Part shown: positions 1 to 64,000 of the stretch, one piece after another
Layout: every line of letters begins with the position of its first letter
Position numbering within the stretch: the first letter of the stretch is position 1
DNA from: Limonium bicolor
Taxonomy: Eukaryota > Streptophyta > Magnoliopsida > Caryophyllales > Plumbaginaceae
Assembly (NCBI GenBank): GCA_023374045.1
Contig: CM041779.1
Coordinates: 272,851,758-272,915,757, forward strand
DNA length: 64,000 nt
Reading direction: 5' to 3'
Notes under the pieces: model-generated
Seen by the model: the letters and a program-made list of their open reading frames with translations, nothing else
Databases searched by the model: none
What the model was told of the DNA's origin: nothing
Program-made: the position numbers and the translations under genes

Positions 1-289
1 TTTTTTGGAAATTCACACCTAAAAAGATTCATAATTCATTTTAAAACCCATTCTTAGTTTCAATATTATGTGAAATAACTATGAATAATGTCCATTTTCT
101 CCGGACATTACAATCATATTTTAAGTTTGCACTATGTCACTTTAAAAAAAAAGTGGGAGTATTTTGTGAACAACTGAATGTAGTCATCTGACTACATATG
201 CTGACCTAGCAAGTAAAAGGAAAAAATGGATTTAACTTTTTTTTTTAAAAAAGTAAAACTAATACTGCTAAGGGTTATAGTGCACAAAA
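1..289. other. AT-rich unannotated sequence
   Basis: AT-rich sequence with several short A and T runs. I see no open frame, repeat structure or RNA gene here. Confidence 0.6.
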
Positions 290-640
290 CATAAAAGAAA
301 CCTTGTACATGTGGTCATACAAACCTGTACAAATGTTCAATAAAATATGTACATCCTCATGTAAAAATATGTACATCCTCGCATTAAAAACATACAGACT
401 GGTCACATAAACCTGTACGAAACATTAAATATGTACATCCTTAGATTAAAACATGTACATATAAGGGAGAAAACTTGTACAGATGGTCATACAAACATGT
501 ACAAATGTTCATTAAAACATATACATTCTGATAATTGAACATGTACATTCTCACATTTGAACATGTTCATCGTCACATTAAAACATGTACATTCTCACAT
601 TAAAATATGCACACCATCACATTAAAGTATGGAATGACTT
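290..640. repeat. Minisatellite with ACATGTACAT-type motifs
   Basis: The motif ACATGTACAT and close variants recur every 25-35 bp. A longer unit is superimposed: the stretch from about 299 (cttgtacatgtggtcataca) returns at about 472 with a few changes, giving a period near 172 bp. It has no coding potential. Confidence 0.75.
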
Positions 641-1232
641 CCAAATAGATTACCCTAAGCACACACACCCTAAAACCCACCCTAGGAAAGCTAAAAAACA
701 TCAAAGGCATTTTTAGGGTTTGTGGTAACCCTAAACCCACTACCACAAACCCTAAAAATCTGTTGAGTTAGTTGCTACAATGTAAAGTATATAGAATGAC
801 TTCCAAGTAGATTACCTTACCCTCAAAACACGCCAAAACCCACCCTGGTAAAGCTAAAAAATGTCGAAGGCATTTTTAGGATTTGCAGTGACGGGTTTAG
901 GACCCTAAACCCGCTACCACAAACCTTAAAAACCTGTTGAGTTAGTTGCTACAATATAAAGTACAGAACAAATTCCAAATAGATTACCCTACCCCTCAAA
1001 ACACCCCAAAACCCACCCTAGGAAAGCTAAAATGTCAAAGGTGTTTTTAGGGTTTGTAGTGGGCGGGTTAAACCCTAAAATCCTATGGAGTTAGTTGCTA
1101 CAATATACAGCATAAAACAAATTCCAAATAGATTACCCTACCCCCCCCCCCCCCAAAAAAAACACCCCAAAACCCACCCTAGGAAAGTTAAAAATGTCGA
1201 AGGCATTTTTAGGGTTTGTAGTGGCGGGTTTA
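641..1232. repeat. Tandem repeat of about 150-170 bp, four units, telobox-rich
   Basis: The block TTCCAAATAGATTACC and its variants begins at about 643, 804, 971 and 1118, each followed by similar sequence. Every unit carries plant telomere-like words (CCCTAAA, TTTAGGG) around a segment close to ACCCACCCTAGGAAAGCTAA. A run of 14-15 C lies near 1140. The units are imperfect and the telomere-like words are not in a head-to-tail 7-bp array, so this is interstitial satellite-like DNA and not a telomere. Confidence 0.75.
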
Positions 1233-1254
1233 GGTTTAAAATACACCATACAAC

Positions 1255-1292
1255 TAGGGGTGTGGAAACAGGGCGGTTAGAACGGATATCCG
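1255..1292 (+). repeat. Left terminal inverted repeat of hAT1
   Basis: It begins TAGGGGTGTGGAAAC, a typical plant Ac/hAT terminus, followed by GGTTAGAACGGATATCCG. The latter is matched in inverted orientation at 50261-50290. Confidence 0.65.
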
Positions 1293-1656
1293 CAATAACT
1301 ATTTTTTTTCGGATTCGATCACCGTTTTTTTAACCGTTTTACAAAAGTTTAGTTATTTCAATTAAAACGGGTATCCGTACTTTAGAACGCTTGGGTTAAC
1401 GGACAGTGAATCTGAAACTTCGATTATCCGTAATAACAAAAGTTTTTTTTTTAAAAAAATATGATTCTCTCTTTTCACTTTAGTACACTTTAGTTTACTC
1501 ACGGCGCGGGCAAACCAAATTAGGTTTTCAAGTTCAAGGGTTTCCCCTCTCTTGGTCTCTCCCAGTCCTTCTCTTTCGTGACAAGTTTCGTTACTCGTGA
1601 TTGTGAGTACCAGGCACAACCACACAAGGAAAACACTAGGCGGTGCGGCGGGCAGG
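1293..1656 (+). other. hAT1 5' subterminal and leader region
   Basis: This holds subterminal repeats (AAAACGGGTATCCGT, GGTTAACGGACAG) and a pyrimidine-rich stretch, ending in a GC-rich GGCGGTGCGGCGGGCAG segment into which R1 inserted. The GC-rich sequence resumes at 15815, so this leader was continuous before the insertion. No coding frame is convincing. Confidence 0.5.
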
Positions 1657-1661
1657 GCGGT

Positions 1662-4600
1662 TGTAACACCCCTACCGTTAATCCTATGCTTACCGTCCAA
1701 TCATCCCAATAATCAAAGCTACTCACAGCGGAAAATACCTACTACTACGGCGGGTGATACAACGCCGCTAACCGCCCATACGGCTAGCAAGGCTTACACT
1801 ACTTACAGTCACGGTCTGATGATCATAGTATACCGAACTACTGCATTACTTACCAATACAAAAGAGCATATACTTACATTGATGGATTACCGAGTGCCAA
1901 GTATATTCAATTACATCATTTCCAAGTTTACCAAAAATAATGAGTTTCTACCATCCACTCATCTATACCAATTCACCATCCCATCAATATCCAAAAAGGT
2001 GTACCCCATGGTACACCGGCTAATCAAAAGGCTCCTAGCCGTGTACAACTTAGTACACCATTCACAATTCATTAATTACAACTCAAAAGAAATCTACTAA
2101 GTCTTCATCATCTTCACCCCTCTCGTGTACCTGCGTGTAGTAAAAAAACATCGCCCCAAGGGGCTCAGCAAAAGCTGCGCATAAACTCATATACCGTGTG
2201 CTAGCTAGGGCACGCCGACTAATTAAGGTCGAATAGGCATGCAGTTCATTTATTTCATACATACATGCTTTACATACATCATACATTCATGCTCAATACG
2301 ATACATAATCCAAGGCGACAATACAATAGCATACACAATCCTTACCTTCACAAGGGTTAGCCAAATTACGCATCCGGGTTAATCGGAATGCTTTTTACTC
2401 TTTTACTCATTACACATTACTTACTCTTACTTACACTTACTTACTTTTTCCATACTTATTACTCATTCTTACTTACTTACTTTTACTCATGTTAAGTCGG
2501 TATGACCTCCAGCCCGGGGACTACACCGTCCCACCACCGGGATTTACTTGACTCACCAATCCGGGATGCTACCCATTTAAGGGGTTTGGGCCGCGGACCA
2601 GTTTAAGAGTCAGGACTTGGATCCAACCTCTTGTGTCTCTGCATCCTCACGCGTGGCCAAAACTATATCGGACTTCTGCTCATTCCAATTTAATTACCAA
2701 TTTAAGTTAGATTGGTTAGCTTGTTAGGAATCAGTTAGAAGTCCAATCGCAAACACATTCGGTCACAGTACAATGCATCATACATACACACACTCATATT
2801 CATCCACACATTTCATGAATTATACAAACTATGATTTAAAGAAAATATTCAACAAGATACAACACTACATATTCACAAGTAAGCATGATAACTCCGATTC
2901 GTGCAATTATCTTATTTGGTGGTCAATTAGCACACAACACACAAATCAGAGTAACCAAGATAGCATACGGGGCATGAGGAATTCATACCGTTCACCGTTG
3001 TACTTGTATCCGACGTTCCTCCGGTGTTCACAATCCAAATCCTAACATATACATACAACTGGGTGGTTAATTGCCCTTACTAATTACTTTACTAATATTT
3101 CCCGATTTACACTTACTATTTCATTGTTGTTCAAATACTTTTAACTAAGTTACTTACTTACAATTATTCTCTAAGCTTGTTTATGGCCTTAATGACCTTT
3201 AAACATCATTAATTATGTCTTAATTATCTTATAATACCATCACCCAACCTTAACCTACCTTAGATTACCTTTTAAACATGTTCTGTACAATTTTGGGGTT
3301 GGTCCGGGTTACCGTCCGGACTTACATACCCGGACCAACTCACTGGGACAGCCCTCGGGTAACTTAATCGCATGGTCCGGGTTTACACCCTAGTATACAG
3401 ACCCGGACCACATGGTTACAGAACTCTCGGGTAAGTTTTTCGTGTGGTCCGGGTTTGTGTACTACTTTGCAAACCCGGACCACATTTTTTGGTAAGTTAC
3501 GGGTATGTTTTTTGGGGTGGTCCGGGTTAGTGTCTTGGTTTGTAAACCCGGACCATCCCTTTGTAAAACTTTCTGTCGTGTTTTTATGCTGGTCCGGGTT
3601 TGCGTACTGGTTTGCGAACTCGGACCAGTTACAGTTTTGCAAATTATGTAAGTTTTTCAACTTGTTTAAATTCCAAATTTCTACCAGTCTCTTTCCTAAT
3701 ATTCCTACATATAATCTAGCATGTTTTAACTTTGTTTAAGCATTTTAAACTAGCCTAATACAACCTCATAGCAATCTGTTACATTAACCCACTCACACTG
3801 CAAGTTTTACTCCTCTGTTGCATTTCTACTTCTTCAACTAATGCTACAGACTTTCCCATTCTTCTTCCCACTAGCCAAATAACTCTTAAACTAGCCTAAC
3901 TTAGTTAAACAACTCACGTTTTACCATTTACAACTCCACTCAACTACACTCTTCCTTCCTGTTACAAAACAAAGTGAAAAATCTCATTCTTAGCTTCTCT
4001 GCAATTCTCTTCTGTTTCTTTCTTTTCTAACACACACAAGACTCTAAATTCCTAACCAAATTTTGACAGAGTTTCCCTACATTCCTAAGTGTTCTCACCA
4101 CATAATTTTTCCCCTCAACAAAGTTCACAACCTGTACAATATATACATTATTCTCTCCACATTCTAAATATCACTGCACACCTACTACTTACACTTAACA
4201 ATTTATTTACTTGTTTTCAAAGGCTTCAAACTACCAATACCATTCACATTAGTATACCCATTCACTTCCTACTATTACGGTGGTTTCCAAACATTGTTAC
4301 AGTAATGCATTTATACCTACACGAGACCAAAACTGTACAGAGACTTCTCTTTACCTTGGGTTTCCTTGATTCCTTTTTCTTTCTCTCCTTCTCCTTTCTT
4401 GCTCCTCTCTCGTTCTTTGTTCTCTTGATTTATTCAAGCCAAGCTACACCATGTAACAAGGCACACACAGACACACCAAACTAATAAGTTTCATACGTAG
4501 GTTTTTAAACCCTAGATTATGAGAATTCATTTACATCACTTAGAAGATCTTACCTTGAGCTTCTAATGGAATTTTTTGAGTAGAAAATGACAAGGCTTCA

Positions 4601-5491
4601 ACTCCTCACAGTGGCATGCCAAAATCGGCTGACAATGGGATAATGTTGCTCACGTGAGTTTTGGATTTTGCAAGGGAAAATGAAAAAGAGTGAAGCTTTG
4701 GTCTTTTTCTTACCTTAGAACATGAAGAAGATGATAGGTCTTCTAATGGTTCTCCTCAAGCTCCAAAACGATTAACCCCTCAAAAATAAAGTTGGAGGTT
4801 TTAGATTTTTGAAGGGTGTAGGATGATCTCCTTGACGATACGAATTCAACGGTATGGTTTTTGTAGCATTTGGTGGTGGTTTGAGGTTTCAAAGATGAAG
4901 AAGAAGAAGAGGGCTCTGTATGTGGGTTCTCAAATCGCCATGGTTGGAACCAGAGAGGAAGAAGAGAGGTGCAGTACGTGGGGGTTGTGTGTGAGAGAGG
5001 AGAGAGAGTGCTAAAAGTGAGGCTTGCTTTTTATTTGTTTTGTTTGTTAGCACATAAGGAGGGAATTAAGAAGAGGGATATGGGTTCTAATGCGGCCGGC
5101 TACCCACACAGCACACACACTCACTTTCAGTTTTTATTTTTAAAAGTGGACACACTAGTTTATTTTAATTACACTCTCACCCCACAACTCCCCGTTTTTG
5201 ACAGTTTTTACTATTTTCTCGTTTTACTGATTTTATTGGTCATAGACCTTCATTAATGTTTATTAATGACTATTTAGTTGACCAAAATTGTTACGAGTCT
5301 ATTTGACCCGCTTAAAGTCGCGTTTTCCCGGTTTCCTTGGAAAACGCGCTTTAATGTTCGTTTGTGTTTTTAATCCATTTTAAGAATCCGTTTCCTTCGG
5401 GATTTGTTCCCAGTATTTATTTATACTAAATTAAGCTTCTAAAATATTTATTAGCCTAATTAATCACTATTTTTAATTACGGGGTATTTCA
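1662..5491 (-). repeat. R1 3' LTR (left copy)
   Basis: A 3,830-bp LTR bounded by TG...CA on the minus strand, matching 11981-15809 along its whole length with scattered substitutions and small indels. It contains the hairpin array at 3301-3628. Short open frames inside it reappear in the other LTR copy and resemble no protein family I recognise. Confidence 0.93.
3301..3628 (-). repeat. Hairpin array, five units, period 72-73 bp (R1 3' LTR)
   Basis: Five palindromic units start at 3301, 3374, 3446, 3519 and 3591. Each has arms GGTCCGGGTT and AACCCGGACC (the last arm slightly altered) around a 14-16 nt loop, separated by about 36-nt AT-richer spacers ending near GGTAAGTT. Arms are strongly conserved while loops and spacers vary. 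Being palindromic, the array would fold in RNA from either strand. Function unknown. Confidence 0.9.
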
Positions 5492-5507
5492 ATCTACCCC
5501 CCTTAAG
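5492..5507 (-). promoter_or_regulatory. R1 polypurine tract
   Basis: The minus strand reads CTTAAGGGGGGTAGAT directly before the 3' LTR start TGAAATACC. Position and purine content fit the primer for plus-strand synthesis. Confidence 0.85.
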
Positions 5508-5927
5508 AAACTTTGCCCTCAAAGTTGCTCAAGGTTAAAGGTTTAATAATTCTACTCATTAGGCAAACCACTTGCCATAATGTGTCTTACTACCACCTAT
5601 GAGGTGTTTACTTCTTCCATATTGCAAACATACACAATTCAAGCATCATACGAATTCACATACACAATACACCATTTCTATACATACCATCACACAATAC
5701 ACTATTACAATCCACAATACACATTACACGAATACATCACACATCGTACATACACATCAATACATTGCACATTACACATACACACCACATAAACTCCGCA
5801 CTACATGTGCCATCAAAACATACTACGGTACCTACACACTATGCAATGCTAACCCGAAGCAATGCAAAAGCAAAAAGGCTCTACCCCCTTTAAAAGGGGT
5901 ACGCCCCGTACCCGTATCTACTAAGTG
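5508..5927 (-). other. R1 region between pol and PPT, with an internal PPT-like motif
   Basis: Non-coding. 5620-5800 is low-complexity ACA/CAT-rich sequence. At 5879-5896 lies a second copy of the polypurine motif (CTTTAAAGGGGGTAGAG region on the minus strand), followed by an imperfect palindrome GGGGTACGCCCCGTACCC on the plus strand. The motif sits 387 bp upstream of the true PPT. Confidence 0.7.
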
Positions 5928-8900
5928 CTAGACTATATAGTCTATGAACAACTGTGGGTACTTCGCCTTCATGGCATCTTCCAACTCCCATGTCGCTTCT
6001 TCGACATCATGGTTTGACCATAGGACCTTCACCATTCGTATAGACTTATGGCGAGTGTCTCTGGTCTTCCTATCAAGGATTCTCACAGGGGTCTCGACAT
6101 ATCTCATGGTCGGCTCAATAGATAGTCTCTCAGGCTCTAGGACATGAGAAGGATTAGCAATGTACTTCTTGAGTTGTGACACATGAAATTCATCATGGAC
6201 ACATCCCAAGTCCTCAGGTAGTGCTAACCTGTAGGCTACAGCTCCAACTCTTTCGGTGATAGTGTACGACCCTACAAATTTCGGGCTCAGCTTGCCCTTC
6301 TGACCAAAACGGAATACACCCTTCATAGGTGAGACACGCAAGAACACTTGGTCGCCCACGGCGAACTCAAGGTCGCGTCGTCTCACATCCGCATAGGATT
6401 TCTGTCTATCTTAGGCTGCCTTCATATTGGCTAGGATTTGTTGCACTTCCGCTTGGACTTGTTCTAAGTACTCCAGTCCTATGATGACCGCTTCGCTTGA
6501 CTCGTCCCAACACAAAGGTGTACGACAAGGTCTACCGTATAGAGCTTGGAATGATGACATCTTAATCGAGGCATGGTAGCTATTATTGTATGAAAATTCG
6601 ATAAGATGAAGCTTGTCTAACCAACTCCCCTGAAAGTCTAAGGCACATGCCCTAAGCATGTCCTTCAGTGTCTGGATGGTCCTTTCTGTCTAACCGTCGG
6701 TCTGAGGATGGAAGGCGGTACTCAACTTCAATTCTGTACCCAACGCTTTCCGTGTGGCTCTCTAGTATCTCGAAAGAAATCTGGTGTCGCGGTCAGATAC
6801 TATAGTTTTTGGGACTCCGTGATGTCTGATAATCTCCTTGTCGAATAGCTCTACGAGCCTCACTACCTTCCAGGTGTCCTTCATCGGTATGAATCTGGCA
6901 ACCTTGGTAAGGCGATCGACTACAACCCAGATCATGTTGAGTCCTCCCCTGGCAGGTGGGAGTCCTACAACAAAATCCATGAAGATATCATGAAATTTCC
7001 ACTCCGGAACTAGCATCGATTGTACCATTCCGCCCGGTCTACGATGTTCAAATTTCACCTTCTGGCATGTTAAGCATCTCAATATGTACTCCGTCACATC
7101 TAATTTCATTCCAGACCACCGGAAGTACCTCTTCATGTCCTTGTACATCTTGGAGGCTCCTGGATGGACTGACAATGCAGAATTGTGTGACTCTCGCAGG
7201 ATGCGATCCCTTAGCTCAGCATTGCTTCGGGGAACGCATAGTCTGCCGTTCAGCCGAATCAGACCATCTTCATGTAGCTTGAAGTCATACTTCTTCTTCT
7301 CAAATGTACCATTTCCGATCTTTTGTCTGATTTCGGTTAGGTAAGGGTCGCTCAACTGAGCGTCTCGCACCTTGTCAACCAAGGTAGAAGAAGCGAGTAG
7401 AGAATGGAGCGAGTGTGCTTGACGACTCAGGGTGTCGGCTACAACGTTTGCCTTCCCTTTCTTATACTGTAGGTCGATGTCGTAGTCTGAGAGAAACTCC
7501 ATCCACCTTCTCTGTCTCAAATTCAGTTATTTCTGTGTGAATACATACTGTAAACTCTTATGGTCGGAGTAGATTGTGATGCTTACCCCATAGAGATAGT
7601 GTCGTCATATCTTCAGGGCGAAGACAATGGCTCCTAACTCTAAGTCGTGTGTCGGGTAATTCTCCTCATGCTTTTTCAGCTGGCGGGAGGCATAAGCTAC
7701 AACCTTGCCATGCTGCATGAGTACGCATCCCATTCCCTTGCCTGATGCATCACAATACACCTCAAATCCCTCTGTGCCCTCTGGAAGAGTAAGGATGGGC
7801 GCTGAGGTCAATGAGTCCTTTAGGCTCTGAAATGATACTTCACATTCGTCTGTCCATACAAACGGTGCATCTTTCTTCATCAGTGTAGTCATGGGCTTAG
7901 CGACTTTCAAGAAGTCCTTTACAAATCTCCGATAATAACCGGCTAGACCAAGAAAGCTCCGAATGTCGGTAACAGTCTTAGGTCTAGGCCATGATCGTAC
8001 AGCTTCAATCTTAGAAGGGTCGACTGAGATACCTGCGCTCGAGATGACGTGACCAAGGAATGATACCTGATCTAGCCAGAACTCGCATTTGGAGAACTTC
8101 GCATACAGCTGGTTCTCGTGCATTGTCTCAAGAACTTTCCTCAAATGAATTTCATGCTCTTCTACTAATTTGGAGTATACAAGGATGTCGTCGATGAAGA
8201 CAACAACCGAAGTGTCCAACTGCTCACTGAATAGACGATTCATGAGGTCTATGAATTTTGCTGGTGCATTTGACAAACCGAATGGCATGACGGTGAATTC
8301 GTAGTGGCCATATCTGGTACGGAATGCCGTTTTCTCGATGTCTTGCTCTTTGATAGCAATCTGATGATACCCAGAACGGAGGTCGATCTTGGAGAAGACT
8401 AAGGCTCCTTTCAGCTGGTCGAATAGGTCGTCGATGCGTGGCAATGGGTATTTATTCTTGACTGTCACCGCATTCAACTCGCAGTAGTCAATACAAAGTC
8501 GGAGGCTACCGTCCTTCTTCTTCTTCACAAAGAGGACCGGTGCTCCCCAAGGTGATACGCTCGGGCGTATAAACCCTTTGTCGAGTAAGTCCCGTAACTG
8601 CTCCTTGAGCTCTGTCATTTCAGCAGGTGCCATACGGTACGGTGCCCTAGCAATGGGACCAGTACTTGGCAAGAGGTCAATCTCAAATTCTACCGCTCTC
8701 TGAGGTGGCATGCCGGGTAGCTCCTTGGGGAATACATCGGGAAATTCGGATACAATGGGTACTTCGGGGTTGAACTCTGGATCTCTCTCCAGGTCTTGTA
8801 CATAACACAAATACACTTCATGGCCCTTTCTGAGCTCCCGGTACATAGCCATAGCGGAGATGAGTGTGGTCGAAGGCTCTCTCGGTCTCTGGCGGTAAGA

Positions 8901-9318
8901 TACAGTAACCCTAGAAGGACTCTTGAGCAGTAATCGATGCTCGGCGCAGAGGATTCTACCCTTGTGCCGCTCCAACCAATTCATTCCGACTATTACATCG
9001 AATCCCAACCCATTGAATTCGATGAAGGAGATGGGAAACGATTCGCCTTTGATTTCAATCTTGGCTGCTTGGTAGTATTTGGTACACTGTACTCGCTCCT
9101 TCGATGGAAGAGTAACCATGAAGTTCGGTAGCTCATCCGCATCTAGCTTCAACCTCTTCACAAAAGATGGCGATACGAAGGTGTGAGAGGCGCCGGAGTC
9201 GAATAACACTGTGGCTTCAATGCCTTCACTGGGAAGGTTCCCGTTAAAATGGTGCCGCTTTTACCGGCTTGTGCTTCGGTGAGGATACTCAGGTTACCTT
9301 CGGTACCGAGTCCACAAC
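5928..9318 (-). pseudogene. pol: R1 pol: protease, reverse transcriptase, RNase H, integrase, chromodomain (five stops, one frameshift)
   Basis: The retroelement polymerase polyprotein. The inferred exon starts at 9318, after the splice acceptor AATAG at 9323-9319. Protease has the DSGAS active site near 9200. RT has the FIDD form of the YxDD box. RNase H begins near the CDASGKGMG motif. Integrase has an HHCC zinc-binding region, the D of MDFVVGLP and the D of SDRDTRF. It is followed by a KLSPKFVGSY (GPY/F) segment and a chromodomain ending VEEATWELE. One base is lost near 9233. Below that, a single frame runs to 5928, interrupted by stops at 7605-7607 (Trp site), 7527-7529, 6762-6764 (Trp), 6690-6692 (Gln) and 6411-6413 (Gln). 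At least four are C-to-T-type changes on one strand or the other, as expected from methylated-cytosine deamination. Dead as a polymerase. Confidence 0.92.
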
Positions 9319-10354
9319 CTATTGAATTCACAAGTGGTTAAGTAATGATGGTGGACACAAGTGGAATTTAAATCAACACTGCTCTTTGTTGATAAACCAA
9401 CCATCATACATACCGTGCCTCTAATACACGTTACTAATACATTACATGATGCTATGAATTTAATACTTCCTAAAGGTAAGGTTCAGACGTCCTGGTTTCA
9501 TGTGTGTGGCATCGATTATTGCCGGTGGTGCCGTATTCAGCTTGATCTTGTTGATCCCGTGATACAACATCCTAGATTTTCCACCCATGATTAGGACATC
9601 TCCTGATCTCAACACCAATTTCTCTGCGAGGTCCACACGCTTCTGCTGACTATACATAAATACAGCATCATCACCAACGAACCAAGACACTACGGGCACT
9701 CCTTGTTCAAGGGATTCCGCTGTCTCGTCCTTGTCTTGGTGTAACCCAAGTCGTCCTTCTTTCTCATAGAAGTTGACGATACAGAGGTCCGCTTCAAGTG
9801 CGGGAACCGGATCACATTCACATTGTTGTGCAAGTTGTACTGCTTGTGTGACAAGTGTCTGAAACTCTGGAGGTATTGTTGGTGGCGTCGCTCCGTCTTG
9901 AGTTCGTGTCTCTTGGTATGTCTTGGTATAAGGATTCCAATCCTTCCCTAAGCACATCATTTTCAGTCTCATCTTCGCTCCACCGGGGAATCCGGGTGTA
10001 TAGAATCCTCCTTGACCCGTTCCTAGCTCGTTGCATCGTCGAATAATTGAGACTTGTGCTTCAGGTGTCAGGTATCCCCTTAATAAAATCATACCTTGTC
10101 GGATGACCTGACACTGCTCGCTGGAGTAGTGGTATGTGGTGATGTCGGTCTCTTCTTGATTCAGGTTTACCGGTATCGGATAGCAGATACTAAAGCTTCC
10201 TATGGTTACAAATTTCATCTATGGTGAGTACTAGTTTTAACTACTTCATTTCATGCTCAATACACACTTCATTTCATTTACTCATACATTCACTCATACG
10301 ATTACTCTAATACTTAGTCATGCTTCTCAAGGATTAAAGGTGTAGATTAATTAC
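9319..10354 (-). other. R1 alternative intron: one gag donor, two in-frame acceptors
   Basis: The donor CCAG|GTAATT has its first intron base at 10354 and interrupts a codon after base 1. Acceptor A (CCATAG|GAAGC, exon from 10199) restores a Gly codon and enters the AlkB frame; the intron is 155 bp. Acceptor B (CAATAG|GTTGT, exon from 9318) also restores a Gly codon and enters the protease frame; the intron is 1,036 bp and removes AlkB. Unspliced RNA stops two codons after the donor (TAA at 10349-10347). R2 has the same donor, both acceptors and the same phases. Inferred from sequence and phase only. Confidence 0.75.
9460..10218 (-). CDS. AlkB-type 2OG-Fe(II) dioxygenase, ALKBH1-like, inside R1
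   Basis: A 252-residue open frame, intact from ATG at 10218 to TAA at 9462-9460. AlkB proteins use Fe(II), 2-oxoglutarate and O2 to remove alkyl groups from DNA, RNA or protein. The full active site is visible: N149 and Y151 (NFY), H160-x-D162 (HQD), H220 (LYHG), and R244 and R250 in RLNLTFR. Their spacing matches the AlkB family. GGFYTPG (70-76) and LKMMCLGKDW (85-94) resemble plant ALKBH1-type proteins. The true N-terminus is probably not the ATG: R2 lacks it, whereas the splice acceptor just after it (exon from 10199) is conserved in both elements and joins gag in frame. The product would then be Gag-AlkB. The substrate is unknown; the element's own RNA or cDNA is a guess. Capture of a host gene is the simplest origin. 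Confidence 0.9.
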   Translation of the reverse strand: MKFVTIGSFSICYPIPVNLNQEETDITTYHYSSEQCQVIRQGMILLRGYLTPEAQVSIIRRCNELGTGQGGFYTPGFPGGAKMRLKMMCLGKDWNPYTKTYQETRTQDGATPPTIPPEFQTLVTQAVQLAQQCECDPVPALEADLCIVNFYEKEGRLGLHQDKDETAESLEQGVPVVSWFVGDDAVFMYSQQKRVDLAEKLVLRSGDVLIMGGKSRMLYHGINKIKLNTAPPAIIDATHMKPGRLNLTFRKY

Positions 10355-11753
10355 CTGGGCCGGACTTAGAACCGGACCCATCACGGTCTATGACATGCAA
10401 GACAGGCTGCCTCTGGGGTGCGCCCCTCTGAGGACCTCGGGATCCCTGTCCCTGTGGCGCCTGCTGGGCTGGTGCATCGCCAGATGCAACCTCCTTGCCT
10501 TCCCTCTGCTTGTAGCTCTGGAAGTTCCCTCTCGGTTTAGCATTCTTGGGGCATACATTGGCTTGGTGTCCGGGCTTCTGACAATTGTAGCACCGGATTT
10601 CTCTCCCTTGGCAATCCTTGCCGGGATGGTCTTGGTTGAACTTCCGGCACACATAAGCGCGGCCGTCAGAGAAGTTCTTGGTGAAACCGGAGCCAGAACC
10701 CTTAGGTGGGTGTGATCTCAGTGGCTTTGCTGCCACCGGCGCAGAAGAACCTAGTTGAAGAAGCTCAACTGGTTTGCCCTGCTTAGCATGGGCACTGCTC
10801 TCACTTGGGAAGTTCTTTTGGGTTTGATGAAAGAATTTCCCTTTCTTCTTTTTCCAGCTTTTCCCTTGGTTCTGCTCCTCGGCGCTAGTGTTCTTGTTGT
10901 TAGCCTTGCACTTCAGCGCGGTTTCCTCATCCCGTAGTTGACAAGTGATCTCAACGCGGGAAGCCGCGTGATAACACTCCTAAAGTTTTAGGTATTAGCC
11001 GGGATTCTCATTTAAGAAGATAAAGGTAAAGATAAAGTATTTAAGGAATTGAAATGGTACCAAGGGTTTAAACCAATATTTACCTGAAGGGAGGTAAATC
11101 TAGTGTAGCCCATACCATACCGCAGGCGATGGCTCAGACCGCCATAAAAGTGATCGACCAACACCTGGCCGGTGTACCCTAGGTCGGGTAGGAGACGGAG
11201 GATATAAGTGAAGGTCCTGTAGTACTCATCGACAGACATCTTCTCTGTCATTTTCAAAGCGTCGAGTTCAAGCCTTTTCTTGGTCTTGACATGTTCTGGG
11301 TTGTACTTGGATTGGAGGAGTGATGCGAAGGACTCCCAATCGAAGGTGGGGTCGTTGACATGCTCATGCTTGACTAGTTTCCACCAATCCATGGCTGCAT
11401 CTTTCAGATAATAAGCCGCTAACCTCACTCGAACTCCAGCAGGACATTCGAGGGTTTCAAATGCGGTCTCCATTTCGGAGATGTACGCTTCCAGTTTAGC
11501 AGGATCGCTCTCGTCTCTAAAGCATGGAGGACGGAGATCTGTGATAGCTTTTACCCAGTTCACTTCTCTGGGTGGAGGGGGGGGGGGGGAATGGTCCCGT
11601 TTGAGTCTGCTGGTTCTGTTGATTTTGTTGTATGGCATTAATTACTTGCGGTAGCATCTGCGCTACCGTGGCGGCGACGATCTCAGCTATCGTCTGCGTG
11701 CCAGGTCCTTCAGAGGCTGCGCCTCTCCCTCGGCCTCGGCCTCGTCCTGACAT
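10355..11753 (-). pseudogene. gag: R1 gag: capsid and zinc-knuckle nucleocapsid, two exons, frameshift in a poly-C run
   Basis: The structural protein that packages element RNA. Exon 1 runs from ATG 11753 (MSGRGRGRGRG) to 11084. Exon 2 runs from 10979 to 10355 and is open throughout. The intron (10980-11083, 104 bp) has CTTCAG|GTAAAT and ACTTTAG|GAGTG borders and joins in phase 0; without splicing the frame ends about 23 codons after the donor. Capsid core motifs include WVKAITDLRPP, ETAFETLE, AAYYLKDAAMDWWK and MSVDEYYRTF. Exon 2 has a basic, low-complexity linker, a degenerate first knuckle (second Cys replaced by Phe) and a good CCHC knuckle (CYNCQKPGHQANVC). A 13-base homopolymer (G on the plus strand, 11577-11589) causes a one-base frameshift at the proline run of exon 1; it may be a mutation or an assembly error. 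The start was chosen by comparison with R2. Confidence 0.85.
10980..11083 (-). other. R1 gag intron 1
   Basis: A 104-bp GT-AG intron inferred because the two flanking gag frames join in phase, with the same junction (after a Leu-Gln pair, before Glu-Cys-Tyr-His) as the 95-bp intron at 26384-26478 of R2. The intron sequences are unrelated by eye whereas the exon edges are conserved. Confidence 0.8.
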
Positions 11754-11963
11754 CTGAACATTTAGCATTTACATTAGGCTTCGCAAGATATGACTCAAAG
11801 GTCTTGGAATTTAAGCAAGGTATCGTTCCTCTGAACGTCAAGGGTATCCGTTGTTAACAACGGTAGTTCCTAGTTAGGTTTCTAAATATCCGTCTTAAGA
11901 CGGTTGAAATCCTAACTCGGTAATCCCTATGCTCAGTAACTAAGGACATCAGAACGTAACTAC
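11754..11963 (-). other. R1 leader between PBS and gag
   Basis: Non-coding 5' leader. It contains short direct repeats (GGTAATCC, GGTAGTTCC, TCCTAACTCGG types) and, next to the PBS, an inverted repeat at 11949-11970 whose upper arm overlaps the 3' part of the PBS. Confidence 0.6.
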
Positions 11964-11975
11964 GCTCTGATACCA
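11964..11975 (-). promoter_or_regulatory. R1 primer binding site, tRNA-iMet
   Basis: The minus strand reads TGGTATCAGAGC five bases after the 5' LTR end. This is complementary to the 3' end of plant initiator tRNA-Met, the usual primer of plant Ty3/gypsy chromoviruses. Confidence 0.92.
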
Positions 11976-11980
11976 CTTTT

Positions 11981-14900
11981 TGTAACACCCCTACCGTTAA
12001 TCCTATGCTTACCGTCCAATCATCCCAATAATCAAAGCTACTCGCAGCGGAAAATACCTACTACTACGGCGGGTGATACAACGCCGCTAACCGCTCATAA
12101 GGCTAGCAAGGCTTACACTACTTACAGTCACGGTCTGATGATCATAGTATACCGAACTACTACATTACTTACCAATACAAAAGAGCATATACTTACATTG
12201 ATGGATTACCGAGTGCCAAGTATATTCAATTACATCATTTCCAAGTTTACCAAAAATAATGAGTTTCTACCATCCACTCATCTATACCAATTCACCGTCC
12301 CATCAATATCCAAAAAGGTGTACCCCATGGTACACCGGCTAATCAAAAGGCTCCTAGCCGTGTACAACTTAGTACACCATTCACAATTCATTAATTACAA
12401 CTCAAAAGAAATCTATCTAAGTCTTCATCATCTTCACCCCTCTCGTGTACCTGCGTGTAGTAAAAAAACATCGCCCCAATGGGCTCAGCAAAAGCTGCGC
12501 ATAAACTCCGCATATACCGCGTGCTAGCTAGGGTACGCCGACTAATTAAGGTCGAATAGGCATGCGGTTCATTTATTTCATACATACATGCTTTACATAC
12601 ATCATACATTCATGCTCAATACGATACATAATCCAAGGCGACAATACAATAGCATATACAATCCTTACCTTCACAAGGGTTAGCCAAATTACGCATTCGG
12701 GTTAATCAGAATACATTTTACTCTTTTACTCATTACACATTACTTACTCTTACTTACACTTACTTACTTTTTCTATACTTATTACTCATTCTTACTTACT
12801 TACTTTTACTCATGTTAAGTCGGTATGACCTTCGGCCCGGGGACTACACCGTCCCACCACCGGGATTTACTTGACTCACCAATCCGGGATGCTACCCATT
12901 TAAGGGGTTTGGGCCGCGGACCAGTTTAAGAGTCAGGACTTGGATCCAACCTCTTATGTCTCTGCATCCTCACGCGTGGCCGAAACTATATCGGACTTCT
13001 ACTCATTCCAATTTAATTACCAATTTAAGTTACATTGGTTAGCTTGTTAGGAATCAGTTAGAAGTCCAATCGCAAACACATTCGGTCACAGTACAATGCA
13101 TCATACATACACACACTCATATTCATCCACACATTTCATGAATTATACTAACTATGATTTAAAGAAAATATTCAACAAGATACAACACTACATATTCACA
13201 AGTAAGCATGATAACTCCGATTCGTGCAATTATCTTATTTGGTGGTCAATTAGCACACAACACACAAATCAGAGTAACCAAGATAGCATACGGGGCATGA
13301 GGAATTCATACCGTTCACCGTTGTACTTGTATCCGACGTTCCTCCGGTGTTCACAATCCAAATCCTAACATATACATACAACTGGGTGGTTAATTACCCT
13401 TACTTAACCTTACTAATTACTTTACTAATATTTCCCGATTTACACTTACTATTTCATTGTTGTTCAAATACTTTTACCTAAGTTACTTACTTACAATTAT
13501 TCTCTAAGCTTGTTTATGGCCTTAATGACCTTTAAACATCATTAATTATGTCTTAATTATCTTATAATACCATCACCCAACCTTAACCTACCTTAGATTA
13601 CCTTTTAAACATGTTCTGTACAATTTTGGGGTTGGTCCGGGTTACCGTCCGGACTTACATACCCGGACCAACTCACTGGGACAGCCCTTAGGTAACTTAA
13701 TCGCATGGTCCGGGTTTACACCCTAGTATACAGACCCGGACCACATGGTTACAGAACTCTCGGGTAAGTTGTTCGTGTGGTCCGGGTTTGTGTACTACTT
13801 TGCAAACCCAGACCACATGTTTTGGTAAGTTACGGGTATGTTTTTGGGGTGGTCCGGGTTAGTGTCTTGGTTTGTAAACCCGGACCATCCCTTTGTAAAA
13901 CTTTCTGTCGTAATTTTATGCTGGTCCGGGTTTGCGTACTGGTTTCCAAACTCGGACCAGTTACAGTTTTGCAAATTATGTAAGTTTTTCAACTTGTTTA
14001 AATTCCAAATTTCTACCAGTCTCTTCCCTAATATTCCTACATATAATATAGCATGTTTTAACTTTGTTTAAGCATTTTAAACTAGCCTAATACAACCTTA
14101 TAGCAATCTGTTACATTAACCCACTCACACTGCAAGTTTTACTCCTCTGTTGCATTTCTACTTCTTCAACTAATGCTACAGACTTTCCCATTCTTCTTCC
14201 CACTAGCTAAATAACTCTTAAACTAGCCAAACTTAGTTAAACAACTCACGTTTTGCCATTTACAACTCCACTCAACTACACTCTTCCTTCCTGTTACAAA
14301 ACAAAGTGAAAAATCCCATTCTTAGCTTCTCTGCAATTCTCTTCTGTTTCTTTCTTTTCTAACACACACAAGACTCTAAATTCCTAACCAAATTTTGACA
14401 GAGGTTCCCTACATTCCTAAGTGTTCTCACCACATAATTTTGCCACTCAACAAAGTTCACAACCTGTACAATATATACATTATTCTCACCACATTCTAAA
14501 TATCACTGCACACCTACTACTTATACTTAACAATTTATTTACTTGTTTTCAAAGGCTTCAAACTACCAATACCATTCACATTAGTAGACCCATTCACTTC
14601 CTACTGTTATGGTGGTTTCCAAACATTGTTACAGTAATGCATTTATACCTACACGACACCAAAACTGTACAGAGACTTCTCTTTACCTTGGGTTTCCTTG
14701 ATTCCTTTTTCTTTCTCTCCTTATCCTTTCTTGCTCCTCTCTCGTTCTTTGTTCTCTTGATTTATTCAAGCCAAGCTACACCATGTAACAAGGCACACAC
14801 ATACACACCAAACTAATAAGTTTCCTACGTAGGTTTTTAAACCCTAGATTATGAGAATTCGTTTACATCACTTAGAAGATCTTACCTTGAGCTTCTAATG

Positions 14901-15809
14901 GAGTTTTTTGAGTAGAAAATGACAAGGCTTCAACTCCTCACAGTGGCATGCCAAAATCGGCTGACAATGGGATAATGTTGCTCATGTGAGTTTTGGATTT
15001 TGCAAGGGAAATGGAAAATAGTGAAGCTTTGGTCTTTTTCTTACCTTAGAACATGAAGAAGATGATAGGTCTTCTAATGGTGCTCCTCAAGCTCCAAAAC
15101 GATTATACCCTCAAAAATAAAGTTGGAGGTTTTAGATTTTTGAAGGGTGTAGGATGATCTCCTTGACGATACGAATTCAACGGTATGGTTTTTGTAGCAT
15201 TTGGTGGTGGTTTGAGGTTTCAAAGATGAAGAAGAAGAGGGCTCTGTATGTGGGTTCTCAAATCGCCATGGTTGGAACCAGAGAGGAAGAAGAGAGGTGC
15301 AGTACGTGGGGGTTGTGTGTGAGAGAGGAGAGAGAGTGCTAAAAGTGAGGTTTGTTTTTTGTTTGTTAGCACATAAGGATGGAATTAAGAAGAAGGATAT
15401 GGGTTCTAATGCGGCTGGCTACCCACACAACACACACACTCACTTTCAGTTTTTATTTTTAAAAGTGGACACACTAGTTTATTTTAATTACACTCACCCC
15501 ATAACTCCCCGTTTTTGACAGTTTTTACTATTTTCTCGTTTTACTGATTTTATTGGTCCTAGAACTTCATTAATGTTTATTAATGACTATTTAGTTGACC
15601 AAAATTGTTACGAGTCTATTTGACCCGCTTAAAGTCGCGTTTTCCCGGTTTCCTCGAAAAACGCGCTTTAATGTTCGTTTGTGTTTTTAATCCATTTTAA
15701 GGATCCGTTTCCTTCGGGATTTGTTCCCTAATATTTATTTATACTTAATTAAGCTTCTAAAATATTTATTAGCCTAATTAATCACTATTTTTAATTACGG
15801 GGTATTTCA
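11981..15809 (-). repeat. R1 5' LTR (right copy)
   Basis: A 3,829-bp LTR nearly identical to 1662-5491, flanked on the outside by the GCGGT duplication. In sense orientation it should hold promoter, R and U5; I found no strong TATA box in this family member. Confidence 0.93.
13633..13960 (-). repeat. Hairpin array (R1 5' LTR)
   Basis: The counterpart of 3301-3628, with the same five units and 72-73 bp spacing. A few arm bases differ (for example AAACCCAGACC in the third unit), which weakens single pairs. Confidence 0.9.
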
Positions 15810-15814
15810 GCGGT

Positions 15815-17016
15815 GGGCAGCGCGGCGGGCAGCACGACGAGCGGCCCTGACTCTCCCCCTCAAGTTTGTGCTCTATTTTCACCCTACTACATTCCACTAC
15901 TCTGTAAAAATTCGAAGATACAGTTTTCTCTTCCAAATCTTCGTAACAAGATAATAAAATAGATTCGATTGGACATCAAATTGTATGGTAATGTGATTCT
16001 AATGCTTGCGACTCCTGTTACAGCAGTAGAACTGTAGAAGTTTGGAACTGGTACAGCTGCATTTCACACCTAAAATTCATAAACTAGATTCAAGTTGAAA
16101 CCGGTAATATACTTCAACTGTCGGTAGAGTGTCACCTTGACATGTGGAAGTCATCAGTTCGAGCGTGATTATCCCTAAACCCAATGTGAGTTTTTCTATT
16201 TTGACTTGCTGTGATTGAATGAGAATGGATAAGAGGCTCGTGGTATAGCTCCGAGGGGCTAGGGATGACTATATTTCTGACCTATCCTCTTCTCCTCTAG
16301 TTATTATCTCCTATCTAAATTCTTGTTATTTAAAACCTCGGTCGATATCTACATCTCTTAGCTCCAACAATATAAATAGAGAAATCAAGTTATTATAAGT
16401 TATTGATTTCTGCTGTGGTACCTAGTGAAGCAAACGATAAATCAGTGGAAGTGTGAGCGATAAATCACTAGAAGTTTATTGATTTTTTTTGTCGCACCTC
16501 CCAAACCTGATTGAATTAGTAATATATTATAAGAACATAATATAAGTTATTGATGTATTCTTTCTCAACATTTTTATTTCTATTGTTCTTGCTTGACAAA
16601 TATTATGAGCTTGTTTTGTTGAAGAAAGTGAGGCTAAAAGAACTTATCAGTGATGCAGAACCTGTATTAATTTTTTGTGATTCTAATGAGTTGTTGGATC
16701 AAAATTCGACTAAAAGAGTATTTCATTAATTCTATTTGATTATGTCAGATCTGGGTGCTTTGAGCCATTTTCTGTATAAACTTATAAAAAATGAATGTAT
16801 TGATAAGCCTTAGACGTATCATATTTTATAAGTTAGAATTATATGAATATTTGTTAAAATAAGGGTAAAATAGCTAGTTTTCGATATATCTTGCTTACAT
16901 TCTATATTGTATAAGTTCAGACTTATGTAGGTATGTTTTTCATGCAAGGAATAAATTTCTACTCAAAGGACCAAGTGATGCCGGACATGGTGCCAGATAT
17001 CCAATTCACGACATAA
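15815..17016 (+). other. hAT1 leader/intron and older unidentified repeat
   Basis: The first part continues the GC-rich leader interrupted by R1, followed by T-rich, intron-like sequence. From about 16970 a GCCGGACATGGTGCCAG motif appears, variants of which return beyond R2 (31400-32220). R2 therefore probably inserted into an older repeat. No coding frame is convincing. Confidence 0.45.
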
Positions 17017-18398
17017 GTATGTGTAACACCCCTACAACGCTCCTATCACCTACCAAAGTCGCAGCGGAAATAACCAACCAAATAATAACTATCGCTTTGG
17101 TGTTACAACGCCGTTAACCACCCACGTGGTTAACTAGGCAGAATAAATACAAGTGTATCGGTCTGATGATCAGACTCCCGAGCATAGTAACTAACATCCA
17201 TATATAAACATAACCAACCATACCGAGTATTTAATTTACAAACCATCTCCAAACCATAATCATCCATAACTGTATAACAAGGTATCAACATGTACGCCTC
17301 GGGAGCACAGGCGCATCCCGGGCTCAACAACTTAATTATCCAAAAGTATATCTACCACCTAGGACCTAGAGCCACTCTGCCTCTTCGATCCTCATCCTGC
17401 AGTAAAATAAAATATGGGGCCCCCGAGGGGGTCAGCACCTTTGCTGGTATGGCTAACGCGCAGCCCATCGACTAACGGGATACGCGCAACCAATTGTCAT
17501 AATAACATGGCATTCATTTTAGAACAACCAACATATATATACACATTTACCATAGCATAGCAAGGGAAATTGCATAGCATCACATCATCAATACATATCA
17601 CCACAAGAACGGTTCACATTAAGATCCTTCCACCACAGTTAGTACATACCATGAGCATAGAGATTGTTGCCAAACCCATACCAAGCTCGTTAATTACCTC
17701 ATCACCATCCTGTTATTTGAACGGTTGACTTAAACCCAAGGTGTGTCGGATATAGTGATCCCAAGCACACCAAACAACACAGTATGCCCCTATGGCCCGA
17801 CGTGAGTCAGTAAACTAGCTTTGGATAAGCTAAGGGAAGGTTGAAACCAAATTGGAATACCACCTAAACATACACCTAGGGAGTCGAACTGGATATGATA
17901 ACGACCCCCATCCATCACACGCGTGGCCGGAACATACCGGACTCCTCACTCCCCCCGATTAGTACTTGTTAGTGAACACACAACATTTGTCAAGTCACAT
18001 ACAAGCAACATTTAGGTCTTGTTAGACACACCAAGGGAAAGGAGTCATAATAACACAACACCATAATATATAACAACTGTAAACTCATTTCATGCCTTAA
18101 TCTTATAAGGTCGTAAACACTCAGAAAACAAACAACACCCAAGCCGGTGTAAACCGTTAGGCAACAGACTGCAAGAAAACCATACCTTGGTCCTTGCCTT
18201 GTTTCGTTCCCACCTTGAGAGAATCCTATACACATTAGTAAGGTCGGTTAATTAATTATTTAACTTCACACTTACTATATATTCAACATGCTTGTATGAC
18301 ATGTTTTAATGCCTATTTTACCCTAGGTTACCTTCATTAAACACCCTAGGGTTAACTACATAAGTCACATTCTTTTCTGTTTTTTTTTTACAAGTTTT

Positions 18399-18756
18399 GG
18401 TCCGACCGACCCACCGTCCGACCCACAACTGGGTCGGACCCTCCCAGTGGTCTTCGGGTCTGAAAAACCTTACCTTGACCGACCCATGTCCGACCCAACC
18501 TTCTGGGTCGGTCCATTACAGAAACCCTTTTGCCTCCTTATAATCATGCTCGACCCACGTCCGACCCACCATTCTGGGTCGGTCCATGTGCGAACATTTC
18601 CTTCCTTTGAAACTTGCCCGACCGACCCATGTCCGACCCACCCTTTTGGGTCGGACCATCACCGAACATTTTCCTAACATTTTACAGAGCATTTTCCTAA
18701 CATTTTACAGAGGCTCGACCGACCCAAAAACTACTGGGTCGGCCCCTGGGTCGGTC
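18399..18756 (-). repeat. Hairpin array (R2 3' LTR)
   Basis: Five palindromic units spaced about 70-100 bp, with arms of GACCGACCC / GGGTCGGTC type and a central CCGTCCGACCCA or ATGTCCGACCCA. It lies in the LTR position equivalent to the R1 array, but the arm sequence is different. Confidence 0.88.
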
Positions 18757-20354
18757 GCCTCCTAATCTTACCCAAACTTTGCCAATTCTTCACCAACCTT
18801 CTCCTAAGGCCTCTTAATGTTTCCTAGCAACATTTGGTAACTTTATATCCACATACAACATCCATGAAACTCATTTTCTAACTCCTTAAACCTTTACTTA
18901 TTTCCTTGTAAAAATTCCTTAACACTTATGTTATTTCATACTAGGTTTCCTAGATGGTGTTTCTCACCTATGGTAACTACTATCCCAAATGCTTTCTCCT
19001 TAACTTAACATCATCTCCCAAGCATCATCTCTCACACTAATTCCTTATCTCCTTCTTGAAACTCTTTTCCTAGTGTACACTTCTCCTTATTTTACCAAAG
19101 TTTGCCTAGGTATTTACCTAAGTCCCAAAGTGACTTTGGTACCTACTAAATCTCAAGATCATGCCTAAGTCCTTATTACATTCTAGAGTACTTCCTAGTT
19201 CATCAAAATTCCTTTAACACATCATGAACCTCTTATTCATCTCCTACACTTTCTAACTCACCAAACCTTATGTAAACACTTAGAACTTCTTACTCCTTAC
19301 CTAAATTTTGACATGGGTTCTCTTAGAACATTACTAAGCCTAAACACTTTACCTTCTCCTTTAAACACACAAGATCATCTAAAATCATCAAGAACACTCC
19401 CATACATAATTTCACCAAATTTACACCACATTACAACATAGTGCACAATTTAAATTGCATGGCACTTAGGCCCTTAAAATGCATGGCTCTTAGGCCCTTA
19501 AAATGCTTAAATCATAAACACTGAATTTCCACAATATATATGCCTTTAACCTGCAAATACACTCAACACACATATGCCCTTTACTAGTCTCTTGAGAATA
19601 CTTCACTAAGTCATTCACCATTTGCTCTTTAGGTAGTTTTAATAAGCATTTATAAGCTCATTTCCCCTAAGGCATTAAACAACATTTAAGTTAGTAGATT
19701 TACCTCTTTTGCAAAATAGCTTCTTTCTTGTTTCCTTTAGAAACCAATAGAGTACTTGCTTCTTTGACAAGTTCTAAACAATATACAAACATAATGAGTA
19801 TTCAAGCTATAAGCTTCATCTCATTGTAAACCCTAATTTGACATTGTTTCAAAACATTAATGTAGTTGTTTTACCTTGTTCTTTGAAGAGAGTTTGGATA
19901 TACAACAAGAGAGGACTCCACCTAGTCCATGAAGAGTTGAAATGAAGCTAGAACAAAGTCACACAATGAGCTATATCAATGTGTATTTTCGGACATGACA
20001 AAAACAAGGAGGAAACTTGATTTTTGTTTGAGATTCCTTACCTAGAAGTAAAGGAGAGTAATAATATGTAGAAATCCAAGCTCAAGCTCCTTCAATGGTG
20101 GAACACCTTGGCACCGAAATGGAGCTCTAGGAGTTTTGAGAAGATAGGAATGAAGAGCTTGATGAGAGGAAGAGATTGGTGGTATTTGTTTTTGATTTGG
20201 ACAAGTGAGCTAGGTTTAACAAGTGGTCAAAGCTTGTGTTTTAATGGTGGTAGTGGTTTATCGTGAGAGAACAAAGAAGAAGGGAGAAGATGAGTGGGAA
20301 ACCGTGTGAGCAAGGAAGGGAAATGAGAGAATGAAGATAGAATTTGCTTTAAGA

Positions 20355-20364
20355 GATATTTATA
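20355..20364 (-). promoter_or_regulatory. Candidate TATA box in R2 3' LTR
   Basis: The minus strand reads TATAAATATC about 630 bp into the LTR, within ACTTTATAAGTATAAATATC. It is conserved in the other LTR at 30642-30651. Initiation roughly 30 bp downstream is inferred, which would place the hairpin array in the transcribed leader. Confidence 0.5.
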
Positions 20365-20991
20365 CTTATAAAGTAAAAAGGTAGCTTATTTACTTATCTT
20401 TACTTACTTAATACTTAATAAGAGAGTGGTGAGTCACACCCTTATAAAAACCGGCCCCTTATATTAGTGTGGGGGTTTTTAGTCTTTGTTTGTCAATTTA
20501 ATTACTTATACCACATATGTTACAAAATAGCTTATAAAAAGTACTATTCACCTATACAAGGCACATAGAAGTGAAATTTTTGATTTCCCACTAATATAGC
20601 CACCCAAATGTGATACTATATAGTACACATATATATTTAAGAGTAATGATGGACATTTAGCCATTCAAAACTCATTTACAAGACAATTTTTCAAAAACGT
20701 GCTTTAAGACTTCTTAAAGCACATTTTGAGTTTTAACTTGTTTTCAAGCTTGGTTTTCTTTGGTAATTGGTTTAATGTGTTCATTAGTATATAAATGAAG
20801 TCTTGGTAAGCTCATTAGGCCTTACTCAAGTTTATCCCAAGCTTAGAGCACATTTTGGCTCTTATTGACTTTAAAGCACATTTGTGTTTCCTTTTGTTTA
20901 AATTTGTTTACTAAGGTTTCTAAGACTCTTTTTAGTCTTAATATATCATGTTTTAATGTTTAACCAACATACCAAGGTTTGGGGTATTTCA

Positions 20992-21008
20992 ATCTACCCC
21001 CCTTAAAA
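20992..21008 (-). promoter_or_regulatory. R2 polypurine tract
   Basis: The minus strand reads CTTTTAAGGGGGGTAGAT directly before the 3' LTR. Confidence 0.85.
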
Positions 21009-21231
21009 GAACTTTGTCCCCAAAGTTCATACTTCCCACATATCTTACTATTAGAACACGGGAACATTTATGAAAACAATACTTCCAACCATCATTACCA
21101 ACCTTACCATCATTCTTACACCACAACGGACTCAAGGTCCAATCCACACAATACCATTCAGACACAAAGGTCTGTAACAATCACAGACAATGTATACTTA
21201 TACATATCGTACACAACCATAACCGAAACGG

Positions 21232-21248
21232 CTCTACCCCCCTTAAAA
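21232..21248 (-). promoter_or_regulatory. R2 second PPT-like motif
   Basis: The 16-base word TCTACCCCCCTTAAAA on the plus strand is identical to that in the true PPT 240 bp away. It is followed by GGGGTACGCCCCGTACCC and lies just after the pol stop codon. R1 and R3 have the same arrangement. Confidence 0.6.
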
Positions 21249-21280
21249 GGGGTACGCCCCGTACCCTATACATATAAACA

Positions 21281-24200
21281 CTAAGAAGCAAACAATGACG
21301 GGTGCTTCGCCTTCATCTTTTCTTCCAGCTCCCAAGTGGCCTCCTCAACGTCCTGGTTAGACCAGAGGACCTTCACCAGTCTCACGGACTTATGGCGAGT
21401 GTCTCGAGTCTTAGTGTCCAGAATCCGTACCGGAGTCTCCACTGATCGCATGGTCGGCTCTAAAGTTAGCCTTTCAGGCTGAAGCACATGAGACGGATGA
21501 GACATATACTTCTTCAACTGGGACACATGAACATCATGTACCTTGCCCAGCTCGGCGGGTAAATCAAGTCTATAAGCTACCGGGCCGATCCGCTCCGTCA
21601 CAACATAAGGACCTACATATTTCGGGCTCAGCTTGCCCTTCTCACCAAAACGGAATACTCCCTTCATGGGGGATACTCTTAAAAATACCTGATCGCCCAC
21701 GGCGAACTCCAGGTCACGTCGGCGCACATCTGCGTACGACTTCTGTCTATCCTGAGCTGCTTTCATATTAGCCCTGATCTGGCGAACTTCTGCCTGAACT
21801 TGCTCAAGATACTCTGGTCCTATAATGACCGTCTCACTCGACTCATCCCAGCATAATGGGTGCGGCATGGTCTACCGTAATGCCTGGAAGGGAGACATCT
21901 TGATCGATGCATGATAACTGTTGTTGTAGCTAAACTCGATCAGATGTAACTTATCAATCCAGCTGGTCTGAAAATCAAGTGCACATGCACGTAGCATATC
22001 CTCAAGTGTCTGTATAGTGCGCTCACTCTGACCATCGGTCTGTGGGTGAAACGCCGTGCTCAACTTCAGTTCAGTACCAAGTGCCTCTCGTGTAGACTTC
22101 CAATATCTGGATAGGAATCTGGTATCTCTGTCAGATACTATCGTCTTTGGTACACCATGATGTCTAACAATCTCTTTATCGAATAATTCTGCCAATTTTG
22201 CCACTTTCCAGGTGTCCTTCATCGGAATGAATCGAGACACCTTGGTCGTCGGGTCAACTACCACCCAAATCATATTTAGACCTCCCCTTGTAGGCGGAAG
22301 CCCTACCACGAAGTCCATAGATATGTCATGGAACTTCCACTCCGGCACTGGCATTGGCTGCACCATACCACCAGGCCGTCGGTGCTCAAACTTGACCTTC
22401 TGACAAGTGAGACACCTTAACACATAGTCATTTACATCCTTTTTCATTCCAGCCCACCAGAAATATCTTTTCATACCTTTATACATCTTTGAAGCTCCGG
22501 GGTGAATCGAAGTAGTAGAACAATGGGATTCACTCAATATGCGCTCCTTCAGCTCAGCGCTACTCCTCGGTATACACAACCGGCCATTGAGCCTAATCAG
22601 GTCATCATCGTGGAGTCTGAAGTCGTACTTCTGACCCTCGAATGTGCCATCAATAAGCTTCTGTCTAATTTCCACCATATACTGATCCGTCATTTGAGCA
22701 CTCCGCACCTCTTCAACCAAGCCAGTATGAGAGACTAGCGAATGGAGAGAGTGTGCTCGGCGACTCAATGCGTCAGCTACCACGTTTGCCTTACCCTCCT
22801 TATACTGTAAATCAATGTCATAATCATTCAAGAATTCAACCCACTTCTCTGCCATGTTCAACTCTTTCTGAGTGAACAAGTATTTCAAGCTCTTGTGGTC
22901 AGAATAGATCGTCACACTTACCCCATACAAGTGATGTCGCCATATCTTCAGTGCGAAGACAATGGCCCCCAGTTCTAAGTCGTGGGTAGGGTAGTTCTCC
23001 TCATGCTTCTTCAGCTGTCGGGAGGCGTAAGCCACGACCTTCCCGTTTTGCATCAACACACAACCCATACCCCTGCCTGATGCGTCGCAATAGACCTCAA
23101 AACCATCTGGACCGTCTGGTAATGTCAGAACCGGTGCAGATGTCAGAGCATCCTTGAGACTCGTGAAAGCTCTCTCACAGTCGACTGTCCACTCGAAAGG
23201 TGCATCCTTTTTCATCAAGGAAGTCATCGGCTTCGAGACGCTGGAGAAGTCCTTCACAAATCTCCTATAATAACCTGCCAGACCGAGGAAGCTCCTGATG
23301 TCGGTAACTGTCTTCGGCCTAGGCCAGGTGCGCACTGCATCAATCTTCGCCGGATCAACAGCGATCCCGGCCTCAGAAATTACATGTCCAAGGAATGATA
23401 CTTGGTTCAACCAAAATTCACACTTAGAAAATTTAGCATACAGCTGATTCTTTCTCAACGTTTGTAATACATCTCTCAGGTGGCTTTCATGCTCACCTCT
23501 CGATTTCGAATACACAAGTATGTCATCGATGAAGACTACCACTGATTTGTCCAACTGATCTTGGAACAAACGGTTCATTAAGTCCATGAACTTTGCTGGT
23601 GCATTTGATAAGCCAAACGGCATAACGGTGAACTCATAGTGCCCATACCTAGTTCTGAAAGCTGTCTTTTCGATGTCACTGTCACGGATGGCAATCTGGT
23701 GATATCCAGAACGTAGGTCTATCTTGGAGAATACTGATGCTCCCCTAAGCTGATCAAATAGATCGTCGATGCGTGGTAAGGGGTAACGGTTCTTCACCGT
23801 AACAGCATTCAGCTCCCGATAATCAATACATAGGCGGAGGCTACCGTCCTTCTTCTTCACGAAGAGGACCGGCGCTCCCCATGGTGACACACTAGGGCGA
23901 ATGAAGCCCTTGTCGAGTAGGTCTCGCAGCTGCTCCTTGAGCTCTGTCATCTCTGCTGGAGCCATACGGTAAGGTGCTTTCGCAATGGGTCCGGTGCCCG
24001 GAATCAAGTCAATCTCGAACTCAACCTCTCGTGCTGGCGGCATGCCCGGCAGTTCCTTAGGAAATACATCAGGAAACTCCGACACTACCGGCACACCTGG
24101 GCTAAACTCAGGGTCTCTCTCTATGTCCTGGACATAGCAGAGGTATACATCATTTCCCCGTCGTAACTCGCGATACATGGCCATGGCGGTGATGATCTGT

Positions 24201-24650
24201 GTCGAAGGCTCCCTGGGCCTCTGGCGGTAAGATATTGTAACCCCAGATGGACTCCGAAGAAGTAGTCGATGCTCGGCACATAGGATTCTGCCCTTGTACC
24301 GCTCCAACCAGTTCATCCCGACAATCACATCAAAACCCAGTCCGTCGAACTCTATCAAGTCGATCGGAAACTCCTCATCCATGATTCGAACAATAGCATC
24401 TCGGTAGTAGCGGGTACATCTGATCTGCTCTTTCGACGGAGAGTGACCACGAAGTCTGGCATCTCTTCACCATCTAACCCCAGCCTCTTCGCAAATGATA
24501 GCGAAATGAACGTGTGTGAGGCTCCAGAGTCGAACAAGATCGATGCATCCACGCCATTCACTGGAAAGGTACCGGTGAGGATTGTGCCGCTCTTGCCGGC
24601 TTCTGCCTTATTGCAGACACTCAGTATACCTCCCGTTCCGAGTGCACAGC
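21281..24650 (-). pseudogene. pol: R2 pol: protease, RT, RNase H, integrase, chromodomain (two lesions)
   Basis: Inferred exon from 24650 (acceptor GAATTAG|GCTGT). Protease DSGAS lies near 24540. A one-base loss near 24443 shifts the frame just after it. From 24382 an 836-codon frame carries RT ([22 protein letters not shown]), RNase H ([13 protein letters not shown], then [13 protein letters not shown]), an integrase zinc finger (H-H-C-C, ending CLTCQKVK) and the integrase core: D in [10 protein letters not shown] in SDRDTRF, E in [12 protein letters not shown]. Near 21885 two small deletions (two bases plus one base) cancel each other but leave a local stop. The frame resumes at 21868 with the GPY/F segment (LSPKYVGPY) and a chromodomain (LVKVLWSNQDVEEATWELE). 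Chromodomains of this class direct integration toward modified histones. Far better preserved than R1 pol. Confidence 0.92.
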
Positions 24651-25705
24651 CTAATTCATTGGCAAACTATAAGTATTGGGTAACAACACGTTGATACACT
24701 CCAAAACAACATTCCTTTATTCATTAACACAGTCCTTACACCATAAATTGGTTACATTGTAGGCATTGCTAGACATAGCTCCTTTGTCAAACCACTGGCT
24801 TAATACAATACATGGTTACACAAGGCTCAAAACTGCCTGAAAGTCAAATTTAAACGTCCAGGTTTCATGTGTGTGGCATTGATCACTGCCGACGGTGCGG
24901 TATTCAGTTGATCTTTCTGATGCCATGGTATAGCATCCTTGATTGCCCACCCATGATTAATACATCCCCCGATTTCAGAAGTAGCTTCTTTGCGAGATCA
25001 GCACGCTTCTGCTCGCCATACACAAACACAGCGGTATCACCAATGGACCAAGACACCACGGGTACTCCCTTACTTAGAGACTCGGGTGACTCGTCCTTGT
25101 CTTGGTGCATACCTAACCGTCCACCTTTCTGGTAGAAGTTTACAATGCATAAATCTGCTTTTACACTTGGAATTGAATCCGCTTCAACTTGTTGAGCAAT
25201 TCCCACGGCGTGGTTAACGACCGCATGGAACTCCTCTGTATGCTTCTACGTTGCTCCATCTTCAGCTCGACTTCTTGATAATGACTTGGTGTAAGGGTTC
25301 CAGTCCTTACCCATGCACATCATCTTCAATTGCATCCTTGCTCCGTTCGGGTATTCGGGTGTGTAGAACCCTCCTGGTTTTGCTCCAAGTTCGTCGCATC
25401 GTCTGATGATGTGGATTTGTGCTTCCGGTGTCAGGTATCCATTTAAGAGTATCATACCTGGCTGGATAACCTGACATTGCTCCAATGGAAAGTCGGTGAT
25501 GTTGATGGCGGTTTCTTCAGGGTTTGGTGCGGGTGGGATTGGATAGCAGATATTGAAGGTTCCTAAGTTTCAAATTGCCTAATTTAGGTGTTTTCCACAT
25601 TATGTTCTAACTCTTTACTTATATGTTTATACCCTTAGACTTGCTAACACTCATGCATGAAATGCGGTAAGCAATCACTTTTTCATTTATCAGTTTAGGC
25701 GGTAC
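24651..25705 (-). other. R2 alternative intron: one gag donor, two in-frame acceptors
   Basis: Donor ACCAG|GTACC has its first intron base at 25705. Acceptor A (AACTTAG|GAACC, exon from 25562) opens the AlkB frame after a 143-bp intron. Acceptor B (AATTAG|GCTGT, exon from 24650) opens protease after a 1,055-bp intron. Both restore a Gly codon, exactly as in R1. Unspliced RNA meets TAA three codons after the interrupted proline. Confidence 0.72.
24827..25562 (-). pseudogene. R2 AlkB-type dioxygenase (one stop, one frameshift)
   Basis: Homologous throughout to the R1 AlkB protein and in the same place between gag and pol. The exon opens at 25562 after a conserved AG acceptor; there is no in-frame ATG, which supports translation as a Gag fusion. 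The HQD iron ligands, the LYHG histidine and the RLNLTFR arginines are still encoded. Lesions: TAG at 25248-25246 after EDGAT, and a one-base loss near 24907 after the GIRKIN segment; the restored frame ends at TGA 24829-24827. Many residues differ from R1 (for example NFYQKGGRLGMHQ against NFYEKEGRLGLHQ), so the two copies have diverged over an appreciable time, and capture predates the split of the R1 and R2 families. Confidence 0.88.
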
Positions 25706-26049
25706 CTGGTCTCGAAGAGGATCCTGGTGCCTCAGACCGGTCCACCACATTCAGGGTGGCCTTGTTGGACCCCGACCCCTTCCCTTCTGGGACTCTGTGT
25801 ACCTCTGATCTGGGGGTGGCTGGTTCGCCGTCTTCTGGCCATCGGTGGTCGCAGTGGCCTTACCCTTCCACTGCCCCTTTGGCTTGTAGTTCCTGCTGTT
25901 GGGGTTCGTCCAACACTCAAACTCACGGTGCCCCATCTTCTGGCAGTGACGGCACCTCACATCATTCCCCTTGCAGTCTTTGCCGGGGTGGTCTCCATTG
26001 CACCACTTACAGTAAAAGTGGCGCTCCGATCTAGAACCCGTGCCAGCTG

Positions 26050-26129
26050 CTATCACAATACATCATCAATACTTGTCTCACAACTTACTAACATATACTC
26101 TAACTTATCACACAGAGTTAGACAATTAC
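26050..26129 (-). other. R2-specific gag intron 2
   Basis: An 80-bp insertion relative to R1 with GT...AG borders and a T-rich 3' part. Splicing restores one Ala codon and a continuous frame into the zinc-knuckle exon. Either R2 gained it or R1 lost it. Confidence 0.68.
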
Positions 26130-26383
26130 CCTTAGGTGGGTAAGAACGTAGGGGCTTGGGCATACGCATAGGTGAGCTGCAGAGGCTCATCAGAGGTGGT
26201 CTGGGTCTGGCCCTTGTCACTTGTGCTTGTTCCTTTCTGGGACGGGGAGTACGGCTTCTTCTTCTTCCCTCCCCACTGCCCTTGCGTGCCTTGGCCCTCG
26301 TTCTGAGCCTTGCGCTTAAGCGCATTCTCCTCGTCCCTCAGACGGACGGTGATCTCCACAATAGCAGCGGCATGATAGCACTC

Positions 26384-26478
26384 CTATATTTAGGGTGTCA
26401 GTTATGCCCCGCCAAATAAACTCACATCACATTAACACACTGTACACACTTATTCACATTACACTGTAATTCCTTTAC
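26384..26478 (-). other. R2 gag intron 1
   Basis: A 95-bp intron, TTGCAG|GTAAAG ... AATATAG|GAGTG, at the same codon junction as the R1 intron (10980-11083) and in phase 0. Confidence 0.78.
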
Positions 26479-27340
26479 CTGCAAGGTGGTATATCCAGTA
26501 GGCCCCATGCCGTAGCGTAGGCGATAGTTCAGTCCGTTGTAGAAACGGTTCACAAGGATCCGGTCTGAGTAACCCAGATCCGGTAGCAGGTGGATTAGTC
26601 CGATGAAGGCTGAGTAGTACTCATCTACCGTCATCTTGTCCCCTTGCCTCAGGTTGTCCAACTCCAGGCGCTTGGCCTCTTGCACATGTATAGGGTAGTA
26701 TTTGGCTCGCAGCAGAGCCGTGTACTCCCTCCACTGAAAGTCGCAGCAACTCTTCCCTCGCGCACAAGCTTCCACCAGTTTTGTGCCGAGCCCTTTAAGT
26801 AATAAGCAGCAAGTCGCACCTTGATCTGCTCAGGTGGTGCTAGGGTTTCGAAGGCGGTCTCCATCTCGGAGATGTATGCCTCGAGCTTACGGGGATCGGT
26901 CTCCCCACTGAATGATGGCGGCCTAAGATCAGCCAACGCCTTGACCCAATTGGTCTCACGTGGCGGTGGTGGTGGTGGCTGAACTCCGGGCTGTTGCCCT
27001 TGCTGAATAGCAGCAACTAGATCGGGTACCAACTGGGCTACGGCGGCTGCAACTGCCTCAGCCATAGTCTGGGCCGTAGTATCATCGCCCTGGTTACCCA
27101 AATCTCCAGTACCGCGCCCGCGGCCTCTACCTCGTGGTCTACCTGCCATCTGTATTTATATGAACATCTCATTAGCATTATGCCTGCACACTTATCGGTC
27201 CATCGTTTAGCTCTTCCCGATAAGGTATTCCACACTTAGTTAGTGGTTAACCTTTCCAATGTTCACTTAGGTACTGTAGTTAGGTTTCCTAACTCGGTAT
27301 ATTCCTAAGCTCGGTATTCTAGTCATCAGAGCGATACTTC

Positions 27341-27352
27341 GCTCTGATACCA
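27341..27352 (-). promoter_or_regulatory. R2 primer binding site, tRNA-iMet
   Basis: TGGTATCAGAGC on the minus strand, five bases from the 5' LTR end. The adjoining inverted repeat 27326-27347 could form a 9-bp stem including AGAGC of the PBS. Confidence 0.92.
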
Positions 27353-28732
27353 CTTTTTGTAACACCCCTACAACGCTCCTATCATCTACCGAAGTCGCAG
27401 CGGAAATAACCAACCAAATAATAACTATCGCTTTGGTGTTACAACGCCGTTAACCACCCACGTGGTTAACTAGGCAGAATAAATACAAGTGTATCGGTCT
27501 GATGATCAGACTCCCGAGCATAGTAACTAACATCCATATATAAACATAACCACATACCGAGTATTTAATTTACAAACATCTCCAAACCATAATCATCCAT
27601 AACTGTATAACAAGGTATCAACATGTACGCCTCGGGAGCACAGGCGCATCCCGGGCTCAACAACCTACTTATCCAAAAGTATATCTACCACCCACCTAGG
27701 ACCTAGAGCCACTCTGCCTCTTCGATCCTCATCCTGCAATAAAATAAAATTGGGGCCCCCGAGGGGGTCAGCACCTTTGCTGGTATGGCTAACGCGCAGC
27801 CCATCGACTAACGGGATACGCGCAACCAATTGTCATAATAACATGGCATTCATTTTAGAACAACCAACATATATATACACATATACCATAGCATAGCAAG
27901 GGAAATTGCATAGCATCACATCATCAATACATATCACCACAAGAACGGTTCACATTAAGATCCTTCCACCACAGTTAGTACATACCATGAGCATAGAGAT
28001 TGTTGCCAAACCCATACCAAGCTCGTTAATTACCTCATCACCATCCTGTTATTTGAACGGTTGACTTAAACCCAAGGTGTGTCGGATATAGTGATCCCAA
28101 GCACACCAAACAACACAGTATGCCCCTATGGCCCGACGTGAGTCAGTAAACTAGCTTTGGATAAGCTAAGGGAAGGTTGAAACCAAATTGGAATACCACC
28201 TAAACATACACCTAGGGAGCCGAACTGGATATAACGACCCCCATCCATCACACGCGTGGCCGGAACATACCGGACTCCTCACTCCCCCCGATTAGCACTT
28301 GTTAGTGAACACACAACATTTGTCAAGTCACATACAAGCAACATTTAGGTCTTGTTAGACACACCAAGGGAAAGGAGTCATAATAACACAACACCATAAT
28401 ATATAACAACTGTAAACTCTTTTCATGCCTTAATCTTATAAGGTCGTAAACACTCAGAAAACAAACAACACCCAAGCCGGTGTAAACCGTTAGGCAACAG
28501 ACTGCAAGAAAACCATACCTTGGTCCTTGCCTTGTTTCGTTCCCACCTTGAGAGAATCCTATACACATTAGTAAGGTCGGTTAATTAATTATTTAACTTC
28601 ACACTTACTATATATTCAACATGCTTGTATGACATGTTTTAATGCCTATCTTACCCTAGGTTACCTTCATTAAACACCCTAGGGTTAACTACATAAGTCA
28701 CATTCTTTTCTGTTTTTTTTTTTACAAGTTTT

Positions 28733-29066
28733 GGTCCGACCGACCCACCGTCCGACCCACAACTGGGTCGGACCCTCCCAGTGGTCTTCGGGTCTGAAAA
28801 CCTTACCTTGACCGACCCATGTCCGACCCAACCTTCTGGGTCGGTCCATTACAGAAACCCTTTTGCCTCCTTATAATCATGCTCGTCCGACCCACGTCCG
28901 ACCCACCATTCTGGGTCGGTCCATGTGCGAACATTTCCTTCCTTTGAAACTTGCCGACCGACCCATGTCCGACCCACCCTTTTGGGTCGGACCATCACCG
29001 AACATTTTCCTAACATTTTACAGAGGCTCGACCGACCCAAAAACTGGGTCGGCCCCTGGGTCGGTC
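28733..29066 (-). repeat. Hairpin array (R2 5' LTR)
   Basis: The counterpart of 18399-18756 with the same units; the fourth spacer is shorter because this copy lacks the 30-bp duplication. Confidence 0.88.
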
Positions 29067-30641
29067 GCCTCCTAACTTACCCAAACTTTGCCAATTCTTC
29101 ACCAACCTTCTCCTAAGGCCTCTTAATGTTTCCTAGCAACATTTGGTAACTTTATATCCACATACAACATCCATGAAACTCATTTTCTAACTCCTTAAAC
29201 CTTTACTTATTTCCTTGTAAAAATTCCTTAACACTTATGTTATTTCATACTAGGTTTCCTAGATGGTGTTTCTCACCTATGGTAACTACTATCCCAAAAT
29301 GCTTTCTCCTTAACTTAACATCATCTCCCAAGCATCATCTCTCACCAATTCCTTATCTCCTTCTTGAAACTCTTTTCCTAGTGTACACTTCTCCTTATTT
29401 TACCAAAGTTTGCCTAGGTATTTACCTAAGTCCCAAAGTGACTTTGGTACCTACTAAATCTCAAGATCATGCCTAAGTCCTTATTACATTCTAGAGTACT
29501 TCCTAGTTCATCAAAATTCCTTAAAACATCATAACTTCTTATTCATCTCCTACACTTTCTAACTCACCAAACCTTATGTAAACACTTAAACTTCTTGCTT
29601 CTTACCTAAATTTTGACATGGGTTCTCTTAGAACATTACTAAGCCTAAACACTTTACCTTCTCCTTTAAACACACAAGATCATCTAAAATCATCAAGAAC
29701 ACTCTCATACATAATTTCACCAAATTTACACCACATTACAACATAGTGCACAATTTAAATTGCATGGCACTTAGGCCCTTAAAATGCATGGCTCTTAGGC
29801 CCTTAAAGTGCTTAAATCATAAACACTGAATTTCCACAATATATGCCTTTAACCTGCAAATACACTCAACACACATATGCCCTTTACTAGTCTCTTGAGA
29901 ACACTTTACTAAGTCATTCACCATTTGCTCTTTAGGTAGTTTTAATAAGCATTTATAAGCTCATTTCTCCTAAGGCATTAAACAACATTTAAGTTAGTAG
30001 ATTTACCTCTTTTCAAAACTTCTTCTTGTTCCTTAGAAACCATAGAGTACTTGTTCTTGTCAAGTTCTAACAATATACAAACATAATGAGTATTCAAGCT
30101 TAGCTTCATCTCATTGTAAACCCTAATTTGACATTGTTTCAAAAACATTAATGTAGTTGTTTTACCTTGTCTTTGAAGAGAGTTTGAATACAACAAGAAG
30201 GACTCCACCTAGTCCATGAAGAGTTGAAATGAAGCTAGAACAAAGTCACACAATGAGCTATATCAATGTGTATTTTCGGACATGACAAAAACAAGGAGGA
30301 AACTTGATTTTTGTTTGAGATTCCTTACCTAGAAGTAAAGGAGAGTAATAATATGTAGAAATCCAAGCTCAAGCTCCTTCAATGGTGGAACACCTTGGCA
30401 CCGAAATGGAGCTCTAGGAGTTTTGAGAAGATAGGAATGAAGAGCTTGATGAGAGGAAGAGATTGGTGGTATTTGTTTTTGATTTGGACAAGTGAGCTAG
30501 GTTTAACAAGTGGTCAAAGCTTGTATTTTAATGGTGGTAGTGGTTTATCGTGAGAGAACAAAGAAGAAGGGAGAAGATGAGTGGGAAACCGTGTGAGCAA
30601 GGAAGGGAAATGAGAGAATGAAGATAGAATTTGCTTTAAGA

Positions 30642-30651
30642 GATATTTATA
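30642..30651 (-). promoter_or_regulatory. Candidate TATA box in R2 5' LTR
   Basis: TATAAATATC on the minus strand, about 630 bp into the 5' LTR. As this is the upstream LTR it would drive the genomic RNA of R2. Confidence 0.5.
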
Positions 30652-31285
30652 CTTATAAAGTAAAAAGGTAGCTTATTTACTTATCTTTACTTACTTAATA
30701 CATTAATAAGAGAGTGGTGAGTCACACCCTTATAAAAACCGGCCCCTTATATTAGTGTGGGGGTGTTTTAGTCTTTGTTTGTCAATTTAATTACTTATAC
30801 CACATATGTTACAAAATAGCTTATAAAAAGTACTATTCACCTATACAAGGCACATAGAAGTGAAATTTTTGATTTCCCACTAATATAGCCACCCAAATGT
30901 GATACTATATAGTACACATATATATTTAAGAGTAATGATGGACATTTAGCCATTCAAAACTCATTTACAAGACAATTTTTCAAAAACGTGCTTTAAGACT
31001 TCTTAAAGCACATTTTGAGTTTTAACTTGTTTTCAAGCTTGGTTTTCTTTGGTAATTGGTTTAATGTGTTCATTAGTATATAAATGAAGTCTTGGTAAGC
31101 TCATTAGGCCTTACTCAAGTTTATCCCAAGCTTAGAGCACATTTTGGCTCTTATTGACTTTAAAGCACATTTGTGTTTCCTTTTGTTTAAATTTGTTTAC
31201 TAAGGTTTCTAAGACTCTTTTTAGTCTTAATATATCATGTTTTAATGTTTAACCAACATACCAAGGTTTGGGGTATTTCAGTATG

Positions 31286-32885
31286 GAGCAGTGCAGAGGT
31301 GTTGTCGGTTGTAGTGTCAAGTACTTCATAGGAGGCACATGCTGAAAATTCATCTCGTTTGACCAAGAGTTAGCGATTAATTACCGTTAATAGATTAACT
31401 GATGTCGGGTATGGTGCCGGACATCTCTTGTCCTGCACAAGTACCTTTTCACTAATTTGAAGGTTAAATCGACCGTCAGAAAACACGTGTTATATATGGT
31501 GCCGAATGCTTCTGATCCGGCATGACTCCCGACACATGAAGATTTTGAAGTCCATAAATAGGCCGAGAGTCTGCACACTTCAACACATCTTCATTCCACA
31601 TTCACGCCTCCATATTCCACAAATTTTCCACACATTACTGCCAAGAGTCCTACACTTCCAACCTTCAAGGAGAAGACTTCTATCGGGTTCGAGGGAATTC
31701 TCACTAAGTTTTCTCTTTTCCTCTTTATGTTTCTTCTTGTAATTGAATGTTTGGTTGAGTAGAATTCTTGGTCATCGTTGGTTAGGGATGATCTTCTTGT
31801 AAAACAATTATGATCTTTTAATAAAGTTACAAGTTTCAAACTTAGATTTTTGATATTTGTGCAAAGTGGATTAAGTTCGCTACTTATTCTCTTAACTTTA
31901 AAATTCTTCTTTTGTTAATCAAAACAAAGCCATAATGGGTTGAGAAAATTTAAGTGATTTTTGCCTTTGTCTTCTATAAATTAGGAGATGATAATTAAGA
32001 TTTGGAATTAACCATTTTATTCTCCACTTTCTTGTTTGTTTATTGGAATAAAATTTGCTGGATTCGATAATGGATTGTGAGTGTTTTGTTTCAAATTCAA
32101 AACCGGAAAACAATCTTTACATTTTGGTCTTGTCGGATTCATTGTCGGGTGTATGGTGTCCAGCGCATTCAAAGTTTTGAATGTGTCGTGCATACTATAT
32201 CCGGTATGACATCCGGCATGTTTAAAAATTGGTTAATTCGAGACTTGCTAATTTTCTTTGTGATCATACTTGTTCTTGTGTTGATTATTATCCCGAATCA
32301 AGGATAGTTCATTGTAAATACTCCATTTAGATAGATTGTTAGATAGTTATTTTAATTTGAATTTATGATATTTTCCCCCATTTTTATTAGTATAGGCAAT
32401 TACTAGGATTAGTACTGATTTTCTATTAAGTCCCTTGAGTTCGATACTCTTGGTCGTAATTTACTTACACTTTATTATGACCTGGATTTTTGCTGCCCGT
32501 AGTAGAGTTGTAGGATTCTTTTATTCTTTTATTTATTTTGTATATTCTTTTCCCTACAATTATCCTGTTAGCATGTATAAACATATTTCTTTACTTTTTC
32601 CACTTTGAGATAGAATGTTAGTACGAGAGAATCGTATTACCAAACTTTATTTATAAATATAGGTTTAAGCATGAGAAGAATGTAGGGGTGAGCAAAAGAG
32701 TTTGAATGATTCTGTTTAATCGTGTACTGAACTTGTCTACATTGTTTAGGAACCCTTTATCAACTAAGTAAAGGATTAAATTATTGGTTTCAAACAATTT
32801 GTTTAGTCCACTTTGTTTAAGAATCTGGGAATTGAACTATTCTACTTTGCTTAGTCCTGTTTGTTTGAGAATTTGAGAGCTGAAC
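31286..32885 (+). other. Older repeat remnant, possibly LTR-derived, in the hAT1 intron
   Basis: Variants of GTGCCGGACAT / ATCCGGCATG recur at about 31405, 31500-31530 and 32140-32220, and also just before R2 at 16980. A TATA-like CCATAAATAGG near 31553 and an AATAAAG near 31820 look like promoter and poly(A) signals of an old LTR, and CCCTTGAGTTCGATACTC near 32430 resembles LTR-end sequences of plant gypsy elements. I could not find matching ends. 32690-32890 is a minisatellite with CTATTCTACTTTGTTTAGTC-type units. Confidence 0.35.
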
Positions 32886-32890
32886 TATTC
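32690..32890. repeat. Minisatellite interrupted by R3 (left part)
   Basis: Imperfect units containing GAACTATTCTACTTTG and TTTAGTCC.CTTTGTTTAAGAATCTG, spaced about 50-60 bp. They continue on the other side of R3 at 46188-46270, showing that R3 inserted inside the repeat. Confidence 0.65.
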
Positions 32891-35800
32891 TGTAACACCC
32901 CATCCAACAACAAACACATAACAACAATCTGCAGCGGAAAAACAACTTCATCACATTACTTAACTCGTTGGTGTTACACGCCGTTAACCACCCACGTGGC
33001 TAACAAGGCTATTACATATACATTGTACCGGTCTGATGGACTAGATTCCCGAGCGACTACACATTATTATCCCTTTCCATTGACAACAAAACATACACAT
33101 ACCTTCCAACTGTACCGAGTATTTACAACTGATGCCGATAACAATTTCGGTCTTACTACACCTACTGTATATATACAACTTAAATGATTACCCATGTACA
33201 ACGACTACCCCGTCCTACTCTCGAACGGCTTCCAACTCTTTGTACCTGAAATAGGAAAATAAGAGAAAGGGTGGCCCCCAAGGGGCTCAGCACCTTTGCT
33301 GGTATGGTAATCCCGCAGCCCGCATGCTACTGGGCCACGCACAACTAATTATCGTCTTAGCATGCGGTTGATTTTATTTGAATCATGCATGTAAACTTAA
33401 ACACATCACATAACATTCCACCTCAAAGGGCTCAACAAACAGATAACACCACCTTACTTGATAAGTCACTCATGGTGTTCATTAACCCTAGAGTGTTTCT
33501 CCTCTAACAGAGCTACTTCCTTAATAGACGACACTTACCTATTAATCGGGTTATCATTAAACGCCTCTTATCACAAACTGGGATTCATATCCATGATCCA
33601 CATACTCCACACTTTACAACATATCACATACATCACATAACAACACATAACAACACTTTTCACGTTTCAACGTGCACATAATAACATCGCAATAGAAATT
33701 GCATTACATCAAAAACACATAACATAACGGGAGCGGTTCTCTTAGGAACCAACCCAAACATTGTTAATTCACTGGTGAGCCTAGAGAATGATGTCACCCT
33801 CATGATAAACTCGTTATACAACACTCATTACCGTCCTAATAGTCGGACGAGTAACTTAAGTTAAGATGGTTCGGGTTAGTGGCCCGAACACACCGCACAA
33901 ACACATGTTTCCCCCTAAACCGATCATAAGTCAGAATAGCTAAGCTTTAGAGTAAGATAATGGGAGATCATAACCCGTGAGGGAAACAACCATAACAGAG
34001 AGAAGGGTAAGGCTAAGAAGGATACCCACTCCCAAACAACGCGCGACCGGCCTAACCGGATTCCTCACCACTGTTAGTACATACTTACTTTTAGATATTA
34101 GTTAGAACCCCACTACGGAGTCTATCACATCTACACACCATACAGTATTACAACTGGGTTAAACATACAAGGGAGGTCCCTACATTCACACACACATATC
34201 ACACAATTAACACACGCATAGCCGTGGTTAGAACGTCCCATGGTTTGGGTCGTTTAATCCGAATACCGAACTCTCATGTGATCCTAGACTTAGTTAGCTA
34301 AGGTTTAACACTTTCGAGGTTAAATGGTATCGGAGTTGAACACGCCACATAAATGAATTACTGTAAACTCATTACATGTTTTATCTTACAACGTGGCAAA
34401 CATACAGAAAAACACATTGGCATACAAGCCGGTGTAATCCGGTAGGACACAGGTTGCAAGAAAACCATACCTGTCACCGGAGTCCACTTTATCATGTCCA
34501 CTTATGTTCCTCGAGCAATTCTCGAACAACTGATAACATTACATGTACTTTATTAACATCGGGGTAACATGGTTGTTTAAAGTCTAATGCTTATAACTTA
34601 TCCCCGTTAACTTAGTTAAATAACTTCACATTTTAACTTATTTTACCTTTACATTTTAATACAACTTTTCCCCCACTAATTTGTCATTATTACTCACTCA
34701 TCATGTCCTTAACAATCTTATAACATCATTACTTAATAATCCCCATCATCCTATAACCTTAAACAATGTTTTTTTTTTTACATATTTGGGTCGTCCGACC
34801 CACCGTCCGACCCACAACTGGGTCGGACCGTTCCAGAAACTTTCTCCGTCTTTTAAATACACCTGTCCGACCCATGTCCGACCCAAGACCTCTGGGTCGG
34901 ACCATTCCAGAAACTCTAACGGTTGCATTAACAGAGCTGTCCGACCCACCCTGGGTCGGACAACACCAGAATTTGTCCAAAACTTGTCAAACTTTCTCCA
35001 AACTTTTCCTCAAGCCTCCTAATGTGTTATAACATCATTTGGCACATCAAACACACCTTTAGCCATGTACTAAACTCTTTAAATCACTCACCAAAACCAT
35101 CTTATCATTCACAAATTTCTTACAAAATTCCTAGCACTTGGAATGTTTTCTCCTTAAGATTTCTAAGTGGTATTTCACCTATAATGACCACTATACCAAG
35201 GTGTTTCCTCTACACCTTACATCATCTCTCAACTTCTTTTCTTACTAACTAAATCTCCTTTTCACATCTTACCTAAAATCATTTCCTCCTTGTACATCAA
35301 CATTCCTAAACCTTAAACAACTTCTCCAAGACTTTAATACATTCTCAAAAACACTCATTGAATTCCTAGAACTTCCAAGATAATACCTAAATCCTTGTAC
35401 CACTCTAAATCACCTTAATACATGCTTTCTTCCCTAGTAAAACACTTGTTCACCTTTAACACTTCCTAGTTCACCAAAACTTATTTAAAACACTTATAAC
35501 TTCATATACATTTTCCAAATTTTGCCATAGCTTCTCTTGTATATTCTCACATCCAAACACTTAGGTTTTTACCTTATTTCATTCAAAAACACCTAAATCC
35601 ACCAAGATCTTTCTCACACACAAAACTTCACCAAATTTACACTACATCACAATATAGTGTATAAACTTAAATTGCTTGGCACTTAGGCCCTTAAATAACA
35701 TGGCTCTTAGGCCCTTAAATTGCATAAACCTTAAACACTGAATTTCCCACATAAATAATGCCTTTGACCTGCAATTACATACAACAACACATATGCCCTT

Positions 35801-36630
35801 TAATAGTTTCCTTGAGAGCATTTTACTAGGTCATTCACCATTGGCTCCTTAGGTATTTTTATCAAGCAAATCAAGCTCATTTTTCCTAAGGCATTTAAAC
35901 TACATGAGATAGTTTGTTTACCTCTTTCCCTCTCTAACTTCTTTCTTGTTTCCTTGTACCGAAATCAGCAAGGAGTTTGATCACTGTCAACTTTCTAATC
36001 AATACACATATAAGGGTAATGAGCTTAAGAATTCACACTTAAACTCATATACAAACCCTAGTTTAACATAAGTGTTTTAATACACTAAAATGATATTTAC
36101 CTTTGAATTTGAAAGAGAACTTGAATATGTAACAAGAGAGGTCTCCACAAGCCCTTGAATGGTTGGAATGAAGCTAGAACAAGGCAAGATGAAGGCACCA
36201 TAAGTGGTGATTTTCGGCCACACACTAAAACAAGAGGAAACATTGATTTTCTTTGACTTTCCTTACCTTGAAGCAAAGGAGACCATTAGGTCTTATACAA
36301 ATTTATCCCAAGCTTAGAGCACATTTTTGCCCATATTGACTTTAAGGTATTTATTTGTGTTTTATTTGGTTTAACTGTCTACCAAAGTTTCCTAAGGACT
36401 TAATTACCCTTATTAAATCATAATTGAATATTATTAAGTCTTGGTAGGCTCTTTGGGTCCTAACCAAGTTCACTCCAAGCTTAGAGCATGTTTTTGCTCA
36501 AACTGTATCTTAGTGCTTTATTGCATATTACTATGGTTTAAATTGTTCACTGATGTTTCTAAGGCACTTTTTAGCCTTTACATACCATAGTTTAAATGTT
36601 TAATGACATATCAAGGTTTGGGGTATTTCA
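32891..36630 (-). repeat. R3 3' LTR (left copy) with 748-bp internal deletion
   Basis: Matches 41671-46182 except that sequence equivalent to 45087-45834 is missing at the junction 36282/36283, where the two sides share GA. The lost segment covers the part of the LTR where R2 has its TATA motif. Confidence 0.9.
34789..34960 (-). repeat. Hairpin array (R3 3' LTR)
   Basis: Three palindromic units with GTCCGACCC / GGGTCGGAC arms, at the LTR position equivalent to the R1 and R2 arrays. Confidence 0.85.
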
Positions 36631-36648
36631 ATCTGCCCCCCTTAAAAG
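36631..36648 (-). promoter_or_regulatory. R3 polypurine tract
   Basis: The minus strand reads CTTTTAAGGGGGGCAGAT before the 3' LTR, with one interruption relative to R2. Confidence 0.8.
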
Positions 36649-36763
36649 AACTTCGTCCTCGAAGTTCACACTTCCCACACATCATTAGATTAGAACACAG
36701 GAATAACTCACAAAATAGAACTTCCATAACCAAACGTACTTTACATCACAACCTCGGACTTAA

Positions 36764-37010
36764 TGGTCCGGGTAACATATTCACATGCATACATAACATA
36801 ACATAACATAACATACTTACATGATAACCTCGGACTCAATGGTCCGGGTATCTTAACAACGTTTGCACAAACATAACAACCCTTAGACTCTTAGGTCTGG
36901 GTACCATAACAACATTTAGACCCATAGGTCTTGATAACATAACAGCCTTTAGACACATAGGTCTATGTAACACAACAACATTTAGACTCATAGGTCTTGA
37001 TAACATACAC
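36764..37010. repeat. Tandem imperfect palindromes in R3 interior
   Basis: Units of about 35-50 bp with the core TTAGACNCATAGGTCT, preceded by two CGGACT.AATGGTCCGGGTA units. Each core is self-complementary (AGAC/GTCT or GGAC/GTCC). In one frame it gives a repeated peptide, which I take as a by-product. R2 has one similar unit (GGACTCAAGGTCC) near 21128. Confidence 0.75.
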
Positions 37011-38050
37011 TTTTGGAAATCAAGGTCAAAATAACATTTATTACACATACCACACAACATGTCATAGCATGTATAACAATCAAAAATATCTTTGATATAC
37101 ACTGTGATTCCGCAGAACCCGGTCGCGATGGACACCTTCCGTCCCCGTTCCTTTGGGAGATCAAAACATTCACTTAATTTTTTTAACATATGTACTTCTC
37201 ATGTCGCCGGTCCGAAGACAAAGGCTCATACGTCCTCTGCTCGAGCAGTACTACAAAATACTCTTACTAGGTTAAGTTAAGAGAATCCTTTATTCAAAAT
37301 ATTAATCGATTGTTTTGGAAATACCAATTGAGAATCCTTTTTGAAAACGCAACACATCTCCAAGTCCAACTTATGCTCTTTGCTTCTTTTCTTAGCGTGG
37401 TTATTTGTGACCACTTATAGGGAGCTTCAAGAATCATCCAACCCTGATGTGATCAGCATCAGTGTTGAACTATCCTTCCACCCCAATTTGTGTTCGGCTT
37501 CCCTTGATTGCATGCAAATCAAGTTTCACCTCCCACTTCAATTTCAAGCATCCGGTAAATCACTCATTTCCAATTTTTATCTTTTAAGTCATTCTAGTGA
37601 TAATCATACATCTCCAAGGGATAGAACTCGTCTATCAGTTATCTCCATTCACTTTAACTGTTACCTAGGGAATCTTATTCTCACTAGGTTCTATGTCGGT
37701 TTCATACCCTTTCATGAATCACTATATATATATATATACATATATTTTTATCAAAATACAACATACAGTTTCACATTTAGTGTCATATAAACATATCATG
37801 TCGGGGTTTTAGTTCCCCGGGAGTTTCTCTACTCCCCACACTTGTACTATCACACACAATTGTTAACAAATACACACACATTTATCACAATGGTATTCGC
37901 ATCTTCTGTGCACAATTACCACAATTAAACCATGAATGAATGCGTATGTTTACGTAACACACACACCAATCATCAAAATAAATGATTTTGTGCTATGCAC
38001 AACATAAGTCACGTACACTTGTACGGTAATACACACTAAGTGGTTTTGCG

Positions 38051-38068
38051 CTCTACCCCCCTTAAAAG
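38051..38068 (-). promoter_or_regulatory. R3 second PPT-like motif
   Basis: CTCTACCCCCCTTAAAAG on the plus strand, followed by GGATTACGCCCACGTAATC, 1,420 bp from the true PPT. It corresponds to the second motif of R1 (5879) and R2 (21232). Confidence 0.55.
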
Positions 38069-41000
38069 GGATTACGCCCACGTAATCAATCACTAAACAT
38101 TGGCTTAAAATGTTCTGCCGTCGTGAAGTGTTTTAACTTCCACGTGGTCTATTATACAATGTGTTCTGGTTAGAGGATCTTAACCATATTGGCGGTTTAG
38201 TCCCTAAACCAAGAATTCTCATTGGAGTTTGCTTAAACTCTTAACTAGTTTTGGTTCTGGCCTGTGAGGCTTCTAGGCGTTAATAATTAGCCATTTACTC
38301 ATATTCGCTATTCACGTTGTACATTTGAATCACTGTTCTAGCGTCTGCTGCGCAACTCTGACAACTGTAGGGCTTAGTTTGCCCCATTCATTGTTCTCAC
38401 CGTATTGTACATCTCCCATATATCACCTTTATCTTGGTAATAATGGTTTCTCAACCGACACAAGGTATCTCTTACCGTGAGCGAATTCGGTGAGTTATAA
38501 ACTTTCTATCCACTTCCATAATAATTGACTATATATACTGTTACATATTTCACAATGATTGACTTGATTCTTCCGACTTACTGTCGGTTGAGATTGAACT
38601 ACCATCTAATGTGTAGTGCTCTCTCGGTTATTTCCCACACTTGAGGTATATTCCATACCGATATTTGGTATTTAGTGGTGCTGTAGTCACATACTGTTAA
38701 TCATGTCTTCACATTTGGTTTTGTACATGTATTCTTTCATTGGTGTGGCCTTGCATCTCCTATGCATCGGCCATTATGACATTATTCCTCCACAATTAAC
38801 ATGTTTCCATTTCCTAGCTATCCCACTCGATCATCACTACGCAAGTGCAATACCAAAACACTCAGTCATACAGAGTGCAGAGGCGTAACTCTTGACAGCA
38901 AATATCTCATGCGATTCGCAACAGAATTCACACTGTGTTTCATTGAGATTCTGATCTCGTGATACTGGCCACTGGCTTACTGCCTAGTTTGTTTGGTATC
39001 ACTTACTATGCATCTCTACTGAGTTTAACTCATAACTGGTCTTATCTGCCACATTATTATTCAACAACACTTATACAACAGTCGCTTACTACGCACCGTG
39101 CTTATTGTATAACACTAACTTACATGGTATTTACTGTCACATTAACTTCCACACATATACTTACATCATTCGTATTATGGTTCATCACTCATTTGGATGA
39201 CTACTGAATGCTCCTAGAGCATTGATCATTCGAGTCACAAGCCGGCATTATTCAGCACGGTGTTTCACTTTATACACACATACTACTAAGCTAACTGCTC
39301 TCTTTCAATAATAATAGCGTCCATCCTTAACATATTTCTTGGACTTGATTCACATAACTACCGCTCCTGCGGTCTCACAATATCGAGAGGTATCCCCACT
39401 CTTAATGCAGTGGTTCGTTTACCACTCTATTCACTTATACAACATAAACTTCTGCAATTAATCTAATTTACATAACACATTTTATTTGTGGCTTATAAGC
39501 CTTACTGCTTCGAGCTCCGTCCATTATGGACGGTTCACACAAATTTATTTCTCTGTACAACACTACATGGTTAGAGGTTGTATTGGGCTCCATGACAAGG
39601 TCGTTGCATCACGTTTCCTTTCATGGGATGCCCCTTAGGATTGTCAGTCCGTCTCCTGACAACTTATGTCTAAACTGGGTGTTAGTTTCAACCCTCGTGT
39701 TTCAGTCACGTTATTTCGTTCAACTATTGTTGATGCGAGCACCCTTCAAGGATTGCTCCTTGGTGTTGCTAAATTATGCCGTCACTTCTGGCTCGCACTT
39801 ATTAGTGTATTTAGTCCAGGTGATCATTCCGGGAGTTTCATCCCGTTTGTTATACATTAACTTGTCCATATTAGGCATCTGCCTTGCCATGCACAGGCTG
39901 GGTCTCCGTTCCAGCTATCATGTTTATCCCTGAGGATCCTTAAGACATATACGATGTCTTTACATTACAGTTAGTGCACTTCGCACCTCCTGACTCTTAA
40001 ACATTTCCTTGAAAGGAATTCACTAATTCCTTTAGTCTAGTTAACTTAACTGAGTTCCTTTACTTCAACCATTCATGGTAATCCTTAGCTCTTGTTTGAC
40101 TTATACTGCTGACCGTAGTACGGAGTCGACTACTTCCCGTGTTTCGGACTCTACTTGTGTACATATGTAGGGTACCCTACTGATACATTGCTACTTACCC
40201 AACTAACCCATAAGTAGGTCTGTCAGGCCCACAAGCTCCTATCGGAGTGCGGTCGTCCCACATTACAGTTGGTACACTTGTAGTGTCCGTCACACGCCTA
40301 GGTGAAGTATTCTGTTGTCAACTCCCTTATATTGTCCCGTGACAATATACATTCCGTGCTTCTCGAACTTAATCGAGGGAAGGTTTATCCACTGTTGTAT
40401 TACCATGAACTCAATCCATTCCCTCGGGTTGTTACCCTTGGGTTTACCGGTTTCTGTCCGGTTATTCAAAAGTAAACTGGGTATAACTTACCTACCGTGT
40501 GGCACTGAGGCCGGTGTAGGTCCTCTGGTTTGGTTCTTAAAAGAAGGTAGAAAACGAGTATGGGTTTGAAAGAAAACTCGGTTTTGAAAGAAAAGAGTTT
40601 GAAATAAATCTGAGTTGAAAGAAAAATTCTCATGGTTTCACAACGCCTTCTTGCCTTAACCAAATCTAGCTTCTTGCTGACTGGTGTACTTCTAATTACA
40701 AAGGTTAGGCTGTTAAGCCCTTCCATGGTTATAATGATCTCATTTAACTTCGTGGTACTTTACCGAGTACTTGTAGTTGTTAAAACTTCCCCGAACAGCC
40801 CTATTATAGCAGCACTTGCCATGGCAAGTGCGCCATGCTAACTGGCAATCGGTTAATCACACCCATCGGTTGCGGTATTGTTCTTACCCGCACTATTATC
40901 AGTGGCCTTGTTGGCCCTTACTCGACCTTACAGTTTTGACAATAACCCTCTGGGTAACTTCAACTCGTCACTGTCTTCACATGATAACCATTAACTGGGG

Positions 41001-41653
41001 TGTTCCCCATTCTTGGAGTCCCCTTTTACTTAGTGTTATCTCCTCTTCGTAGCCCGTTCCACGCATTTGTCGTGGTTACTGAGACTTGTCTCTTGTTTGG
41101 CCACTACGTTGTGGTTCCTTTATCGGTTGGTATTCCGTTGGTATATCATTTAACAACTGTGGTCCCGTAGACACTCGTCTCGGGTTTCATTAATCCATTT
41201 CTTGCCTGTTGCACGGTCGGTGCGTTGCAAGCTGGTTATTCTCGACTGCTCGGCATGTCGACCCAGGTTGCCGGAAATTCTATTCTTCTATACACAAAAT
41301 TCTTCATTCTTCGCTATTTAATGCGGTTAACTTGTTTAGATGGGAACCATCTCCGGGATTCCCAGTTTTCGGGATCTACCGTATGACAGGTTCTCCGTAC
41401 CTTTAGGGGTATTTAATAACAGCCAGATCGGGTATTCCCGAGTATGAGAGGACTTCCATCTCTCTGGCGTTGTTTCCCAAGTTATAAAACAGGGATTGTG
41501 GAGGGTGGGTTGGATATTGTAGGTTTCCAGTACACGCTGGTTCCTTCTAACTAGCGTATCTCTCACGCTATCACTCAACCCTTAACCCCAAGTACTAAAA
41601 TCCTAACTCGGTACTTCCTAAGCTCGGTAATTCAGTCATCAGAGCGATGCTTC

Positions 41654-41665
41654 GCTCTAATACCA
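41654..41665 (-). promoter_or_regulatory. R3 primer binding site, one mismatch
   Basis: TGGTATTAGAGC on the minus strand, one C-to-T change from the R1/R2 site, five bases from the LTR. The inverted repeat 41639-41660 surrounds its 3' part. Confidence 0.85.
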
Positions 41666-41670
41666 CTTTT

Positions 41671-44600
41671 TGTAACACCCCATCCAACAACAAACACATA
41701 ACAACAATCTGCAGCGGAAAAACAACTTCATCACATTACTTAACTCGTTGGTGTTACACGCCGTTAACCACCCACGTGGGTAACAAGGCTATTACATATA
41801 CATTGTACCGGTCTGATGGACTAGATTCCCGAGCGACTACACATTATTATCCCTTTCCATTGACAACAAAACATACACATACCTTCCAACTGTACCGAGT
41901 ATTTACAACTGATGCCGATAACAATTTTGGTCTTACTACACCTACTGTATATATACAACTTAAATGATTACCCATGTACAACGACTACCCCGTCCTACTC
42001 TCGAACGACTTCGAACTCTTTGTACCTGAAATAGGAAAAGAAGAGAAAGGGTGGCCCCCAAGGGGCTCAGCACCTTTGCTGGTATGGTAATCCCGCAATC
42101 CGCATGCTACCGGGCCACGCACAACTAATTGTCGTCTTAGCATGCGGTTGATTTTATTTGAATCATGCATGTAAACTTAAACACATCACATAACATTCCA
42201 CCTCAAAGGGCTCAACAAACAGATAACACCACCTTACTTGATAAGTCACTCATGGTGTTCATTAACCCTAGAGTGTTTTTCCTCTAACGGAGCTACTTCC
42301 TTAATAGACGACACTTACCTATTAATCGGGTTATCATTAAACGCCTCTTATCACAAACTGGGATTCATATCCATGATCCACATACTCCACACTTTACAAC
42401 ATATCACATACATCACATAACAACACATAACAACACTTTTCACGTTTCAACGTGCACATAATAACATCGCAATAGAAATTACATTACATCAAAAACACAT
42501 AACATAACGGGAGCGGTTCTCTTAGGAACCGACCCAAACATTGTTAATTCACTGGTGAGCCTAGAGAATGATGTCACCCTCATGATAAACTCGTTATACA
42601 ACACTCATTACCGTCCTAATAGTCGGACGAGTAACTTAAGTTAAGATGGTTCGGGTTAGTGGCCCGAACACACCGCACAAACACATGTTTCCCCCTAAAC
42701 CGATCATAAGTCAGAATAGCTAAGCTTTGGAGTAAGCTAATGGGAGATCATAACCCGTGAGGGAAACAACCATAACAGAGAGAAGGGTAAGGCTAAGAAG
42801 GATACCCACTAAAAAAAACGCGGGACCGGCCTAACCGGATTCCTCACCACTGTTAGTACATACTTACTTTTAGATATTAGTTAGAACCCCACTATGGAGT
42901 CTATCACATCTACACACCATACAGTATTACAACTGGGTTAAACATACAAGGGAGGTCCCTACATTCACACACACATATCACACAATTAACACACGCATAG
43001 CCGTGGTTAGAACGTCCCATGGTTTGGGTCGTTTAATCCGAATACCGAACTCTCATGTGATCCTAGACTCAGTTAGCTAAGGTTTAACACTTTCGAGGTT
43101 AAATGGTATCGGAGTTGAACACGCCACATAAATGATTACTGTAAACTCATTACATGTTTTATCTTACAACGTGGCAAACATACAGAAGAGAAAAAAACAT
43201 TGGCATACAAGCCGGTGTAATCCGGTAGGACACAGGTTGCAAGAAAAACCATACTTGTCACCGGAGTCCACTTATCATGTCCACTTATGTTCCTCGAGCA
43301 ATTCTCGAACAACTGATAACATTACATGTACTTTATTAACATCGGGGTAACATGGTTGTTTAAAGTCTAATGCTTATAACTTATCCCCGTTAACTTAGTT
43401 AAATAACTTCACATTTTAACTTATTTAACCTTTACATTTTAATACAACTTTTCCCCCACTAAATTGTCATTATTACTCACTCATCATGTCCTTAACAATC
43501 TTATAACATCATTACTTAATAATCCCCATCATCCTATAACCTTAAACAATGATTTTTTTTTTACATATTTGGGCCGTCCGACCCACCGTCCGACCCACAA
43601 CTGGGTCGGACCATTCCAGAAACTTTCTCCGTCTTTTAAATACACTTGTCCGACCCATGTCCGACCCAAGACCTCTGGGTCGGACCATTCCAGAAACTCC
43701 AACGGTTGCATTAACAGAGCTGTCCGACCCACCCTGGGTCGGACCACTGGGTCGGACAACACCAGAATTTGTCCAAAACTTGTCAAACTTTCTCCAAACT
43801 TTTACTCAAGCCTCCTAATGTGTTCTAACATCATTTGGCACATCAAACACACCTTTAGCCATGTACTAAACTCTTTAAATCACTCACCAAAACCATCTTA
43901 TCATTCACAAATTTCTTACAAAATTCCTAGCACTTGGAATGTTTTCTCCTTAAGATTTCTAAGTGGTATTTCACCTATAATGACCACTATACCAAGGTGT
44001 TTCCTCTACACCTTAACATCATCTCTCAACTTCTTTTCTTACTAACTAAATCTCCTTTTTCACATCTTACCTAAACATCATTTCCTCCTTGTACATCAAC
44101 ATCCCTAAACCTTAAACAAACTTCTCCAAGACTTTAATACATTCTCAAAAACACTCATTGAATTCCTAGAACTTCCAAGATAATACCTAAATCCTTGTAC
44201 CACTCTAAATCACCTTAATACATGCTTTCTTCCCTAGTAAAACACTTGTTCACCTTTAACACTTCCTAGTTCACCAAAACTTATTTAAAACACTTATAAC
44301 TTCATATACATTTTCCAAATTTTGCCATAGCTTCTCTTGTATATTCTCACATCCAAACACTTAGGTTTTTACCTTATTTCATTCAAAAACACCTAAATCC
44401 ACCAAGAACTTTCTCACACACAAAACTTCACCAAATTTACACTACATCACAATATAGTGTATAAACTTAAATTGCTTGGCACTTAGGCCCTTAAATAACA
44501 TGGCTCTTAGGCCCTTAAATTGCATAAACCTTAAACACTGAATTTCCCACATAAATAATGCCTTTGACCTGCAATTACATACAACAACACATATGCCCTT

Positions 44601-46182
44601 TAATAGTTTCCTTGAGATCATTTTACTAGGTCATTCACCATTGGCTCCTTAGGTATTTTTATCAAGAAAATCAAGCTCATTTTTCCTAAGGCATTTAAAC
44701 TACATTGAGATAGTTTGTTTACCTCTTTCCCTCTCAAACTTCTTTCTTGTTTCCTTGTACCGAAAATCAGCAAGGAGTTTGATCACTTGTCAACTTTCTA
44801 ATCAATACACATATAAGGGTAATGAGCTTAAGAATTCACACTTAAACTCATATACAAACCCTATTTTAACATAAGTGTTTTAATACACTAAAATGATATT
44901 TACCTTTGAATTTGAAAGAGAACTTGAATATGTAACAAGAGAGGTCTCCACCAAGCCCTTGAATGGTTGGAATGAAGCTAGAACAAGGCAAGATGAAGGC
45001 ACCATAAGTGGTGATTTTCAGCCACACACTAAAACAAGAGGAAACATTGATTTTCTTTGACTTTCCTTACCTTGAAGCAAAGGAGAATGACAAGGCATGA
45101 AAAGGTGAGTTCAAGCTCCAACAATGGTGAATCTTCATGGCACCGAAATGGAGTTCTTGAAGATTTGAAAAGAGAGAAGTGTAGAGCTTGCTCCAACTAG
45201 AAGAATGGTGGTCTTGAAATTGAATTTGGACCATGAAGCTAGGAGTTACAAGCATTCAAAGATGGAGTTCTTGTGTGGTACTATAGCAAATCGTAAAAGA
45301 GAGAAATAAGGGAGGTAGAAGACGGTGGGAAGTGGAGGAAATGAGAGAATGAAGATTGGAGTCTACTTTTAGAAGATATTTATGTACTAAAGTAACTTTC
45401 TTCTTTTTACTTACCTTTCCTTCCTTTCTTTAATTGTTTTTTTTACATGGTGGTGACTCACCTTAATAAAAACTGGCCCCCATCATTTACTTAGGGGTAG
45501 TTTGGTCTTAGTTGACCAATTAAATTACTTATAACAACATATGTTACAAACTAGCTTATAATAGTTACTATTCACTAACTAAGGCACATATTTGTGAAAT
45601 TTTTGATTTCCCATTGATTTAGACCTCCAAATGTGATACTAAGTGGTACACATGTTAATTAAAGAGTAATGATGGACATTTAGCCATTCAAAACTCATTT
45701 ACAAGACAATTTTTCAAAAACGTGCTTTAAGACTCCTTAAAGCACATTTTGTGTTTTAACTTGTTTTCAAGCTTGGTTTTCTTTGGTAATTGATTTAATA
45801 TGTTCATTAACATATTTATAAGGCATAGGTATGACCATTAGGTCTTATACAAATTTATCCCAAGCTTAGAGCACATTTTTGCCCATATTGACTTTAAGGT
45901 ATTTATTTGTGTTTTATTTGGTTTAACTGTCTACCAAAGTTTCCTAAGGACTTAATTACCCTTATTAAATCATAATTGAATATTATTAAGTCTTGGTAGG
46001 CTCTTTGGGTCCTAACCAAGTTCACTCCAAGCTTAGAGCATGTTTTTGCTCAAACTATATCTTAGTGCTTTATTGCATATTACTATGGTTTAAATTGTTC
46101 ACTGATGTTTCTAAGGCACTTTTTAGCCTTTACATACCATAGTTTAAATGTTTAACGACATATCAAGGTTTGGGGTATTTCA
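41671..46182 (-). repeat. R3 5' LTR (right copy)
   Basis: A 4,512-bp LTR with the standard termini, flanked by TATTC. It includes the promoter-side segment deleted from the other LTR, with a weak TATA-like motif near 45370-45390. Confidence 0.9.
43571..43757 (-). repeat. Hairpin array (R3 5' LTR)
   Basis: The counterpart of 34789-34960. The last unit has gained one extra arm (GGACCACTGGGTCGGAC). Confidence 0.85.
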
Positions 46183-46187
46183 TATTC

Positions 46188-46514
46188 TCCCTTGTTTAGT
46201 TCACTTTGTTTAAGAATTTAAGAATTAAACTATTCTACTTTGTTTAGTCTATTATGTTTAAGAATCTGATAAGCAAACAAAAGGGGTGTTTTCCTGTCGA
46301 ACTAAACTAGTATACTTTGTTTAGTCTACTTTTCAACGGTCTGACAACAAGGATCTTATCTATATATGTTTGCATCTATTGTATTTGCTTCCAAGTTCCA
46401 ATTAACTGTTTACGGATAGTTGCCTGTTGTACAATTTATGTAAAAGCTAATTTCGTTATGATTTTCTACTTAGAAAAATGTTTGTTTTTAATAAATAATA
46501 TTATCTTATTGTAG
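46188..46514 (+). other. hAT1 intron 3' part and splice acceptor
   Basis: The minisatellite interrupted by R3 continues to about 46270, followed by T-rich sequence ending ATCTTATTGTAG directly before the transposase ATG at 46515. This looks like the 3' end of a 5'-UTR intron. Confidence 0.5.
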
Positions 46515-48637
46515 ATGGCTTCTTCCAGCAGAAACCAACGTGCACATGAATCAGTTGCTTTTAGAAATGAGACTAATTCTGATGCTCAAGCTCAAGAGAT
46601 TGGATTAGAAACATTATCATCCACGTTAGCCCCTCCTAAATTGACTAAATCGACTGTGGGAAAGAAACGGAAGGTAATCAAACCTAGATCTAATGTTTGA
46701 AGTAATTTCATTAAGGTTGTTGATGAAAATGGTGAAGAAAAGGCTCAGTGCATTCATTGTCAGAGGTTTCTTGCAGCTGAGTCTAAATCTAGTGGCACTA
46801 GTTCTTTGTGGGCCTATTCAAATTCTTGTGCTAAATGCCATAAGTCGAACTCAAGTCAATCTGAATTACTTTTGAATGTTGATGGTGCAATAGCTAACTG
46901 GATATATGATGAAGCTGGGATAAGAAAGGCAATGGTTGAGATGATTGTTATTGATGAGCTTCCATTTAAGTTTGTAGAGAAAGAAGCTTTTAGGAAGTTA
47001 TGCTTTATTACGTGCCCTAGATTTAGAATGTCGTCTAGATGGACAATTGCTAGAGACATCTTTAGGTAGTTTGAGGAGGATAAAATTGCCTTGAAAGAGT
47101 TCCTAAAGATGAATGAGCAAAGAATTTGCATCACCGCGGATACATGAACCTCGGTGTAAAATCTGAGTTACATGTCATTGACTGCTCATTATGTGGACAG
47201 GGATTGGATTTTACATAAAAAGATACTAAATTCTGTCCTATAACCAGCCATAAAGGAGACAATATCAGAAAGAGTGTTGAGGCTTGTCTTAGGTTGTGGG
47301 GTATAGATAAAATATTTACAGTTACAGTAGACAATGCTAGTGCGAATGATGTTGCTGTTGAGTATTTAAAGAAAAAAATCAAGAGTTGGGGATCTGGTGT
47401 TGCAGATTGCAAAAAAATCCACATGCGATGTATTGCTCATATTCTAAATCTGATTGTTGTTAATGGTCTGAAGCATCAAAAGGCTGACAATGCTATCAAA
47501 AAGTCAGATTTGTAGTGACATATGTGAAGAAGTCTCTACAACGGTTTGCTAAGTTTAAGGCTTGCATTGAAAGAGCAAAAATTGAGAGTAAGGTTTTGTT
47601 GAGACTAGATGTTAGTACTAGGTGGAATTCCACTTATTTGATGTTAGCTTCTACTGTAAAGTTTGAGAGAGCCTTTGACATTTATCCAGTAGATGATGAG
47701 AAATTAGGCAATGAGATGTTGGATAATACTTATGGTTTTCTTGAGAGTGAAGATTAGAATGTTGCTAGAAAGATGATCTTAATTCTTGAAAAGTTTTATG
47801 AGCTAACAAAGAAAGTCTCTGGTTCTATATGTTACCTCTAACTTCTTCTTCAATGAGATCATTCAAGTAGCTGATTGGATAGAAGAGTGGTCTAGAAATG
47901 ATGAGAAGTTGTTTCAATCCATGGTTACAAAGATGAAGGAGAAATATGAGAAGTACTGGGGTGATCTTCAGAGGATGAATATGCTGATTTACGTTGCTTG
48001 CATCCTTAACCCACGACACAAGCTCAAGTATGTTGAATTTGTTATTAGAGATATGCACCAATCTGATCCTGAGAGGGGGAACCAATTATGCAACCACGTG
48101 AACTGTGCTTTGAATGAGATGTTTAAGTGGTATGAAGACAATGCTAAGCATGCTCATTCAAGTGGTGGAAATGAGGCTTCTTCATCACTACCTATCTCTA
48201 CTTTTTCATCATTAGCTGCCCTAACTTCTTCAAATCCCTAACCAGAAGTGATAGATTCAATGTCTGGGAGGGAAAAAAAGTTTTATTCAATGATAGAAGG
48301 TGATGAATCCTTGTTGGACTTGGAGAGATACTTGAAAGAAGAGCCAAAGAAGGGTAAGTTTGATGTTTTGAAGTGGTGGAAGTTGAACCAGGAGCGCTTT
48401 CCTGTCCTTAATGAGTTGGCTCGTGACGTTTTAGCTGTTCCCGTTTCCACCGTTGCTTTAGAGTATGCATTTAGTACTGGGGGAAGAGTTTTAGATGACT
48501 TTAGGAGCTCATTAACTCTTTCCATGGTGGAATCACTTATCTGCTCTCAAAACTGGCTAAGAAAGAAAATATCATCAATTGATATTGAGAAAGATGAAGA
48601 GGATGTTCAAGAATTTGAAAATGGTATTTATAACTAA
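46515..48637 (+). pseudogene. hAT1 transposase relic (BED zinc finger, DAYSLEEPER/RICESLEEPER type)
   Basis: hAT transposases cut and paste the element through its terminal repeats. Visible in order: an N-terminal low-complexity part; a BED-type zinc finger (CIHCQRF, then CAKC, with the expected His replaced by Tyr in WAYSNSC) near 46760-46840; the core with ICITADT near 47125, FTVTVDNASAND near 47310 and MRCIAHILNLIV near 47425; LDVSTRWNSTYLML near 47600; a DUF4413-like part (YWGDLQRMNMLIYVA) near 47950; and the C-terminal dimerisation region (WWKLNQERFPVLNELARDVL, then EYAFSTGGRVLD) near 48370-48490. Stops include 46698-46700, 47067-47069, two near 47144-47155, 47755-47757 and 48239-48241, plus frameshifts near 47236, 47510 and 47830. 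Long dead. Confidence 0.88.
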
Positions 48638-50290
48638 TTTTAATCTATTCAATTTCAATAATACTAAAGTATGTTTCTTTAACCAAACATGTTATTTTCC
48701 TTCCCTTATCAGAAATGGCTAAACATTCGATGGGCACAACAGTTTTGGGACCTAATGATGGCTCTTCTTAGGTAATTAGTACTTATTATAATACTTGGAT
48801 CATCAAGCTTTTATGAGTGCATATCATATATTGGTGATTGTATTTTTGTTCTCGTTATTCTCTTCTCTTTCTTTTGCTTCTAATTACCTTGTTTATAACC
48901 TCTACTTTTGCTTCTTCTAGTGGTAGTAATTATAACTCTTAACTTCCACTTTTGCTTGTAGGAACTTTACTGTCAATTTCTAGTTCAGATTAATCATCAT
49001 TCAAATTCAGATTTGGAATCTTAGCTTGCACATTTGACTGCTCATATTTGAAAGGTTGTCAGGTCAGTGCTAATTATTTTTTTGTCATGCTAGGATTGCA
49101 GAACCTTATAATAATAGTGCTAGTTTAATTTTTCTTTGAGCATCTTCTAGGAGCCAAGAAAGGGTACTTTGTCTGGTAGATGGCTCAGTTGAGTGCAACA
49201 AAGATAATGTGCTAATTTTCTAGTGACACACTTTGTAAACCAATTAGTTTTCTGTTCTGATTTGAAAAATCTGGTGTGAATTTGTATGTGGCTTGTGTCT
49301 CTGTCTCTGTTAGTGTCTCTGTAGTGGATTGGTATGTTTGCCTGTACTGACCCATGGTGGTTTACACCATCCATGTGAACCAGCCACTGGTTATCATGCT
49401 ACCATGTAGCCCATCGATCAATAAAAAATTTCTTATCTTTCTTGCTGGTTTTTACCTTTTTGAAAGTAAGTTCATTGGAAACAATCGAGTTTAGTAGATG
49501 ATTATATTTAACATCCTCCCGTCCAATTATCTTTCAGGTTGATATTGCATTGTAGCGACCAACCAGCTTCATACTGTCCAAAGGAGTGAGACGATGCTGT
49601 TAATGATGATTGGCAGGATTATTATGTTTATTCTAAATATGATTGTTGTGTGTCTTTGAAATATTCTGCTTATATTGTGTCTAGAGCGGCTGTTTTTTGT
49701 TACAGAGGTCAGCTGTGAAGATTGAAATCTGCGTTGTTTCTATTGGTGTGTGATGCCAATATAGATGTCTAAATATGGTGTTGAAGATTTCTGTTTTGAT
49801 GAATGATGGCATAGTTCTGGACAAAAAGTGTTGCTCAGCATATGCTCATAGTTTTCTATCTGATAATACTATGTATTATGTATGACAACCATGACTCGTG
49901 TGTGGCTGTGCCATGTGGTTGGCATAAAAAAGAATGGAATGGATGGGTGTGTTATTTTAGTTTGATGCATCTGCTCATGGTTTCGTTCGTTTGCTCATTT
50001 ATGTTATAAAATACGGTTATTTCGGTTATGATAGAAATTACGGTTATTTCGGTTATGTTTAAAAGTTTGGTTACTTCGGTTATGTTCAAAAGTTTGGTTA
50101 TTTGGGTTAATTTAAAAAGTTCGATTACGGGGCGGTTAACGGATATCAGTATAGTTTATAAAATGGTTATCGGTTAAAATGGATATTACGACTAATTTCG
50201 GTTAAAACAGTTATAACCGAAATAACCGAACACCGTATTTTTTTTTCCAAACTTCAGTTAACGGATATCCGTTCTATCCATTTGCACACG
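48638..50290 (+). other. hAT1 3' region and right subterminal repeats
   Basis: AT-rich, intron- or UTR-like sequence after the transposase. 50005-50230 carries repeated CGGTTATTTCGGTTATG and AACCGAAATAACCGAA units, typical hAT subterminal repeats, ending with the right terminal repeat at 50261-50290. Confidence 0.55.
50261..50290 (-). repeat. Right terminal inverted repeat of hAT1
   Basis: Inverted, it reads CGTGTGCAAATGG, then ATAGAACGGATATCCGT, matching the left end with a short gap. It is followed by CATACATA, an imperfect copy of the left flank. Confidence 0.6.
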
Positions 50291-50298
50291 CATACATA

Positions 50299-53200
50299 AA
50301 ACAATAATAATACACTATGAAACAGTAATGATTTTTATCAGTTCCAAAGTTTGTAATCGAATTCACCATTTATTACTTAATGAATCATAATACCAATTTT
50401 AATGAATCATAATACAAAATTAATGAATTATATTATCATTTTAGTGTATCATCATATATATGTAAAAATATTTTTTTAAAAGTTGTCAAAACATATCCAT
50501 GACTGGTCTTGTTTTGAAGAGCTTGAATTTAGGTGAACAATGATATAATTATATTATTTTGGACTTATATATTAAAAGTTATAACCATTTAAAGTTAATA
50601 TAGTAAAAAAGAAGCCCAGTCAGCAAAACAGTCCAGTCAGCAGCTGACTGGGACTGCCACAAAAAAAATCTCACAACACTCCGTTCCGTGTCCCATTTCC
50701 TCTTTGCATTTTTCTAAATTACAAAACTACCCCAAATGTAGCTATCAATAGCTACAGGCGGCTGAAGCTAAGAAATTGCGTTTTGTGAAACCCCACATAC
50801 TCTTTATAGTCTTCAAATACCTGAAGAACCATCAATTATACAGAGTAAACACTAGTATAGCACATATGGGCATTTAGTAAATCTTCGCTTATAAGATTGC
50901 CATGAAATTTCTTAAATCATAACCTCTTCGGTGTGTAATACAGCTACATTGAAGTTATGTTCTATTCTCTATTTTTCTGACATTTGGGATTGGTATCCAA
51001 CTTCAAGTTCTCTAGTGAAATTAAAGGACAAAAGATAACCAACACAACTAATACATCCATATTTTGTTAAATAATCAATGCTAACAATATTAAAAGATAA
51101 CTACTTTTTTAAAGCGTAGTCACATAATAAAATAACACAAAGAGATCAAAGTATCTTAGATAAGAAGAAACTCATAAGTTTGTCCACTCCATGTAATTGT
51201 AAGAACTTTCTATAAATATGTATATTTGGGATGGGTCCATGTCTGTTCAATTTAGGAGATGTTTAAACATTCTTATAAATGGATGAACTTTTGCATACTC
51301 ATTTGGAGCTATGTCATTGCCCAAGAATTTCATACTCATACATGACATGACCCACATGACTTTACGAAAGGTCACTAGAGTAAGCATTGTTCTATATATA
51401 TACATATGATAGCTTTTTCTAATTTTCGTTTGCTTTAGAAGATGCTTAAGCGGTCTCGTAAATGGTTGGAATTTTACATAATCATATCATTGTTAAATTG
51501 TTATATACTACTTTTTTATATTTCTAGGTAGATGGATCCATGGATGCTTCTTTATATTTCAATTAGATCTAGCTTAACACCAACATAAAAAAATCAATTA
51601 CAACCCAAAAAACCTAGCCCAACTACACTGAAAGAATGAGCAAAAACAATGCAATTTTTCACTCAAACATTTTGACGAACATCTCAGGTGCACACATGAT
51701 ATACTATACTAATTCAATAGCACATTTATACACTATTTCTACAGTTCAATTTCAATTGAACTTCCCCACACAACATAATGGACTAATAGTTTCAATATTA
51801 GAACAACAAATTCTATGCAATCTAACAAAATAAAAATTGGGATACTTACTTGTTTTCAAGGTTTGTTGGAAGAGTGAGGAGCTGATGTCTGCTTTGCCGC
51901 AACTGCCAAACGACGACGAGTGTACGTGGTAGTGCAACAGCGGTCGAAAATGACGGGGCGGCTCAAGGCAGTGATGGCCCTGATGGGCATGGTCATGCAA
52001 ATATTGCATGTGAAATTGCTCGGCAGAGTAGGGATCGCAAGAGAGCAGTGTTGCAGAGGGGTTTCGAATTTGTATATTTAACAATGTATATCGGCGGTTC
52101 TAGTTACAACCGTCAAAATAGAAAGCACCTATCTTGGTGGTTTGTACTAACAATCATGGAAATAGATACCCAAAAATTATAAAACAGTCTATTTCAGCAG
52201 CTATTACCAAGATAAGGGTAGCTAGTGTCTCATTTCTAATCAAATAAAAGTTTAATCTTGGTGTTTTACTACATCATAAAGAGTAGTTCTACATAAGCCA
52301 AGGTTCCTACAATTAAGGGAAATACAAATTTCATTAAACACATACAATAAAGTGAACGTAGACTATAGTTCACAACATAAGCCCCATGACCAAACAATGA
52401 GAATTCGCATTCACTATCCATTTCCAAAGGCCCATGAAGTTTAAAAGGATTGAAGGCCACTATCAATTTTCAAAGTACCATGGTCATCACAAAGAGAGGA
52501 ATCATTTCTCTATCTTCCAAGATAATCCATTCTACCTTACTCTGGACTTTAAATAACTTGCCCAATTCTGTATAGAAATATAGGAGCATGCTAATGTTTA
52601 TTAAAGTACGGCACATGAAGTTTTTTTGGGTTTCACTAGTAAATGTAGTGGGTTATGTCAGCAGCAGAGTTCACAGTTAATTCATATCATTTTCTGTATA
52701 AATATTGCAAAGCATCGAAGGGTCCAAAGGAAGCTATCCTGCTTGCATGTGTTGTCTGTGTAAAAATACATAGCGGTAACACTTTTCATTCACGAGATGA
52801 TGATTATTGCTTCTCAGCTCTTCTTTTTCTTTTCCTCTGTAAGGGTCACATGAACAAAAGGAACCAAACTCTCGAAGATAGGAGAAGAAGTTAAAGCAAA
52901 AGAAGTTAGCATTCTTAAACAAAGCGGCTTTTAGACACGTACATATTTGATTAAATATTCTCTATAGTATAATATTGATTAAAGTTTAAATTAATTAAAA
53001 TTTGTTAAGATAATATTATTTTATAGTAAATTATTGTAATCTTCCTAGTACGATATAGTAGGAGTTTTTTAATCATTATTAATAGTTTTATTTGTCTTTA
53101 TAATTTTAATATAATATGTTTTAACATTGTCGTATTTCAATCCAAACGAGTATTATATTCTCCTATACATATGTAATATACAAAATAAATACAATTATGA

Positions 53201-53778
53201 ATATATCCAAATTATAGACGACGTTATAAAATATTGTTACTAATCATTACAAGCATCAATGTGATGCATCCGACAAAGCACTTAGTGCATGAAAGTAATG
53301 AAAAATATCCAGTCAATTACACTTGACCATAATCATAAGCATCGAGTCTTAGAAACCTTTTGATGAGAACACAGATTAAACCAAAACAAAAAATCGGCTA
53401 AAAAACTGAGGGCTAGTTCGTTCAAATTTAGTAAGTAAAAACGCGTTTTTTTTGTTAAAGAGAGTTTTGTAACTGACTCCAAATCGTTATATTGGTTAGA
53501 TTAATTATAAATATTTCTTTATTAAAGATAGTACTAAATATTTATATAATTAAATTTGAGATTGTAATAATAAAATTATTGTTACAAAATAATCGTTATA
53601 AATTATTTGAGTTTTCGTTACACCATCTCTAGTAAGCGTCTTTATCGTTATAAAAAATTAGTTTAGTAATCATTTTAATTTTTGATAACGATAGATAAAA
53701 ACCTTAATTTTAATAGATTGTGACTTTTAATGTTAACAGGAATCTATTAGAAAACTATGGTTATTTTTAGTAATGATC
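50299..53778. other. AT-rich intergenic sequence, no gene recognised
   Basis: Mostly very AT-rich. A frame of 110 codons at 51752-52084 (minus) and several shorter ones have no recognisable motif. Around 52080-52230 there is a CGGCGGTTCT...ACCGTC segment that may be a DNA-transposon fragment. No tRNA, rRNA or clear promoter seen. Confidence 0.5.
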
Positions 53779-53781
53779 TAA

Positions 53782-54182
53782 GGCCCCGTTCGTTTGCTGC
53801 AGTTAAAACCATTAATGTCACATTAATCTGCACAATTTGTGACCCACATTAACCTATGTTTTTTGGGTTAGTCGTTCGTTCGTGAACTGCTCTTTTCAAA
53901 CTGGGTAAAATCCAATAGACGGAATTGCCCCCAGTCAAAGCCCCTTCAATGTGCACGAGCAGTCAGGAAAAGAGGTAGGTATGAAAAAGTAGAAACTGAG
54001 GACAAATTGTAATAGATGCCGTACAAAGCACACTATTTCCAAACGCAGGATTTCCTACTTTTATCAAAAAGTTAGGCAATTCACGATTTGTGCTAGCGAA
54101 TCGTGGTACAGCCTCCATCAGTATCTATGATTAGCAGATTAATGTGGAAAATTGTAGATTAATGGAAGAAAAGAACGGGGCC
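53782..54182. mobile_element. Tourist-like MITE (PIF/Harbinger type), 401 bp
   Basis: The ends GGCCCCGTTCGTTTG and, inverted, GGCCCCGTTCTTTTC form terminal repeats matching over the first 10 bases. They are flanked by TAA at 53779-53781 and 54183-54185, the 3-bp TWA duplication of PIF/Harbinger elements. The inner sides share ATTAATGT/ACATTAAT words in inverted orientation. No coding capacity. Confidence 0.82.
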
Positions 54183-54183
54183 T

Positions 54184-54513
54184 AAGAGCAGGATTATCAA
54201 GAACTCAAAAATGTGTTCTTAACATTATCTCTCATATTTCTCTTTCTTCCACCTCATCTTAAGAACCACATCTAATTTTTAACATTATCAGAGAACTCAC
54301 ATATTAGTTTTAGTTGTTTCTCTTTCATATATGTGGAGCATTATGATTGGAATAATAATCATTGAGGGGCCCATATTTGGGTTCTTAAAAGTTCTTATGG
54401 AAGAACCCTCTCCCTTGGATTCTTAATCTCTCCCATTTTTTTATTTACACCTCATATTTTTTACTTTATTTTGTAACTAAGAACCCTTAAAAAACCACCA
54501 TAATATGCTCTTT
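54184..54513. mobile_element. Possible second MITE
   Basis: The left AAGAGCAGGATTAT and the right ATAATATGCTCTT form a loose inverted repeat, and AAGAAC/GTTCTT words recur inside in both orientations. A target duplication is not clear. Confidence 0.35.
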
Positions 54514-54656
54514 GATTGCCCATTTATAGATGGACATATATCCTTACATATTTACGAGTTACACAAAATCTAAGTCATTGGAGCTGAATGTAAATTATTT
54601 CACTAGTGTCAGTTTTTTTTTTTAAGAAACACTAGTGTCGTTGGTGGCCACGAATC

Positions 54657-54870
54657 CGGTTCCACCGGTTCCGGTTTCGGTTCCGGAAAATGTGTATTCG
54701 GATTTGGAACCGGTTCCAGGCGGTTCCGGGCGGTTCCGGTTCCGGACTCTATATTCGCTTCGGATTCGCTCAAATCAACGGTTCCGACCGGTTCCATAGC
54801 GGTTCCGGTTCCGGTTCCGACCGGTTCCGGGGCGGTTCCGACCGGTTCCGGAAAGATTCGATCGGCTCTA
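54657..54870. repeat. hAT2 left subterminal GGTTCCGG repeats
   Basis: Many overlapping copies of CCGGTTCCGG and GGCGGTTCCG. Such clustered subterminal words are binding sites for the BED finger in hAT elements; that role is inferred here. The same words fill 57857-58120. Confidence 0.75.
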
Positions 54871-55223
54871 GTTTTCTTTTTTTAACTCCGATTTTAGATC
54901 CGTTTGCGCGCACACGTTGCTCTTTTGTCCACTTTACTCCTAGCTAGGTTATTCCTCAAGTTTATAATCTTAAATGTGTAAGAACCAAATACTTAAATTT
55001 TTGTATTGAATTTGCAAAAATTAAGAGCAAAGCGGATTTTATTATATGATTCACTGCCTCGTTAAAACCTTATTAGGTAAAAACCTATTGGGAAAACCCT
55101 AATAAGGAAAAGAGTACAGCTACTAATAGGTTACATGATTTCAATTTGGAAGTCTTAAAAGATTACATGGAAAGAAGAAAGTAATAAATACATTCTAAAA
55201 GATTACAATACAAAATAGAAGTC

Positions 55224-57604
55224 CTAAGTGGTGTTGTCCCCATTCATCTCGTACCAATCATCATGTTGCCCCTCGTATTGCAATGCGTGTGCTTGGCATC
55301 TCAGCTCGGCTAAGTCCCAATCATACTTCTCAACACAAACCTTGATTGAGTCCGGTGCAAGGCTTGATCTCTTTTCATCCAACACTCGTTTGCCCGCACT
55401 AAACGCCGACTCTGAAGCAACGGTTGATGCTGGAATTGCTAGTATATCTCGAGCTATCTTTGCAAGGATGGGGAACTTGCCTTCATGTGCTTGCCACCAC
55501 TTAAGAACATCTATATCACCATCATCATCATCAAAACTAAAAGTGAAGTTAATGTAATCATCATAAGTACAAAATCCCGAACCCGATTGAACTGATCTTG
55601 GTCTTTTCAAAATACTAGAAATCAAAGTACTTCTTTTGCTACCGGCGCGTGGTGGTTTAGAAGAGGAACCTCTACCACTAGCAGAAGAAAGCTCATTCGG
55701 ACGGTACTTTGAAGTGTACTCATCATGTAGCTTTTTCAAGGCTACATTAACTTTTTCTACATATTGTTGAACATAACCATCATTGGGTGGACCTCCTGGA
55801 ACAATACTATAATAATAATCAAGCAATTTTGTTAGACCATCCAATTTTATTTGAGGATCAAGAACAGTTGCCATACAATAAATCAAAGGAAATTCATTGA
55901 AATAGTTAAACCATTTAGACATCATATCATAAATAACACCACTAACCTCAGCAACATTCTTGTTCTCATGCAAGACATGGAAAATACTAATGCAATCATT
56001 TATGACAAGATGCACATTAGGTTCATAAACTAATGAAAACACCTTAGTTGCACTGTTAAACATTTTAAAACATTATGTATGGCATTAGCCTTTACCCAAA
56101 AGTCCGCACCCATTAATTCTTGATTTTGTTGAACAACCATAGTGTTATACAAACTAGTTAAAATGGATTGGTGTTTCTTAGTCTTAACTAACAATTCATA
56201 TGTGGAGTTCCATCTAGTGGGGGTGTCGGGAGCAAAATGACGAGGACGTAAACCGGATTCCTCACTTTTTTTTGTACTCATTTTTAACAAGACCCGATTT
56301 TCTAATTTTTCTCATGACATGCCTAAGTGGACTCTAGTGTGGAAGTCAAGTTAGATAAACCATCTTGTACACACAAATTCACAACATGAGCACAACATCG
56401 AACATGCAAGTAATCACCATCATGCAAGAGTATGAGATTCAAATTAGCTTTTAGATAATCTACACACTTAACATTGTTCGAAGCATTATCTAAAGAAATT
56501 GAAAATACCTTGTCTAACAAATTCCACTCAGATAATACTTCAATAATTTTCTCAGAAATATTAAAACCGGTATGTGCATCATCAAAAATATCAAAAGCAA
56601 TAATACGCTTCTGAAGCGTCCAAGAACTATCAATCCAATGAAGTGTAACACAAATAAATGCCTCATTAGTAGTAGATGTCCACATATCACTAGTTAATGA
56701 AACACGACCATCAAATGCTTTCATCATTTCCATAAGTTGGTTTCTAGTTTTACTATGTTGTGCAAAAGCTCTACGTTTAAGCGTATTCCTAGGCACTCTA
56801 CTATATTGTGGTTGTAATGTGGTGCAAACAAAGTTTTCTAAGTAAGGACTTTCACCAAAATTAAATGGTAACTGTTCAGCAATCATAAACCTAGCCATGC
56901 CATCTATCATTCTTTCTCTATCATAATGAAAAAAACCTGAACCGGGTTGTCGTTGGTTAAACCCGGTGAGCATAGTTTGACCACTCGTACCGCCCGCCAT
57001 TGCCGCAGTATCCTTGTAGATCTTGTGCGTCTTCATATGTTTTACAAAGGTTCCGGTTCCGGTGCCCAACGCCCATGCAAGTCCTTTGTGGCAAATATTG
57101 CAATGTTGCTTGTATGTCCTGGGCATCTGTGGATCTTCTTTCTTTGTGAAGTATGCCCACACCCAAGAAGCTTGTCTCGATTTTGTTGGAGCGGTGGTGT
57201 TGTCGGCATCATCATCTTCTTGATCATCATCTTGACCAAGATTGTGAGCATCGGATGGGGTAGACGATGTACCTTTAATTGTAAAAAAATTGATTTAGAC
57301 TATAATTAAGATAAGAATGTAATTAAAATTAAAGTTTGTATAAAATAAGTTGTAACTAATATTAAAACTTACCAAATGGTGGTGATATTCCCGGTTGTGT
57401 TGCCCCCATGTTTGTAGATCCGTGCTGAGAAATTGTATAGCTTCCACCTTGCGGGAGTGATGAAGGTGAATAATGTGGATGTTGTTGATGTTGATGATAC
57501 CCGAATTCCATCTCGTCGATTTGGTCTTGCTCATCAACTTGAAAATTTGGATCGATTCGGAGGTTGGAAGAAGGCATCACTTCCTTTCTGGATCTCCTCG
57601 GCAA
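55224..57604 (-). pseudogene. hAT2 transposase: BED zinc finger, catalytic core, dimerisation domain; three indels
   Basis: Exon 1 is 57604-57373 (MPRRSRKEV start, acidic and His/Gln-rich). The intron 57273-57372 (TTTG|GTAAGT ... TTAAAG|GTACA) joins in frame to exon 2 at 57272. A BED finger follows: SWVWAYFTKKED, then CNICHKG...HMKTH. The core shows SLTSDMWTSTTNEAF, ISLDNASNNVKCVDYL and VRCCAHVVNLCVQDGL. The C-terminus has WWQAHEGKFPILAKIARDIL and STVASESAFSAGKRVLD, the classic hAT dimerisation signature, ending at 55224. Single-base-type frameshifts occur near 56340, near 56270-56280 (A run) and near 56062 (A run). Two lie in homopolymers and could be assembly errors, so the gene may be intact in the plant. 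A TATA box lies about 160 bp upstream. Confidence 0.87.
57273..57372 (-). other. hAT2 transposase intron
   Basis: A 100-bp AT-rich intron with consensus GTAAGT donor and AAAG acceptor. Removal restores a Gly codon (G|GT) and continues the frame into the BED exon. Confidence 0.8.
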
Positions 57605-57765
57605 TTTGCTAGAATGTGGGAAATGGAAAATTGAGAGCTAATGTGGGAATTGAGACTTTAGTAGCTAGAATGCTTAATAACACTTAATTGCACAAGAAAA
57701 TACTAATAATAAGAGAGAGAGAAGAGTAGGATGAGTTGTGTGGTGAGAATGATGATAAAATGGTG

Positions 57766-57773
57766 TATTTATA
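57766..57773 (-). promoter_or_regulatory. TATA box of the hAT2 transposase
   Basis: The minus strand reads CCCTATAAATACACC, a consensus plant TATA box, about 160 bp upstream of the ATG at 57604 and just inside the subterminal repeats. Confidence 0.65.
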
Positions 57774-57856
57774 GGGGTTTTGGGGAATATAGCCGTTTGG
57801 CTTTGTTTGGAGCCGTTACACACATAAAAAAAAAAAAGAGCTGTTGGGAATCTGGG

Positions 57857-58120
57857 CGGTTCCGGTTCCGGTTCCGGTTCCCAACGGCTAGTTGACCAAC
57901 GGTAAATTTGACCGGTTCCGGGGCGGTTGGTGGTTCGGTTCCACGGTTCCGAATCCGACGTGAATCCAAGCGGTTCCAGGCGGTTCCGGGCGGTTCCGGT
58001 TCGGTCCCGAATCTCAAAACTTGTATTCGGATTAGATTCGCAAAGGGGCGGTTCCGGTTCCGAATCGGTTCCGGCCCGGTTCCGGCCGGTTCCGATTCCA
58101 ATCGGTTCGGGGTAGATTCG
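57857..58120. repeat. hAT2 right subterminal GGTTCCGG repeats
   Basis: The same CCGGTTCC / GGCGGTTCCG words as at the left end, in both orientations. Confidence 0.75.
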
Positions 58121-58145
58121 GATTCGGTGGCCACCATTACTGTCA

Positions 58146-58839
58146 GTTATTAGTTCTACGAGACTACGACATTATACAGTGATTTATATCATATGCAAAC
58201 TATAAACTAGTCATGTGGGCGACAACCAAAAAGCGCTTGAAGAGAAGAACTCCTACTCACGTGATGAAAAGCGATAAAGTCACTAGTCAGTCAGACTATA
58301 CCTTCGATATAATTATATATGGTATCCATAATAAAGTTAACTTAACTTTCAAAGATCGATGTAAGAGAAGTAGTTAGCCAAACGTTTATTTAGAGAACAT
58401 GAACAAATAAATAAATCCTCCCTTATTTTAAAACATAAGTATTAAAAATTGTGCATACTTATAACGGAATTAAAAGAAATAATATATCCAGAAAAATAAT
58501 ACCTATTATGATTATTTGTATTTATGTATATTAAATAAATAAATTTATAAATAATGTACAATATTCAATGTTTGTACATTTAAAAATAAAATTTTATAGA
58601 TTGAATGAGAAATAACTAACTTATAAACTAGTCTATAACCATTACATTCAATTTTGATACAGCTGCAACATTTATTGTTTTCATTCCCTTACTTTACTAG
58701 CTTGCTTGCTTCAGTCATACGCCAAAACACAAGAGCACATACACCCATGTAAAACATGCAGGGCACGTATATATCAGAACATTAATATTTCATGTAACTT
58801 AATATATTTTATTTAATTGTTAAGTTTTAGTGATTTTTT
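58146..58839. other. AT-rich spacer
   Basis: AT-rich sequence between hAT2 and the LINE remnant; no gene, repeat array or RNA recognised. Confidence 0.5.
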
Positions 58840-59483
58840 TTGGAAGATAAGGTAAGAATTATATTAATATGAAAAAGGTTCATATATACAAAACGGACAC
58901 AATAAGAAAAAGACACTATAAAATTCCACCCTTCGCAGGATAGCGCTATCTTTCTACTTCTCTTCATCTTAACACCCCCTAAACGAACTCTAACCTCATT
59001 TTGTATACTAGAAATACAGACATCAAAATTAGGTTGCTTTTGTTGAAAAATAACCTCATTCCTAACTCTCCAAATCCCATATACAAGAACCAACCCTTGC
59101 TGAACGAAGCCTATAGATGAGACTTGTTTTGTTTCGGGCCTGCTGTAATTGGCTCATCATCGTACGGAAACAAAAACTCAACCTGCATCCAAGCCACTTA
59201 AAACAATTTCAATTGAAAATACACCTTGAAAATTCACATTCAAAGAAAAGATGATCTCTTGGTTCCTCTCCCGAACAAAACACACATTCTTTACCAACAT
59301 CAGCTCTCCACTTCATAATTCTGTCCTTGGTTGCCAGTCTATCTCTTACAGCAAGCCACCACACAAAGGAGCAGTGCAGAACAATGATAGGATGCCACAT
59401 AACTTGATCCCATTCACCTTCACCATCACTACCGCATAACACCATATAAATTTTCCAAGTGCTAATCTTTTCCTCTTTACCAA
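58840..59483 (-). pseudogene. LINE (L1-type) ORF2 3' remnant with zf-RVT domain
   Basis: Reading the minus strand from the R4 boundary: a KISTWKIYMVL segment leads into FVWWLAVRDRLATKDRI, then CVFCSGEEPRDHLFFEC. This is the zf-RVT zinc-binding module found C-terminal to plant LINE reverse transcriptases (open from 59483 to about 59209). After a broken stretch, 59093-58827 carries VYGIWRVRNEVIFQQK, the usual end of such ORF2 proteins. A short T run at 58835-58842 may be the remnant of the poly(A) tail. The RT part is absent because R4 begins at 59484, inside the LINE. Confidence 0.8.
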
Positions 59484-61578
59484 TGAAATACCCCGAACTT
59501 AATTATCGTGATTTAAATTATCTATATGGTATTTAAGGGCCTAGTAGTGCGTAAAGAATATTGGTGAAGGAAATAAAACCAAAAGAAAAGAGAAAACACT
59601 TTAAAAGCGAAAAATGTAAAAATGAGTGTTACATAATCATAGGAGTTATGTGACCTTAACTAGGATCCTAGGAGGATTCCTAAGACTTATTTATGCCTAA
59701 ATAGTATGTAGAAACAATTCCCGAAGAAAATGGATTCTTAAACCGGATTAAAAGCACAAACGAACCTTAAAGCGCGTTTTTCGAGGAGGAACCGGGAAAA
59801 CGCGACTTTAAGCGGGTCAAATAGACTCGTAATGATTTTGGTCAACCAAATAGTCATTAATAAACATTAATGAAGGTTTAGAACCAATAAAATTAATTAA
59901 ACGAGAAAATTCAGGAAAACGGGTCCCGGTTAGTAAAAACTGTAACAACCGGGAAGTTGTGGGGTGAGAGTGTAAATAAGCAAAACTAATGTGTCCACTT
60001 TTGAAAATAAAAATCAAAATCTGCAGAGTGTGGGTGTGTGTAGCCGGTTGACTCCTCCCTCTCCCTCTCTCTTTATTCCTTTCTTATTTGCTAAAAGACA
60101 AACAAATAAAGTGGCAAAAGTAGAAAGGGGAGTTGGGCAATCTCTCTCCTCTACCCCCTCACTCCTTCACGTACTGCACCTCCTCCTTCCTCTCTGAATT
60201 TTCCTCCCCATCTCGACAGCCATGGAGCTTTGAAGAAACCTCACACAACTCCCTCCTTCTCTCCTTGTTCAATGCTCAAACCTTGCCCAAATCTCATAAA
60301 AACTACACCATTAAATTCCCCTTGTCAAGGAGAGTATTCCCCTCTTTCCAAAAATAGAAAATACCCACCTTCATCTCCATGGGTGTGCTGCATTTTGGAG
60401 CTTGAAGACCACCATTAGAAGCACCTTCATCTCCTTATTATTTGAGGTAAAATAGTCTTGGAAATCCATCTTTTTCTAGCTCCATTTGACAAAACGAAAA
60501 TTCAAATTGAACCCTTGTTATGTTCCTTGTGCTCCAGCTGATTTTGGCTTCCTTTTGGAGTTGGAATTTCGCCTTGGTTGCTATCCAAAACTCCATCTAC
60601 TCATTGGAAGGTAATGCTCTTTTCTAAACCCTAGAAACATGTCCAAAGTTCTAGGTTAGTTTAAGAATGATTTTATAAGTAGTTGTGTGTATTGGTATGG
60701 GCTTTAGCATTGGAGTGTGAACTCCATTTGAACCGGTTAAGAAGAAGGAACAAGGAAGAAAGAAAGAAAGAAGAAAGAAAAGAAGAAAGGAAAGGAAGGA
60801 AGAAAAAGTAAGACAATGTAAATGCTTTTACCTTGAGCTAGATTTGTATGGTGTGTGTAGTGTAACAGATTTTATGTGTTAAAGATGAGTAATGTTTGTA
60901 GTTTTGAGTAGTTACTATGTAGTAGTATGAAGAATAAGAGAATAAAACTATTTTGAAGCTAGTAAATGTGAATTAAAAGCTTGGGAAAACTTTGGGTAAT
61001 AAATGTTTATGTGCAGGAAAATGTATTGTGTTGTTAGTGCCTAAATGGATGTGGAAAATCTGGAAATGAATGTGAGCTGAAATGGTATGTGGGCAAAGTG
61101 AAGATTATAGGGGAAATCCGTCAAAATTTGTCTAGAATTTGGAGGACTTAGTTGCATAAGAAGAGAAAAATAACCTAGGTAGTAACTAGGTGTATTTTGG
61201 TGCTTCATGAGAGTAGTTAATCACTTTGAAAATAGATTTAGAAAGGGAGTTAAGTAGTGGGAATGACTAGGATGTAAGGTAATGCATTTAGAATGCTAGA
61301 AGGGGCTTGTGGTAGAAGGAGTATTGGATAGTAGAAGTTAGAGTGAAAATCTGTAGCATAAAGAAAAATAAAATCTATAGCATGAGTGTTTAGGAAAAAC
61401 AAGAATGTGAAAAATTATGTAAGGAAACCAAAGATTTTGTAAGGATTTTAATGGATGACTAAGGTATTTAGCAGGCCTAATTAGTACTAAAACATGTTAG
61501 GATACATGTAGGAGATTGAGGGAGAATGGGTGGTAGAAGAATGAAGTTGAAACAAATTCAAACGACCAGTTCTGACCT

Positions 61579-61848
61579 CGACCGACCCAAAGGGTTGAGT
61601 CGGTCGTGGGTCGGTCGGACTAAAATCACTGGAACGTAACTTTCTGACTTCGACCGACCCAGATGGGTGAATCGGTCGTGGGTCGGTCGGGTGTAGAATT
61701 TTTCAAGTCGAAGTTTCTGACTTCGACCGGCCCAGGAGGTTGGGTCGGTTGTGGGTCGGTCCAGATGAATTCCAGGAGCCGAATAATTTCTGACTTAAAG
61801 CGACCCAGAGGGGTCTGGGTCGGGGGCACACATGGATCGGTCGGGCCC
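61579..61848 (+). repeat. Hairpin array (R4 LTR)
   Basis: Four units with CGACCGACCCA ... GGGTCGGTCGG arms and spacers TTTCTGACTT, at the LTR position equivalent to the arrays in R1-R3. Confidence 0.82.
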
Positions 61849-62929
61849 CAAAAAAAATTGTAATCATGTGTGTATATATGTGTATGTATGTATATATATA
61901 TATATGATATGGGGGCTTGGTAGTACACCAGTAGTAGAATAAAAATGGTAAGAAAGTAAGTAAGTAAGTAAGGAAACAAGTTTAAGAAATAATGGGAAAA
62001 GAATGATTTGCATGATCAAGTATGGAATATAAAGGACTAGTAAGTATACATTAGAAGTATTAATGAAGGAAGGAGTTGGGCCAATAATAGATAATTGACC
62101 ATACAACTTCATGTATGTTATAGGAATCAAATAGTTGAATTCCGAAGGGAAACCGGAAGTACGAGTACGACGTGTGAACGGTATGATTTTCTCATGCCCT
62201 GTATCCTAACCTGGTTACTCTGATTTGTGTGCTTATGTGATCACCAAAATAAGATAAATGCACAAATCGGACTTTTATTGCACTATTTGTGTTTGAGCTA
62301 TATTGTTCTTGTTGTAATACCTTGAACATTTAGTTTGTATAATTCATGAAATGAATGGATGTGAATTAAGTGTATGTGTAACTTGATGTGTACTTGTGTA
62401 GTGTATTAACCCTTGGTATGGAAGTAATGACTTCTACTAATTCCTAACCACCTAACTCCTAACTTGAGTAATGAGTAAATGGAATGAGTAGAAGTCCGAT
62501 ATAGTTTCGGCCACGCGTGAGGATAAGGAAACACAAGAGGTTGGATCCGAATCATGGCCTTAATCTTTTCCATGGACCAAACCCCTCAAATGGTTGCATC
62601 CTGGATTAGTGAGCCACTCTAAAGCCTGGTGGTGAGATATAGTAGTCCTTGCCCGGAGGTCATACCGACTTGACTTGAGTAAGTAAGTAAGTAAGTAAAG
62701 TATTGTATGAGTAATGGTCTTGCTATGTAAGTCATTGACCTTGAGTAAAAGAGTAATGTACACCCGATTAACCCGGGTGTGTAAAGAAGCTAACAAGTAT
62801 TGGTATGTATTGAAGAAGCGTATCTCCGTAACGGTAAGTGTGAATGGTTGACTTGTAATGTCTTCCTTGTATGTATTGATATGTATGTGTGTATGCTTTG
62901 TGATGTACTGTAATATTATGTATAAAAGC

Positions 62930-63722
62930 ATGTATGTATGTATGTATGTATGTATGTATGTATGTATGTATGTATGTATGTATGTATGTATGTATGTATG
63001 TATGTATGTATGTATGTATGTATGTATGTATGTATGTATGTATGTATGTATGTATGTATGTATGTATGTATGTATGTATGTATGTATGTATGTATGTATG
63101 TATGTATGTATGTAGTATGTATGTATGTATGTAGTATGTATGTATGTATGTATGTATGTATGTATGTATGTATGTATGTATGTATGTATGTGTAGTATGT
63201 ATGTATGTATGTATGTATGTATGTATGTATGTATGTATGTATGTATGTATGTATGTATGTATGTATGTATGTATGTATGTATGTAGTATGTATGTATGTA
63301 TGTATGTATGTATGTATGTATGTATGTATGTATGTATGTATGTATGTATGTATGTATGTATGTATGTATGTATGTATGTATGTATGTATGTATGTATGTA
63401 TGTATGTATGTATGTATGTATGTATGTATGTATGTATGTATGTATGTATGTATGTATGTATGTATGTATGTATGTATGTATGTATGTATGTATGTATGTA
63501 TGTATGTATGTATGTATGTATGTATGTATGTATGTATGTATGTAGATGTATGTATGTATGTATGTATGTATGTATGTATGTATGTATGTATGTATGTATG
63601 TATGTATGTATGTATGTATGTATGTATGTATGTATGTATGTATGTATGTATGTATGTATGTATGTATGTATGTATGTATGTATGTATGTATGTATGTAGT
63701 ATGTAGTATGTATGTATGTATG

Positions 63723-63754
<32 letters not shown>

Positions 63755-64000
63755 TGTATGTATGTATGTATGTATGTATGTATGTATGTATGTATGTATG
63801 TATGTATGTATGTATGTATGTATGTATGTATGTATGTATGTATGTATGATGTATGTATGTATGTATGTATGTATGTATGTATGTATGTATGTATGTATGT
63901 ATGTATGTATGTATGTATGTATGTATGTATTGTATGTATGTATGTATGTATGTATGTATGTATGTATGTATGTATGTATGTATGTATGTATGTATGTAGT
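62930..64000 (+). repeat. (TATG)n microsatellite, at least 1,070 bp
   Basis: An almost pure ATGT/TATG tetranucleotide array with rare slips (TAGTATG, GTAGATG, TGTATATG, ATGATG) that shift the register. It starts right after AAAAGCATGTATGTATG inside the R4 LTR. R1 has GTAAAGCATGTATGTATG at the homologous LTR place (inverse of 2256-2273), so this is an expansion of a two-to-three-copy seed. It runs off the window end. Confidence 0.97.

Follow-up and report, generated by a model that had tools for sequence, protein, structure and literature searches.

A predicted splicing choice between Gag-AlkB and Gag-Pol in a plant Ty3/gypsy retrotransposon lineage

How could a retrotransposon that carries an AlkB gene between gag and pol express both the enzyme and the polymerase? 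This question is raised by R1, an element within a 64,000-nucleotide stretch of Limonium bicolor DNA (the window). An initial annotation of R1 had proposed that a single splice donor at the end of gag faces two in-phase acceptors, one before AlkB and one before protease, so that alternative splicing would set the ratio of Gag, Gag-AlkB and Gag-Pol.

R1, an LTR retrotransposon on the minus strand, has LTRs that are at least 3.8 kb long and share 97.3% identity (3846 columns). From 5' to 3', it encodes gag (PF03732, CCHC), AlkB, protease, RT, RNase H, integrase and a chromodomain-like end (Table 1). The motif TGGTATCAGAGC at 11964..11975 is probably a tRNA-Met primer binding site. Rfam and tRNA scans returned no matches. 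A second copy in the same window, R2 (~17.0-31.3 kb), has the gene order of R1 and LTRs of 97.6% identity (3983 columns). Both copies have the LTRs and the gag-PR-RT-RH-IN order of Ty3/gypsy LTR retrotransposons. Matches to the chromodomain profile PF00385 score 24.5 bits in R1 (E 2.6e-5), 24.1 in R2 (3.3e-5) and 17.8 (0.0031) in P0198, a pol protein from a likely third element, against a curated cut-off of 25.1.

Table 1. Features of R1 and R2, with positions in the window
Feature	Position	Strand	Basis or counterpart
R1 5' LTR, aligned part (outer end not fixed)	11980..15809	-	identity to 3' LTR
Candidate PBS motif TGGTATCAGAGC adjoining R1 5' LTR	11964..11975	-	read from sequence
R1 gag exon 1 (capsid, PF03732), frame-broken	11084..11753	-	profile match and ORFs
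Predicted intron a in gag (CAG/GTAAAT ... TTTAG/GA), phase 0	10980..11083	-	R2 counterpart 26478-26384
R1 gag exon 2 (CCHC zinc knuckle, PF00098); last base is the G of the phase-1 donor	10355..10979	-	
Shared predicted donor GT (CCAG/GTAATT)	10353..10354	-	R2 counterpart 25706
Predicted intron c1, gag donor to AlkB acceptor, 155 nt, 69% AT	10200..10354	-	
R1 AlkB exon (ALKBH1-type 2OG-Fe(II) dioxygenase), own stop at end	9460..10199	-	
Inner AlkB candidate donor GT (AAG/GTATGA, exon end 10095), phase 1	10093..10094	-	R2 25458
Spacer, AlkB stop to protease acceptor, 65% AT	9319..9459	-	
R1 protease/RT exon from second predicted acceptor; frame break 9318-9209	7605..9318	-	
R1 RNase H end, integrase, chromodomain-like pol end; premature stops	5928..7520	-	
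R1 3' LTR, aligned part	1661..5491	-	identity to 5' LTR
R2 predicted intron c1; donor exon end 25706	25563..25705	-	
R2 AlkB exon; one stop and one frame break	24827..25562	-	
R2 protease/pol exon from predicted acceptor 24650	21872..24650	-	

Other elements and repeats lie elsewhere in the window. R3 (32884-46182), considered as a third copy, was rejected on the absence of gag, pol and AlkB matches. It is a third LTR element, probably a non-autonomous derivative, with LTRs that are in part 76% like those of R2. Remains of hAT transposases lie at 47909-48637 and 55224-56063 (PF14372, PF05699), and at 62792-63933 short units repeated in 8- and 12-base steps form a long array that gives rise to MYVC-repeat ORFs. 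A 121-nt stretch at 59790-59910, perhaps an LTR fragment, matches the R1 LTRs (5213-5333 and 15530-15650) in inverted orientation at 93%.

The two copies diverged long ago. In tblastn comparisons, pol is 83-84% identical (with a further 39-residue piece at 67%) and AlkB 66% and 76% in two pieces, while dS reaches 1.38 across AlkB and 2.46, near saturation, across protease-RT. Because of this old divergence, R2 is an informative comparison for R1. R1 is itself defective: gag exon 1 is frame-broken, pol has premature stops, and the protease reading frame is interrupted between 9318 and 9209, ahead of the DSGA motif, with the pol ORF 9209-7605 lying in another frame. Splicing of R1 would consequently yield no Gag-Pol. 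In R2, the frame is open from 24650 through DSGA and is broken elsewhere. The predicted switch is therefore a property of the family, not of copy R1.

At the sites themselves, most of the initial annotation stood. Exon end 10355 (CCAG/GTAATT) precedes the donor, and G10355 is codon position 1, giving the claimed phase 1. The proposed acceptor AGs end at 10200 and 9319, and the exons from 10199 (G/GA AGC TTT) and 9318 (G/GT TGT GGA) each complete a Gly codon as described. Both acceptors were said to open the right frame, which is so for AlkB; the protease frame is correct for ~30 codons, but R1 then breaks before DSGA. Unspliced RNA stops where expected, reading G-N-stop in R1 and stopping after G-T-A in R2, and AlkB (PF13532, E = 9.4e-44) indeed ends with its own stop at 9460. 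The comparison with a further copy, which the annotation had suggested as a check, bore it out: R2 keeps the donor (25706), the AlkB acceptor (25562) and the protease acceptor (24650), all in phase 1.

The proposed splice-site scoring was performed with a splice-site matrix. The R1 donors (that of intron a and 10355) rank first and second of 144 GTs, with 10355 second, but acceptors are moderate in both copies: in R1, 10199 ranks 16 and 9318 ranks 9 of 223, and the R2 acceptors rank 24 and 33 of 228. The R2 donor 25706 ranks 13 of 174. Such scores are plausible, not outstanding. Of the phase-compatible AGs that are open to the respective domain, the predicted acceptor lies furthest upstream in all four cases across R1 and R2; such AGs make up 4 of 24 for R1 AlkB, 4 of 13 for R1 protease, 2 of 15 for R2 AlkB and 5 of 18 for R2 protease. 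Eight GTs lie at the gag end of each copy; the R1 donor is one of four in phase 1, and that of R2 is the sole one. R2 keeps 3 of the 14 GTs and 3 of the 14 AGs of the first intron, and 2 of the 8 spacer AGs; conservation of bare GT and AG dinucleotides is weak evidence by itself.

A further question is how the two downstream frames could be reached at all. In-frame stops occur 4-8 codons upstream of all four acceptors, for both the AlkB and protease frames and in both copies. In R2, the stop is 4 codons upstream of the AlkB acceptor, and AlkB has no in-frame Met before Met35. An in-frame ATG upstream of the AlkB acceptor, at 10218, is found in R1 only. Between the upstream stop and DSGA, there is no Met in R2 or in either R1 frame; P0198 has one shortly before DSGA. 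No AUG in the AlkB or protease frame is conserved between R1 and R2. Given the upstream stops and the lack of a conserved AUG in both copies, splicing appears to be the simplest way to express either frame. Frameshifting or readthrough from gag to pol is ruled out by ~1 kb with many stops. Joining the AlkB end to pol by splicing was also rejected, since by eye R1 and R2 share no in-phase donor before the AlkB stop. So was a duplicated protease block at the gag end: in own-element tests, 204 and 74 of 1000 shuffles were as good, and against ten relatives the result was 2 of 300 for R2 (P0256 and P0264 only) and at best 14 of 300 for R1.

Coding constraint follows the predicted exons. Identity between R1 and R2 is 46% across intron c1 versus 70% across AlkB. 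With bootstrap intervals, pN/pS is 0.33 (0.25-0.42) for AlkB, 0.43 (0.22-0.77) for its first 35 codons, 0.30 (0.13-0.60) for the protease N-terminus and 0.63 (0.47-0.89) for the last gag codons. Read as codons, the first intron gives 1.35 (0.78-2.93) and 0.98 (0.58-1.96) and the spacer 1.41 (0.89-2.98), all intervals including 1. Constraint thus starts at the predicted acceptors, and none is detected between the exons. AT content is 64-71% in introns and spacers and 44-53% in exons. When the R1/R2 alignment was segmented with a two-state model and hand-set parameters, 10213-9423 came out as conserved (except 18 columns at 9885-9868), as did the sequence from 9333, against predicted exons at 10199-9460 and from 9318. 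The segmentation also marks 11078-10999 as unconserved, matching intron a (predicted 11083-10980), along with several coding stretches of gag. Donor 10355 does not show up as a boundary, owing to the weak conservation of the gag C-terminus.

Intron a is a further conserved predicted intron within gag. When the tail of gag exon 1 was projected on the relatives, 8 of 10 continued with the pattern x-x-Y-x-x-A (read by eye). Intron a is supported because R1 gag exon 2 opens in the same way, with E-C-Y-H-A-A. Local alignment placed the head of gag exon 2 on none of the ten relatives. R2 has a putative second gag intron on the minus strand (26050-26129, AGG/GTAATT ... GATAG/CA) that is absent from R1, in a region where the R2 frame is broken nearby. 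If this intron is real, introns would have come or gone from one transposition to the next, and the RNA that replicates would have to avoid splicing. Within AlkB, both copies have CAG/GT acceptor-like sites (exon starts 10107 and 25470), 12 nt before the inner candidate donor.

Relatives show the state without AlkB. With R1 pol as the query, 7929 proteins were scored, and ten of the best 120, some of them gene models and others ORFs on contigs, were tested. All ten are uninterrupted Gag-Pol proteins in which protease follows gag with no AlkB in between, and in each of them the N-terminal protease block aligns with the predicted R2 exon (scores 56-105). Set against R2 and these relatives, the family-level prediction holds, but R1 cannot make Gag-Pol. 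The AlkB protein P0002 and the pol protein P0198 both come from contigs of 26561 bp; these are likely one contig, from which we infer a third element. P0002 reads L-G-P-F-D-I-C at the acceptor position, which is compatible with the predicted AlkB acceptor. Among the best 120 of 371 AlkB matches (up to ~808 aa), Pfam identified no Gag domain adjoining AlkB. No further copies were found in IMG/VR, and prokaryote genomes gave one bacterial MAG locus (L001) at 39% identity. The sample base is thin, consisting of two defective copies and the inferred third.

What kind of enzyme is involved? Between the copies, AlkB is under purifying selection (dN/dS ~0.2). HxD and YHG occur in all six element AlkBs and RLNLTFR in five of the six (P0003 is cut short). 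The predicted model (pLDDT 87.7, from a 16-row alignment) has OsALKBH1 as its best PDB match (5xoi/5xeg, TM 0.82/0.91, 50-51% identity), with TM 0.48 to ALKBH5. In a midpoint-rooted tree of 32 hand-chosen rows, with the tandem AlkB P0121 left out, the AlkBs of R1, R2, P0001, P0002, P0003 and P0005 form one group (100/100) against the 26 other rows. By sequence, predicted fold and the HxD...H...RxNxTxR motif, the element AlkB is of the ALKBH1 type, and demethylase activity is predicted. It resembles plant ALKBH1 in fold, identity, and metal and 2OG motifs; however, where the host protein has an N-terminal region upstream of the domain, the element has gag. A review (PMC12973404, available text) describes plant ALKBH1 proteins as 6mA demethylases that act particularly on single-stranded DNA.

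Taken together, these observations point, with a probability of about 0.55, to one gag donor and two competing acceptors that yield Gag-AlkB or Gag-Pol in a gypsy lineage with a captured ALKBH1-type AlkB. In such a model, a plant Ty3/gypsy chromovirus-like lineage would have captured the gene between gag and pol, R1 and R2 being copies. Unspliced full-length RNA would encode Gag only, and the introns would be kept only if that form is reverse transcribed. Joining the gag-end donor to the first acceptor would produce a Gag-AlkB fusion ending at the AlkB stop, and joining it to the second would remove AlkB and produce Gag-Pol, so that the two fusions would compete for a single donor. The fused AlkB could then be carried by Gag into the particle. 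A more doubtful extension is that, RNA by RNA, the capsid would be given a demethylase or a polymerase, and that packaged, Gag-tethered AlkB would act on single-stranded nucleic acid of the element itself, with cDNA under synthesis as the likeliest target.

Other explanations have to be weighed against this competition for one donor. An Ogre-like intron might give Gag-Pol, with AlkB made as a free enzyme from another RNA (transcribed from a promoter of its own, or carrying a leader that is spliced to the AlkB acceptor) or through internal initiation. Grande elements are reported to have an accessory gene driven by a separate promoter, R1 has its ATG at 10218 just before the acceptor, and the orchid element described below has AlkB as its own ORF (PMC9289625, available text). 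Yet in R2, with its close upstream stop, the 34 codons that precede Met35 are constrained all the same, and in both copies the acceptor is in phase with the gag donor. We consider separate expression unlikely.

The same holds, more strongly, for a cassette in which 10355-10199 and 10095-9318 are both used, so that a 105-nt AlkB start would sit inside Gag-Pol and full AlkB would be made only if the inner donor were skipped. This route shows that the initial annotation was too firm in stating that AlkB cannot bridge to pol: the inner donor (10095 in R1, 25458 in R2) is in phase 1 in both copies and ranks third of 144 GTs in R1 and first of 174 in R2, and 105 nt is divisible by three. However, its GGTATG is partly forced by a conserved Gly-Met (GGT is present in both copies at 3 of 17 AlkB Gly codon pairs), and such an insert is found in 0 of 10 relatives tested, though these are without AlkB. 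Least probable of all, in our estimate, is the relic view, in which AlkB would be carried along without a role, the splice sites would be accidental or decayed, and the copies would be no more than defective elements. Frame breaks and stops in both copies and moderate acceptor scores would fit a relic, but AlkB has been under purifying selection between copies at dS >1 while the LTRs of each copy are 97-98% alike, which argues that it was kept through repeated transposition. The stop-rich ~1 kb between gag and pol would also leave a relic no room for frameshift or readthrough.

If the competition between Gag-AlkB and Gag-Pol is real, it would be another way in which LTR retrotransposons set Gag versus Gag-Pol, with the choice of spliced product also delivering an enzyme to the particle. 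It would also represent a second AlkB capture by plant gypsy elements, from a different ALKBH class, and would argue that nucleic-acid demethylation or repair matters to retrotransposons. In the open-licence PubMed Central literature, as far as its text was available, neither an AlkB of the ALKBH1 type in such an element nor a single donor that serves an enzyme and Pol as alternatives was found. The predicted fusion of such an AlkB to Gag by splicing, competing with that of Pol, is thus apparently new relative to the literature searched.

AlkB in a plant gypsy element as such cannot be counted as new, being already published. In the available text of that report (PMC9289625), Phalaenopsis Gypsy_Pa_2799 is an Ogre-like Ty3/gypsy element with an AlkB/2OG dioxygenase domain, and a screen of 121 angiosperm genomes found the AlkB domain in Phalaenopsis only. 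The likeness to R1 and R2 is a captured AlkB/2OG dioxygenase in a plant Ty3/gypsy element. However, the orchid element is of the Tat/Ogre lineage and 25 kb long, with AlkB as a separate 565-aa ORF2 and a single Gag-Pol ORF without a gag-pol intron, and its AlkB is an ALKBH5-like m6A RNA demethylase. R1 and R2 have none of these last features; their AlkB is of the ALKBH1 type and lies between gag and pol behind predicted splice sites. Differing in lineage, layout and ALKBH class, the orchid element was rejected as an explanation.

Two other systems come close in mechanism. In Ogre elements of pea and Medicago, facultative removal of an intron joins an upstream ORF to the remaining polyprotein (PMC6317226, PMC12786077). 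That intron, averaging 274 bp, lies after protease, between the protease and RT parts, and in the available text of these sources no coding content is reported for it. The predicted intron of R1 and R2, unlike that of Ogre, precedes protease and encloses an enzyme gene that has a predicted acceptor to itself. In BARE1 and EVADE, splicing near the gag-protease border likewise sets Gag versus Gag-Pol, with spliced RNA encoding Gag only and unspliced RNA Gag-Pol, according to the available text (PMC3735527, PMC12786077). The prediction for R1 and R2 is the reverse: unspliced RNA would encode Gag only, whereas the two spliced forms, both of which by phase extend Gag, would encode two different fusions.
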